In this document: positions 1 through 64,000 of the stretch, piece after piece
How positions within the stretch are numbered: position 1 is the stretch's first letter
Layout: each line of letters begins with the position of its first letter
Assembly: GCF_964019385.1 (NCBI RefSeq)
Contig: NC_088645.1
Location: 20,467,158 to 20,531,157, forward strand
Source of the DNA: Sycon ciliatum
Taxonomy: Eukaryota > Porifera > Calcarea > Leucosolenida > Sycettidae
Direction of reading: 5' to 3'
DNA length: 64,000 nucleotides
Notes under the pieces: generated by a model
Database searches by the model: none
Told to the model about the DNA's origin: nothing
What the model saw: the letters and a program-made list of their open reading frames with translations, nothing else
Made by a program: the position numbers and the translations under genes

Positions 1-900
1 CGTAGAGTCAGCGGTACATCAGAGGGAGATCGTGTACAACAGAAAGAGAACAGAAAAAACAGATTTCGCTTGTCGACATCTACAGGGCATAGGTATAGGG
101 GAGTACCTGCGTGCGAAACTGACGAGCGTGATGGATGACACGGATGTCGCTGGGGAGGGCATTCTATAATACAGCACCCTTGCACGCAAAGCGCCCCCCG
201 CCCCGCAACCGAATGGGAAACTGCCACGCACAGGCCCATGGCAGATTGGAGCCGAGTAGGGACGGGTGCAGCGGGGGTTAGCAGGGCTTGCAACTCTGGA
301 CTTGCCAGTGCATAACGACAACTCCACATCAGGTATGCTAGCTTCTGATTGAAGACTTTTGCAACACAGAACACTGCAATGCGCCCCAGCAGGTCGTGGG
401 CAGACGACCACGGAGGGCGGCCAAAGACAGCACGAGCCCCGCTGTTCTGCAGGACCTGTAGACGGTAGAGGTACCTTCTTTGCAGGGACCTAGAGTACGT
501 GTTTGAGGCATACAGCAGGTCAGACATGATCAGCGATCTAAAGTAGGTCATGCGTGACTGGTGATTCAGGCAGCGGCGCATTCGCCTGAGTGCTCCGATC
601 TTCTGCGACACGCGTGCAGAACATTTGGCAATGTGGGCTTGCCAGGACATGCCGGAATCGATTGTGGCGCCAAGATAACGAGCACTTGGCACACTATGCA
701 GTGAAGTGTCATGGCAGACGACCTGTAGATCCGCTGTGTGCTGACGGCCGGCAGGAATTGGCACGACTGGGCTCTTGCCAGCATTGAGGATCAGGCCTCG
801 ATCCTTCAGCCAGTCTGCAAGGATTGAAACAGAAGCAGATAAAACATCGGATACCTCCTGTGCTGTTCACCCAGGCTGCACGCGAGCGCAATGTCGTCCG
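1..900 (-). pseudogene. LINE reverse transcriptase, C-terminal half (decayed)
   Basis: Read on the minus strand, this encodes the rear half of a non-LTR retrotransposon reverse transcriptase. Near 880-900 is FADDIAL, the catalytic YADD-type box. It is followed by the usual order: a stretch like DWLKDRGLILN, then ARYLGATIDSGMSWQAHI, then YASNTYSRSLQRR, and a terminal block resembling the RGALLWN tail of such proteins (VLYYRMPSPATSV). At least one frameshift, around 230-260, separates the last two blocks. The N-terminal endonuclease and the first palm motifs are absent. The 3' end runs off the window start, and the same tail sequence recurs at 50.5 kb and 60.6 kb. The motifs make the family assignment firm; the exact clade (CR1/Jockey-like) is inference. 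Confidence 0.75.
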
Positions 901-1436
901 CGAACTGTGCATGCAGCATACATTTGGCTTTGTTGGGCAGGCTGGGTCTGGGCGCTACTTGGACTTGTACCTTGTGGTGTTGCAGCATGATGGGTGCGTA
1001 CGCTATTACTGTAGGACTTCGCAACTGGAGGTCCCGTACCCACGTTTTGTTGGGACGTGTACGTGGGTACAGTGTGTGGTGAGGGGTCAGGGATGGAAGA
1101 CTTCTGTTGACGAAGCTCTACTACTTCACGCCTCAGCTCTTGGATTTCCAATTTCAGGGCCAACATTGTGCTGTCTCTATCTTCCCTCGACATAACAATC
1201 TCCTTGGACAAGGTTGAAACACATGATACAAGGCTAGACAATTGTTCCAACGTACCGTTTGGACCTGCTGGCTGCGGCAGCACTCCCACGCCAATCTTCC
1301 GGAGTTCTTTGACGACTTCCGGGCGAGAAAGGTTTGAGGGTTGGTCTACTGATTTCCGCTCGCCCAGGTCAATTAGGTCCTTGAATCCCACCAGGGCTAG
1401 GTCTGGATTCTCATCCAGTGACATCGTAAGGTACAC
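867..1436 (-). pseudogene. LINE ORF1 fragment with coiled coil
   Basis: An open frame of 189 codons resembles the ORF1 protein of the intact LINE at 12,165. Both begin with a short helical region containing an LSRPDLV/LSRPEVV-like block followed by a glycine-rich GIG or GVG motif. Both continue into a heptad-like stretch rich in L, E and R (LKLEIQELRREV here, LKLEIQQLRREI there) and then a low-complexity S/T/P/Q linker. This is typical of the RNA-binding, trimer-forming ORF1 proteins of LINEs. The frame ends by running into the reverse transcriptase piece near 900, with nothing in between, so the middle of the element is deleted. The second methionine, a few codons in, is an equally good start. 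Confidence 0.7.
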
Positions 1437-1738
1437 AAAGGTTTGGTCACTGCTTAAGGGATGCTGTACGAGTGCCGCTGAGGCTGATCTTCAGAGCACG
1501 AAAACCGCCAACCGTCCCCCAAACATGCATGTCTATTATTATTACTATTCTATTCCACGATGGCGTGACGCCAATAAGGATGATTGATAAGTGCGATAGA
1601 ACTGGTACTAGCCAGAAACAGCTAGATGGAAACGGGGAGGCAAGAAGCAATGGATCATGAACAACAAGCGGGGGCAATAACGTTAGCAGGGGTGAGGGGT
1701 GATGGAGATAGTTTTAAAGTACACGTTCGAGATATCAG

Positions 1739-1858
1739 AAACCAGGGGGAAACCAGGGGGAAACCAGGGGGAAACCAGGGGGAAACCAGGGGGAAACCAG
1801 GGGGAAACCAGGGGGAACCAGGGGGAAACCAGGGGGAAACCAGGAGGAAACCAGGGGG
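1739..1858. repeat. 11-bp minisatellite (AAACCAGGGGG)
   Basis: About ten or eleven tandem copies of an 11-bp G-rich unit, with one shortened copy and one G-to-A-type variant. The G runs make it a candidate for G-quadruplex formation on the plus strand. Open frames through it are repeat translations, not genes. Confidence 0.95.
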
Positions 1859-1864
1859 ATGCGC

Positions 1865-2345
1865 GGAGCAGGAACAGGTAGTGCTCAAACGAAGACTGGA
1901 TGCATTGTTTCGGAAAGAATTTCTACGAGGTTGGGTTGTGATGTCGATAGGGAGTGAGTTGTAGAGGGTGAAGGGCACTGTTGATTGGAGAATCTCGGTG
2001 CCTGTTTGTGTGTGCGTGTCCAATGGAGTAGGTCCTTGTCTGTCAAAGGGTGTATGGTTGGTATTGACGTTTTGGTGCAAGATGTGGTTGTTGCAGGTGT
2101 GGTGGGGGGGGGGGGGGTTGGTGGTGGATGTCCCATGCTAGTAGGACTTGTTTAACAAGGAGTCGTGACCTAAGGGTGGGGAGCTTTGCATGATAGAGGA
2201 GGGGACTGTGGTGAACTGGTGCAAAGAGGGGAATCCGAAGGCAGATGCGTATAGCACGGCGTTGAATTCTCTCCAGTGTGTCCCGCTGTTGCTGTGTGGT
2301 GTTGGAGAGGGCAAGATAACATTATGGAGCAGTCTCATGCCAACC
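1865..2345 (-). pseudogene. LINE reverse transcriptase C-terminal tail fragment
   Basis: On the minus strand one frame reads LERIQRRAIRICLRIPLFAP followed by LLYHAKLPTLRSRLLVKQVL. This matches the post-palm region of CR1/Jockey-like reverse transcriptases, where an IQRRA(I/L)R box precedes a leucine-rich segment. A later frame reads STVPFTLYNSLPIDITTQ, equivalent to the usual WNSLP tail. A pure G run at 2104-2117 lies between the two blocks and probably accounts for the frame change. It differs in sequence from the fragment at 1-900, so it is a separate LINE family or subfamily. Only the 3' end remains. Confidence 0.6.
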
Positions 2346-2398
2346 AAACGGTACTCCAGAAACAGAGCACATTTTTGTAAAAAGTGTGCCAAACACAA

Positions 2399-2443
2399 TA
2401 ATAGGGCTTTCAAATGCAAGATCATATAGTGAAGCAACTTGGA
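2399..2443 (+). repeat. Solo arm of a fold-back repeat
   Basis: These bases match one arm of the inverted repeat found at 11,784-11,957, 21,015-21,213 and 49,517-49,775 (it contains AATAGGGCTTTCAAATGCAA and GAAGCAACTTGGA). Only one arm is present here, next to the LINE fragment. Confidence 0.75.
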
Positions 2444-2877
2444 CTAATGAGTTCTATTAAACCTACCAACGGCCGATACCCATGAAATCTCCACTCTATG
2501 GATGGATTTGCAACTAATCCCACCTAATGGCTCACCAAACAGTAGTGAGGAGTGACGACAAGGCGCAGATAAAAATAATTGACGGCATCATGTTATCGGT
2601 CTCGTGATCCAACTGCATTTACCCTGCTCCCAGTGAAGGTAATACTTGCTACTATAGCCAACAAACCGTTGTACACTGCAGAAGGCTGTAGAAGGTATCG
2701 TTTTAGAACAGACGGCCATGACGAAGACGATGGGTGACGAACAGACTTGCTGCGGACTTTGCGGCATACGGAACTTTATCTTGTGCACCGCACTCTATAC
2801 AGCGCTGGCCTGGCTCGATGCGGCTCAGTGCAGGTGCGAGTAATTCTCTCAACACCCTCCGAACAACTTCAAATACC

Positions 2878-3009
2878 ACAGCGTTCTCAACTCGTTGGTA
2901 CTGGAAGACCGCAGCGTTTTCAACTCGTTGGCACTGGAACACCACAGCATTCTCAACTCGTTGGCACAGGAAGACCACAGCGTTTTCAACTTTTTGCGCT
3001 GGAAGAGGT
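2878..3009. repeat. 33-bp minisatellite, about 4 copies
   Basis: Tandem copies of a 33-bp unit containing TTCTCAACTCGTTGG, with a few substitutions each; the last copy is degenerate. The length is a multiple of three, so three frames stay open through it. The resulting repetitive peptides are not considered genes. Confidence 0.9.
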
Positions 3010-3320
3010 TAGGCTCTGATGGGTGGTCCAGTACAAATGCCACCTCATATGTTTGCTTATCGACAACTTGCTGTGGCGTTCATATTCCAAATATGCAACA
3101 CGATCAGTAGGGGGGACCTGGCTGGGATATTCTCGGCTTTCGACTGTTTGTTGATAGCTAGAAGCGTGATAATCGCCACGTGTTCGCTCAGCTATCTGAC
3201 CAGTGTGCTGCTGTTGAGGGCTTGTCACGTGGTCTGTGCAGCTACTCACACTCACACCACTCATCACGCCGCAAACGATTGCTAGTCATAACTGCTGTAG
3301 AGCAACAGAACACCAACACA

Positions 3321-3470
3321 AATGTGTGTGCATGTATGTGTGTTTGTGTTTGTGTGTGCACTTCGGTATGTGTGTTTGTTGGTGTGTGTCTGTGTGTGAG
3401 TGTGTGTGCATGTGTGTGTGTGTGTGTGTGCGTGTGTGTGCGTGTGTGTGTGTCTGTCTGTGTGTATCCT
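3321..3470. repeat. GT-rich microsatellite
   Basis: Imperfect (TG)n/(GT)n of about 150 bp. The surrounding stretch from 3010 to 4160 shows no recognisable gene, only short frames opened by the repeat and a second GT-rich patch near 3885-3960. Confidence 0.9.
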
Positions 3471-4159
3471 ATAATGATGCAGTGCAGTTGAGTTCCAATC
3501 GAGAGGTTTTTATAATCCCGAATATTATGGTGACACAAGCCTTTTTTCTTTTTCGAATCCTCCGTGTTCTTCTTTAATTCTCATGTGTGCTTACCAACAG
3601 CCAGGCCATGCCTGAGTACGTAGAGTGGTGTGTGTGAGTGTTTAATGAAGGAAGAATGTAAAAATCTTTAGAACCCAAAATGAAAAATAGGGATTGATTC
3701 ATTGGCCAGAAAAAGCCGCTTAAGCTGTGAGGTGATCTTGATAAACTTAGTGGCGGGAAGTTCCCAGGCCTTGCAACCTGTTGAATTTTGTAATCCCAGC
3801 ACAAGTTGCTATGTCTTATTATACATTTAGCTGCTCGGTATCATCGTTTCCGCAAGCTGCCAGCCTAAGGTCTGACGTGTTGGGGCGTGTGTGGGTGGGT
3901 GTAGGGTGGGCGTGCGTGCGTGTATATATGTGTGTGCTAGTGCGTGGTTGTATGTGGGCATGGTCAATGTTATACATGCATGTTATATCCATAATAGCTA
4001 ACGGCTCCTTGAACATGCCAAGATAACGGCCTTCTGCTCAGTGGCATACTTCCTTCCCCTGTGAAAACGAAGAGTCTAGAAAACACAATAGAGAAAACGA
4101 AAACACAACCACACAAGACATACACGCGCGCATGCACGAACACAAACCCACGTGTACAC

Positions 4160-4195
4160 ATCCACACTTACTCATGCACGCACACACACACACAT

Positions 4196-4228
<33 letters not shown>

Positions 4229-4245
4229 CACCACAAACACACAAC
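4160..4245. repeat. CA microsatellite
   Basis: Imperfect (CA)n following a CACA-rich lead. No gene is visible on either side; 4245-4565 holds nothing recognisable. Confidence 0.9.
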
Positions 4246-4566
4246 AAACACTGTACACAATTAGCTCAGACAATAATTGAAGCACAGTGCTCCGTCCCTA
4301 GATAGCCATGTGGTGATAATGGCTGCATCGAGGAACTAAAGACGCCAGGTTACTGCTGGCAAGATGTTTCAGACAACACTATTGGCCTTTTCTACTTCCA
4401 CCGATCATAACCAATTCATTGTGCTGAAGCTGCAGGATGAGAAGAAGGCCTTAATTATAAGATTTTCTCAGGCGTACATGCTCTGTTAACGACAGTCACC
4501 AACCAGCCCGTCTCCATTGGTCTGGAACTGATTCCACTTGCCACAGGTGTCGTAAGAAAAACATAT

Positions 4567-5010
4567 GAGGTGTTAGTCGTGCTCAACGACCCATCAGAGC
4601 CTTAACTCTTAGATTTTGACTTTCGACGTCATCGCTTTCAAGCCCTCACAGCAACTTGGTTGTTATTGTTCTTGAGGTTTTATTTTGTATCGCAGACCAA
4701 ACGGGTAGTGATGCCCAGTATTATGAGGTAACGGACAAATGTCAAGGATACAAGACAGTGGTCATTTGGATAAGCGATCAAGTAGCGATGATCACGCTTC
4801 TGACTTTCACAAAGGCGACGAAAGGAAAGAAAATCCCAGCCAGGTGCCGGTATACCGCTGACGGATCCTGTTGTTTGTATATGTGGAAGATGAACGCCAG
4901 AGTTGTCGATAAGCAAACATTGAGGTGGTAGTTATACTCGATGACCCATCAGAGCCTAACCTCCTACATTTTGACTTTCGACGTCATCGCTTTCAAGCCC
5001 TCACAGCAAC
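4567..5010. repeat. Pair of about 89-bp direct repeats
   Basis: 4567-4655 and 4922-5010 are near-identical. Both run from GAGGTG/GAGGTGG through CGACCCATCAGAGCC or GATGACCCATCAGAGCC to TTTCGACGTCATCGCTTTCA and CCTCACAGCAAC. The 266 bp between them holds no recognised gene. The repeat could be the two ends of a small element, or a duplication. Confidence 0.8.
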
Positions 5011-5183
5011 ACATATTTAACCACCTCTCCGCGTAGTTCCTCCAACACGGGGTAATTCTCGGTCAGATACGACAGAGAAACGTAATGCAGCCTCTGCTGA
5101 AAGCTACTGGACGTAGCGTTTTGTAGCTGGATAAGAAATTGCACAAATGACGGCGAGGAGCACTCGAGAGGAGCCTGGTTCAT
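5001..5183 (-). CDS. Possible host first exon, unrecognised
   Basis: A 60-codon minus-strand frame starts at an ATG and reads as a compact, non-repetitive, helix-rich peptide (for example LQNATSSSFQQRLHYVSLSY then LTENYPVLEELRGE). A GAG/GTGGTT splice-donor-like site at 5019-5025 would end a 53-codon exon with the codons GGE. The direct repeat at 4922-5010 begins immediately downstream, so the rest of the gene may be displaced or lost. The family is not recognised, and the call rests only on composition and the donor site. From 5190 to 5880 nothing else is seen. Confidence 0.25.
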   Translation of the reverse strand: MNQAPLECSSPSFVQFLIQLQNATSSSFQQRLHYVSLSYLTENYPVLEELRGEVVKYVLL

Positions 5184-5894
5184 GGCGAAATTGCTGAAAA
5201 TTCACTAACCAACTTCACTCGTGTGCAACACTAAGAGCTTGAAAGCTTTGCTTCTAGCAAAATCTGCCAGCCTAACTAACTTGTAAAAGCAGACACTTGA
5301 ACAATGCAAGACCAAATAATTCAGCCACCACGGCAGTGTCTAAGCGCATTGAAAACGCCAACTTCTCTGACACCACTCAGGTCGAGATGAACAAGGAAAA
5401 CGCACTATAGCCTAGTATAGGGGTGTGCGGGGCTATGTCGCCTAATTATTTGCTGCGATCGTGAAAACGTAGTACAATGCGTATCAGTTATAGCGTGGTT
5501 GCGCAAAAGAATATCTCGTACTGCCTAAAGGAATGACGTCTCATAATTATATCCATAATAATCAGGGGATTTCAAGCGAGAAATACGTTTATGTTTACAA
5601 GCAATATCATCGCGTAATAGATTATTTATATCGGTACTAAGATAGTAAGAATGAACTTCGTGTAGTAAAACATACCAGATAGGTGTATCCCAATGTAGTA
5701 GCAGTAATGCTCCGACTCCCATTGCACTGAACTGATGTGGTTCTGTAACTCATGGTACAAAGCCAAAGGGTGGGCCTATGCGACTATGAACAGCTGCATG
5801 CACAAAAACACTATGTTGCATGTTATTATTATTTTTATTATTTTGGTTGTTCGCGTTGGCATCAACCTGCATAAAGCAGGTATATAGCCTTCGC

Positions 5895-6182
5895 TTAAAG
5901 GGGACGTTCACCTTAAAATCAAAATTTCACGGTTTGTAGATTTCGAGGCGCTGAGTTCGGTGGTGAAGGTCCCATCGCTGTGCGATACACCGTTCTGGAG
6001 ATATTTGAATTTGAAATTTACCATGACGTCATGCAAAATGACGTCATGCGGCCGGCGCACACCTCCTCCACACCCTGTGATGTCAAAGAGATACAGGTTC
6101 CCGGTCTGCTTGCTTTTCAGTGAGCGAGAAAGAGTGGCGTTTGTGGAGTTTCTTTCTTGCGACCTGAACAGTTTACACCACG
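5895..6182 (+). other. Possible DNA transposon 5' end upstream of THAP exon
   Basis: The stretch opens with TTAAAGGGGACGTTCACCTT. A TTAA followed by AAGGGG-type termini is seen in some cut-and-paste transposons whose transposases carry THAP domains, such as Kolobok and P-like elements. It leads straight into the THAP exon. No matching 3' terminus was found, so this is inference from position and terminal sequence. Confidence 0.3.
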
Positions 6183-6515
6183 ATGACGGTTTGCTGTGCT
6201 GTCGGCTGCTCTAACCAGTCTGGCAATCCCCCTTGGACCACAGTGCATCGTATTCCGCGGGATAAAGCTCTCCGAGCGGAATGGGTTGCAGCGATTCACC
6301 GCGAGAATTTGCCACCTAAGTTTGAGGAGAGCTGTGCAATTTGTTCGGCACATTTTGAGGAGATGCCTTGCAGAGGAACTTGCACGGAGAGATGGGCAAA
6401 ACGTGCCGCCGAAAGCTGAAAGCAGACGCTGTGCCATCGATTTTCCCGGACAGGCGTCCCCCAGCGAAGCGAAGGATGTCGCAGTATCAGAAGAGGCAGG
6501 AGAGAGAAGAGGTGC
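6183..6515 (+). pseudogene. THAP zinc-finger domain exon, frameshifted
   Basis: The frame starts at ATG with MTVCCAVGCSNQSGN, then HRIPRDKALRAEWVAAIHR and ICSAHFEE. This is the C2CH signature of a THAP DNA-binding domain (C-x2-4-C, conserved P and W, C-x2-H). After HFE the reading continues in the +1 frame with a RRKLKADAVPSIFP stretch, the expected end of a THAP domain. A single missing base near 6360 therefore breaks the domain. The second frame ends at an AG/GTGCGT donor-like site near 6511, suggesting a 5' exon of a larger gene or transposase. Nothing recognisable follows before LINE sequence begins at about 6757. THAP domains occur both in host regulators and in P/Kolobok transposases. 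The repeat-rich setting and the upstream TTAAAGGGG favour a transposase origin. Confidence 0.7.
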
Positions 6516-6756
6516 GTGAATGGTTCTGGTGATTTCGTGCTTTGAGAGGGTATTGAAATTTTGTCTGTACATCGCGAGTTGGAGAGGGCAGTTTCACCCA
6601 CTGTGTTGAGTACATCGTATACTTGTAGAGAAAATTATTTACAGATACCGGTACAAAGCTGTTTGCAGTGTGTTGATTGCAAGGTAATAGTATTGAATGA
6701 AGACAGAAGATCATGCAATATATTTTTGTTTTATTTCAATTTAAGTTTTACATGAA

Positions 6757-7180
6757 GCGAGCCACAGGGCTCCGTTCTCGGCCCACTGCTCTTAAGCCTG
6801 TATATTCGCGACATCCACAATTGCATTCCACGTCCCGTCGTTAATCAAGAGTTTGCGGACAATATCGTTCTCGAGGCCTCTGGGACGCGAGCAGTGGTGT
6901 GCACCTCCCTAAGCAACGCCGTCACCTATCTGGCAACTTGGCTTGACCACCTTGGCCTAACGCTGAACCAGACGAAGACTCAAGTCTTGCATAATTTTAA
7001 CACCTAGTTGTGGGTAGCAGAGTGCAGAACCGCTCCAGATCCGTTGCGACGGGAAACTGCTAACAATTGTGTCACAGGTTCGCTACCTTGGAGTTATTGT
7101 TGACAATGAGCTCTCCTGGGATGGCCACGTCGACCACAGCATTCGCCAAGTTCCACGCTCCATTGGTGCGCTTGACGGTA
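6757..7180 (+). pseudogene. LINE reverse transcriptase palm fragment
   Basis: In one frame the sequence reads EPQGSVLGPLLLSLYIRDI and then QEFADNIVLEASG, the motif B (PQGSVLGPLLF) and motif C (FADDI, here FADN) of a non-LTR reverse transcriptase. After a stop at 7005 another frame gives QVRYLGVIVDNELSWDGHV, the block after the thumb boundary. The second catalytic aspartate of motif C is replaced by N, so this copy is dead. A MITE splits it at 7181, and the element resumes at about 7905. Confidence 0.75.
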
Positions 7181-7633
7181 GGGGGGTTTCGCTCTACGGA
7201 ATTACGTATGAAAATAACGTAGGAACTGCACGTAATTTTCACACCACATGTAGTATGTAGTAGTATGTAGTACGTAAAGATCAGCGCTCTTCGCGAATTC
7301 GGTTTCGCTCTACGTGATTACTCCACGACTGCATGCCGTGTTGCTTTGGAGACGCGTTGGCTGCATGCGCCCACCGCATGCACCACGAACCGAAACCGCG
7401 TTTTGCACGTTGTGTACGGTGTGTGAACCTTGTGTTTCGCGCGGCTTGAACTTTGCCATGGATAAATCTGAAAAAGGCGCAAAATATTTCAAAAAGTCCT
7501 ACGGAGGCCCCAACGTAGGAAACAACTTTCCTACGGAAATCCGTTGAGAGATTTACGTATGAAAGTTGCCCTCGCTCCCCTGCGCGTACGACATACGGAT
7601 TCTCATACGTTATTGCGTAGAGCGAAACCTCCC
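7181..7633. mobile_element. MITE with about 35-bp terminal inverted repeats and TA duplication
   Basis: The left end GGGGGGTTTCGCTCTACG with AATTACGTATGAAAATAACG nearby is mirrored at the right end, which reads CGTTATTGCGTAGAGCGAAA then CCTCCC. TA lies on both sides (7179-7180 and 7634-7635), as expected for a Tc1/mariner-type target. It is inserted inside the LINE fragment of 6757-8080. The inner 77-codon plus frame has no recognisable domain. Between 7634 and 7900 nothing else is seen. Confidence 0.75.
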
Positions 7634-7904
7634 TAGTTTCCTCAAAAACGTTCCTGTAAAACGGTTAATTTCTGCGACGTTAAAACCCTAGCGAATTTAG
7701 CGATCGACTACTTTTTGCTAAAGTTTCAAGTCGCTAATCCGTTGAGACATTAGTAGTGCACTGGTGAACTGTGAGAAAAATCACTACACATTGCTAAAAA
7801 AATGTCGCTAACCAGTTGACAATGGGAAAACGCTAAAAGTAACAGTCGCTTAAGTTAATGGTTCTAGAGTATTTTATCATGCAATGATCATGTCCTGACA
7901 AACA

Positions 7905-8080
7905 TATGCGTCCAATGCAATCTACCCGTCTCTGATGGGCAGAAACATGGACGCCCTCGATCGAATGACGAAAGCTGCAATCCGTGCCTTCTTTGCCTTT
8001 CCGCCGGTGTCCACTGCAGGGCTCTTCGAGAGACTCTGTCTTCGTACCCTCGAGGACGCCCTGGCAGCGAAAATCCTAAC
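7905..8080 (+). pseudogene. LINE reverse transcriptase C-terminal fragment
   Basis: The frame reads YASNAIYPSLMGRNMDALDR then MTKAAIRAFFAFPPVSTAGL and FERLCLRTLED. It is collinear with YASNTYSRSLQRR and the following block in the fragment at 1-900. It continues the LINE interrupted by the MITE upstream. It ends exactly where the composite array begins (GAGAGAGCTTGGAAGC at 8081). Confidence 0.7.
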
Positions 8081-8268
8081 GAGAGAGCTTGGAAGCTCAG
8101 GGCTCTACGCTATGCTCTTATGCTTCTTTGCCTAGCTCATCGTACATGTTATTAGAACTGATGGAAATGTTTTTTTCCGTTGATTGGCCACATCATTGTA
8201 TTGCAAAAACGTTTCAATCAGTTTGAATATGAGTTAGGCAAAAATATTTGCAGAATTTACTGTGGATT

Positions 8269-8470
8269 GTTATTTTTCTCTAATTTCATCCACTTTTGGT
8301 TTGCTCCTTCTTTTCTTTTTATCTCCTTATACTGTAAATCAACAAATTTTGGCTGATGAGAAACTTTCTCGAAACGAAACTCTTCACCGTCATTAAACTT
8401 TGGCCGATTGGAGTTTTGAAAAAGAAAAGAAGGAGCAAACCAAAAGTGGACGAAATTAGAGAACAATAAC
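8269..8470. repeat. Fold-back inside the first L-type unit
   Basis: 8269-8325 and 8414-8470 are inverted copies of a stretch with CCACTTTTGGTTTGCTCC and TTCTTTTCTTT. Other L monomers contain only one arm, so this copy gained an inverted duplication. Confidence 0.8.
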
Positions 8471-8971
8471 TATTGTGGAGTCGACGGGATGTCTGTCCTG
8501 ACGTTTCCTGGGACCGGCACTGACTCTGCCGATCACGGGCGTTCTGGAGTCGACGGGATCTCTCTTCCGACGTTTCTTGTGACCGGCGCTGAATCGCCCG
8601 TTCACGCTTATTTTGGAGACGACGGGATCTCTCTTCCAAAGTATGTTTTTGCTGACGTATCCTATCACCTATTCGGCAACTAACGTCCATTCTAATTTCA
8701 TTTCCTCCTTGTCTCCCTATTTCTTTCCAAATCTCCCCATACATCTGGGAGTCGTATACATAATACGACGAATATTTTAGCCAGCTGTTTGTGGCCAGCT
8801 AGCTGTGTTTGATGGTACGGTACGGGACAGACACGAGAGCCAGCAAATATTGTGGCCAGCTGGTATGTACAATCCTGTAGAGCCTTTGTAGTCACAGATA
8901 TCGGACAGATACGGGATAGCTCCGGGCGTGACACAAACACACAAACAAACAAACACACAAAATCACCAAAC

Positions 8972-9664
8972 GAGAGAGCTTGGAAGCTCAGGGCCCTACG
9001 CTATGCTTTGTTGCTTAGCTCATCGTGCATGTTGTTAGAACTGATGGAAATGCTTTTTCCTTTGATTAGCTACATCATTGTATTGCAAAAACGTTTCAAT
9101 GAGATACTGAAGTAACGTCTTCTGCATAGCTATGGGACCAGCGCTGACTCTGCCGATCACGGGCATTCTGGAGTCGACGGGATGTCTGTCCTAACTGGCG
9201 CTGACTCTGCCGATCACGGGCGTTCTTCTTCTTACTTCGTATTTCTTTCCAGAAAATCTCCCCATACAGCAGGGAGTCGTTTACATAATATGACTCCCTG
9301 CTATACATCTACATGACTGTATAATATACGTTATAATTATTATGCTATCGGTATACATGCGATTCCCGGGCTGGTCGACAGGCGGCCCAGCCAGCCAGCT
9401 AGTGGGATCTCGGCCTCGCACACAAATCCACACAAAATGTTACTGCACTGAATGCATTCCACCGATACACTTCGCATATATACTCATTCTCTTGATGGTG
9501 GTACCGTTCTCTTGATGGTACGGGACAGGTACAGGATAGCGCCAGGCATGTCGTTGGCACAAAAAACAAAAATATTGTGGCCAGCTGTCTTTTCTCGTAC
9601 GGTACAGTACGGGACAGATACGGGATAGCGCCAGGCGTGACACAAACAAACAAACAAACACCAA
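8972..9664 (+). repeat. S monomer (truncated at 3' side)
   Basis: It holds the head, the CTGAAGTAACGTC block, two shortened 69-bp units, the 11-bp-stem hairpin at 9268-9302, the CCCGGGCTGGTCGAC block and the GATGGTACGGGACAGGTAC tail with (CAAA)n. An unrelated insertion follows. Confidence 0.85.
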
Positions 9665-9736
9665 ACACCATTATCCGCCAAGCCCTAAGGGATATCTGTC
9701 CTGACGTTTCCTGTGACCGGTAGGCATACATGTATG

Positions 9737-10011
9737 CGGATAATTGCGGCAGAAAAATTGGCAGAATTCGGTACTTTTTCTGGTAAGTTTCATGCATGTT
9801 TGGTAACGCCCTTGTCTCAGGGGATTCTGTCCCTGCATTAGCTATGCTTGTCACATGCTATGAGATTGTGTCTAATAATAATAATAATAATGTGGATAAA
9901 GAAATGGAGCAGAATTCGAGGAATTGCCTGCCATAAGGTTTGTGTCGTTCTGCCAATTTCACTGCTTTTCAAGCAGAATCTGCCACCTTTTCGAGCATTA
10001 TCCGCACACTC
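9737..10011. mobile_element. MITE-like element with GCGGATAAT ends
   Basis: The left GCGGATAATTGCGGCAG is mirrored by GAGCATTATCCGC on the right. Inside are AGAATTCG and GGCAGA motifs in both orientations and an ATA/TAA tract at 9874-9891. It interrupts the monomer array. Target duplication was not resolved. Confidence 0.5.
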
Positions 10012-10670
10012 CTAGTGACCGGCGCTGACTCTGCCGATCACGGACGTTCTGGAGTCGACGGGATCTCTCTTCCGACGTTTCCTGTGACCGGCGCTGACTC
10101 GCCCGTTCAGGATTATTATGGAGATGACGGGATCTCTCTTACAAAGTATGTTTTTGCTGACGCATCCTGTCTTTTATTCGGCAACCAAAGTCCATTCTAA
10201 TAGCATTTCCTCGTCTCCCTACTTCGTATTTCTTTCCAGAAAATCTCCCTATACAGCAGGGAGTCGTTTACATAATACGAATCCCTGCTATCCCTGCTAT
10301 ACATCTATATGCGTTATAATTATTATGCTATCGGCCTACATGCGAATCCCGGGCTGGTCGACAGGCAGCCCATCCAGCCTGCCAGTGGGATCTCGGCCTC
10401 GCACACAAATCCACTTAAGATGCTACAGCACTATCGGCCTGAATGCATTCCCCCATACACTTCGCCTAATTATATACTCATTCTCTTGATGGTACCGTAC
10501 TCTTGATGGTACGGGACAGGTATGGGATAGCGCCGGGCATGCTGATGGCACAAACAAATGATATTGTGGCCAGCTGTCTGTGCTGGTACGGTACGGGACA
10601 GATACGGAATAGCGCCAAGTGTGACACAAACAAACAAACAAACAAACAAACAAACAAACAAACACCAAAC
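10012..10670 (+). repeat. Chimeric L/S monomer
   Basis: It begins with the 69-bp units and TTCCGACGTTTCCTGTGACC typical of L, then continues with the hairpin, CCCGGGCTGGTCGAC and (CAAA)n tail typical of S. This suggests recombination between the two monomer types. Confidence 0.75.
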
Positions 10671-11438
10671 GAGAGAGCTTGGAAGCTCAGGGCCCTGCGC
10701 TATGCTTTGTTGCCTAGCTCATCGTGCATGTTGTTAGAACTGATGGAAAAGTTTTTTTCCTTTGATTAGCTACATCATTGTATTGCAAAAACGTTTCAAT
10801 GAGTTACTGAAGTAACGTCTTCTGCATAGCTATGGGACCGGCGCTGACTATGCCGATCACGGGCGTTCTGGAGTCGACGGGATGTCTGTCCTGCCGTTTC
10901 CTGGGACCGGCGCTGACTCTGCCGATCACGGGCATTCGTCTTCTTCTTATTATTATACTGACGGCAACTAACATCCATTCTAATTGCATTTACTCGTCTC
11001 CCTACTTCGTATTTCTCTCCAGAAAATCTCCCCATAAAGCAGGGAGTCGTTTACATAATATGACTTCCTGCTATACATCTACATGACTGTATACACGTTA
11101 TAATTATTATGCTATCGGCCTACATGCGATTCCCGGGCTGTTCGACAGGCGGCCCAGCCAGCCTGCTAGTGGGATCTCGGCCTCGCACACAAATCCGCAC
11201 AAAATGTTACTGCACTGAATGCATTCCCCGATACACTTCGCATATATACTCATTCTCTTGATGGTACCGTACACTTGATGGTACGGGACAGGTACGGGAT
11301 AGCGCCAGACATGCCGATGGCACAAACAAACAAAAATATTGTGGCCAGCTGTCTTTGTTGGTACGGTACGGTACGGGACAGATACAGGATAGCGCCAGGC
11401 GTGACACAAACAAACAAACAAACAAACAAACAGCAAAC
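10671..11438 (+). repeat. Complete S monomer
   Basis: A 768-bp unit with all modules in order: head, GAGTTACTGAAGTAACGTC block, two 69-bp units, ATT tract, hairpin, CTATCGGCCTACATGCGATT block, repeated GGTACGGGACAG motifs and (CAAA)n. Confidence 0.9.
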
Positions 11439-11519
11439 GAGAGAGCTTGGAAGCTCAGGGCCCTACGCTATGCTTTTTTGCCTTGATGACCTAGACAAAA
11501 AAAGCATAGGGATGTTATA

Positions 11520-11765
11520 AATTCTTTAAAAAATTCCTTTTTTGTAAGACATAACATGGGATTCGAACCCGCACTATCGCGCCCTGCATGCATCCTCCGG
11601 TCTTTAAAAAATTCCTTTTTTTAAAGACATAACCTGGGATTCAAACCCGCACTATCGCGCCCTGCATGCATCCCCCGGTCTTTGAAAAATTCCTTTTTTT
11701 TTAAGACATAACCTGGGATTCGAACCCGCTCTATCGCGCCCTGCATGCGTCCCCCGATACACTTC
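11520..11765 (-). repeat. Three tandem copies of about 85-bp tRNA-like (B-box) unit
   Basis: On the minus strand each unit contains GCGGGTTCGAATCCCA (one copy GTTTGAATCCC), which matches the RNA polymerase III B box GGTTCGAATCC. Around it are GGATGCATGCAGGGCGCGAT and a T-rich/A-rich tract. Other copies of the motif are at 12,002 and 21,258 (+), 20,945-20,970 (-), 49,815 (+) and 50,790 (+). No full cloverleaf is seen, so this is a SINE-like fragment. Confidence 0.7.
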
Positions 11766-11783
11766 GCATACATACTAATTCTT

Positions 11784-11957
11784 CCAAGTTGCTTCACATT
11801 ATGATCTTGCATTTGAAAGCCCTATTTGAATATGCATTGTGGCAGCCGTCTTTGCTGGTACGGTACGGTAGGGATATAGGTTGCCACATACAGCTGCCCG
11901 CAATATTCAAATAGGGCTTTCAAACGCAAGATCATAACGTGGAGCAACTTGGAAGAA
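11784..11957. repeat. Fold-back (CTTCCAAGTTGCTTCAC family)
   Basis: The left arm CTTCCAAGTTGCTTCAC...CCTATTTGAATATG is mirrored by CAATATTCAAATAGGGCTTT...GCAACTTGGAAG, with GGTACGGTACGGTAGGG in the loop. The same fold-back occurs at 21,015-21,213 and, reversed, at 49,517-49,775. It is flanked by the B-box units. Confidence 0.85.
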
Positions 11958-12164
11958 TGGGTATGAATGCGAAGTGTATGGGGGAATGCATGTAGGGCGA
12001 TAGTGCGGGTTCGAATCCCAGGATGGAAGAGGCTTGCTTTTGTGGTGCTCGTAGAGCGGATGCAAAATTTGAAGCTCTGCATGTACTCGCGATTCAACAT
12101 TCTCTCAGCTTGTTTGTGAGTCTGCAACTGTAACCCATAGAGTCTGTGACTTGTACTGTGGACT

Positions 12165-13239
12165 ATGGCCACCAATGAGCATGTCGACCTGGCCCTTCTG
12201 ACGTTTGACTGCCTCCAAAATCTGGCCACCCGGAACGGCATCTCGAAATCTGATTCTCTCTCGCGGCCAGACCTGGTAGGAGCACTCCGGAAGGAGGGGA
12301 TTGGGTCCCACCCCATCCTGGAAGGTATGACTGGTATAGGAGATATAACGACTGCCTTAGCCTCATTGTCCACCACAATAATGGATTTAAACAAGGAGAT
12401 GATGGCAACAAGGGGGGGGGGCAGAGACGATGAAATTGCGTCCTTGAAACTTGAGATTCAACAACTCAGGCGGGAAATTGCTGACCTAAGAGACAATAGC
12501 GTACACACCGCAGTACACACACAGCATGCCATGCCACGCGTACACGGGAGCCACACGACCTCTGGCAGCACAGCACAGTACAGCGACGTACTAGCAGGAA
12601 CATCCCAACAACCTGCACGTGCACCCGCTGGACCCTCCAGCTCAAGCCCGCCGGTACACACCCTGTACGGTACACACGCACATGCTGGCAGTGCCAGCCA
12701 GCCCAGTGCACACACTGTACAGCAACCTAGCACTGTCGACTCCGTCTCACAACGTACGCACAGCCCTCAACCCGAATGGCAGGACGTCCAAGCCAGGCGT
12801 TTGCGCAGGGCTCAGCGTTCAAGCACACCCGTAGAAGGCAATACTAATATGCAGACATCCTTGATCACCAAGCGCGAGGAGAAGTCCCGCTACACAAACG
12901 AAACACCCCCCCGCCGGTGGCCATGTTGCTGAGTTGACGGCAGCGCCCCGGGCAAAGCGTAAGGTCTTTTACATAGGGAACGTGCAACCTCACTGCTCCG
13001 CATCATCTATTGCTAAATGGTGCTCCGATCATGGGGTCGACATAGTGCAATGCGTCGTCTATGCATCAGCCTACTTCAGGACTGCATATGCACGCGTGAC
13101 TGTGGAGGCAGCCGACGAGGAGAAAGTAGCCAATAAGGCATTCTGGCCTGACATGCTTTCCCACACCATCCGACCCTGGCGCTTCAAAAGTGACAGCTTT
13201 GGCACCAGCACAAACGATGTCGCAACAGCTAGCCAATGA
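12165..13239 (+). pseudogene. LINE ORF1 protein (coiled coil plus RRM-like), one frameshift
   Basis: ORF1 proteins bind the element RNA and act as nucleic-acid chaperones. The first frame (12,165-12,932, 255 codons) has an N-terminal helical part, a coiled-coil-like segment at about residues 58-110 (LKLEIQQLRREIADLRD), and a long S/T/P/Q/H-rich linker. In the second frame, up to 13,239, the sequence reads KRKVFYIGNVQPHCSASSIA and FRTAYARVTVEAADEEKV, resembling the RNP strands of an RRM-like fold as in other LINE ORF1 proteins. The frames join at a run of seven Cs at 12,906-12,912, so one base gained or lost there explains the break. A sequencing error in the run or a programmed shift are alternatives. 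The stop overlaps the ORF2 start as ATGA, which fits coupled translation. Confidence 0.75.
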
Positions 13240-16184
13240 TGGCCAATTCCCACCTAAATCCACTGGCTCGGCCCTACTACCCGCGCTGCCAGGAAAAGCT
13301 AAACTTGTTCTCCATTAACTGCCGCTCCGTTCTCAACAAATCCGCAGAATTGTCGGCTATTGCCGAGATCCACAGACCTGACATTATCTGCCTCAGTGAA
13401 ACCTGGTTAGCTCCAAGTGTCGCTCTTAGTATCTCTGGATACACCACCTTTCGGCGTGATCGACCTCCTAACGAAAACAAGTCTGGTACCGCCTCCAGGG
13501 GATATGGTGGAGTCGCTATTCTCGTTCGTGATCATCGTTTCAGTTGTATCCAACTTCGCAACGACCTCAGTCGCCCTACCTGTGAAACAGTGTGGGTGGA
13601 GCTTAAACCTTGTTCCGGCTCCCCAAAGCCTATTATTGTCTGTAGTGCCTATCGCCCACCCTCTGCCAAAAGCACAGAGATAAATCACTTCTGTAACATG
13701 CTCACCGATGCCCTGGTCACTATCCCCCTGTCCTCGTACCACGTCATACTGACTGGAGACTTCAACTGTAAGCACCAGCACTGGTGCCCAACTGACTCAA
13801 CGTCCCCCGCGGGAGCTGCGCTCTACCGCCACCTCACCTGCTTCGGACTAGAGCAGCTTGTGAATACCCCAACGCACACAACACCTGCAGGGACCCAGTC
13901 GTGCTTAGACCTTCTCTTCGTCAACAACCCCCAGCTTGCAACGGATATTAACACGACTTGCGCTCTTGGATCCTCGGATCATCTGACCGTGTCATGTCGG
14001 TTCGAGCTCTCACCATCGCCTGGCCAACATCTGCAGCAAGCACCACCAAAACATTTCCCTTACCGCTATCGTCATGTCCCCTCTCACTGCTGGGACTCTC
14101 TTAATTCCGATCTCTCTCCTTGTGACTGGTCATTTCTACGCCCAGGCAATTCCCCAACTGTTGACGACGCAGTCGATCGATTTTCAATCGTCCTGGAACA
14201 AACCTTCCAGCACCACCTCGCTGATTTTTCCACCCATTCTTGTCGGTCAAACACACGCACATCGTCTGTGACATCCAATCCACCCTGGGTGTCGACTGTC
14301 CTCGTATCTGCGGTGAAACGTAAACGAGACCTCTTCAGTGTCAGCCGAAAATTTCCAACACCTGTCAATATGGAGGCCTACCGAGTTCAACGCAACTTTG
14401 TCAAATACCTATCCCGTAAAACCTACCGCTCTTACATCAGCTCCCTCTCTGCAACAATCTCATCACCCAATCGTCCTTCTCTCTATCAGTTCATTCGCAC
14501 CGAGCGTCCCAGTGTCTCTCGCGCCCCAATCCAGTGCTTGATTGATCCTGATGGCAATCGTCAGTCTGAGGCAAAGTCCATTGCGGACACTCTGAACAAA
14601 CAGTTTGTCTCTCCCGGCCTTCCCGACGATCCGAACTGGGTTATCCCGCCCCTGCACCCAGCTCCAGAGCTGCGCGCTCCACTTCTGGAGGTCTTTACAA
14701 CAACTGGTGTGGTCCGCAAACAACTGAAACGTCTTAAGAGCTGCAAGTCTCCTGGAAAAGACGGTATTCCAAATGAAGTCCTTAAACTGCTGGTGCCTTC
14801 CTTGTCGTATCCCCTGTGCTTGCTCTTCAACTTGTCATATCGTGCAGGAGTCTTCCCATCTGCGTGGAAATCTGCTATTGTTGTCCCGATCTTTAAGAAA
14901 GGACAACGCTCCCAAGCTGTTAATTACAGGCCCATCTCCCTCCTACCAACTATATCCAAGGTCTGTGAACGCATCTTCTATGAATCTCTCTACCACCATG
15001 TCACCCCTGCCCTCTCCTCTGCACAATCCGGCTTCTGTCGTGGCGACTCAACTACTTTGCAATTGACACGCTTAATCCAGGATATTTACGGACATCGTGA
15101 CCTGAAGAAGCATGTAGGTCTTGTCTTTTTTGATCTGTCAAAAGCGTTTGATACAGTCTGGCATCGAGGCCTACTTGCAAAGCTTGAGTACATTTTTCTA
15201 GTACGTGGTACAGCTCTGCAGTGGCTGTCGTCATATTTGTCGTCCCGTCATCAAACTGTCCGTGTCTCTGCTTCCTTGTCCGATCCTTTACCTGTAGTGT
15301 CTGGTGTTCCACAGGGGTCCATACTGGGTCCACTCCTTTTCCTAACTTATGTGAACGATCTGCCCTCTCTAGTTCCAGACGTCAGCCTTTTTGCTGATGA
15401 CACTGCACTGTTGTGCTCTGACAGCTCGCCGTCCAACCTCGTTACCTCCATGCAGACCGGCATTAACTCCACCATAGCATGGATGGAAGCTTGGAAGCTG
15501 AGGCCCAACATCGCGAAGACCGAAGCAATGTTCATCAGCCCATCGCCGCCTACTCAGCCGTTGCACTTTCCAGGAGCCAATGCTAACGTTAAAATTGTTC
15601 ATGAACACAAACACCTTGGTGTTATATTCGACAGCCATATGTCCTGGTCCCCACAGGTCCAGTCAGTATGCAAGCGAGCTAGCTCCTCCCTTGGCATGTT
15701 GCAACCTCACTGCCACCATTTAAATGACCATTGCCGAAAATTGTTCTTTACGTCGTATATTCTACCTATATTTGATTACTGTGACACAGCGTGGTGCGGT
15801 CAGTCTCAGGCCCTTGTTCAAACTCTGGAAATACACCAGCGTCTGCTTCTAAAAATCCTGTTTCGCAAAAATCAAACATTCTCCTCCCAACGTCTCTACA
15901 GTTTAGCTTCAGTATCTCCCCTCTTAGAGCGACACCAGCAACATCTTTGCATCCTTGTACACATGATCTTATTAGACCTGGCTCCAAAACACTTTGCTAA
16001 GTATAACTGGTTTGTGTCCACCAGATCAACACGTCATTCCTTTTCATTACCCCGTGCCAATACCTCCCTGTTTCTGAAATCTCCTATCTTCTCTGCGTAC
16101 ACTCTCTGGTCTTCCCTGCCAACTAGCCTTAAAGCATGCACAGACATTAAGGAGTTCAAGCTTCAGCTTCTTCGTCCTAAATAA
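13236..16184 (+). CDS. LINE ORF2: APE-type endonuclease and reverse transcriptase
   Basis: A 982-aa polyprotein that nicks target DNA and copies the element RNA by target-primed reverse transcription. The endonuclease occupies about residues 20-255, with SETW at 54-57, GDFN at 174-177 and SSDH at 246-249, all catalytic positions intact. The reverse transcriptase follows: YRPISLLPTISKVCERI, AQSGFCRGDST, FFDLSKAFD with the motif A aspartate at 633, GVPQGSILGPLLF, and FADD at 719-722. The C-terminal region includes HLGVIFDSHMSW and FDYCDTAWCGQ. No RNase H or CCHC knuckle is seen. The whole frame is open. The start is the ATG overlapping the ORF1 stop. Motif wording fits the Jockey/CR1/L2 group; a finer assignment needs a phylogeny. 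Confidence 0.93.
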   Translation: MMANSHLNPLARPYYPRCQEKLNLFSINCRSVLNKSAELSAIAEIHRPDIICLSETWLAPSVALSISGYTTFRRDRPPNENKSGTASRGYGGVAILVRDHRFSCIQLRNDLSRPTCETVWVELKPCSGSPKPIIVCSAYRPPSAKSTEINHFCNMLTDALVTIPLSSYHVILTGDFNCKHQHWCPTDSTSPAGAALYRHLTCFGLEQLVNTPTHTTPAGTQSCLDLLFVNNPQLATDINTTCALGSSDHLTVSCRFELSPSPGQHLQQAPPKHFPYRYRHVPSHCWDSLNSDLSPCDWSFLRPGNSPTVDDAVDRFSIVLEQTFQHHLADFSTHSCRSNTRTSSVTSNPPWVSTVLVSAVKRKRDLFSVSRKFPTPVNMEAYRVQRNFVKYLSRKTYRSYISSLSATISSPNRPSLYQFIRTERPSVSRAPIQCLIDPDGNRQSEAKSIADTLNKQFVSPGLPDDPNWVIPPLHPAPELRAPLLEVFTTTGVVRKQLKRLKSCKSPGKDGIPNEVLKLLVPSLSYPLCLLFNLSYRAGVFPSAWKSAIVVPIFKKGQRSQAVNYRPISLLPTISKVCERIFYESLYHHVTPALSSAQSGFCRGDSTTLQLTRLIQDIYGHRDLKKHVGLVFFDLSKAFDTVWHRGLLAKLEYIFLVRGTALQWLSSYLSSRHQTVRVSASLSDPLPVVSGVPQGSILGPLLFLTYVNDLPSLVPDVSLFADDTALLCSDSSPSNLVTSMQTGINSTIAWMEAWKLRPNIAKTEAMFISPSPPTQPLHFPGANANVKIVHEHKHLGVIFDSHMSWSPQVQSVCKRASSSLGMLQPHCHHLNDHCRKLFFTSYILPIFDYCDTAWCGQSQALVQTLEIHQRLLLKILFRKNQTFSSQRLYSLASVSPLLERHQQHLCILVHMILLDLAPKHFAKYNWFVSTRSTRHSFSLPRANTSLFLKSPIFSAYTLWSSLPTSLKACTDIKEFKLQLLRPK

Positions 16185-16468
16185 TCTCACCATTTTCGTC
16201 ATGCCTCCCCTTGCAGTACTCTCTTTGTTTCTCTCCTTATTATTCAGTTCGCCGTGGTTGGCTACCACCCGACTTCTCATATATATTGGCAGTCTTCTGA
16301 CGAGCCAGGAGATGTTGAATTAATAATAATAATAATAATAATATGCCTGAAAAAATAGGAGAATTGAAAATTTTATAACATCCCTATGATTTTTTGCCGT
16401 CAGATACGGGATAGCGCCAGGCGTGACACAAACAAACAAACAAACACACAAACAAACAAATACCAAAC

Positions 16469-18015
16469 GAGAGAGCTTGGAAGCTCAGGGCCGTGCGCTA
16501 TGCTTTGTTGCCTAGCTCATCGTGCATGTTGTTAGAACTGATGGAAATGCTTTTTCCTTTGATTAGCTACATCATTGTATTGCAAAAACGTTTCAATGAG
16601 ATACTGAAGTACAAGTAACGTCTTCTGCATAGCTATGGGACCGGCGCTGACTCTGCCGATCACGAGCGTTCTGGAGTCGACGGGATGTCTGTCCTGACGT
16701 TTCCTGGGACCTGCGCTGACTCTGCCGATCACGGGCGTTCTTCTTCTTATTATTATTATACTGACGGTAACTAACATTCATTCTGATTGCATTTACTCGT
16801 TTCCCTACTTCGTTTTTTTCAGAAAATCTCCCCATACAGCAGGGAGTCGTTTACATAATAATTATGACTCTCTTCTATAGATCTACATGACTGTATATAC
16901 GTTATAATTATTATGCTATCGGCCTACATGCGATTCCCGGGCTGGTCGACAGGCGGCCCAGCCAGCCTGCTAGTGGGATCTCGGCCTCGCACACAAATCC
17001 ACACAAAATGTTACTGCACTGAATGCATTCCCCCGATACACCTCGCATATATACTCATTCTCTTGATGGTACCGTACTCTTGATGGTACGGGACAGGTAC
17101 GGGATAGCGCCAGGCATGTCGATGGCAAAAACAAACAAAAATATTGAGGCCAGCTGTCTTTTCTGGTACGGTACAGTATGGGATAGATACGGGATAGCGC
17201 CAGGCGTGACACAAACAAACAAACAAACAAACACCAAACGAGAGAGCTTGGAAGCTCAGGGCCCTGCGCTATGCTTTGTTGCCTAGCTCATCGTGTAGGT
17301 TGTTAGAAGAATGGAAATGCTTTTTTCCTTTGATTAGCTACATCATTGTATTGCAAAAACGTTTCAATGAGTTACTGAAGTAACGTCTTCTGCATATCTA
17401 TGGGACCGGCGCTGACTCTGCCGATCACGGGCGTTCTGGAGTCAACGGGATGTCTGGCCTGACGTTTCCTGGGACCGGCGCTGACTCTGCCGATCACGGG
17501 CGTTCTTCTTCTTATTATTATTGTACTGACCGCAACTAACATCCATTCTGATTGCATTTACTCGTCTTCCTACTTCGTATTTCTTTCCAGAAAATCTCCC
17601 CATACAGCAGGGAGTCGTTTACAGAATATGACACCCTGCTATACATCTACATGACTGTATATACGTTATAATTATTATGCTATCGGCCTATATGCGATTC
17701 CCGGGCTGGTCGACTGGCGGCCCAGCCAGCCAGCTAGTGGGATCTCGGCCTCGCACACAAATCGACACAAAATGTTACTTCACTGAATGCATTCCCCCGA
17801 TACACTTCGCATATATACTCATTCTCTTGATGGTACCGTACTCTTGATGGTACGGGACAGGTAAGGGATAGCGCCAGGCATGTCGATGGCACAAACAAAC
17901 AAAAATATTGTGGCCAGCTGTCTTTGCTGGTACGGTACAGTACGGGACAGATACGGGATAGCGCCAGGCGTGACACAAACAAACAAACAAACAAACAAAC
18001 AAACAAACACCAAAC
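16469..18015 (+). repeat. Two complete S monomers in tandem
   Basis: Units of 771 and 776 bp, head to tail, each with two 69-bp units, an ATT tract, the AGCAGGGAGTC hairpin and a (CAAA)n junction. They differ by scattered substitutions and small indels. They follow the 3' flank of the LINE. Confidence 0.9.
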
Positions 18016-18351
18016 GAGAGAGCTTGGAAGCTCAGGGCCCTACGCTATGCTTTGTTACTTAGCTCATCGTGCATGTTGTGGGAACTGATGGAAATGTTTC
18101 CTGGGACGGCGCTGACTCTGCCGAGCACGTGCGTTCTGGAGTCGACGGGATCTCTCTGCCGACGTTTCCTGTGACCGGCGCTGACTCGCCCGTTCACGCC
18201 TATTTTGGAGACGACGGGATCTCTCTTCCAAAGTATGTTTTTGCTGACGCATCCTATCACCTATTCGGAAACTAACATCCATTCTAATTTCATATCCTCC
18301 TCGTCTCCCTATTTCTTTAAAGAAAGTCTCTCTATACATCAGGGAGTCGTA

Positions 18352-19109
18352 CTGTATTGGCAGCTACCCTAACGGGTCACGTCGCCCACCACCCAAGCAT
18401 GGGTATGATGAGGGACAGTGGCAACAGAAACAAAAAACAGCAAGCAGGGAGAGAAAGCAAGAGAAAGATGGCGATAGTAGTACATCTGGTGTGCGACGTA
18501 TAGAAAAGAGAGATGACAAGAGATGCGCACAAAATAGGAAACAATAATTATTTTTGCAGTTCCGAAACAATCAACCAGGTGATGGAGTGTGGGCACCCGA
18601 AGTTCCACCTGGACTCCACTGGAAGAACATCCCACGCAGGGATATCAGCGATAGGCCAAGCGTTGAAAAACAGCCATGAGGACACATCGTCTAGAAGTCC
18701 ACCGCGCTCGAACTGAAATTGCAGGTTCAAACAATTTCCCACGCGGCGTCAGGCAGCGTAACTCTTCTCCCTGCATCACCATCCATATCCAGCAACCGTC
18801 TCCACTCACAGCTCATGCCTCTGCCACCACTGTACTCCTCCGAGCTTCGCAGTTTGAAACCATTCGGGGGTCAGCTACACCACCGCGAATGGAGAGACGA
18901 GGACGACAACGGTCGTGACTGAAAAGACACTGCCTTGGCGACCGCGTCGCGGAAACCTCGCCCCAGCAAATTCAGAAATACGCCAGGGGCAACTCTGGTG
19001 GAACCAGAGCCACCCCCTTGGCAAGACTAGTAAGAGGAACGACTGAAAACTCAGATAAAACGGAGCTACAAAAAGTGCAACGGTCCCCTTCAAGCACAGT
19101 TGCAACACA
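18352..19109. mobile_element. 758-bp insertion with 12-bp target duplication, content unrecognised
   Basis: CAGGGAGTCGTA occurs immediately before (18,340-18,351) and after (19,110-19,121) the insert. The uninterrupted site is seen in L monomers near 8,752 and 26,946. A 12-bp duplication suggests insertion by a retrotransposition-type mechanism. No poly-A or simple tail is evident. Plus frames such as SLKPFGGQLHHREWRDED look coding-like, and the later part could be a decayed retrocopy of a host gene, but no family is recognised. Confidence 0.6.
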
Positions 19110-19313
19110 CAGGGAGTCGTATACATGTACATAATATTGTGGCCAGCTGTTTGTAGCCAGCTGTGTTTGATGGTAAGGTACGGTACGGGACAGATACGGA
19201 AGCCAGCAAATGGCCAGCTGTGCGATACGGTACGGGACAGATACGGGATAGCGCCAGGCGTGACACAAACAAACAAACAAACAAACAAACAAACATACAA
19301 ACAAACACCGAAT

Positions 19314-19382
19314 TAAAGCTGTGTGGACCCTGGCTAGCGCCAGACGTTACTGAAGTAACGTCTTCTGCATAGCTACGGGAAG
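19314..19382 (+). repeat. 69-bp satellite B, single copy
   Basis: It begins AATTAAAGCTGTGTGGACCC, continues TGGCTAGCGCC, then a palindrome with arms AGACGTTACT and AGTAACGTCT around GA, and ends TCTGCATAGCTACGGG. It sits between a (CAAA)n tail and an L monomer head. Confidence 0.9.
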
Positions 19383-20839
19383 GAGAGAGCTTGGAAGCTC
19401 AGGGCCATACGCTATGCTTTTATGCTTTTTTGCCTAGCTCATCGTACATGTTATAAGAACTGACGGAAATGTCTTTTTCCGTTGATTGGCCACATCACTG
19501 TATTGCAAAAACGCTTCAATCAGTTTGAATATTATGAGTTAGGCAAAAGTATTTGCAGAATTTATTGCGGATTGTTATTTCTCTAATAATCATCTACTTT
19601 TGGTTTGCTCCTTCTTTTCCTTTTTCTCCTTATACTGTAAATCAACAAATTTTGGCCGGTGAGAAATAGAAACCTCTCTAAAGATGCACGTTATTTCCGT
19701 CGTGACGCGCAATTTCACGTCAAGTTTGAAATCGATCGGTATTTTTGCTCTCACATGCATCCATTGCTCGATCATGCATCATTTGCTTCTATGACAAACT
19801 TTGGCCTGCGATTTACTTTGGCCGGTTGGTACCAAGCGGCGAAATCAGCGAAATTAAATCGCCAGCGAAAATTAGTTGATTTTAACACAGTAATCCGATT
19901 TTCTGGCCTTTTTGTAGTAATACATGTACATTGACCTGTTGAGCCAATGACGCCGCCGAATGCATGGTTGCCTGTGGAGCACATTACATAACTTTACAGT
20001 CTCCTAAAATACGTATCCTGTCCGACGGCAAAAGAGGCTGCAGATTTAGTTTTTCTGCGCGTCGACGGGATGTCTGCGACGCGAAAGTTCAGCTCGCGTA
20101 ATTTGGCTCGCACGTCGAAAAATCAACGCGAGTGACCTGCTGCTCACGTCGAAATTTGGACATTACATAACTTTACAGTCTCCTAAAATACGTATCCTGT
20201 CCGACGGCAAAAGAGGCTGCAGATTTAGTTTTTCTGCGCGTCGACGGGATGTCTCTCCTGACGTTTACTGGGACCGGCGATGACTCTGCCGATCACGGCG
20301 TTCTGGACTCGACGGGATGTCTGTCCTGACGTTTCCTGGGACCGGCTTAGACTCTGCCGATCACGGGCGTTCTGGACTCAACGGGATGTCTGTCCTGACG
20401 TTGCCTGGGACCGGCGGACTCTGCCGATCACGGGCGTTCTGGAGTCGACGGGATCTCTCTTCCGACGTTTCCTGTGACAGGCACTGAATCGCTCGTTCAC
20501 GCTTATTTTGGAGACGACGGGATCTCTCTTCCAAAGTATGTATATGCTGACGCATCCTATCACCTTATCGGCGTCTATTCTAATTTAATTTCCTCCTCGT
20601 CTCCCTATTTCTTTCCAAATCCCACTCTAATTCAGGGAGTCGTATGCATAATACGACGAATATTGGTACGGTACGGGACAGATACAGGAGCCCGCAAATA
20701 TTGTGGACAGTTGGTATGTACAATCCTGTGGAGCCTTTGTAGTCACAGATACGGGACAGATACGGGACAGATACGGGATAGCGCCAGGCGTGACACAAAC
20801 AAACAAACAAACAAACACACAACCAAACAAATACCAAAC
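19383..20839 (+). repeat. L monomer, copy 1
   Basis: It contains the head, a 400-bp L-specific segment (CAACAAATTTTGGCCGGTGA, GACGTGACGCGCAATTTCAC-type blocks), two about 180-bp direct repeats starting ACATTACATAACTTTACAGT, four to five 69-bp A units, and the GGTACGGGACAGATAC tail. Copy 2 lies exactly 2,239 bp downstream and is almost identical, implying a recent duplication. Confidence 0.88.
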
Positions 20840-21412
20840 GAGAGAGCTTGGAAGCTCAGGGCCCTGCGCTATGCTTTTTTGCCTTGATGACCTAGACAAA
20901 AAAAAGCATAGGGATGTTTTCTTTTAAAAAATCCTTTTTTTTTAACCTAGGATTCGAACCTGCACTATCGCCCTGCATGCATCCCCCGATACACTTCGTA
21001 TACATACTAATTCTTCCAAGTTGTTTCACATTGTGATCTTGCATTTGAAAGCCCTATTTGAATATGCATTGTGGCCAGCCATCTTTGATGGCACGGTACG
21101 GTAGGGAATAGGTACGGGACAGGTACGATCGAGGGTAATACGACACCGTCTAGCTGCCCGCAATATTCAAATAGGGCTTTCAAACGCAAGATTAACGTGA
21201 AGCAACTTGGAAGAATGGGTATGAATGCGAAGTGTATTGGGGAATGCATGTAGGGCGATAGTGCGGGTTCGAATCCCAGGATATGCCTGAAAAAAAAGGA
21301 GAATTGAAAAATTTATAACATCCTATGCTTTTTTGCCGTCAGATACGGATAGCGCCAGGCGTGACACAAACAAACAAACAAACAAACAAACACACAAACA
21401 AACAAATACCAA
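20840..21412 (+). repeat. Head, B-box units and fold-back without LINE (empty site)
   Basis: This segment repeats the order seen around 11,439-12,024 plus 16,342-16,468: monomer head, minus-strand B-box unit, fold-back (21,015-21,213), plus-strand B-box unit, ATGCCTGAAAA, (CAAA)n. It serves as the paralogous empty site for the LINE. Confidence 0.85.
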
Positions 21413-21621
21413 ATTAAAGCTGTGTGGACCCTGCCTAGCGCCAGACGTTACTGAAGTAACGTCTTCTGCATAGCTACGGGAATTAAAGCTGTGTGGACCC
21501 TGGCTAGCGCCAGACGTTACTGAAGTAACGTCTTCTGCATAGCTACGGGAATTAAAGCTGTGTGGACCCTGGCTAGCGCCAGACGTTACTGAAGTAACGT
21601 CTTCTGCATAGCTACGGGAAG
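21413..21621 (+). repeat. 69-bp satellite B, three tandem copies
   Basis: Three nearly identical 69-bp units; only one CTGCC/CTGGC substitution was noticed. It leads directly into the next L monomer head. Confidence 0.93.
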
Positions 21622-23076
21622 GAGAGAGCTTGGAAGCTCAGGGCCATACGCTATGCTTTTATGCTTTTTTGCCTAGCTCATCGTACATGTTATAAGAACT
21701 GATGGAAATGTCTTTTTCCGTTGATTGGCCACATCACTGTATTGCAAAAACGCTTCAATCAGTTTGAATATTATGAGTTAGGCAAAAGTATTTGCAGAAT
21801 TTATTGCGGATTGTTATTTCTCTAATAATCATCTACTTTTGGTTTGCTCCTTCTTTCCCTTTTTCTCCTTATACTGTAAATCAACAAATTTTGGCCGGTG
21901 AGATATAGAAACCTCTCTAAAGATGCACGTTATTTCCGTCGTGACGCGCAATTTCACGTCAAATTTGAAATCGATCGGTATTTTTGCTCTCACATGCATC
22001 CATTGCTCGATCATGCATCATTTGCTTCTATGACAAACTTTGGCCTGCGATTTACTTTGGCCGGTTGGTACCAAGCGGCGAAATCAGCGAAATTAAATCG
22101 CCAGCGAAAATTAGTTGATTTTAACACAGTAATCCGATTTTCTGGCCTTTTTGTAGTACTACATGTACATTGACCTGTTGAGCCAATGACGCCGCCGAAT
22201 GCATGGTTGCCTGTGGAGCACATTACATAACTTTACAGTCTCCTAAAATACGTATCCTGTCCGACGGCAAAAGAGGCTGCAGATTTAGTTTTTCTGCGCG
22301 TCGACGGGATGTCTGCGACGCGAAAGTTCAGCTCGCGTAATTTGGCTCGCACGTCGAAAAATCAACGCGAGTGACCTGCTGCTCACGTCGAAATTTGGAC
22401 ATTACATAACTTTACAGTCTCCTAAAATACGTATCCTGTCCGACGGCAAAAGAGGCTGCAGATTTAGTTTTTCTGCGCGTCGACGGGATGTCTCTCCTGA
22501 CGTTTACTGGGACCGGCGCTGACTCTGCCGATCACGGCGTTCTGGACTCGACGGGATGTCTGTCCTGACGTTTCCTGGGACCGGCTTAGACTCTGCCGAT
22601 CACGGGCGTTCTGGACTCAACGGGATGTCTGTCCTGACGTTGCCTGGGACCGGCGGACTCTGCCGATCACGGGCGTTCTGGAGTCGACGGGATCTCTCTT
22701 CCGACGTTTCCTGTGACCGGCACTGAATCGCTCGTTCACGCTTATTTTGGAGACGACGGGATCTCTCTTCCAAAGTATGTTTATGCTGACGCATCCTATC
22801 ACCTTATCGGCGTCTATTCTAATTTAATTTCCTCCTCGTCTCCCTATTTCTTTCCAAATCCCACTCTACATCAGAAAGTCGTATGCATAATACGACGAAT
22901 ATTGGTACGGTACGGGACAGATACAGGAGCCCGCAAATATTGTGGACAGCTGTTATGTACAATCCTGTAGAGCCTTTGTAGTCACAGATACGGGACAGAT
23001 ACGGGACAGATACGGGATAGCGCCAGGCGTGACACAAACAAACAAACAAACAAACACACAAACAAACAAATACCAA
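21622..23076 (+). repeat. L monomer, copy 2
   Basis: Nearly identical to 19,383-20,839 at an offset of 2,239 bp, with a handful of substitutions (for example AATTCAGGGAGTC against ACATCAGAAAGTC). Confidence 0.9.
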
Positions 23077-23214
23077 ATTAAAGCTGTGTGGACCCTGGCT
23101 AGCGCCAGACGTTACTGAAGTAACGTCTTCTGCATAGCTACGGGAATTAAAGCTGTGTGGACCCTGGCTAGTGCCAGACGTTACTTCAGTAACGTCTTCT
23201 GCATAGCTACGGGA
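23077..23214 (+). repeat. 69-bp satellite B, two copies, one with flipped palindrome
   Basis: The first copy has the usual GA centre. The second reads GTTACTTCAGTAACG, that is, the centre is the reverse complement of the normal form. This copy abuts the inverted monomer that follows. Confidence 0.9.
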
Positions 23215-24212
23215 ACTCCAGAACGCCCGTAATCGGCAGAGTCCGCCGGTCCCAGGCAACGTCAGGACAGACATCCCGTTGAGTCCAGAACGCCCGTGAT
23301 CGGCAGAGTCTAAGCCGGTCCCAAGAAACGTCAGGAAACCAATCCTGTCGAGTCCAGAACGCCCGTGATCGGCAGAGTCAGCGCCGGTCCCAGTGAACGT
23401 CAGGACAGACATCCCGTCGACGCGCAGAAAAACTAAATCTGCAGCCTCTTTTGCCGTCGGACAGGATACGTATTATAGAAGACTGTAAAGTTATGTAATG
23501 TCCAAATTTCCACGTGAGCAGCAGGTCACTCGCGTTTATTTTTCGACGTGCGAGCCAAATAACGCGAGCTGAACTTTCGCGTCTCAGACATCCCGTCGAC
23601 TCGCAGAAAAACTAAATCTGCAGACTCTTTTGCCATCGGACAGGATACGTATTTTAGGAGACTGCTAAGTTATGTAATGTGCTCCACAGGCAACCATGCA
23701 TTCGGCGTCGTCATTGGCTCAACAGGTCAATGTACATGTATTACTACAAAAAGGCCAGAAAATCCGATTACTGTATTAAAATCAACTAATTATCGCTGGC
23801 AATTTATTTTCGCTGATTTCGCCGCTTGGTACCAACCGGCCAAAGTAAATCATAGGCCAAAGTTTGTCATATAGGAAATTGATGCATTATTGAGCAATGG
23901 ATGCATGTCAGAGCAAAAATACCTATCGATTTCAAATTTGACGTGAAATTGCGCGTCACGTCGGAAATAACGTGCATCTTAACCTCTCTAATCGAGAGGT
24001 TTCTATTTCTCATCGGCCAAAATTTGTTGATTTACAGTATAAGGAGATAAAAAGAAAAGAAGGAGCAAACCAAAAGAAGATAATTATTAGAGAAATAACA
24101 ATCCGCAATAAATTCTGCAAATACTTTTGCCTCAGTTCTTATAACATGTACGATGAGCTAGGCAAAAAAGCATAAAACTAAAAGCATAGCGTAGGGCCCT
24201 GAGCTTCCAAGC
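23215..24212 (-). repeat. Inverted L monomer segment (left arm of 1-kb palindrome)
   Basis: The reverse complement of most of an L monomer: inverted 69-bp units, the ACGTATCCTGTCC block, the L-specific segment and the head. It meets the direct copy at 24,212/24,213 with GAGCTTCCAAGCTCTCTC next to GAGCTTGGAAGCTC, with almost no spacer. Confidence 0.9.
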
Positions 24213-25690
24213 TCTCTCGAGCTTGGAAGCTCAGGGCTCTACGCTATGCTTTTATGCTTTTTTGCCTAGCTCATCGTGCATGTTATAAGAACTGATGGAA
24301 TTGTCTTTTCCGTTCATTGGCCACATCACTGTATTCCAAAAACGTTTCAATTGGTTTGAATATTATGAGTTAGGCAAAAGTATTTGCAGAATTTATTGCG
24401 GATTGTTGTTTCTCTAATAATCATCTACTTTTGTTTTGCTCCTTCTTTAATTTTTATCTCCTTATATTGTAAATCAACAAATTTTGGCCGATGAGAAATA
24501 GAAACCTCTCGATTAGATAGGTTAAGGTGCACGTTATTTCCGACGTGACGCGCAGTTTCACGTCAAATTTGAAATCGATCGGTATTTTTGCTCTCACATG
24601 CATCCATTGCTCAATCATGCATCATTTGCCTATATGACAAACGTTGGCCTGCGATTTACTTTGTCCGGTTGGTACCAAGCGGCGAAATCAGCGAAATTAA
24701 ATCGCCAGCGAACATTAGTTGATTTCAATACAGGAATCGGATTTTCTGGCCTTTTTGTAGTAATACATCTACATTGACCTGTTGTTGACCTGTTGAGCCA
24801 ATGACGACGCCGAATGCATGGTTGCCTGAGGAGCACATTACATAACTTTACAGTCTCCTAAAATACGTATCCTGTCCGACGGCAAAAGAGGCTGCAGATT
24901 TAGTTTTTCTGCGCGTCGACGGGATTTCTGCGACGCGAAAGTTCAGCTCGCGTTATTTGGCTCGCACGTCGAAAAAATCAACGCGAGTGACCTGCTGCTC
25001 ACGTCGAAATTTGGACATTACAAAACTTTACAGTCTCCTATATAAATACGTATCCTGTTCGACGGCAAAAGAGGCAGCAAATTTTGTTTTTCTGCGCGTC
25101 GACGGGATGTCTGTCCTGACGTTTACTGGGACCGGCGCTGACTCTGCCGATCACGGCGTTCTGGACTCGACGGGATGTCTGTCCTGACGTTTCCTGGGAC
25201 CGGCTTAGACTCTGCCGATCACGGGCGTTCTGGACTCAACGGGATGTCTGTCCTGACGTTGCCTGGTACCGCCGGACTCTACCGACCACGGGCGTTCTGG
25301 AGTCGACGGGATCTCTCTTCCGACGTTTCCTGTGACCGGCACTGAATCGCTCGTTCACGCTTATTTTGGAGACGACGGGATCTCTCTTCCAAAGTATGTT
25401 TATGCTGACGCATCCTATCACCTTATCGGCGTCTATTCTAATTTAATTTCCTCCTCGTCTCCCTATTTCTTTCCAAATCCCACTCTACATCAGGGAGTCG
25501 TATGCATAATACGACGAATATTGGTACGGTACGGGACAGATACAGGAGCCCGCAAATATTGTGGACAGCTGTTATGTACAATCCTGTAGAGCCTTTGTAG
25601 TCACAGATACGGGACAGATACGGGACAGATACGGGTCAGCGCCAGGCGTGACACAAACAAACAAACAAACAAACAAACACACAAACAAAC
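24213..25690 (+). repeat. L monomer, copy 3 (right arm of palindrome)
   Basis: A full L unit of 1,478 bp with four 69-bp units; its first part is the right arm of the palindrome. It has small private changes, such as a duplicated CCTGTTGTTGACCTGTTG. Confidence 0.9.
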
Positions 25691-27135
25691 GAGAGAGCTT
25701 GGAAGCTCAGGGCCCTACGCTATGCTTTTATGCCTTTTTGCCTAGCTCATCGTACATGTTATAAGAACTGATGGAAATGTCTTTTTCCGCTGATTGGCCA
25801 CATCACTGTATTGCAAAAACGTTTCAATATTATGAGTTAGGTAAAAGTATTTGCAGAATTTATTGCGGATTGTTATTTCTCTAATAATCATCTAGTTTTG
25901 GTTTGTTCCTTCTTTTCTTTTTATCTCCTTATACTGTAAATCAACAAATTTTGGTCGATGAGAAATAGAAACCTCTCTATTAGAGAGGTTAAGATGCACG
26001 TTATTTCCGACGTGACGCGCAATTTCACGTCAAATTTGAAACCGATCGGTATTTTTGCTCTCTCATGCATCCATTGCTCAATCATGCATCATTTGCCTAT
26101 ATGACAAACTTTGGCCTGCGATTTACTTTGGCCGGTTGGTACCAAGCGGCGAAATCAGCGAAATTAAATCGCCAGCGAAAATTAGTTTATTTTAATACAG
26201 TAATCGGATTTTCTGGCCTTTTTGTAGTAATACATGTACATTGACCTGTTGAGCCAATGACTTCGCCGAATGCTTGGTTGCCTGTGGAGCACATTACATA
26301 ACTTTACAGCCTCCTAAAATACGTATCCTGTCCGACGGCAAAAGAGGCCGCAGATTTAGTTTTTCTGCGCATCGACGGGATGTCTGCGACGCGAAAGTTC
26401 AGCTCGCGTTATTTGGCTCGCACGTCGAAAAATGAACGCGAGTGACCTGCTGCTCACATCGAAATTTGGACATTACATAACTTTACAGTCTCCTATAATA
26501 CGTATCCTGTCCGACGGCAAAAGAGGGTGCAGATTGAGTTTTTCGGCACGTCGACGGGATGTCTGTCCTGACGTTTACTGGGACCGGCGCTGACTCTGCC
26601 GATCACGATCGGTCTGGACTCGACGGGATGTCTGTCCTGACGTTTCCTGGGACCGGCTTAGACTCTGCCGATCACGGGCGTTCTGGACTCAACAGGGATG
26701 TCTGTCCTGACGTTGCCTGGGACCGGCGGACTCTGCCGATCACGGGTGTTCTGGAGTGGACGGGATCTCTCTTCCGACGTTTCCTGTGACCGGCGCTGAA
26801 TCGCTCGTTCACGCTTATTTTGGAGACGACGGGATCTCTCTTCCAAAGTATGTTTATGCTGACGCATCCTATCACCTATTCGGCGTCTATTCTAATTTAA
26901 TTTCCTCCTCGTCTCCCTATTTCTTTCCAAATCTCCCTCTACATCAGGGAGTCGTATACATTATACGACGAATATTGGTACGGTACGGGACAGATACAGG
27001 AGCCCGCAAATATTGTGGACAGCTGTTATGTACAATCCTGTAGAGCCTTTGTAGTCACAGATACGGGACAGATATGGGACAGATACGGGATAGCTCCAGC
27101 CGTGACACAAACAAACAAACAAACAAACACCAAAC
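25691..27135 (+). repeat. L monomer, copy 4
   Basis: 1,445 bp, more diverged from copies 1-3 (for example a CACGATCGGTCTGGACTC variant in one 69-bp unit). It is followed without a gap by an S monomer. Confidence 0.9.
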
Positions 27136-27927
27136 GAGAGAGCTTGGAAGCTCAGGGCCCTGCGCTATGCTTTGTTGCCTAGCTCATCGTGTATGTTGTT
27201 AGAACTGATGGAAATGCTTTTTCCTTTGATTAGCTACATCATTGTATTGCAAAAACCTTTCACTGAGATACTGAAGTAACGTCTTCTGCATAGCTATGGG
27301 ACCGGCGCTGACTCTGCCGATCACGGGCGTTCTGGAGTCAACGGGATGTCTGTCCTGACGTTTCCTGGGACCGGCGCTGACTCTGCCGATCACGGGCGTT
27401 CTTCTTCTTCTTATTATTATTATTATTATACTGACGGCAACTAACATCCATTCTGATTATATTTACTCGTCTCCCTACTTCGTATTTCTTTCCAGAAAAT
27501 CTCCCCATACAGCAGGGAGTCTATTACAGAATATGACACCCTGCTATACATCTACATGACTGTATATACGTTATAATTATTATGCAATCGGCCTATATGC
27601 GATTCCCGGACTGGTCGACAGGCGGCCCAGCCAGCCTGCTAGTGGGATCTCGGCCTCGCACACAAATCCACACAAAATGTTACTGCACTGAATGCATTCC
27701 CCCGATACACTTCGCATATATACTCATTCACTTGATGATACCGTACTCTTGATGGTACGGGACAGGTAAGGGATAGCGCCAGGCATGTCGAAGGCATGTC
27801 GATGGCACAAACAAACAAAAATATTGTGGCCAGCTATCTTTGCTGGTACGGTACAGTACGGGACAGATACGGGATAGCGCCAGGCGTGACACAAACAAAC
27901 AAACAAACAAACAAACAAACACCAAAC
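27136..27927 (+). repeat. Complete S monomer
   Basis: 792 bp, including a local duplication of GGCATGTCGA in the tail. The next S monomer starts immediately. Confidence 0.9.
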
Positions 27928-28527
27928 GAGAGAGCTTGGAAGCTCAGGGCCCTGCGCTATGCTTTGTTGCCTAGCTCATCGTGCATGTTGTTAGAGCTGA
28001 TGGAAATGCTTTTTCCTTTGATTAGCTACATCATTGTTTTGCAAAAACGTTTCAATGAGATACTGAAGTACAAGTAACGTCTTCTGCATAGCTATGGGAC
28101 CGGCGCTGACTCTGCCGATGACGGGCGTTCTGGAGTCGACGGGATGTCTGTCCTGACGTTTCCTGGGACCGGCGCTGACTCTGCCGATCACGGGCGTTCT
28201 TCTTCTTCTTCTTATTAAAATACTGACGGCAACTAACATCCATTCTGATTGCATTTACTCGTCTCCCTACTTCGTATTTCTTTCCAGAAAATCTCCCCAT
28301 GCAGCAGGGAGTCGTTTACATAATATGACTCCCTGCTATACATCTACATGACTGACTTGTCAGTTTGAGCACTCTGGCAAGATACGTTCGGGCCTGATTG
28401 GAAATTTTTATTTTCATTGCTATCAGGTTCGGCCTCATTTTCTCTGTGCTGCGCTGATGAGTTCAAAAAGAACGAAACATCATGCTGTCCGCAGATTGAG
28501 TAACTGTATATACGTTATAATTATTAT

Positions 28528-28802
28528 CAAGAGTACATAACCCCCCAGAGTGTGCAACGCCGATCCAGCTCTGTGTAGGGTCTTGGTCGAGCGGAATCGG
28601 ATCTTCTGATGTCATGCGTACACTTCACACCAGCCGGTCTCGAGGCAGGGCACCATTGTTTTTGATCCAAGAGTACCCGCGACTTCCCGGGTTCCCCTCG
28701 GATGTGTACGGTATTATGACGCAAAGATCCGATTCCGCTCGACCAAGACCCTATGCAGAGCTGGATCAGGCGTTGCACACTCTGGGGGGTTATGTACTCT
28801 TG
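28528..28802. mobile_element. Palindromic MITE 1 with TTATTAT target duplication
   Basis: It begins CAAGAGTACATAACCCCCCA and ends TGGGGGGTTATGTACTCTTG. The arms extend over about 85 bp, including a GGTCTTGGTCGAGCGGAATC-type stretch. TTATTAT is duplicated (28,521-28,527 and 28,803-28,809). Other S monomers show the empty form with one TTATTAT. hAT-like ends are possible. Confidence 0.9.
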
Positions 28803-28952
28803 TTATTATGCTATCGGCCTACATGCGATTTCCGGGCTGGTCGACAGGCGACCCAGCCAGCCTGCTAGTGGCATCTCGGCCTCGCACACAAATCCACACA
28901 AAATTTAATGTTACTGCACTGAATGCATCCCCCCCCCCCATACACTTCGCAT

Positions 28953-29273
28953 CAAGAGTACATAACCTCCCAGAGTGTGCAACTCCACTAAGGGTGCTGT
29001 CCCGACAGAATTTCAAGTTGACGTCATTTTGATGATACAATGCGCACTGTACACGGATTATCAGACGAATCCGGAACCTGTGGTTGACCGAAGCCGATCG
29101 ATCCTGTACAAATTATTTCAAAGAAAAACGTGTGATGCGTTGACACCCGTACACATGTTGTAAATCACTGCTGCAAGGAGCATTGCGTCATAAATAATGA
29201 CGTCAACTTGAAATTCTGTCGGGACAACAGGGTATGTGGGAGTTGCACACTCTGGGGGGGTTATGTACTCTTG
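28953..29273. mobile_element. Palindromic MITE 2 with 8-bp target duplication
   Basis: It has the same ends as MITE 1 and inner arms with TCAAGTTGACGTCAT and its mirror. CTTCGCAT is duplicated on both sides (28,945-28,952 and 29,274-29,281). The empty site ACACTTCGCATATATACTC is present in the other S monomers. An 8-bp duplication points to the hAT superfamily. Confidence 0.9.
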
Positions 29274-29484
29274 CTTCGCATATATGCTCATTCTCTTGAT
29301 GGTACCGTACTCTTGATGGTACGGGACAGGTACGGGATAGCGCCAGGCATGTCGATCGCAGAAACAAACAAAAATATTGTGGCCAGCTGTCTTTGCTGGT
29401 ACGGTACAGTACGGGATAGATACAGGATAGATACAGGATAGCGCCAGGCGTGACACAAACAAACAAACACACAAACAAACACCA

Positions 29485-30047
29485 AATTAAAGCTGTGTGG
29501 ACCCTGGCTAGCGCCAGACGTTACTGAAGTAACGTCTTCTGCATAGCTACGGGAATTAAAGCTGTGTGGACCCTGGCTAGCGCCAGACGTTACTGAAGTA
29601 ACGTCTTCTGCATAGCTACGGGAATTAAAGCTGTGTGGACCCTGGCTAGCGCCAGACGTTACTGAAGTAACGTCTTCTGCATAGCTACGGGAACAAATAC
29701 CAAATTAAAGCTGTGTGGACCCTGGCTAGCGCCAGACGTTACTGAAGTAACGTCTTCTGCATAGCTACGGGAATTAAAGCTGTGTGGACCCTGGCTAGCG
29801 CCAGACGTTACTGAAGTAACGTCTTCTGCATAGCTACGGGAATTAAAGCTGTGTGGACCCTGGCTAGCGCCAGACGTTACTGAAGTAACGTCTTCTGCAT
29901 AGCTACGGGAAATAAAGCTGTGTGGACCCTGGCTAGCGCCAGACGTTGCTGAAGTAACGTCTTCTGCATAGCTACGGCAATTAAAGCTGTGTGAACCCTG
30001 GCTAGCGCCAGACGTTACTGAAGTAACGTCTTCTGCATAGCTACGGG
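29485..30047 (+). repeat. 69-bp satellite B, eight copies (3 + 5)
   Basis: Three copies, a short AACAAATACC spacer, then five copies, mostly identical; copies 7 and 8 carry a few substitutions. The array ends the 22-kb composite region. 69 bp is 23 codons, so a minus-strand frame stays open as a repeated 23-residue peptide; this is taken as a by-product. Confidence 0.95.
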
Positions 30048-30696
30048 AATAATTATTCGTTTGCCGGTGCATTCATGGCCGTTCAAGTGTCCCGTTTAGG
30101 AAATATTACGCCAGAACACAGAGTGATCGCAACCGTGGAACTGACCAAAACCTATTGCAGGTACCCTTCTGGCCCGGTCCTTCCGATCGAGGTACCATCC
30201 AGTTCACTGCTGCCATTCTCTGGAAGAAGACACCGCCCATGGTACGCTGTGAACCTTGTCACGCCCATTTCTGTGCTCTCTCGAAAGCGTCCAAATATTC
30301 AAATAAGTCACCTTTTTATCTGTACACCAATGGTCAATCCTTTCTAATTTGGTGTCAGATTTTATCTGATCAAATCCCATCTTATTGCTACCTAAAGTTC
30401 TGCAAGGATGTTAGGAAATGAACTTCTCGACATCAAATCGGTCAGTTACACTCCGTGTTTTCGGTTTTCAACATGGTTCTGATTCCCACAGATCTATCTG
30501 TAACATATTAAGTTACCTTCGGTGACTTCTTTCACTTTATGAGTTTTTCCCCTCCCATCTCCTCCCCATTACTATTATTATTAAATTTGTCATGTCGCTC
30601 TCATGTATAGAAGAAGGCGCCAACGCCTATTTGTGTTGCCACTTGAAATGAAATATAACAACAACAACGACGACGACAACAACAATTTTCCGATGT
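30048..30696. other. No recognisable gene
   Basis: Short plus frames (30,075-30,347 and 30,155-30,421) have non-repetitive composition and one CEPCHAHFCALSK stretch, but no known domain. A run of CAA/CGA triplets lies at 30,656-30,685. Confidence 0.5.
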
Positions 30697-30972
30697 CTAA
30701 ACTAAAGCGGGTTCATAATACGGCACCCACTCCACGATGTAGCGTATTCGTATCCTGTCCGAACGTATCGATCCCGCTTCATACCGCATGGCGCGCGACA
30801 GCATGCCCTGGTTTCCCCAGCCTGGGCTATGTTCTGTTATCGGACCATCTGTTATCGGCTGGTCGGTGTAATCGAGACTCGCCGCTGCGTCACTGGGTGG
30901 TTGGATGGTGAACTCCATGATCACTCTGTCCTCAGTGTCATGCAAACACTGCACTTTGACTGCGTGATTGAA
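30697..30972 (-). CDS. Candidate host terminal exon, copy 1
   Basis: On the minus strand the frame reads HAVKVQCLHDTEDRVIMEFT through MRYEAG and RIRIRYIVEWVP to a stop. It resembles the minus-strand frame at the window end: VQCLHDTEDRVI against VQCLHITEDHVI, and RIRIRYIVEW against MLRIRFIVRW. The stop codons fall at matching places, inside the shared CGATGTCTA of the plus strand. An AG acceptor could lie near 30,970-30,980. The conserved protein sense and aligned stop suggest two members of one host family, or two copies of one element. The family is not recognised. Confidence 0.4.
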   Translation of the reverse strand, partial: FNHAVKVQCLHDTEDRVIMEFTIQPPSDAAASLDYTDQPITDGPITEHSPGWGNQGMLSRAMRYEAGSIRSDRIRIRYIVEWVPYYEPALV

Positions 30973-31140
30973 CGGCCAAACTAACCCATCATCATTTCTG
31001 CCCTAGAGCGGAGAAAAACAGCAACGAGCGAACAACACAACATAAACACGTGCAATAAAAGAATTAACTCAGATGGAGAGCCATTGAGCCAAAAATTATT
31101 CATAAAAGTTCCTTGGTCATTTTTAATTTAAAAAAATAAA

Positions 31141-31215
31141 AGAATAGAAAGGAAAAGGACATATAGAAACGAGTTACGAGTAACTCTCCACCACTCGTTT
31201 CCTTATTATGTCCTT
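31141..31215. repeat. Short hairpin, GGAAAAGGACATAT family
   Basis: GAAAGGAAAAGGACATATAG is mirrored by TTATGTCCTTTTCTTTTCC around GAGTAACTCTCC. The same terminal sequence bounds the large fold-back at 47,890-48,770, so this is a solo or deleted copy. From 31,216 to 32,050 no gene or repeat is recognised. Confidence 0.7.
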
Positions 31216-32063
31216 TTCTTTTCCACTTTTATTATTGGCTCAATACCCGAGTTTCAAATAAAAGAATAATGATAATAATAATAAGAACACGACACACGAG
31301 ATATACATTTATGCGTTTTCCCCCGCTGAAATGGTACTTCCGACCTCACTCATGCATTTCTGCTAGCAATCGTATTCACCACTGCTGTCTGAATAAAGAG
31401 AGCTACGGTTTTCTGGCAAGGCTACAGGGGAGTTCCCCTTTTTACTTCTTAGACAGTATTGTCGCAAGGAGACAGTCGCACATTGAACAATTTTCTAACT
31501 ACAGGGTTCTACATCCTTCGTGCTGAAAAGGTCAATTAACATTGGTTCTAAATGCGGTCACAACTGGTCTAAGCATTCATGGATGCAGGAGTAGGACCGT
31601 GAGCCACCAAACCTGAATCTTCAGAGCCCCTCCCCACTAGATTGTCGCTAGTTTCGGACTTCTGGCTACATCTGACGCCATGGTTTAGAGCCCTGTACAA
31701 CTTCAACAAAGTTCAGAGCAATAATTCTGGTTTTCTACCTTGACTAGGCAATAGTAAAAGGAAAATCCTTTTGGGGTTTCGCTTGGGTGAATCTTCATGC
31801 ACATCCGAGGTCCACTCTCGTCTGGACCTGAACGCAGAGGGATATACACAGACGATGTGCAGACATGTTACAGAAGTACACAGAAATACACGCCACAAAC
31901 CACAATGTACCAGATATACACACCCGTCACAAGAGAAACACGCGAATCTGCAAATGCAAAACGATGGCTAAACACCCAAATACTAATTATAGCAGACAAC
32001 ATCTGAATAAAACAGATTACTAGGGCGGTAACCTATACGCACTCTACAAGTGCTTGGGTCGAC

Positions 32064-32225
32064 ACACTCACACTCTCACACAAAAAAACACACACACGCA
32101 CACACACGCACACAAACACACACAAACACACACACACACGCACACAAACACACACAATCATACACACACACACGCGCGCGCGCGCACATACACATACACG
32201 GACATAAGCACACGCGAGCGCGCGT
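32064..32225. repeat. CA/CG-rich microsatellite
   Basis: Imperfect (CA)n with a CGCGCGCGCGCGC patch at 32,172-32,185. Confidence 0.9.
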
Positions 32226-32812
32226 GCGTCAACACATTCAGGGTAAGCATGTGCAGCCGAAGCACAACAATCCTTCCAGATAACACACCGATGTAGAAGG
32301 CGTCGCTGAAGAACGGTTTGGCCTGATTACAGCGATAATTGATATTATCAAACACCTGAGTGTAAATAGTACGGCGATATCGCGAAGGGATTGTACCAAT
32401 CTAGAACACGGGGAATAGCAGAGAACAGAGAGTCTGTTAGCATACGATAAATATCGCACGCAAAGTCCTAATCACAAACGTCTGTAGCAGTTGTGTTAGA
32501 AGAAAAGATTCAGACATGTGTAGATATGTTTCTGAAAGCGTTCACTGACCGTCCACACGCGATGGGCAAGCCTTTTTATTCTCGTCAACTTCTCGAGGTC
32601 ACGCTCGAGCTGGTCCTGAAGACAAGATGGACAAGCATGTAGAACACAGGTCAATAAAGTCATACACCGTCATACACTGCCATACACCGTCATACACTGT
32701 CATACACATTTTTGCAAACGATTGAAACCACTTACACATACATTGGCGCGTGCACGCAAACACATGCATCCACACACATAATAATATTATCACAATGGAG
32801 GAACAAATCATC

Positions 32813-32890
32813 AGTCACACCACCGGGACTCGAACCAGGGACCTTGCTATTCACGAGCAATACTCTAACCAACTGAGCTACAGTGTGACT
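32813..32890 (-). tRNA. tRNA-like sequence (SINE head or pseudogene), copy A
   Basis: On the minus strand: 8-bp acceptor-like stem AGTCACAC/GTGTGACT, A box TAGCTCAGTTGGTTAGAG, a TTGCT/AGCAA anticodon stem with loop CGTGAAT, and B box GGTTCGAGTCC. The loop lacks U at position 33, so no anticodon can be assigned. It is embedded in a duplicated repeat, so it is best read as a tRNA-derived SINE part. Confidence 0.6.
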
Positions 32891-32931
32891 CTTTTCCTGT
32901 TACAAGTATTCACAGCTATTGTAAATCTATA

Positions 32932-33011
32932 CTTCTTTGATCAATCCATATCTGGCTTGCATCATGCATCATGCATCATGATGCAAGCCAGATATGGATT
33001 GATCGAAGAAG
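32932..33011. repeat. 80-bp hairpin, copy A
   Basis: The arms CTTCTTTGATCAATCCATAT and ATATGGATTGATCGAAGAAG extend through TCTGGCTTGCATCATG around a CATCATG repeat. An equivalent hairpin lies at 37,301-37,380. Confidence 0.9.
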
Positions 33012-34232
33012 GACACATGGGGAAGGACATTGGAAATGTGGACAACAAAGTACATAGAATGGCTTGTTAGGACACGGCAAATTGTTCTGTTAAGGTTTCG
33101 GAACAATTGAACCAGCCGTTAAGGAGTTAGAATTTCGGCTAGGTTTCCGGCCTTTTCCCATGGTTAACAATTTGCCCAGGAAGCCAGTATCGACTTTTTA
33201 TCAAACCCACGATTTATCCTTTCCTTTTTGGCCTTTTGTGAATCATGGTCATGAATGCTGTCTGCTGAACATGAAGTATTAGTTGTGAGTTCAAATCCCA
33301 ACCTATCCTCAAGTCAAACATTTTTTCTTCATTGTTTTGGTGATCAAGCTGGTACACAAGACAAAGAAGATGGCTGCACTAAACGACTTGTTGTTGGAGC
33401 TCGCGCTTCCTGCCGAACTGACTGACACTCGACTGGCTCGCGCCATGTGAACACACCCACAACACTGCAATGGTGTGAGTGAATATGGAAGTCATCGCGC
33501 TGTAGCTTTTGGAGATTCATTCTAGTATTTCAAGATCGCCAATTTGAATTTAGCAGTCAACGCCGTCTTCTATCAGCGTTCACAAGCGTCTGCTTTTCTC
33601 AAAATGTCGTCAAAGTCACACGGATAGCTTTGCCAAGTCATGGCCTTGGAAATGAGTCCGTATCGATGTCGTTTTCGTCACACGGTGAGTAAATCGCAGC
33701 TCAAAGAAACTATTTTGGTCACAAAACGTATTGGGACGGATGCCGCTCGTCAACATCTACAACACTTTCGTTTCGACATGTCCTCTCTGACTCCATTATC
33801 GATACGAGGAAGAACTCGTTTGGTGTAAACCAGACGTACATGACTGTATCAACGTGAGTGAGTTGTCATTTTTCCTGCTTTCGCGCGGAATATTTCTTCG
33901 AGTTCACAGTGAGTTTTTCCAGGCAGCGCTAGAGTGCTCATACGGTAAGACGCCAAACTTCGCGGGCGATCGCCAGGATTGCAAATCTTTTTGAAACGGA
34001 CTGTAGTAGTAGTGAAGTTAATTTGGGAAATATTGTAAATCGCTCAATATCCACGTCACCAAATTTTCGCGATTTCTTGGAAACAACAAGTTTGTGATGG
34101 CAAAGGTTCGCGAAGCACAGGGGCCACCTACATTCACCGACTTTTGAAGCTCAAATGCACGCTGGTTAATATTCGCGTTACACTCTTCTCGCAAATATAA
34201 CGAACATTAATCTGTCGCGAACATTAGGCCGC

Positions 34233-34340
34233 GGTCACACCAAGCGCGATTCAACCATTCAGCGGAAAAAGAGCTTTTTGACGTCAACATTTCTACAGAA
34301 ACGGCTGAATTTTCGGATTCAGCCGTTTTCAGCAGTCAGC
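34233..34340. repeat. MITE-like end GGCCGCGGTCACACCAAGC with hairpin
   Basis: GGCCGCGGTCACACCAAGCG is followed by the hairpin GAAACGGCTGAA/TTCAGCCGTTTT. A mirrored form, GTTTGGTGTGACCAGGGC, is at 39,668-39,686. Ends of this type are seen in MITEs. From 34,340 to 34,765 nothing further is recognised. Confidence 0.45.
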
Positions 34341-34767
34341 CCTTTTCAAAGCGCTGAATGGATTAATCTACTTTCAGTCAATTTGACGCAGTGGCCGGAA
34401 AAACAAACTACTGCAAATCCAAAGTGTATCTTACCATCGATGCATCGTGTTCTGAAATACTCCAGCTTTCGTTGTTTGTTTCATTTTTTGTCCAACTTCT
34501 CTCATAGCCTGCTGTCAGTTCTTTTCCTCATCTTTCCTTGTGCGCTTTCTGCGAGGTACGATTTGCTTCGGCAGCCTCAAGCAAAGGAGACTATTGTGGG
34601 ACGGAAGCATGCGCACCATGATATCGGTGCAAATGTAGATAACGGCACGGAGTCTAGTTTCAGGTTCCATGGCTGCACTACAAGCTCAAACCTCTCTCAA
34701 TCATCTTTTATTATTAGTATTTCTTGTATTGTTGGACTCAGATGGAGAGCCAAGGTTTATTTTATAC

Positions 34768-35327
34768 AAAGAGAAAGACCAAGGAACTACAAGTTACTAA
34801 CGTTATACTGTCCACTAACCCCACCAGTTACTAAACAATCAGCTCATGCGATAACATTGCTCGACACTCACCGACGGTACTAACGTTCTACAACTAACTG
34901 GCTAACAGCTCTAGCACATCTTGGATGCGCACTCCAACAGCCTTCCAACTTGGAAGGTTCTAAGTTATAGAAATAACAAAAAGAAGGGGAATGTGAGCGC
35001 AGCCAAGATACGCACGAGCTGAAAGTCTCAGCTGTGAAGGACGTTGGCGGATGTTCATGCATGTCGATGGCGATACTGGCAAGACCATTGGACAATACGG
35101 TCAAACCACGATTCAAAAACTCACAGCAACATTCCACACAACTATTGTGGCTCAAAGGATGCAAAGATGCATCCAAGATGTGCTAGAGCTGTTAGCCAGT
35201 TAGTTATAGAACGTCAGTACCGTCGGTCAGTGTCGTGCAATGTTATCGCATGAGCTGATTGTTTAGTAACTGGTGGTGTTAGTGGACAGTATAGGGGTAA
35301 CTTGTAGTTCATTGGTCTTTCTCTTTT
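34768..35327. mobile_element. Fold-back element, about 160-bp arms
   Basis: 34,768-34,928 is mirrored at 35,163-35,327 (for example TAGAGCTGTTAGCCAGTTAG against CTAACTGGCTAACAGCTCTA). The loop includes CAGCCTTCCAACTTGGAAGG, a motif also in the fold-back at 47.9-48.8 kb. No coding sequence is seen. Confidence 0.85.
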
Positions 35328-35590
35328 GTATTAGTATTAGAGAGGTTCCGCATAACGTAATTACGTTAGTAAAAAACGTATTCGATCTACGGAAAGTCTT
35401 ACGTAAACTGCATGCGCATCTGGGTTCCACCATACGGAATTTTCAAATCACGTAGCTGCTATTGGCAACTCCGAACGTGGCAATGTACGACCAGTTTGTC
35501 ATAACTCGTAACATTTTGTCCTTTACCTTTCTTGATCATAATAATAATAATTATTATTATTTTAGGAATGGGTTTGCTCCCACACAGGAG

Positions 35591-35901
35591 CTCGCGCTAT
35601 TCCGCCGGCGACTTGACACTTGGCTGACTCACGACTGCCATACAGAGAATGCACCACTCCCAGCTCAATACACAGTGTTTCGGGGAATTCACCCCTCATC
35701 AGTTGAACTTGAGTAGGCTGAGGAAGAGGAAGCCTGCTCAAGCTCAACTGATGAGGGGTGAATTCCCCGAAACACTGTGCGTTGAGCAGGGAGTGGTGTT
35801 TTCTTGCAGGTTTTCCGAGCCGAAGTTTCGATGGACTTCTCGTGTTCTCTGGATGGCAGTCGTGAGTCAGTCAAGTGTCAAGTCGTCGGCGAAATAGCGA
35901 A
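35591..35901. mobile_element. Fold-back element, about 140-bp arms
   Basis: CGCTATTCCGCCGGCGACTT at the left is mirrored by AAGTCGTCGGCGAAATAGCG at the right. Inner arms include GTGTTTCGGGGAATTCACCC and its mirror around a short centre, GGAAGAGGAAG. Both strands therefore give similar short frames; none is a gene. Confidence 0.88.
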
Positions 35902-35984
35902 CCTAATCCTTAACAAAATCATCGCCGAATTTGCAACCTCTATTTCGTAGTTGAAGTATTATTATTACAAAAAAATATTATTAT

Positions 35985-36655
35985 CTACGCATGTATCTAC
36001 GCAAGAGTGACCACCAGCCAAATAGGATATGTGTGTGTCAAAGTATTGAACGTTTTCGTTCCCTTCTTGTCAAAATACTACAGGGAATGATGGAAATAAG
36101 CTAAAAGACTACAACTGTAAGGAAAAGAAGTTCAGAGATACATCACTCCAATTATGTGAAGAAGTCCGGTCAGGAAAACAGTACCTCGGCAATGAAGTGT
36201 CACCGGTCGGGCTGTGCTAGTTGTCGTGTGTGGTATTCCGATGATGTATTCTCTGTTTTGTCGAGTGGTAGGTCTTTGTTACATCTAGCCGTGTTGGAAG
36301 CTTTGTACATACGTAAGTTATACCCTGAGCTTTGTGTTCAGGAGGAGAATGTGTTGTCTTTGCAGTTGTTCGGCACTGTTCGTCGTGAAGGTGCGAAATA
36401 GATCCCTTGATCTCTTGATATTTCTTTCTTTTTCTTGTCACTACGTTTTTGTCACTTATTGGATTTGCATGCTGTCACGTCTACACATAATTCGAGTGAT
36501 GTATCTCTAAACTTCTTTTCCTTGTAGTTGTAGTCTTTTAGCTTATTTCCATCATTGCCTGTAGTATTGTGACAAGAAGGGAGCAAAAACGTCCAATACT
36601 TTGACACATGTCCAAAATGGCTCGTGGTGACTCTTGCGTAGATGTATGCGTAGAT
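35985..36655. mobile_element. Element with about 170-bp terminal inverted repeats
   Basis: TCTACGCAAGAGTGACCACC at the left is mirrored by GGTGACTCTTGCGTAGA at the right. The arms extend to about 36,155 and 36,485, including ATGATGGAAATAAGCTAAAA. Between the arms sits a fragment of reverse-transcriptase-type coding sequence. Either an inverted duplication captured it or it is part of the element. Confidence 0.85.
36156..36401 (+). pseudogene. Possible GIY-YIG/Penelope-type C-terminal fragment
   Basis: The frame reads FSVLSSGRSLLHLAVLEALY then IRKLYPELCVQEENVLSLQL. The pattern (F-x-VL, E-A-L-x-I, L-x-P-x-L-C-V-Q) resembles the end of GIY-YIG endonuclease domains on Penelope-like retroelements. 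A C-x4-C pair precedes it. No reverse transcriptase motif is nearby, so only a tail is present. The assignment is by eye and tentative. Confidence 0.4.
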
Positions 36656-36743
36656 AATACATTTTTTTGTAATAAATTCTGCCGCCGTTCTAGTTAAAAA
36701 TTATTATTATTATTTAAAAAAAGCTTACGTGGAGATACAAATG

Positions 36744-36824
36744 TAATTAACGCAATAAATAGAGTAAGCTGCTAATGGTGTTTGTACAGAGTGCGCAGCT
36801 TACTCTATTTATTGCGTTAATTAT
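36744..36824. repeat. Hairpin, 28-bp arms
   Basis: TAACGCAATAAATAGAGTAA at the left is mirrored at the right, around TGGTGTTTGTACAGAGTG. ATT tracts flank it. Confidence 0.9.
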
Positions 36825-37181
36825 TATTTTTGTTATTATTATAATTTGTCTGTAGCAGTTGTGTTAGAAGAAAAGATTCAGACACGTGTAAAAATGTTTC
36901 TGAAAGCGTTCACTGACCGTCCACACTTGCTTGGCAAGCCCTTCGTCTCTCTTCAACATCTCGATGTCACCCCGGAGCTGTAACTGAAGACAAGATGGAC
37001 AAGCATGTAGACCACAGGTCAATAAAGTCATACACCGTCATACACTGCCATACACCGTCATACACTGTCATACACATTTTTGCAAACGATTGAAACCACT
37101 TACACATACATTGGCGCGTGCACGCAAACACATGCATCCACACGCATAATAATTATTATCACAATGGAGGAACAAATCATC

Positions 37182-37259
37182 AGTCACACCACCGGGAGTC
37201 GAACCAGGGACCTTGCTATTCACGAGCAATACTCTAACCAACTGAGCTACAGTGTGACT
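37182..37259 (-). tRNA. tRNA-like sequence, copy B
   Basis: Same structure as the copy at 32,813-32,890, with one substitution noticed (GGGAGTCG for GGGACTCG) that touches the B box. This supports a decaying SINE rather than a functional tRNA gene. Confidence 0.6.
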
Positions 37260-37300
37260 CTTATCCTCTTACAAGTATTCACAGTGATGGTAAATCTATA

Positions 37301-37380
37301 CTTCTTCGATCAATCCATATCTGGCTTGCATCATGCATCATGCATCATGATGCAAGCCAGATATGGATTGATCGAAGAAG
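37301..37380. repeat. 80-bp hairpin, copy B
   Basis: Perfect outer arms here (CTTCTTCGATCAATCCATAT mirrored), whereas copy A has one mismatch. Arm homogenisation or the original state is possible. Confidence 0.9.
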
Positions 37381-38737
37381 GACACATGGGAAGGACAGCT
37401 CCTACAAAACACGAATATTCTGGCTCACACCGCACAGCACTAACACTGTCCTCGATTGTCCTCCACTTGGTGCTTATAGTCTGTTTCAAAAAGATTTAAA
37501 TTCAGGTTTGGGTCTTAAAAGTATGAAGATCAGGGAAATGTGGACACCAAAGTACATAGAATGGCTTGTTAGGGCACGCAAATTGTTCTGTGAAGGTTTC
37601 GGAACAATTGGGCCAGCCGGTAAGGAGTTAAAATTTCGCCTAGGTTTCCGGCCTTTTCCCATGGTGTACAATTTGCCCAGGAAGCCAGTATCGACTTTTT
37701 ATCAAACCCAGGATTTATCCTTTCCTTTTTGGCCTTGTGGTTATCATGGTCATGAATGCTGTCTGCTGAAAATGAAGTATTAGTTGTTAGTTCAAATCCC
37801 AACCTATCCTCAAGTCAAACCTTTTTTCTTCATTGTTTTGGTGATCAAGCTGGTACACAAGACAAAAAAGATGGCCACACCAAACGACTTGTTGGAGCTC
37901 GCGCTTCCTGCCGAACTGACTGACACTTGACTGGCTCACGCCACGTGAACACACCCACAACACTGCAATGGTGTGAGTGAATATGGAAGTCATCGCGCTG
38001 TAGCTTTTTGAGATTCATTCTAGTATTTCAAGATCGCCAATTTGAATTTAGCAGTCAACGCCGTCTTCTATCAGCGTTCACAAGCGTCTGCTTTTCTCAA
38101 AATGTCGTCAAAGTCACACGGATAGCTTTGCCAAGTCATGGCCTTGGGAATGAGTCCGTGTCGATGTCGTTTTCGTCACACGGTGAGTAAATCGCAGCTC
38201 AAAGAAACTATTTTGGTCACAAAACGAATTGGGACACATGCCGCTCGTCAACATCTACAAAACTTTCGTTTCGACATGTCCTCTCTGACTCCATTATCGA
38301 TACGAGGAAGAACTCGTTTGGTGTAAACCAGACGTACATGACTGTATCAACGTGAGTGAGTTGTCATTTTTCCTGCTTTCGCGCGGAATATTTCTTCGAG
38401 TTCACAGTGAGTTTTTCCAGGCAGCGCTCGAGTGCTCATACGGCAAGACGCCAAACTCCGCGGGCGATCGCCAGGATTGCAAATCTTTTTGAAACGGACT
38501 GTAGTAGTAGTGATGTTAATTTGGGAAATATTGTAAATCGCCCAATATCCACGTCACCAAATTTTCGCGATTTCTTGGAACCAACAAGTTTGTGATGGCA
38601 AAGGTTCGCGAAGCACAGGGGCCACCTACATATACCGACTTTTGAAGCTCGAATTCACGCTGGTTAATATTCGCGTTACACTCTTCTAGCAAAAATAACG
38701 AACATTAATCTGTCGCGAACATTAGGCCGCGGTAACT

Positions 38738-39437
38738 GGTTCCATATGTAACGATCCCGATACCTTCGGGCTCAGTATCCGATTTTAAATAATTCTTATT
38801 CTTATTACGTCTCCTTTATTCACTTCTTTCGAAGGCCGTAAGCCACCGGGAAAATATTTCCATGGGTGAAACAGCAAAAAGAAAATGAATAAAGTAAGAA
38901 GCTTAAAACCAAAGGGACAAGAAATAGCGGAAGGAAGAGAAAGAAGGAAAGAACCTCAATCCGAACTCCGACATCAAAACAAAAATTAAGATTTCGCACC
39001 GACGTGTTCTGTATAAGTGATAAGGGCATTGATATCGGTTTTAAAGCTCGACACTTGGTGAGCCGAATGATGTTATTAAGGGGGCTATTTTGACATTCGG
39101 ATTCAGAATCGGTACCAGTCTATTACTAACGCCTCTAGAGTCAAACTCTGAATTAGCACTAGCAAGGGCCGAAGCCGACACCAGGACTCAAGCATGGCTT
39201 GTGAAAATTGTAGCCAAGTGCAAAAGCCTAAGCTGGCCAGCATCAGAGTGCTAAATCAAGTACATCAACCAATGAAGGGAGTAACAAAGGAAACATCTTT
39301 ATCAGTCGTTATTCGTCTCTTGGCTATTGAACATGAAAACGCAGCAGATGTGAATCTACATGACTGTTACGAACAGTTCTTAGAATTTTAACGGAACCTT
39401 GGATAGCCTCCTGTTGCACAATAGCCAATTATGCTCC
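38738..39437. other. No recognisable gene
   Basis: A 65-codon plus frame at 39,194-39,391 (starting MACENCSQVQKP) is non-repetitive, but no domain is recognised and no splice site stands out. Confidence 0.4.
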
Positions 39438-39640
39438 CTACATAGTCCGAAGGCATTGAGGAGACTCTCTCACCAAGCCTCCCAGGGCACCGACAACCAC
39501 AGGGACTGCGTCAACTTGGGAGAGGGACCAAATTCTGGACATCTCTCGCTTCAAGTCATAATTTTTCGAGCGCTTTTCAGCCATTTCCTTATTGATATTG
39601 GTCTCACCAGGGACCAACCACTTCAATCAGCACAAGCCAC
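39438..39640 (-). pseudogene. LINE reverse transcriptase C-terminal fragment (L1/RTE-like)
   Basis: The minus frame reads VPGETNINKEMAEKRSKNYD then LKREMSRIWSLSQVDAVPVV and VGALGGL. This matches the conserved tail of many LINE proteins (VPxDxNI, EKxxKYxDL, hydrophobic VPVVIGALG). It differs from the Jockey/CR1-like families elsewhere in the window. It is a solitary 3' remnant. Confidence 0.65.
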
Positions 39641-40391
39641 TCTCAGCACAAGCTGAAAACGGCTTGTTTGGTGTGACCAGGGCAGTTTACAATAGGAGGT
39701 CTGCTCACTGAGCTTATTGGAGTTGAAGATAACCCGGGGGGGGGGGGGGCGTGAGAGGAGAAGAGGGGAGGGGGAGCAGATCTCCAAACACATCAATACT
39801 GATACCACCAGCCTCGAACCTGAGAGGTTCGCCGCAGGCCATGGACGTATCGTCATATTCTGCTCAACAAATTGTACTGCATATCGTTCAAGTGCTCCAA
39901 ATGCAGGAGCACATAATTTTTTGTTTCCAACAAGTTTCCTGGCAGACAAATCTAAAACTACAACACAGCAACTTAGCAGGAGCGCAAGCTTCAGGTTCCT
40001 CCACAACATTCTGAAACAGGTTTCATAACCAACGTTCGGGCTCTCTCTTCGCGAAATAATTATTACATTCAAAAGGAAACAATGGCAACACCAATGAAGC
40101 GATGAACAGAAAAGAGGTCATAAATCAGCACGGAGAAGAAAAGATAAAGCCAATTCATGATGACTGTTGGACTCATCCACAAAGAAAAAATGGCAAAAAG
40201 GTGTGTAAAAGGAACGGGAGGTTCGTGCTCGGAGCTACATGTTCTGGTCTTTTATTAGGTACGTTTTTTTCAGAATTCCCACCATCGTGAACTTGTGTCT
40301 CAGGATGCTCGTCGTGGGTTAAGTTTATATGAGCTAACGTTTTGAAATAAATTCACTGCGACAGGCAAGATTTTTCTGCATGGCGACTTAC
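39641..40391. other. No recognisable gene; G run
   Basis: It holds a G run at 39,738-39,748 and two overlapping plus frames at 39,717-40,028 without known domains. The downstream exons of the candidate gene at 40,392-40,496 would lie here on the minus strand, but none could be identified. Confidence 0.4.
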
Positions 40392-40496
40392 CGCATCTTC
40401 CCTTGCTGCTGCTGCTTCGGCGGCGACTTGAAATTCTTCATTATCATAATCTTCATCTACGTCAGGTACTGCTGGTACTGGTTCTGCCTCAGCCAT
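40392..40496 (-). CDS. Candidate host first coding exon
   Basis: An ATG at 40,496 opens 35 codons on the minus strand: an acidic start MAEAEPVPAVPDVDEDYDNE followed by an alanine-rich helix with E/R. Coding ends exactly at a consensus donor, GCG/GTAAGT (40,386-40,391), in phase 0. Acidic, disordered N termini followed by a helix occur in many proteins, so no family can be named. The clean start-to-donor structure is unlike the repeats around it. An upstream in-frame ATG at 40,658 exists but gives less coherent sequence. Confidence 0.45.
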
Positions 40497-42499
40497 TGTG
40501 TAAGTATTAGTCGGATACTGCAAGTTTCTACTGGACAAGAGTTTGAGTGCGGGTGATTGACTTCCAGGCAATGACCTGCCTATACACGGTTGTATACATG
40601 TTGTACATGTTCGGTATACCGGTACTCCTTCTACGGAGAGTTGTATTTGTTCAAGCATTCCACTCTACATCATGCTATACGTGAACTGGATGTGTACATA
40701 TGCGTAGAGCAGTCGTGAAAACCTAGTACCGAGCGTACCGGTTATGCATGTAGAGCGTTTTCAAGGTTATACCAACGGTCACTTTTTGGGGTCAAGTGCG
40801 AGAAATTCTTGAATCGCTAGTGAACAGGCGAAACCCAGTTCACGTTCATTTTGTATGGGAATGGATACGTGGAGGTGAAAGAAGCAGTATAATGGCGCTC
40901 CACTTGTTATCCGACACTCGTGTTGAGTAAGAGCGCTTGCCAGGAAGGACCTTCCATGGCTTGGGCGAAAATGAAGAAGATTCAGAATTGATCCAAGCGC
41001 TGGTGGAGCCAAACTTTTCATATTTCGTATACTTTCCATACGTATTTTCAATCTCGATGACTTTGTATTGCACAACATGGTGTATATTCTGTGTTTTGCG
41101 TGTATACACCAGATTGGTGTATCGCTTGTGCTGATCCGACTCGCACTGCACTGAACTATCCTGGTTTTTAACTCATGTTGGTAGCCTGTGCGACTATGTT
41201 TGGGATATTCCACTGTCATAATGGGATAAAATTCAAAGACAGGGCGACGAAACGGAGCAGTTATGATTATATAATACATTAATGTGGTGGCATTTAAGTG
41301 AGGTGTTGATAATAATTTCTATGACTGCATAGTATTACCTCCGAGATAGGACTATGCCTAAAACTAGGTTAGTGGTTAGTTTGTAAAAATCGGTGATTGT
41401 TTGGTAGAGATACAAGAAAAAGAGCATGTTATTTGAAGGTGAGTTAGTGTCTTACTTTACAGTGGGGTCACAAAGGGTTAATTAAAGGTCAATGGGTTTT
41501 CACTCATGTGCATGCTAGGTGTTGGCAATAGATTCACGCACTGGAGATTATTATTATTATTTTTTTTTTTTTGGGGTGCAAGCCTCTTTTATGGGCAAAA
41601 ATTAACACAATGTATTAAAATGCAATACAACATACACTGGAGAAGAAATCAGGAAAATAAAATATGAGCTCAAAAATGGAACGAAAAATAGCAAATAGAA
41701 TCAAAACTCACGATGGAATCAAACTCATGGTGGAAACTACAACCCAATAGACATCCTTAGCAAAAGTACGATAACGCTAACTTTTACGGTACTCACTCCC
41801 AGCCGTGACAAAAGACGTTATCGGATAACGGAAAAACGTTACAGAGCTCAAAATAACGGGCCGACGTTCGTTATGGAAATTCTGCAAAAAATGCAAAAAC
41901 TCGCATTGTTTTGTAACTGGCGGGAGATAAAAAGCACGTCGACGTGCAGATCGAGATGAGATCGAGAGTCAAGATTGCTTCCTCTTGTGACATTTAGCTT
42001 TTTGGCGAGTTTTGCCTTTCAGTTGACAATTTCTGCGTCCTCTGCTTCGTGCTGTTCTCCCTCTATCCCATCTGGGAAACAAAGGACCAGTTCCGCGGCA
42101 CTCCTGAGGAAGAAATTCATCGGCCTCTCCCAGACGTGCTGGAGCTGGAGAACCCTTACAGTCTTCGGTGCTGCGTTTAGGAAAGGGTTTCCAAGGACCT
42201 GGGAACAGCGAAAACTCATGTTCGCCGTGCTTTTGCTATTCCAGAGTAAAAGACCTCGCCAAGGTATTCTTTCGAAACGACAGCAAACTAATCCCTGGTT
42301 CAAAATTTTGAATTTCCCGCATCTGTTTCCACGAAAATTCATATCGCCATGGTTGTCACGACTACTTCGTCTCAACTATAACGTACTTTGTGCTAAGGGA
42401 AAAGTCAGCTTGAACGATCCGAAGTACGGAAAGGTTTGCGTTTACGTTAGCGTTTTTTTAGCTAAGGATATCTAATGAGTCGGAAAACCAACCACAGAA
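40497..42499. other. Intergenic, no recognisable gene
   Basis: Frames at 41,975-42,475 (+) and 42,019-42,375 (-) overlap each other and show no domain. A T/ATT tract lies at 41,548-41,571. A TACGGAAAGGTTTGCGTTTA stretch at 42,424 recurs in part near 50,702, so some of this is repeat. Confidence 0.4.
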
Positions 42500-42680
42500 T
42501 TAGATATTGGGAATAGAGTCAGACACAACAACAACCGAAATCAGTACACCAAAAATCTGTCCTACAAAAAACAAAGGAACAAGGAAAACAAGAAAGACGA
42601 AGTACAAAGAATCCCCAAAAAAGAGGGGAGAACGGGATGAAAGAGGACCGGAGAGCGGCAAACCCCAGGAGGACTTAGCG

Positions 42681-45600
42681 TCACGTAGTGGCGGGAATGC
42701 GGGCCTCCACAGAAACAGCATCCACATCCGCCGCCAGACCAGGTGCACGGAATGCACGGCGACTCCCACGAACCATCAGGACGGAGTCGCGGACAAGGCT
42801 GAAAGCCAGGTCCGTCCGCAGCTTTCCCATCACGAGGGGATAAGGCTGCGAGAGCTTGGTGGAGAGCTTCGTTCCGAGCAGCTTCAGGAACCGGGTGGCC
42901 TCCTTCGCCAGGGCACCAGCAGAAGACAGGACGATCGGGGTGAACGACGCGTGCTCAACTTCCCGGATCCGGGCACCGTATGCCGACTGCTTCTGACGCT
43001 CGTGCCATTGGAACACCTCAGCCAGCGGGCGAGATCGGTACGACTGTGCGTTGGGATAGAACACCCTTACATCAAAAAATGCATCAGTCTGTACCGACCA
43101 AAACCCCCTGGCCTTGATGTCCGGTCTGGCGTCTTCCGCAGTGAGCAGGGCAGGACCATGGTCAAACGTGCGGACCGTCGGTAGAGGTTGCAGCGGTGGC
43201 TCCAGCTGCACATCCTCAGACACTTGAGAAAGAAGTTGGCCCAGGTAGTTGCGGACATGGTTGTGCCGGTGGATGGGATAGCCGCCCAACTTGCAGATCA
43301 TTGCGTGGTCGATGGTGAACGGCCGGCTGCATGGACACTCGGTAGGTGAACCGTGGATGGTGAGGCCATAACGAATGCATAGGGCATCAACGAAGGACCG
43401 CCGGTCGAGGGAGTATCCATGCTCGCGAACAGGAAGACAAGTCAGCCATGCCCCTGTTCCCTTGGCCTGGAGGTGCTCCAGAAGCATTGGTGGTAGGGCC
43501 TCTGGACCAGCTGTCTGCAGGACGGTCTTGGTAGTCACAGACTGGGCTTGCTTGGCAGCAGCCTTGGCGGCGCAAATGGCTGCTGGGTCTACGCTGTAGA
43601 GGGAGGACTGGTCCGCGATAAGTTGCTGGAGACTGCTCGTGATGGACAGAGATGCTGTCCGCTGTTGCGAGGCAGCCTCAACTGGATTGAGCACTGCAAG
43701 GCCACCATGACGCACAGGCAGAGCAAGAAGGCTGCGTAGAGGGGCAGGGACGACTGGCACACCCAATAGAGCTGGCAACAAGACGGAGCGAAGAGAGGAC
43801 TCGAGAGCCTCGAAGACGTCTGGTGCACAGCTCGACACGCGCATCAGGAATGTCCAGCGGTGACGGTACCCAAAGACCAGTGCGGCATACACGGCTTGGG
43901 GCTCGGCCTCGGCCACGTTCGCCAGCTCACGCATCTCAGATGCCCAAGCCTCCACTCGAGCATTGCAAAATGTTGTCTTGAAGGCTTCCGAGCCCAGAGG
44001 AGCACCCAGGTAGGGGCGGCCCTCAGTAGTGATGTGGACATCGGTGTCGGCGAATGCAGCGTTGGCAGCATCGAGATGCTCGGGCTTGACAACCAGCCAA
44101 GTCTTGGCAGCGTTTGGATAGTAGCCGAATGCTGGGCCAAGTTGACAGATCTGGTCCCACCAGGTGCGAAGGCAGTGCAGCAGGCCAGCGGCTCCCGCGT
44201 CATCGGCATACCATAGCTGGATGGTCGAGGCGTCCGGTCGAGCAGCGGACGCACCGACGCCGGCTGGTCTCTCAGGCGATTCGCGGTCATGCACCGTGCC
44301 AGCTGGAGAGTCGTCCATAAGGGCGGTGGCGAGGGTAGTGACGAGTGGCGTAATGGCAATAGCGTAGAGGGGCATGGCTAGTGGGCAGCCTTGCGTGGTG
44401 CCTTCAGCAGACCAGATAACCGTACCGCTGACGTGGAGAGGTACTGTGCTGCGGTAAAGGTTTTTCGAAATTGTTGCTATTGATGGACATAGTAGGTGGA
44501 TGTTGTGGAGCATAGCTGCACGGTTCAGGGAGTTGAACGCGTTGGCAGCATCGACCAGGAGTGCTCCCTCTGTGTTGCTGCTGTCAAAGTGGCGACACAG
44601 GGCATGCGCAGCGGCCTCCGCCCCTCCCTCCTGCCCAGCACAGGTTTGAAGTGCCCCCGCGGCCTCAACAATGTCCTGACGGGTGATGCGGAGGACCACC
44701 TTGGCAATGAGGCGACGGAGGGTCTCCCCAATGCCGATCGGGCGCACACCAGGATTCTTATCCAGGGGCACAAGCCTTCCAGCCAGCAGCGGCGCCAAAG
44801 CACCCGAGTCGACAGGAGAGGTGGCGAGGCGCTTCGTCAGCATGGCTACAGCGTTGCATAGGCCCGTGGAAGATCTTCCAAATGAACAACACATCCTCCG
44901 CCAGGCATCTGCATCCAGCCCAGACACCCCTGCCGCACCAGACAGGGAAAGAGAGGTAGCCCGGACAAATGCAGCATTCACCGGTTCGAACAGCACGAGA
45001 TGCGTTGGGCGGCACGGACCCTGTAGCAGTACATCGGATGAGGGGCCATCCAAGTCCGGTGAAGGGTGTTTGGCTTTCAGAATATCTATGGTGGACTGGC
45101 CACCACCGCAGTCAGCCTGCAAGGGAAGGACGCCCCCCTTGCCTGAGGTGTGCAGGCAACGAATTGCTGCTTTCACTTTGCCCGCGAGCATGAGACGGGT
45201 AAAGCCTTTCACCGCTGCGTCATCAGACCGCTGGAGAGGACCAGATGGTAGGTGGTCTTGGATCTGCCGACCCTCGTGGAGCAGGGAAGTGATATCACCA
45301 TCTTTCCATAGTTGGAGTCGACGCTGCAAGCAGCGGACATGATCAGCAGCCTTTGATGTCCGGAAAGGTTTCTGCAGGAGAAGCGGCGGAAACACCATAG
45401 CAGCTTTCAGAGCAATGCGTTCCTGAGGTGTGTCAGGGGACAGGAGTTGCAGGAGACGAGCCTGCTCCTCCACGAACGCACAGCCTGCTTTTCCAGATGG
45501 TATTGCAAAAATGTTGCGGCGCCAGTTGACGACAACTTCTCTCGCGTGCTCCAGGGCTTGCTCAAACTGCGATGATGGGACGGAAGCCCAGGTGAACGGC

Positions 45601-46178
45601 TGGCAGTTTAGGGCTGGTGCAGCGTCAGGGAGTCGCTCAGGTGGCTGAGAGGCGTCCAAGTTCGCAAGCCGGTCAATGTCCTGGGATGAAATGGCAGAGT
45701 AGTCCAGGGCGTGCGCATCCTCAGTGCTGTGCGTACCGGAAAACGGCTGAGAATTCTCTTGGGAGTTTCGAACCTGGGGAGTTTGAGTGCCTGAGCCAGA
45801 AGCCGCAGCGGGGCATGAGGATGAAACAGACGTCTCCGCGGCAGCACCGCTGGGTTGTGAGGACGTGGTAGAAGGGTTTCCGCGACCATCGTGGCAGGAA
45901 GAGGAGGCCGATATTTGAGATACTCCTTGAACATTCGAATTTCGAGTTCTTGAATTTCGAGTATTCACGGCGGAGGGTACTGGGCATGATGAAGAGAAAG
46001 CCAGATGAGAGGCGGCAGCAGCGCTGCCGGCCGTCTGTGACGACGTTGAGCGACAGGAGTTACGACACGTTCCATGGCGATTGGCGGAGCAGTTAGTACA
46101 TTCACATTGACGTCCAGCTTTGGCGCATTTGCAGCCTGAACAGGTCGAGGCCTTTCCGCACGTGCAGCATGGCGGCAT
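42681..46178 (-). CDS. Reverse transcriptase with N-terminal CXC-like cluster and C-terminal CCHC/PD-D endonuclease
   Basis: A 1,165-aa protein, counted from the ATG opening MPPCCTCGK. Residues 4-40 hold a dense cysteine pattern (CCTCGKASTCSGCKCAKAGR then CECTNC and C-R-N), like the CXC zinc cluster of MSL2-type DNA-binding proteins. A disordered linker follows. The reverse transcriptase has GVRPIGIGETLRR, LLVDAANAFNS with the motif A aspartate at 543, GTTQGCPLAMPLYA, and YADD at 657-660. Near the end come C948-x-C950-x7-H958-x3-C962 and then RPD (D1020) with FFDVRV (D1036). This order is that of the CCHC and restriction-like endonuclease of R2/NeSL/CRE-group elements. There is no APE-type endonuclease, which fits. 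The first 153 codons of the longer open frame run into repeats, so 46,178 is preferred as the start. The frame is open throughout, suggesting recent activity. Confidence 0.82.
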   Translation of the reverse strand: MPPCCTCGKASTCSGCKCAKAGRQCECTNCSANRHGTCRNSCRSTSSQTAGSAAAASHLAFSSSCPVPSAVNTRNSRTRNSNVQGVSQISASSSCHDGRGNPSTTSSQPSGAAAETSVSSSCPAAASGSGTQTPQVRNSQENSQPFSGTHSTEDAHALDYSAISSQDIDRLANLDASQPPERLPDAAPALNCQPFTWASVPSSQFEQALEHAREVVVNWRRNIFAIPSGKAGCAFVEEQARLLQLLSPDTPQERIALKAAMVFPPLLLQKPFRTSKAADHVRCLQRRLQLWKDGDITSLLHEGRQIQDHLPSGPLQRSDDAAVKGFTRLMLAGKVKAAIRCLHTSGKGGVLPLQADCGGGQSTIDILKAKHPSPDLDGPSSDVLLQGPCRPTHLVLFEPVNAAFVRATSLSLSGAAGVSGLDADAWRRMCCSFGRSSTGLCNAVAMLTKRLATSPVDSGALAPLLAGRLVPLDKNPGVRPIGIGETLRRLIAKVVLRITRQDIVEAAGALQTCAGQEGGAEAAAHALCRHFDSSNTEGALLVDAANAFNSLNRAAMLHNIHLLCPSIATISKNLYRSTVPLHVSGTVIWSAEGTTQGCPLAMPLYAIAITPLVTTLATALMDDSPAGTVHDRESPERPAGVGASAARPDASTIQLWYADDAGAAGLLHCLRTWWDQICQLGPAFGYYPNAAKTWLVVKPEHLDAANAAFADTDVHITTEGRPYLGAPLGSEAFKTTFCNARVEAWASEMRELANVAEAEPQAVYAALVFGYRHRWTFLMRVSSCAPDVFEALESSLRSVLLPALLGVPVVPAPLRSLLALPVRHGGLAVLNPVEAASQQRTASLSITSSLQQLIADQSSLYSVDPAAICAAKAAAKQAQSVTTKTVLQTAGPEALPPMLLEHLQAKGTGAWLTCLPVREHGYSLDRRSFVDALCIRYGLTIHGSPTECPCSRPFTIDHAMICKLGGYPIHRHNHVRNYLGQLLSQVSEDVQLEPPLQPLPTVRTFDHGPALLTAEDARPDIKARGFWSVQTDAFFDVRVFYPNAQSYRSRPLAEVFQWHERQKQSAYGARIREVEHASFTPIVLSSAGALAKEATRFLKLLGTKLSTKLSQPYPLVMGKLRTDLAFSLVRDSVLMVRGSRRAFRAPGLAADVDAVSVEARIPATT

Positions 46179-46240
46179 AGCTATAATATTATTATTATCG
46201 TGCTCGGGTCGCCGCAGCCAGCGCCGACGGGGAGGACACC

Positions 46241-46332
46241 CCCGAGGAGGGCAGCGACCCCTCTGGCGTCGACTCTCCACGTCCCGAGGAGGGCAGCGAC
46301 CCTCCTGGCGTCGACTCTCCACGTCCCGATGG
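46241..46332. repeat. 42-bp tandem repeat, two copies plus start of a third
   Basis: CCCGAGGAGGGCAGCGACCC begins each unit and CTCTCCACGT ends it. It lies just upstream of the reverse transcriptase start. Tandem repeats are common in LINE 5' regions and may carry promoter activity; that role is inference. Confidence 0.9.
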
Positions 46333-46413
46333 CGACGGAGACGGAGACGAGACGGAGACGAAGAATTAATAGACATTATTATTATTATTGAACGGCCTCT
46401 GCTGGGATGACGA

Positions 46414-46486
46414 CTACACCATAGCTCAGTGGTTTGAGCATCGCTGGCTACAAGCGAGGGTCCCTGGTTCGAGTCCTGGTGGTGAC
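46414..46486 (+). tRNA. tRNA-like sequence, plus orientation
   Basis: A box TAGCTCAGTGGTTTGAGC, stem TCGCT/AGCGA around GGCTACA, and B box GGTTCGAGTCC. Position 33 is not U and the acceptor stem is imperfect. It is the inverted partner of the units that follow, centred on an ATT tract at 46,545-46,574. Confidence 0.55.
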
Positions 46487-46543
46487 AGTCAATTTTTTCT
46501 TCAGACTTTTCCCGTTTGTCTCTCTTTCCCTCAAACCAGTTAA

Positions 46544-46574
<31 letters not shown>

Positions 46575-46576
46575 TT

Positions 46577-47660
<1,084 letters not shown>

Positions 47661-47889
47661 CACCCAATGCTGTAGACAGTAAGCCGTTTTGGCCATAAAG
47701 GCCTCATCAGTACAGCTACGAGCTAAATAGGCCGAGCTACCAGCCATGGTGCAAAGGAGGCACCACAGACATTAAGATAGCTCGTCGCTGAAGCGCCAGA
47801 GTGCTCAAACTACAAAAAAGTAGCGGGCATTGCGCGATGCAGCAGCACAGTATTATTATTTGAAACTCAGATTTTGAGCCATAAATAAA

Positions 47890-48770
47890 TGTAGAAAGGA
47901 AAAGGACATATGGATACGAGTTAAGAGTAACTCTCCAGCACTGTAGCTGGATAATATACAGTCAGAAAGTGCAATAACTAGGCACAAAACTGACAAGAGT
48001 ACTGAGACATTCGACGTCCTGACACCTAGCTTCAACACATCTCCGTAGCGCTAACCGACAGCCTTCCAACTTGGAAGGTTCAAGGTTATGGAAAGACCAA
48101 AGAGGGGAAGGCAACCGCAACGAAAACGAGCAAAAGCTACAGTCCCAACGGAACAAAGAATGTCGATTGTTACTGGACGATGACGAGACCAGTACGATAT
48201 TTGACAAAGCGGTCTAACTACAATTCGAAGCAGCAAAGCAGCACACCACCCAACTTGGGAGGGTCATAAAATATCAAAGATAAGTAAAGAAAGGGGAAGC
48301 TTTGCGAAAACGAATTATACAAGCCAAAAGCCAAACTCCTACAGTACTCCTCTTGCATGACATTGTGATGGACTAGTTGACTACAAAACAAGTTGTTTCA
48401 CACGACGTACGTTTCGCCTGTAGCTGACTGTAGGACTGTAGCTTTTGCTCGTTTTCGTTGCGCTTGCCTTCCCCTCTTTGGTCTTTCCATAACCACAAGA
48501 GAGAGTTTGGAAGCTTTGTCACAACTCCGAGTTTCACGTATCTCTACGATCATCAGGCAACCCTCTTTCCATAGCCTTGAACCTTCCAATTTGGAAGGCT
48601 GTCGGTTAGTGCTACGGAGATGTGTTGAAGCTAGGTGTCAGGACGTCGAATGTCTCAGTACTCTTGTCAATTTTGTGCCTAGTTATTGCACTTTCTGACT
48701 GTATATAGTATTCAGTTTCATTGATGGAGAGTTACTCTTAACTCGTATCCATATGTCCTTTTACTGTCTA
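47890..48770. mobile_element. Large fold-back element
   Basis: 47,890-48,155 is mirrored at about 48,425-48,765. Shared stretches include GAAAAGGACATATGGATACG at the ends, GACATTCGACGTCCTGACAC, CAGCCTTCCAACTTGGAAGG and CTTTTGCTCGTTTTCGTTG. The right arm has an extra block at about 48,495-48,570. Both arms yield the same short frame; it is not counted as a gene. Confidence 0.88.
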
Positions 48771-48802
48771 CATTATTATTATCATTATTTATTCCAGTAG
48801 AT

Positions 48803-48841
48803 ATGCAGAAGACGTTACTTCAGTAACGTCTGGCGCTAGCC
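48803..48841 (-). repeat. Inverted fragment of satellite B
   Basis: AGACGTTACTTCAGTAACGT and GGCGCTAGCCAG are the reverse complement of the centre of the 69-bp satellite B of 19-30 kb. It is a single partial copy outside the main array. Confidence 0.85.
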
Positions 48842-48845
48842 AGCT

Positions 48846-49516
48846 TAGGGCGCGTTCAGACTGGCGTAAAAAACAAGCGGAATGTGAAAGTTGTCAAGGT
48901 GAATCGCTCACGTGACGTTCCCGCCAGCGTAAACACGGAAAAGGTTTCCCACCACTCTGCAGGCCAGTGGAATGCAGATTCCGGCGGCACGCGGAGCGCT
49001 TTTGATATACTTGCAGCACATGTTCCGTCTTTTCGTTTTATTTCAGCCTCTACTCTTGCAGTCTGACTGCATGCTTTTGAGTTTTGAGTTTTGACTTCTA
49101 GACTGCCAACTAATAATTACTTCTCCCATCATGCCGAAATCTTTGTTCGACTCAGCAATGGAGAGGGAGTTCATGGAGCTGTACGTGGTGATTTTTGCGG
49201 GCCGCTCTGCAGGCAAAACGTTACTGCGAACGAGAAGCATACTCTGATCGCGGAGCGGATGAATGCCACCCAAGCACCAAACACTCCGGACATAGTATTC
49301 TCCCCGTCGACAAGCAAAAGCACAATGATCCAGCATCTCAACAGACTAAATCAGTTTATTTTGATATCCAACTCAAACTTAGTCAACTCAAATTTTTCAA
49401 ATGTCGAAGCTTCACATATACTGGCCATTCCAGCGGGATACACGTGCAGTGTGATTGCGATTCCCGGGATTACGCTGCAGCTTTCCGGCGGCTATTCACG
49501 CCAGTCATACCCATTC
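48846..49516. other. Possible MITE or Harbinger-like remnant
   Basis: TTAGGGCGCGTTCAGACTGG at the left resembles transposon termini. A frame near 49,131 reads MPKSLFDSAMEREFMELYVV, which may be the start of a decayed transposase-associated gene. No matching right end was seen. Confidence 0.3.
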
Positions 49517-49975
49517 TTCCAAGTTGCTTTACGTTATTATCTTGCGTTTGAAAGCCCTATTTGAATATTGCGGGCAGCTGTATGTGGCCAGCTGTGTTTG
49601 ATGGTACGGTACGGTACTGGAGACGGTGTCGTATAATACTCGTATTACCCTCGATCGTACCCGTCCCGTACCTATCCCCTACCGTACCGTGCCATCAAAG
49701 ACGGCTGGCCACAATGCATATTCAAATAGGGCTTTAAAATGCAACATCACAATGTGAAACAACTTGGAAGAATTAGTATGTATGCGAAGTGTATCGGGGA
49801 TGCATGCAGGGCGCGATAGTGCGGGTTCGAATCCCAGCCTTCCCAGGTTATGCCTTAAAAAAAAAGGAATTTTTTAAAGAATTTATAACATCCCTATGCT
49901 TTTTTGTCTAGGTCATCAAGGCAAAAAAGCATAGCGTAGGGCCCTGAGCTTCCAAGCTCTCTCGTCATTATTATT
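49517..49975 (-). repeat. Reversed piece of the 8-30 kb composite
   Basis: It contains the fold-back (49,517-49,775), a plus-strand B-box unit (TGCGGGTTCGAATCCCAG), GCATAGGGATG-type sequence and the monomer head in reverse. The order is the mirror of 20,840-21,290. Confidence 0.85.
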
Positions 49976-50147
49976 ATTATCATCGTTCTAGCTCATTTTT
50001 TCCCCTGTTTTAGTCCTGTTTATCATGTTCAGCATAAGCGAAGTTGTGGATCATGCTTGCATGGTTGACTCCAACGCGTACATGCAAGTAATAATAATAA
50101 TAATGCTTTTTTTGTCGATAGGAATGCAGCTAGGGAGGGAGGGAGAT

Positions 50148-50446
<299 letters not shown>

Positions 50447-50464
50447 ATATTGAGAATGAGAATT

Positions 50465-50770
50465 AAAATGCTTAGATCTTAAATGTAGAGTCAGCGGTAC
50501 ATTAGAGGGAGATCGGGTACAACCGAAAGAGCACAGAAAAAAAACAGAAGGTTTCGCTTGTCTTCAGCATCTACAGGGCACAGGTATAGGGGATAACTTA
50601 CGTGCGAAACTGCCGAGCGTGATGGATGGCACGGATGTCGCTGGGGACTGCATACCATAATACAGCACCTTTGCAAGCAAAGCGCCCCCGCCCCATAGTA
50701 TTACGGAAAGGTTTGTGTTTACGTTAGCGTTTTTTGCTATCCCCGTCGTATACGACTCCCTGATGTACAT
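50465..50770 (-). pseudogene. LINE 3' end fragment
   Basis: The minus frame reads VLYYGMQSPATSVPSITLGS then FARKLSPIPVPCRC, nearly the same as the tail of the LINE at 1-411. Past the stop come CGCTGACTCTAC and an AATTCTCATTCTC end. It is a 5'-truncated copy. Confidence 0.75.
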
Positions 50771-50895
50771 GCATAGGGAGATGAATGCATGCAGGGCGAT
50801 AGTGAGGGTTTGAATCCCAGGTTATGTCTTGAAAAAAGGGGAGAAATGAAAAATTTATTACATCCCTATGCTTTTTTTGCCTAGGTCATCAAGTA
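50760..50895 (+). repeat. B-box SINE-like fragment
   Basis: GGGCGATAGTGAGGGTTTGA with ATCCCAGGTTATG and TCCCTATGC corresponds to the B-box units of 11.5-12.0 kb, with a mutated B box. From 50,896 to 51,650 no gene is recognised; a 39-codon plus frame at 51,041 starts MASTGNSRPGW but is not identified. Confidence 0.65.
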
Positions 50896-51788
50896 GGGAT
50901 ATCAGCGAACGCCTTGTGCAGCACAGATCAACAGGTCTATAGTGTTGCGGATGCTGTTTTGAGAGCTCTGCATACCTTTGTGAATGTGGTAGTTTTGGAT
51001 CGTTATAAAGCAGATCTAGGGCGTGCCCTTACCATCAATCATGGCGAGCACTGGTAACTCGAGACCCGGATGGATGGCACGGACCTCGGAGCAGATGCGA
51101 GAGACGTCCGGGAAATGGATGACTTGCACAAAGATCCGAGCCGCGAGTGAGATGGGGTAAGTGCACCCGTGTATCCAGGCTACACTGCGGGCACCCTACA
51201 CCGTCTGTACGAGTACTGTAGTGTACTTTTTCGTCAGCATGAATGAACGGTGCACGGCATGTACATGTACATGATCAGTACCCTAACTGTCTTCAGCAGC
51301 TCATGAGTCGTGCATGTGCACTTGTAGGGTTAGTGGAAGCAGGTATTCTACTACTCCCAGAGTGGAAATACATGGCTGTATTATTATGTGAAGAGAAGCC
51401 AGGCGTCCAAACCAACCCAAAATACTCTTGCCCTATTTCTTCGGTGAAACAGTTATAAAAAAATTGTCTTACAAAACAACAGTGAGCATAGAAACAACCT
51501 CGATGCATCCAATAATATGGCATCCGGGAACCGGAAGTGTTGCACGAGGATCCCAAGAACACGTTCTAATTTCATATTCGAAATGCTCGTGTAGCTTTTG
51601 AAGTCGGTTTGGAATTTTGGTGCTCTGATTCATCCTTGGTCAGATCGAGCAGTCCTGCAGACATTATTATTATTATTTATTCATATTTTGATAGGGCAAT
51701 CCCCACAGACTCAAGGTCTTCTTACGGGGTACCCTAAGAATGAAAGTAATGCATGGCGAAATAGGGATGGCGATGCAGCAGTGCGGAT

Positions 51789-52100
51789 ATGTACCATTAC
51801 TGTTCCTTTCCGGTAGATGGCTACGGCCGAGAGTCTTTTCGGCCCTACCTTGACGCTTTGGCAGCCCAAATAAGGAGCCCTGAGTGCATCAAGCAGGTAA
51901 ATTTTGATCGTATCCGGGGACATTGCGTAGTAACTCTGGATAAGGAAGAGTGTCTCCAAAGGCTGCTGTCGGAGGGATTGACCGTCAGGAACATTGCTGT
52001 GCAAGTACGTCCCTTTCATGGTGATGATGTTGTCCGGCTAAATGTAATTGGGTGCCCCTTTGTCCTCGAGGATGCCACTTTGGTCACCATGCTAGAACCA
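51789..52100 (+). pseudogene. LINE ORF1, RRM-like part
   Basis: The frame reads NFDRIRGHCVVTLDKEECLQ then RLLSEGLTVRNIAVQVRPFH and VVRLNVIGCPFVLEDATL. The alternation of short strands and VxLxxxxxCxxLL helices is that of the RNA-binding domain of LINE ORF1 proteins with a downstream CCHC knuckle. It stops abruptly after LVTMLEP, where minus-strand SWIM sequence starts. Confidence 0.6.
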
Positions 52101-52104
52101 GAAC

Positions 52105-52510
52105 CTGCTCGGGGCTGATTCCATTGCATCAGTTTCTCAGTACAGGTTTTCGCTGTCTCTTCATGCAGGCCAAGCCTTACAAAGTCCTCCAATGCATATG
52201 ATAGGCCCGCTATGTGGTTACAGGAACCAGCTAACCCAGCAGGGCATGTGCAGCAGGCAGTGAGAACCGTAGGGACATGTGACACATCGCCAGCAGTGCA
52301 GCATATCCGAACGTTGTATTTCCTGTCCTTACGGAAAGAGGGCAGGACGACGCAGCATACAAAACAGAATTGTGGAAAGACAGGCAGTGAATTGAACTGG
52401 ATCTTCTGGATGTGGCCTGACTTGAAGAACCTGAACCCTTTGTCTATTCCACGGAAGGAGCTGTACTTGGCTGTGCCTGAATCACCATCCTCCCCTTCAT
52501 CATCCTCCCA
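52105..52510 (-). pseudogene. SWIM zinc-finger protein fragment
   Basis: Minus-strand reading: DKGFRFFKSGHIQKIQFN, then PSFRKDRKYNVRICC, then CCTCPAGLAGSCNHIAGLSY and ALEDFVRLGLHEETAKTCTE with KLMQWNQPR. The C-x-C-xn-C-x-H spacing (CTCPAG...CNHIAGL) is the SWIM zinc finger. In animals this wording is familiar from transposon-related proteins that also carry a YqaJ-type nuclease; the nuclease is not visible here. An acidic, repetitive N-terminal stretch is encoded by the 18-bp repeat at 52,540-52,650. The fragment ends where the LINE ORF1 begins on the other strand. Confidence 0.6.
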
Positions 52511-52539
52511 TTCGTCATCAACTTCAGCAGGGACAGCAC

Positions 52540-52650
52540 TATAAGCAGCTACAGCACTATCAGCAGCTACAGCACTATCAGCAGCTACAGCACTATCAGC
52601 TGGGACATCAACTTCAGCAGGGACAGCACCATCAGCAGCTTAGCACTATC
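52540..52650. repeat. 18-bp minisatellite (AGCAGCTACAGCACTATC)
   Basis: About four copies plus related GGGACATCAACTTCAGCAG-type units. It encodes an A/V/D-rich stretch in frame with the SWIM fragment on the minus strand. Confidence 0.85.
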
Positions 52651-52724
52651 AGCAATTCAAGTTTCGTTCCCGATCGACGAGCATTACGGCAAGCTAGCCA
52701 ACGCTTCAATTATTTCACGGAAAG

Positions 52725-54110
52725 TTGACTTGCCAAGCGTTGAGAGCCATCAATATTCCGACCAAACGATGCTCCAGGCACATCGTCCTCGGAGAGCTTC
52801 ACAGCCTGCACCTCCATCTCCGACAAACAAAAGACTACGAAAAGTGTTCCTTGCAGAAGCTGACATTACAAAATTACAAGGCCGAGATTTGCTTCTGCCC
52901 ACATTTCGGCACTTTCCAGGTTGGTCGCGTACGCATGACATCATTACGCAATGGGCCTATGGTCTACAGGCCTATGGAAGGTGAAATAATCCATGGAATT
53001 TGCGAACTGCTGACAATGAGACAGGCGAGTGTTACTGAGGCCATGGAGTCATTCCTGCATGTTATCAGGACACAGTTACACATGGCATCAGGTTTTGGAA
53101 ATCTGCTACGCCAGGAAGTGTGCCAGCTGAAGGCATGCAATGGTGCTGGCATTTCGCAAGCATGGCAACAAGTGCTCTCCAGCATCTCAACAGCTTTTCC
53201 CAAAGTGAAGCTCTGTATAAGACACAATATGACACAGCTAAAAACAACTGAAGCAGTGACATGTGAATGTTGCATGAGCATGCGTGTGAGTGTATGTGTG
53301 TGTGTGTTTGTGTGTGTATATGTGTGCGGCTGTGCCAAAGCCTAGAGTGTTCATTTGCGGCTGTGGCAGGGACGTCCGTCGGCCCAATGATCTAACTCGC
53401 CACAGGAAATACTCCAACTCCTGATGCTATCATTGCACGGAGCAATGGGCATCCAAAGGTCCAAAGGTGTATGTGTGTTGTGCATTGGTGGTCGATTCAC
53501 ATGGCTTTGCCAGTTGTGTGGATTATACAGTTATCTGGTGCAAGTCTTGATCTGTCTCATTCAGATCGTGTTCGCTATCATTTCTATAAGAGAAAATCTG
53601 TGGGTGCACATCCGGTGCATTTGCAGACTTGCGTTCGTCTCTTGCGACGGGCGTATGCATGGTATGTGTGTGCGTGCGTGTGTGTGTATTCTTCTGTGAT
53701 AAGTGGATCAAGCCGTATACAGGGTATTCATGGGTATTCGCCTTGAATGCATTTGCCGATAGTGTGACTTTCGTCGCAGAGAACTTTGCTCAGTCGGTCA
53801 GGCGACTCGGCCTTACGTTTCCTGAAGGCAATGTGTTCAGAACACAGTTTCTTCAAGTATGAACAGCTATGAACAGTTAAGAAATGGCAAATATTGTGTG
53901 TAGTTCATGGACCATAATGTGAAACACTTAGAATGCAGAAGAATGAGGATAGTGGCATCAAATGCTGCATGGATTCTGTTTGATATGCTACTCTTTTTTC
54001 CCTTCCATGAAAAGGTGAGTGCATCATCGATCTTCATCTCGAAACTTCACACAAACCGAGAATGGAACTTGGACAACATGAAGGGGCCATGGGCATGGTG
54101 TGTTTAGTGG
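52725..54110 (+). other. Coding-like pieces of the insertion, unrecognised
   Basis: A 206-codon frame (52,725-53,345) ends in a GT microsatellite that could be an intron (donor-like CGT/GTGAGT at 53,284-53,292, acceptor-like AG at 53,339-53,340). After it comes VFICGCGRDVRRPNDLTRHR, a C2H2-like C-x-C...H pattern. Later pieces read FADSVTFVAENFAQSVRRLG and LTFPEGNVFRTQFLQ. They look like exons of one decayed gene but no family is recognised. It may be the other gene of the transposon that carries the SWIM protein. Confidence 0.35.
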
Positions 54111-54406
54111 AGAACTATTCCGAAAACAGGGTGTCATTCGCACTTACTCAATTCAAATTTGAGTACATTTCGTGAATAACTTACCTTGACATTCCGTCGT
54201 CTCCAAAGCAGTGAACTTCCCAAAAAAATTAAAAGCCACGGCTCAACTAAGGTAATGCGTAGTACGTATCAGAAACAACCAGCTTTCGCTCTGGAGATCC
54301 AGAATAGGCCTCGAAGCGTAGCAAAAACAATTGAGAAAAAGAAGATGACGACGACGTTTCAATCACGCATCAAATTTCGCGGGTCGAGTGCAGCAATCCT
54401 CGGATC

Positions 54407-54966
54407 GTGAAATGTGTGGCGTGTCGCCTCCCGGTATTTTACGACACCCTGGATGTGATGGTTGAGAGCGGGAGACGGTTCATACTCGGTACGCCCCTGA
54501 GGTCAATCCCCAGCACGCTAGTTGTACCAGAAATGAAAACAAGGTTGCGCCTTTGGCACGAGGGACAAGAATCGACATGCTGGGAATGTCACCAGCCGGG
54601 TCACAAATCCCGTAGCTGCCCACGCCGCCAGACATCCCATGAGACCACTGTGCAAAAGAACTGACCAAAACATCAACAGCACCTGTTGAGGATAACAATG
54701 CTACGTCAACAGTTGAACCTATTGAGGATAACAACGCTACGGTAGACTTGAACTCCAGTGAGCTCAAGCCCAGGGCAGGTCAGACACCCCCCGCCGTGCG
54801 TGGCAAGTCCAGGGCTGAGCACACGCCTACAGATGATAGGGCACAAGAAGATGACGACAGTGATGGCTTCACACCAGCCCGTAGGCCGAAAAGAAGAGTC
54901 AACAAACGGCCGACCAGAGACCAGCAAACCAAGCTGCCAATTGTGAGCTCCTGGATGATGCCTTGA
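54407..54966 (+). pseudogene. LINE ORF1, CCHC zinc knuckle and tail
   Basis: The frame reads CVACRLPVFYDTLD, LRSIPSTLVV, RLRLWHEGQESTCWECHQPG and HKSRSCPR: the C-x2-C-x4-H-x4-C zinc knuckle of ORF1/Gag-type proteins. After a stop at 54,662 a second frame (54,748-54,966) gives EDDDSDGFTPARRPKRR, the usual basic end. A 30-bp tandem repeat (GAGGATAACAAYGCTACG) lies between. Confidence 0.7.
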
Positions 54967-55247
54967 GTAGTGTTCTGCACCGGACAGGATCACATTACGA
55001 GGTTCTAGCCGACAACCTTATTCAGGGAGCCGCTAACGCCCGCAGGCACAGCCAGGCGGCTAACGACACCTGCAGTCGCTAACAAGCCCCAACCTCGGAC
55101 GTACGTACACCATTGCTACATAATGTATCCTCATTCAACAAAATAGTCATGTATAATTATTACATTGAAAATGATAGGAAATTTCACTCACATTAGTTTT
55201 CCCTTTTCTCTACATCACTAAATCCCCTAGCATCATCTTTCATACCA

Positions 55248-55940
55248 ATGAGCAACCGAAATCTGCGATCATGTACCAACCACGACACATCCCACTTGTC
55301 CTTAGGGTTCATGAACGTATGCAGTCTCAGCTTCAAGGTCCATGCTCTAACCGCCCTGATCCCCAAGTACGACATCCTGTGTATATCCGAAACATGGCTA
55401 AACAGCGCGATCTCTGACGGAGAAGTACAAATCCCAGGTTATAACCTTACCAGATGTGACCGCGAAAACAGGACTGGAGGTGGTGTATGTATCTACTACA
55501 AATCATCACTTCCCATCACGCCACAGCCAAATCTCCGCCTAGACGGCGTGGAAGCCGTCTGGATACTGCTGCGATCGAAGTCCCAGAAGCACCTGTTCGG
55601 ATGTGTATATCGTCCTCAACAGGAGCCTGTCGCGCACTGGACTCTTCTGGACTCTGCCTTCCATATAGCGTCTCTGGTGACAACATCAATGACCGTTGTA
55701 GGAGACTTCAATGTGTACATGTTCCGAGGCCAGAGAATGGCGCAACGTCATCACCTTGAAGATGTCGCATCTGCTTACAGCCTCACAAACCACGTGCTGT
55801 CCCCGACAAGAATTACACCTCTCTGTCCCCAAGGTAGCACCATAGATTTAGTCCTTTCTACAGAGAACTCAGTGTCAACGTGCACGGTTGTTCCGTCCAC
55901 CATAAGTTACCACTTTACCGTCCGTGCTACTGTACTATGA
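55248..55940 (+). pseudogene. LINE endonuclease domain (APE-type)
   Basis: The 230-codon frame has LGFMNVCSLSFKVHAL, DILCISETWLNS, GGGVCIYYKS, FGCVYRPQQ, VVGDFNVY and STIDLVLS, in the order of an exonuclease-endonuclease-phosphatase fold. The final SDH catalytic motif is SYH here, which should abolish cleavage. It is followed by decayed linker (VPWSNRDIYQLDKKKKRYHR near 56,165-56,225). Confidence 0.8.
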
Positions 55941-56449
55941 CCTTTGCTGTACAGACGAAGAAGTCCCTGCGTGCTCCACCAACACGTAAGTTGCACAAAA
56001 TCGATATTCCGCTATTTCGCGAGGACCTTAAATATTGCTTTGCGCAAGACTTCCCTCTGATGCCGATGTCGACACTTACTGAGAGCTCTGGCACGATCGA
56101 TTTATGACTGTATTGGACACACATGCCCCGCTTGTACAAGGGGCAATGAAATCTGCAGAACCTGTGCCTTGGTCAAACCGCGACATTTATCAGTTGGACA
56201 AGAAGAAGAAAAGGTATCATCGCCTTTGGCTGGCCGACAAAGGAAATGTTCAACTCCACCAGTGTTACGGGAAGGTTTGAACTCAGGCAACGAACATGAC
56301 TGTATCGCCGTTGTAGGAATGAGTACTTCGCACGTTAATGCCAAGAACATTCCAGAAACCCACGCCAGATTTGGAAAGTCATCAATACCGTCACCGGACG
56401 CGGGAAGCAGAAAACCGAACCAACCTGCAACATCGAAGAGGTAGCCAAC

Positions 56450-57310
56450 GTGTTTCATGACATTGTGACGGATCCAAAGCGCCCATCATGCCTAGCCTCT
56501 CCCGTCGGCCCACTTCCATCGGATAGCCTGCACACGTTCCAGCCAGCCTCTTGTTCCGTAACCTACCGTCTACTAAGTCAAGTCAACCCGGCGAAAGCAA
56601 CGGGCAGCGACGGTGTCCCAGGATTCCTCCTGAAGTCCTGTGCTGAGGACTCCTCTGGAGTGTGCTTCCTTGACATGTCGAAGGCCTTCGCCAAAGTGCG
56701 GCATGCAATTATAATCCAGGACTGCTTTGAAATTGGAGTTGGCGGTACCGTGATGAAATGGCTCGTTAGCTACCTTACAAACCGGACACAACAAGTCCGC
56801 ATCGGTAGCGAACCGAGCAACATCACAGTATGCACAAGTAGAGTACCCCAATGATCTGTATTGGGGCCTATCTTATTTAATATAATTATACACCCGAGCG
56901 GTAGCTGCAGTAGCTCACCCGACTCCTAGTATACAATTTCTGACGATATTGCACTATACCAAAGTGGTTCTAACACGTCAACTATTTCACTGGGACTCTC
57001 GTCATTCGTCACTGCGCTGGCCGACTGGCTCGAAAACCGCGGCCTCATATTGAATGAACGCAAAAGTCAAGTACTGTCCATCTGTGGCCAATGTAGTACA
57101 GCGCTTTCAAAGCAGCTGACGCCCGCAACCACGGCCCCAACTTGACATCAAGCCAACGCCGGGCTCATTCTCCCGCTAGCCAGGACGAATACAGGCACTC
57201 GCCGACTGTTCTTTCGTGGACCTGCGCTGTGGAACACTCTGTCCGCCAGTGTACGTTCCTGCAAAGCCGTGGCCGATTTCGCAGCAGCCGTGTACCCGTA
57301 CACTCTCAGG
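56450..57310 (+). pseudogene. LINE reverse transcriptase with internal deletion
   Basis: KATGSDGVPGFLLKSCAE jumps straight to VCFLDMSKAFAKVRHAIIIQ, so about 100 residues of fingers motifs expected between them are absent. MKWLVSYLTNRTQQVRIGSE follows. A stop replaces the Gly of the VPQGSVLGP box at 56,852. Motif C is YTISDDIALY. The tail RTNTGTRRLFFRGPALWNTL is present at about 57,182. These lesions rule out activity. Confidence 0.75.
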
Positions 57311-57322
57311 CCATAAACGTTT

Positions 57323-58383
57323 TTAAAGAAGAGAAATAGTGATATTCACCCCCCCCCCCACACACACACACACACACAGAGACAGTATGTATAGGCATAT
57401 AGCGAACAATCTTTTCCTGTTAGCTCTGTTTGTCCAATACATGAGATAAAACGTCTTTCTTGTTGTTTTTCCTTCTATATGTAGCTGCTTCCAGCATAAT
57501 AAACGACAGTACCATGGCCTTTTCAGATTTTCATTGTACCTATTTGTAGTACCTCCCGGGATCAGTATTTCCACTTGAAATAATATCCACCCCAATGCCT
57601 CATTCTTAGCATTCTTTTATTCGCTTCCATGTAATTGGGCTTATTGCCCGTTTGGTATTGCGAATTCAAATAAAAAACAACAACAACAAAATTCAATGTA
57701 ACGCCAACGGTACGGGATATAGGAGCCTGTTGGGAAGGCGTGGGTGAGCTGTAAAATCTTGCACGGTTCGCACAGCACAACATACATGCAGCAGATATTG
57801 CGACGGTTAACGTCAATGGATGACAGTCATAAAACACAGCCCATGGGGGTTGACGTTTCTGGGTTTCCTTTCCGAAAGGAAGCTTTATTTCTTCTCAAAT
57901 AAAGCAGAATCATGCTGATTATACCAGTCTGTTATAAAGACAAGAAAGCAGCCATGGACATTGTGCCAAAGGAACGAGAGGTAAAAGATAAAGCACTTCA
58001 TCTGAAAACTCAAGGACTATCCATAAATACAGCAAATGATAATCCTAGCCTGGTAATGTCCAACTCCGTCATGTGAGCCATGTGAATTGCGCTGGTGGAG
58101 GTCGGTTGGAGGATCTGGAGCTCTGGAGGTGCTGGTGACTGCTCGATTTCCTTGGAGGCTGGAGAAGAAGGAGACCTTGATGAGAACGCTACTCTGCTGT
58201 TGTTTTACCGTGTTGTGTTGGGTTTTTGTTCTTTTTTCCTTTAGTTTCTTTGGTTACTGTTCGTATTTTGTGTTAGGAGATTCTCACCACTTTCTGGAGT
58301 CGGGTTCTGCCCGCAGTCACCAGTCGTCACACCTCCATTTCGAGCCGGCATCGCGTCTCCAACTGTTGTTTCCAGTAGTGGCA
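57323..58383. other. LINE 3' region and spacer, no gene
   Basis: A CA microsatellite with a C run lies at 57,350-57,380. Up to about 57,690 is LINE 3' sequence shared in reverse with 60,590-60,720. From 57,700 a GT/T-rich stretch leads to the second CXC reverse transcriptase; its 5' region (from about 58,090) is in frame but not considered coding. Confidence 0.5.
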
Positions 58384-60566
58384 ATGCCCTGCTGCCAGTG
58401 CCAGCTTACGGGGAAGTGTCAGCGATGTGCTTGCAAGGCTGCTGACACCCCATGTGTTGACTGCTACCTGAGTCGCAACAACCCATCAACCTGCAGAAAT
58501 AGCACTCCAGGCATTGGGACTGGGGCGTCCTGTGGCCACAGCACTGGTGTGGGTGACGGCGCTACATGTAGTTCCGGAACTCGCGATGCCAACAGCCAGG
58601 TGGATGGTGTAGTTGTCAACGGCATTACATCTCAGGCTGCCAGTCAGGATGGTCCCGTACACAGCGCAAATAGGTCTGGCGCCGACCTTCACCCAAGCGT
58701 GGATTGGCGCGATCAGCTCCCTGCCTGGTTGGGAAGAGTTTACCCAAGTAAGATTTCCACGCAACGTCGAAATCGCGCTGGAGCCCGGGATGCGACCTCA
58801 GCAGCGGCACCATCATCTTCACCAGCCAACACACAAAGCCAGGACATGCCACCGCTGGTTCCTACAGCGCCTCCAGTACACTTGGCGGTGAACCAGGACA
58901 ATGCTGAGTCTAGTCCCGCTCAGGAGAGCGCCAACTCCCGATTTGCTCCTACTCCTGGAGACGAACAGGAGATACTACCAGTGCAGGGCATGAGGCGAAA
59001 GGATCAGGGACAACTCTCCATGCCGTCGTGCTATGATGAGATCGTTCAGTGGCGGAAGCAGTTCTTTCGTATCCCGACGGGGTCCATTGGCAAGGCTTTT
59101 ATCGATCTATTAGTTGCAGAGCTTCGACGGTTCACTGACTCTGCTGGCACTGACTGCATCGCTCTCTACCGGTTCTCCGTGGTTCCTTCCCTGATGTTGC
59201 AGTCAACCCGTTGCAATAGCAAACCAAAGGAGAATACTCTGCATTTGCAGCGGCGATTGGCATTGTGGCAAGCGGGGAATTTGACGTCATTAATGAGCGA
59301 AGGCCGCTGCCTGCAAGACTTGCTGTTTCGGCCTCGTAAGGGAGGCCGCAAGCGAGGTCTGGAAGATGAGGCTCGCCACTTCTCCGACCTCATGTGCCAG
59401 GGCCGTGTGCATGATGCACTTAGATGCCTGGATCCAGTCAGACGTGGTGAAGCGGGTAGTGTGCTGAACATCAACGATACCGTACCTCTCCGGGATGGTT
59501 CCTCTATTCCTGTCAAAGAGGCATTACTGGACAAGCATCCGGAGGCTCGGCTACCACCTTCTGAAGCCATGCTGCTGCCTGGGGATGCCCCCGGTGTTGA
59601 AGGCATACGTTTCGATGGCCTCACTGCAGAGTTTCTGAAATCCGTCGCGATTCACTCGGAGGGATCTGCAGGTCCGTCTGGGATGGACTCAGCATGTTGG
59701 CGGAGGATGTGCTCCTTTTTTAAGGGGGCATCAACCAGTCTGTGGCAGGCTATTGCTGACCTCTCTCGTCTTCTTGCTACCCGTGTTCTTCCCGCTGAAG
59801 GCCTGGTGCCGTTCTGTCTTGCCGACTGATTTCCCTTTACAAGCAGCCTGGCGTACGCCCTATTGGCGTGGGCGAGGTGCTTAGGCGGATAGTATCGAAG
59901 GCTATTCTGCGAATTGCTTCCACTGACGTGGAGGCAGCCTGCGGACATCTTCAGAAATGCGCTGGATCACCAGGTGGCATTGAAGCAGCAGTGCATGCCA
60001 TGCAAGACATTTACAACGAATCGTCCACTGAGGGAGTGCTGTTGGTGAATGCCAGTAACGCATTCAACAGCATAAACCGACAGGCAGCTCTGCATAACGT
60101 TCAGCGCCTCTGTCTAGCACTATCCACCATTCTCCTGAACTTCTATCAGTCGGAGGCACGTCTGGTTGTTGCTGGTGGAGGAGAGATTTCGTCAAAGAAG
60201 GGAACTACCCAGGGAGACCCGCTGTCCATGGCATTTTATGCATTGGCCACACTCCCCATCATTCGGCATTTGCAGCAGCAACACAATGCCGTTAAGCAGA
60301 TTTGGCATGCGGATGACTCCAGTGGTGCTGGCAGGCTGAGAGCGATTCGAGACTGGTGGACAACAATCCAGGAACACGGTTGCCTGTATGGATATTTCAC
60401 CAATCCGGACAAAACCCTACTTCTCGTGAAGCTCGGATTTGAGGAGGAGGCTTCACATCTGTTTGAAGGCACCGGTGTCCGCATTGTCACCGGCAGCACT
60501 AAGTATCTGGGCTCATACATCGGGGAGCCTGATGATGTTGCCAGCAAAAGTGAGGAAGAGGGTTGA
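58384..60566 (+). pseudogene. Second CXC reverse transcriptase copy, frameshifted and 3'-truncated
   Basis: From ATG: MPCCQCQLTGKCQRCACKAA then CVDCYLS and TCRNS, the same cysteine cluster as the intact protein at 42.7-46.2 kb. A disordered linker and the shared palm lead (GPSGMDSACWRRMC here, GVSGLDADAWRRMC there) follow. A -1 frameshift near 59,820 joins to GVRPIGVGEVLRRIVSK. Motif A reads LLVNASNAFNS, with the catalytic aspartate changed to asparagine, and motif C reads HADD. GTTQGDPLSMAFYA is kept. The protein ends at 60,566 without the CCHC and endonuclease, where a LINE tail has inserted. It is a dead copy. Confidence 0.8.
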
Positions 60567-60572
60567 TGATTG

Positions 60573-60745
60573 GTGCAAGGAGCGAACAGTTTGTTTGTTT
60601 GTTTGTATTTATTTTGATTCGCAAATTCAAACGGGCATAGAACCCACTAACATTAAAGCGAATATGAAAATTATGAAGAAAATGAGAATTAAAATGCTTT
60701 GTAGGTGTTCAGCGTAGAGTCAGCGGTACATCAGAGGGAGACCTG
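60573..60745 (-). mobile_element. 5'-truncated LINE tail
   Basis: TTTGTTTGTTTGTATTTATT, GCAAATTCAAACGGGCATAG and AGCGTAGAGTCAGCGGTACA match, in reverse orientation, the LINE 3' end seen at 57.6 kb and at 1-60 and 50.5 kb. It separates the CXC copy from the Harbinger gene. Confidence 0.7.
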
Positions 60746-60753
60746 TAACAGTA

Positions 60754-61497
60754 ATGAAGAAGTTCAAGGAATTTTGTGGATTGCGTCGCTGTGCAGGATC
60801 AATTGATGGGACCTTCATGCGCATTATAAAACCACTGAAGTATGGTGATACGTATTATTGCTAATAGAAGTATTCTTCTATTTTGATATTGGCGGTGGTT
60901 CATCAGAGCGGCCAATTTACGTACATTGATGCAGGACGAGCGGGCACGATGGGAGATGCCGCAACTTTCCACGCCAGTTGTTTGGAGCACAAAATCAATG
61001 CCAAGACATGGCTCACAATCCTTGAGCGTGGAGAGAATAGGAATGTCCTGAATGGTACGTACATACGCCCATACCTTGTCGGCGATGCTGCATTTCCATT
61101 AGCTCCGACAATGATGAAGTTTTTCTCTGAAAACCAGGCGCTGGAGCCCTACCAGCGCACCTTCAATTATCGGCGGATAAGAACAAGGAGAGTAGTGGAG
61201 CAAGCATTTGGGCGTCTGAAAGGCCGCTTCGCAATTTTGGACTCTTCAAACCTACGGGACCCAATATTTGCTGCTGATGTTCTTCTGGTATGCTGTGCAC
61301 TGCACAACGTCTGTGAAACCTTTGCGTCAAGGGAAGGTGAGAGCTGGTGCTGTGACCCACAAGAATATGGACGAGGTGCAAATGACTGCAACCAGTTCTG
61401 TTGTACGCGGGAAATTGACAGGGTTTATGCATACCCGTCGGCCTATCTGAAGGAAATATTAGTTTCAATACAACTGTTTTGTCTTTTGCCAATCTGA
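60754..61497 (+). pseudogene. PIF/Harbinger-type transposase (DDE) with two in-frame stops
   Basis: KEFCGLRRCAGSIDGTFMRI holds the first catalytic aspartate (GSIDGT). After two consecutive stops (60,862-60,867) the same frame continues: AVVHQSGQFTYIDAGRAGTM with GDAATFHAS, then YLVGDAAFPLAP (second aspartate), FNYRRIRTRRVVEQAFGRLK (the E of the DDE triad in VEQAFG) and LVCCALHNVCETF. This is the DDE superfamily 4 nuclease of HARBI1-like transposases. The N-terminal helix-turn-helix part is missing. A very short intron (GTATGG...TAATAG) removing the stops is possible but would be only about 28 bp, so nonsense mutation is preferred. Confidence 0.85.
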
Positions 61498-61637
61498 CTT
61501 GAGGAGTGCTGTATATACGATGTGTAGCGTGGCGTAACGTAGTGTCTAGCTACTGTAGCGTGCACTGCTGTGTGCTATAATCTTCTGCTACCATTGCTTT
61601 TGCTGCGTAAATTTAGCATGAGTGCACGTGACGTGTC

Positions 61638-61815
61638 GGTTTTCCGGAGTATAGTGCGCACTTTAGATGTGCTATTTTAGGCCCTAAATCGCAGGTGCGC
61701 ACTATGCTCCGAATATGAAATGCATGTACTTCAATGACGATTGAAGTGCGCACCCCCAATGAAGATTGGGGGTGCGCGTTATACAAAGGTGCGCACTATA
61801 CTCCGAAAAATACAG
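61638..61815. mobile_element. MITE with CGGAGTATAGTGCGCAC ends
   Basis: GTTTTCCGGAGTATAGTGCG at the left is mirrored by CGCACTATACTCCGAAAAAT at the right. The inner sequence has CACCCCCAATGAAGATTGGG as a second palindrome. It has no coding capacity. From 61,816 to 62,155 nothing else is recognised. Confidence 0.8.
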
Positions 61816-62159
61816 TACTCAATTCAATTGTTTTGCAGTCTCAATTTCTGCCTTGATCTGTTGCGCTACATGCAAATCTCGCCTACATACGCAGTCTGAC
61901 CCAATACATGCATCATGTTTCTCCTGTATGCATCATCGTCTGCACTGTGCATCATCGTCTCTTTTTGCAGATTCGCATTGTGACTGTTCAGTTGTAATTT
62001 GTTCCCTTGCTGTATGGACTGTAGATGTTTGCAGGTCAAGTTACGTTTTGAAGACTTCCTCTGTCTCTTGCATACATCACAGAAACTCACACAAAATATT
62101 TGGAATTTTTTTAATTTCGGCCAGTCGGCTACTATCATTATTGTCGTCTTGGGGGTTAG

Positions 62160-62400
62160 ACAAGGCGAAGTAGCCATGTAGGGGCGTTAGCCCGCCTTTC
62201 TGCACCGGGAGTTGCAGCTCGCTCGACTTGACTCTACTGAGTGCAGAGGACCCACACCTTGATTTGGTGAGCTGCGTCTTGGGGATTTTGCAGGCAGATG
62301 TGCGACTGCGGGGCTCGAACCCGCGACCTCTCGGGTCGCAGGCAAGTGCAGTACCCAATGTACTACCGGGGAGCCGTTCTTCGAAGTACATTATGATGAA
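62160..62400 (-). repeat. tRNA-derived SINE
   Basis: The minus strand begins with a tRNA-like head (62,301-62,375: GGCTCCCCGGTAGTACATTG ... GTCGCGGGTTCGAGCCCCG; B box GGTTCGAGCCC, degenerate A box) and continues into a body of about 140 bp that reads in frame as a PKTQLTKSRCGSSAL-type peptide. The head has a fair acceptor and T arm but a poor D arm, so it is a SINE, not a tRNA gene. A short GT run is at 62,427-62,440. Confidence 0.6.
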
Positions 62401-62815
62401 CACCGCGCACACACTCATACCGACAGTGTGTGTGTGTGTGAATTGCTTTGCGAGAAGCACGGTGGTGTTACAATATTGTCAACAGGGTTATTATTCCGCA
62501 AGCAAGCCTTTGCTAGTCGTGACTCACCTGACTTGTGCTAAAAAAATGGACATAGATTTACGCCCGTGATGTTTGCTGCAAAGGGCTAGAGGGCACGTTA
62601 GAAGCAGGTGCCAATAACAGCTTTTTTTCTTCTTTTTTTGCAGAGTGCACCTCCTACTGATAGACCATAACAAAGAGAGGAGAAGAAGAAGACGAAAGAA
62701 AATAATGATCGAGATAACAAGGAGAAAGACAGACCATGTACATTTGCGCTCACCGAAATCCGACCCGACGTGCAAAGCTGGCGCCATCAGCTTCCACGGT
62801 ACTTAAAGCCCTGGA

Positions 62816-63266
62816 AGTGGAATGAATGCAGCTGGACGTACACATGTACGCATACTATGATGTAATCGGAACTGGTCCCCAACTGTACTAGTAGGGGTTC
62901 TTTGGGGCTCCGTAAGTACCACAAAGTGAATATGTATCCCCGCGTGCCAAAGCATAATATGAGGATTTTGCGAGCATAATGCGAGAATCCATGAAAGCAT
63001 AATTCCATGATTTCGCGAGTGGAATGAATACAGCTGGACGTACACATGTACGCGTACAATACTGTAATCGGAACTGGTCCAGGGCGCCAGCTTTGCACTT
63101 TGGGTCGGATTTCAGTGAGCGCAACTGTACTAGTAGGGGTTCTTTGGGGCTCCGTAAGTACCACAAAGTGAATATGTATCCCCGCGTGCCAAAGCATAAT
63201 AATTATGAGGATTTTGCGAGCATAATGCGAGAATCCATGAAAGCATAATTCCATGATTTCGCGAGC
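62816..63266. repeat. Tandem duplication, two units (about 204 and 246 bp)
   Basis: Both units run from GTGGAATGAATRCAGCTGGA through ACTAGTAGGGGTTCTTTGGG to AATTCCATGATTTCGCGAG. The second has an extra block with GGGCGCCAGCTTTGCACTTT, which is itself the mirror of sequence at 62,750-62,785. Confidence 0.88.
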
Positions 63267-63766
63267 ATAATCCGCCGGAGCCTACTTTCAGCACATTTCT
63301 GCTTTGCGCAGACTCGCACTAAACCACACCATGATTGTCATGGCTACGCACAAAGACAATTACAAGTGCTTTCCAACTCTCTTCCTCTCAGGGTGTGATA
63401 AAAGTGTCATGTGCAGCTCCAGCTCGGGCTAGTCGACTGTAATGGGATCTCGGGCTTGTACACAAATCCATACAAAACCTGTTGTGCATTTACATGCCAA
63501 GCGGGCTGGCCCGGCCAGGCCAGATCTCGCCCTGAGGTGTTCTATTCATGCCATTGACCGGATTAATAACTGCCTTTATTCTATGTTCACCCCTGTGCCT
63601 TCCATATTTTGAGCAGTAAACAGCAGCTAGGCTGCTGCTTGCATAGCATGCGGTCCATACAGTGACAGTTCGCTTTCCAGGATTACCACCTTCAAACATT
63701 TTAGTAAGAAAATCACATACAGCAAGTCCAGACTGCTCGTCGAACAAACAAAGAATATCGCGATGT
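63267..63766. other. No firm gene; scrap of S monomer
   Basis: AATGGGATCTCGGGCTTGTA near 63,441 matches the GTGGGATCTCGGCCTCGCAC block of the S monomer. A 94-codon minus frame (63,490-63,774) reads VCDFLTKMFEGGNPGKRTVT and looks coding-like but is not recognised. Confidence 0.4.
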
Positions 63767-64000
63767 CTACGCAAGACGGGGTATAGGAACCCGATCCCAC
63801 CGCACGATGAAGCGTATTCGCAACATATTATACGTTGTCACGCCCGCTTCCTCCAGCTGGGACGTGGACAGGAAGTTCGGTCTTCCCCGACGGGTGTACC
63901 GGCGGCTCATAGTCGCCTGGTCGTTAGATGGTTTAAGCGTTGCTTCCTTGATAACGTGGTCCTCAGTGATGTGCAGACACTGAACAATGACGTTGTGACG
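63767..64000 (-). CDS. Candidate host terminal exon, copy 2 (cut by window end)
   Basis: The minus-strand frame enters from the window edge: VIVQCLHITEDHVIKEATLK, a Ser/Arg-rich middle, then LEEAGVTTYNMLRIRFIVRW and a stop at 63,767. It aligns with the frame at 30,697-30,972 at both ends and at the stop, with a different middle. Conserved ends with diverged middles are what selection on a protein would give. The family is not recognised. Confidence 0.4.
   Translation of the reverse strand, partial: RHNVIVQCLHITEDHVIKEATLKPSNDQATMSRRYTRRGRPNFLSTSQLEEAGVTTYNMLRIRFIVRWDRVPIPRLA

Follow-up and report, generated by a model that had tools for sequence, protein, structure and literature searches.

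A 64,000-nucleotide stretch of the Sycon ciliatum genome (the window) carries, on its minus strand, a long open reading frame that joins a dense N-terminal cysteine cluster to a reverse transcriptase and a putative endonuclease. This raises the question of what kind of element the frame belongs to and how that element chooses its insertion sites. The original prediction was of a restriction-like endonuclease (RLE)-type non-LTR retrotransposon with, possibly, a target preference of its own, read by an MSL2-type CXC cluster. Here we delimit the element, compare its copies and sister families across the genome, and map the junctions at which they have inserted.

Architecture of the window element

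The open frame is real and, as predicted, encodes 1,165 residues before its stop, with the reverse transcriptase motifs LVDAANAF, GTTQGCP and YADD, a zinc knuckle (C948-x-C950-x7-H958-x3-C962), the endonuclease motif R-P-D1020-x15-D1036 and the dense cluster, which places 10 cysteines within residues 4–38. This body plan is common to six families in our comparison. The Pfam domain RVT_1 was matched in all six (best 2.5e-12), and the top PDB matches of our profiles were L1 and R2, identifying a non-LTR reverse transcriptase. The profile of the reverse transcriptase core matched R2 proteins (9.7e-6) better than L1 (0.0039), while that of the whole protein placed L1 marginally ahead of R2 (3.3e-6 versus 8.6e-6). 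In NCBIfam, one of the six family members matched group_II_RT_mat (9.9e-8) and nothing more specific was found.

The residues published for the RLE comprise LP before the knuckle, RH, D...D and K-x3-Y (PMC5678591; this and the other papers are cited from excerpts). R971-H972, D1020, D1036 and K1063 are present in 6/6 families and Y1067 in 5/6, while the P of PD occurs in the window's family only. The window protein has LP before its knuckle and the main published signature residues, RH, PD...D and a catalytic K followed by Y at position +4. The knuckle has the form C-x-C-x7-H-x3-C in all six, and two of its spacings fall one residue short of the published CX2-3CX7-8HX4C. As to the PD-(D/E)XK fold, a profile of the C-terminal part gave no match among PDB chains (E up to 10), and a structure model of the whole protein, built from an alignment of three rows from the window sequence only, was uninformative (pLDDT 34.6). 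Judged by its motifs, the window protein is an RLE-type non-LTR retrotransposon protein, as predicted, and both a single ORF and 5′-truncated copies are present, as for such elements.

Table 1. Features of the window element and of a second element in the window
Feature	Position	Strand	Basis
Whole element, family A copy	41573..46365	minus	comparison with copies L009–L028 and sequence
Element ends	5′ near 46365; 3′ near 41573, then 13 A	minus	copy comparison and sequence
ORF, 1165 aa (stop included in the coordinates)	42681..46178	minus	translation
5′ flanking target microsatellite, (AAT)5	46375..46389	minus	sequence
3′ flanking target microsatellite, (AAT)5	41547..41561	minus	sequence
42-bp direct repeat, 2.1 copies, 5′ untranslated part	46241..46329	minus	
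N-terminal cysteine cluster, residues 4–38	46065..46169	minus	cysteines compared across families
Reverse transcriptase core, residues 464–730 (RPI, LVDAANAF, GTTQGCP, YADD)	43989..44789	minus	
Zinc knuckle C-x-C-x7-H-x3-C, residues 948–962	43293..43337	minus	invariant in 6/6 families
Restriction-like endonuclease motif region, residues 971–1067	42978..43268	minus	RHN, D1020, D1036, K1063-x3-Y1067
3′-terminal motif, here TTTGCCCATAAAAGAGGC	41582..41599	minus	copy comparison
Foreign insertion, 3′ untranslated part of window copy	41749..42473	minus	copy comparison and sequence
Sister family B remnant	58384..60566	plus	cysteine cluster, N-terminal half, part of reverse transcriptase

The reading frame stays open further upstream to 46637, an extension that runs out of the element (Table 1). 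A 280-bp tandem repeat with tRNA-Pyl-like matches adjoins the element and was first taken as part of it; it falls beyond the boundaries and also adjoins some other copies, in either orientation. At the 3′ side, the first two bases of the flanking (AAT)5 are the last two of the A run, and the 3′-terminal motif is one base different from an 18-mer that the family has in common with sister families and that is found at 1,339 places. The foreign insertion is MITE-like, with imperfect terminal inverted repeats (AGAYATCCTTAGC) and a 3-bp duplication, ATT, and was not seen in the other mapped copies.

Copies, sister families and activity

Across the genome (538 Mb, 313 contigs), 40 scored of 9,835 candidates yielded 43 stretches of at least 94% identity, and the window's family, family A, comprises dozens of copies that are 94–99% identical. 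Because so many near-identical matching stretches exist, a chance fusion is ruled out and the cluster is, as had been proposed, a feature of the family. Besides the window copy, three copies span residues 1–1165 and one spans 6–1165, all without a stop. The ratio dN/dS is 0.20–0.44 in the six pairs among the window copy, L002, L003 and L004, and 0.56–1.69 in pairs with L005 and 0.67–0.74 with L007, the last two ranges coming from few changes and carrying no statistical test. Family A looks like a recently active retrotransposon.

The original prediction counted an element at 58.4 kb as a second copy. That element exists and retains the cluster, yet it is a member of a different family, B, with 29% identity to the window protein in the N-terminal half and 42% in the reverse transcriptase. 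Its frame is broken near 59811, no C-terminal part was found, and the best full-length matches of its N-terminal half elsewhere in the genome are 92–94% identical. A genome search with this N-terminal half also detected a further family near C3:2923053. Collections of bacterial, archaeal and viral contigs held no relatives, a result that says nothing about animals.

Families A and G lie in different microsatellites

Genome-wide mapping of copies bears out a target preference of the element's own, for AAT/ATT microsatellites. Among mapped family A copies, (AAT)n is found at 17/24 five-prime and 18/21 scorable three-prime junctions, with (AAT)4 missing at 7/24 and 3/21, respectively, against 108/11,520 and 85/3,820 background windows (1–2%). 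Insertion into a given simple repeat is therefore far above background, the mark of a microsatellite-specific LINE. Among 90 plus-strand 3′ ends of family A genome-wide, (AAT)4 comes next in 51 and (ATT)4 in 18, sets that may overlap, and (ATC)4 follows none on either strand. Family A mostly homes to AAT/ATT microsatellites.

The repeat could instead be no target but a tail that the element's reverse transcriptase adds, like the TAA repeats at the end of the I element (PMC3747384), and an A-rich run does precede the repeat at many 3′ ends. A tail of this kind is very improbable, since the 17 copies above have (AAT)n on their 5′ side too, including some that are 5′-truncated (L018, L020, L028a), (ATT)n follows the 18 ends just given, and sister family G, which has two cysteine clusters, behaves in the same way with a different repeat. 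In family G, 61/62 plus-strand 3′ ends are followed by (ATC)4 and 0/62 by (AAT)4, with one such case on the minus strand. As the targets of A and G are exchanged, repeat recognition is directly comparable between the two families.

Junctions were taken at fixed offsets, which mostly missed those of family E, and this family gives no verdict on its target. Sister families that share the body plan are found in other tandem arrays or at sites of loose definition: families B–D lie partly in other tandem arrays and partly at unique sites with 11–15 bp direct repeats. By our count, 10/17 copies of B, C and D are in several unrelated arrays, as would be expected of elements that enter tandem repeats or AT-rich open DNA of any kind, whatever the sequence. 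In families A and G, the dissociation between (AAT)4 and (ATC)4 argues against such sequence-blind insertion, which we regard as unlikely.

Proposed mechanism and the role of the cysteine cluster

We put at about 80% the probability that the window element is a single-ORF RLE-type LINE that enters (AAT)n/(ATT)n microsatellites by target-primed reverse transcription. The ORF with its motifs, the many near-identical copies, their 5′ truncation and the microsatellite flanks on both sides are directly observed. In the proposed scheme, the protein would attach to the 3′ GCC...GGC end of the element RNA, its cluster-bearing N-terminal region may recognise the repeat, the C-terminal endonuclease would nick one strand, and the reverse transcriptase would copy from the nick, often stopping early. 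The cluster as target chooser is the weakest step of this scheme, and no result ties the cluster to target choice.

Pfam gave no match to the cluster (E up to 10), and no CXC chain was among the PDB matches of its profile. The HHalign score between cluster and CXC was reached by 17/200 column shuffles, and pairwise scores were mostly not significant, with 2/21 at ≤10 of 1,000 shuffles. Like the CXC domain of LIN54 and MSL2, the clusters have the first-half spacing C-x-C ... C-x-C-x6-C; of the nine-cysteine pattern, however, the closing C-x2-C-x-C-x2-C is complete in 0/7 clusters, its C-x-C-x2-C being absent in B–G and one cysteine short in A. With the spacing alike only in part, the predicted MSL2/CXC homology found no support in the profile tests and, after four kinds of test, is left unproven.

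The cluster could instead serve RNA binding, packaging or chromatin contact, with target choice residing in the endonuclease and linker, a reading to which we give slightly under even odds. The clusters of B and C are nearly identical and yet the sites differ, with most C copies at (ATC)n and the B copies divided between other arrays and unique sites, though copies are few. Against it, the N-terminal part of R2 holds most of the target-binding surface (PMC13188248).

Relation to known elements

R2 likewise has a single ORF, a reverse transcriptase, a zinc knuckle and RLE motifs, and the core profile scores it above L1. Its head, however, consists of one to three zinc fingers and a Myb domain and its target is 28S rDNA (PMC13188248), in contrast to the dense cysteine cluster and microsatellite targets seen here. 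Targeting of microsatellites by RLE elements is already known from Dong, Togen and some HERO families, and an even chance seems right for the window element being an ordinary member of HERO or R4/Dong. Dong of Bombyx mori is an RLE LINE of the R4 clade that has been studied in an assay with TAA repeats placed at the 5′ junction (PMC3774820). Compared by description and not by sequence, it differs in a 5′ end that bears a self-cleaving HDV-like ribozyme; Rfam matched no such ribozyme in family A (E up to 10) or the sister families (E up to 5). The HERO clade of RLE LINEs, again compared by description, mixes many non-specific with some microsatellite-specific families, as here (PMC4640811). Togen of fish, near NeSL and HERO, is by description also a microsatellite-specific RLE LINE, but its target is (TG)n (PMC4640811). 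The excerpted literature describes no such N-terminal cluster, which counts weakly against membership in HERO or R4/Dong. More doubtful, and offered tentatively, is an unnamed RLE LINE superfamily in which a CXC-like cluster, single or doubled, might have taken the place of the finger/Myb head as an evolvable reader of simple repeats, sister families of a single genome having switched among AAT, ATC and longer minisatellite units with one body plan and one 3′ RNA end retained.

Families A and G, related and of the same genome, have cleanly exchanged targets and alignable proteins, and so offer a way to look for the residues that govern site choice in RLE LINEs. Microsatellites provide many insertion sites, most of them probably harmless to the host, so this system also has implications for the coexistence of LINEs with their host and for how microsatellites come to hold nested insertions.

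Family A copies lie mostly in AAT microsatellites

To define the target of family A, 20 stretches were fetched with their flanks and 24 copies or fragments were mapped on them, including the window copy. At least four AAT units adjoin 17 of the 24 5′ junctions (the others being L013, L014, L017, L022, L024, L026 and L013b, handles for copies elsewhere in the genome, a letter suffix marking a further copy at a locus) and 18 of the 21 scorable 3′ junctions (the others being L013, L017 and L026). Three further 3′ junctions escape scoring, as L019 reads N, L028b stops at the edge of its locus and L026b has no end motif. The L026 copy has (ATT)n in place of (AAT)n. Among background pieces of 105 bp, the AAT repeat was found in 108 of 11,520 from the window and 85 of 3,820 from the ends of 16 loci. 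These junction counts lie far over background and bear out the original prediction that the element has its own target preference, and the case for a microsatellite target of family A is strong.

The exact 21-base 3′ end of family A occurs genome-wide at 90 plus-strand and 69 minus-strand places. Counts of the following repeat are for the plus strand, the minus-strand counts of (AAT)4 and (ATT)4 for family A and of (ATC)4 for family G holding overlapping matches and being left unused. (AAT)4 lies within 2–32 bases after 51 of the 90 ends, a lower bound that misses longer A runs, and (ATT)4 follows 18 of the 90, which may overlap the 51. On neither strand does (ATC)4 follow any family A end.

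The sister family G has the junction at the expected place on the 5′ side in 12 of 20 further copies, with at least four ATC units in 11 of the 12, a count that leaves out eight copies with other sequence there (truncated or displaced). On the 3′ side, where 19 of the 20 are scorable, the ATC repeat is present in 19 of 19; background pieces hold it in 0 of 11,520 and 9 of 3,820 cases. Genome-wide there are 62 plus-strand and 77 minus-strand G 3′ ends, and (ATC)4 lies within 60 bases after 61 of the 62, while (AAT)4 follows none of the 62 and one minus-strand end. The search word for these ends terminates in TTCATC and thus favours ends beside the repeat; the G copies were chosen by protein match without this bias. 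From these junction and 3′-end counts, families A and G therefore exchange targets cleanly, AAT versus ATC.

Of the 139 G ends, 100 were listed; 63 of these lie less than 15 kb from a further one, and the orientation is the same in 40 of 43 neighbouring pairs, as expected from repeated hits on the same arrays or from multiplied arrays. At the loci L046, L059, L060, L064 and L067, the (ATC)n arrays beside G copies also hold 3′ ends of the GCCCGTAAAAGAGGC type, which belong to another family and have the opposite orientation in the last four loci; several families share one (ATC)n array here.

Targets of families B, C and D are looser than those of A and G. By our own count, which leaves out A runs and arrays of TRF score below 70, a tandem array is present at one or both junctions in 3 of 6 B copies (34-bp, (ATG)n and 11-bp units), 5 of 7 C copies (30–31-bp and (ATC)n units; four of the five by the 5′ side alone) and 2 of 4 D copies (43- and 25-bp units). 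As a lenient comparison, up to 200 pieces of 145 bases were drawn at random from the window, avoiding the surroundings of the element, and 32 of them held any array of score at least 30. Several other copies lie at unique sites, flanked by direct repeats of 11–15 bases that were read by eye: L030, L031, L075/L095, L078/L098, L082/L102 and L088/L108. Family E has an array at none of four scorable 5′ sides and at the one scorable 3′ side.

The protein has a cysteine-rich head and endonuclease motifs

As originally predicted, an uninterrupted 1,165-residue frame contains, in this order, an N-terminal cysteine cluster, motifs of a reverse transcriptase, a C-x-C-x7-H-x3-C zinc knuckle and restriction-like endonuclease (RLE) motifs. 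Between the cluster and the reverse transcriptase lie a stretch of low complexity and a conserved region that starts at about residue 210. We grouped the sister copies into families ourselves and fetched one copy each of B, C, D and E and two of G. Cluster, reverse transcriptase, knuckle and RLE motifs are common to all six families, with two clusters in tandem in G. The cluster belongs to the family and is no chance fusion. When its N-terminal half was used as query, the second window copy had at least 100 matches (89 of 2,002 candidates scored).

Features of the window (positions in window coordinates).
Feature	Position	Strand	Description
APE-type LINE	12165–16184		255-aa ORF (weak coiled-coil-type Pfam matches only), then 982-aa endonuclease/reverse transcriptase ORF
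Minisatellites	20241–30050		Recurrent, 67–69 bp, with ACAGATACGGG; (ACAA)n arrays
tRNA-Ser + 20-bp repeat	32659–32887		First of two, ~4.37 kb apart
tRNA-Ser + 20-bp repeat	37027–37256		Second of two
Family A element	41573–46365	−	Window copy
725-bp insertion	41749–42473		In 3′ untranslated part of element; imperfect terminal inverted repeats, 3-bp ATT duplication
Family A ORF	42681–46178	−	1,165 residues; open upstream to 46637, the extension outside the element
Cysteine cluster	residues 4–38		10 cysteines
Inverted 280-bp-repeat unit	46388–46523
280-bp tandem units	46567–47549		3.5 near-identical units, 98% matches; four tRNA-like matches, tRNA-Pyl (CTA) by ARAGORN
Family B remnant	58384–60566	+	Second window copy
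HARBI1-like transposase	60883–61497		DDE_Tnp_4, E 5e-20; near family B remnant

The cluster had been proposed to be of the CXC type used by MSL2, an assignment that the profile tests do not support. The seven clusters compared read CC-x-C-x4-5-C-x2-3-C-x-C-x6-C, followed by a segment that varies and, towards the end, by C-x-N. Cysteine spacing in the first half is like that of the LIN54 and MSL2 CXC domains (PDB sequences), but their closing C-x2-C-x-C-x2-C is kept in full in none of the seven. Pfam matched 0 of 7 at E up to 10, and a search of the PDB gave two unrelated matches and no CXC chain. The HHalign score of cluster against CXC was equalled by 17 of 200 column shuffles. In 2 of 21 pairwise comparisons no more than 10 of 1,000 shuffles reached the score (the A cluster and the second G cluster, each against the first LIN54 repeat); for LIN54 against MSL2 the number was 3 of 1,000. 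"CXC" names part of a spacing, a likeness short of demonstrated homology. Titles, abstract openings and passages found in a literature search describe no such cluster on an RLE LINE, a weak absence.

Pfam finds RVT_1 alone in the window copy, weakly (E 0.006), and in all six families compared (best E 2.5e-12). An RT-core profile places R2 proteins (9.7e-6 to 1.7e-5) above L1 (0.0039 to 0.008); with a whole-protein profile L1 is marginally ahead of R2 (3.3e-6 versus 8.6e-6). The six families agree with the signature residues described for RLE LINEs (PMC5678591) in LP upstream of the knuckle, RH and D...D, and five of six have K with Y four residues on. All six have a CCHC-like knuckle, which at two spacings is one residue shorter than published there. 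The window copy reads RPD, with P at that position in one of six families. Since a PDB search with the C-terminal profile gave no match at E values up to 10 and the structure model was unusable (pLDDT 34.6), the RLE fold is predicted from these motifs, and we assign the endonuclease with moderate confidence.

A shared 3′ end and a possible insertion mechanism

The 3′ terminus is GCCCGTAAAAGAGGC in A–C and one E copy, a one-base variant in D and GCCCAAAGAAGTGGC in G; the family ends have a GCC...GGC pair enclosing nine bases, often next to an A run. The 18-mer TTTGCCCGTAAAAGAGGC occurs at 1,339 places genome-wide (707 + 632), its reversed control at none. This end is probably the RNA end recognised by the element protein. 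Family G tails (L055–L074) often run TTCATCATCATC, poly-A, (TCA)n, as if the RNA had carried copied target sequence at its end before polyadenylation.

In R2, as summarised in PMC13188248, the N-terminal part binds the target, the RLE nicks it and the reverse transcriptase extends. By analogy, the element protein would recognise the repeat and nick one strand of it, and the element RNA would be copied at the nick. Flanks, tails, truncations and motifs of the element are observed directly. We infer the order of steps and that the cluster may read the repeat, a role that is tentative.

Copies and recent activity

In the 538.4-Mb genome (313 contigs), at least 43 stretches match family A, mostly partially (40 of 9,835 candidates scored). 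Five copies, including the window copy, are full-length or nearly so without internal stop (four 1–1165, one 6–1165). By our simple Nei–Gojobori count, on small numbers and without significance test, dN/dS was 0.20–0.44 in the six pairs among the window copy, L002, L003 and L004, 0.56–1.69 in pairs with L005 and 0.67–0.74 with L007, the last two on few changes. We read these values as recent spread of a lineage that would be mostly under selection, with single copies decaying. The 725-bp insertion was not seen in the other mapped family A copies; the 280-bp repeat also adjoins other element copies. The paired tRNA-Ser units suggest a local duplication.

Microsatellite insertion by RLE LINEs is already known for Dong with TAA repeats (PMC3774820), for DongAg and DongBg (PMC3636483), and for Togen, which uses (TG)n, as well as for some families of HERO (PMC4640811). 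Family A is a real and apparently recently active RLE LINE that homes to microsatellites and has an unusual head, one of many sister families in one genome.
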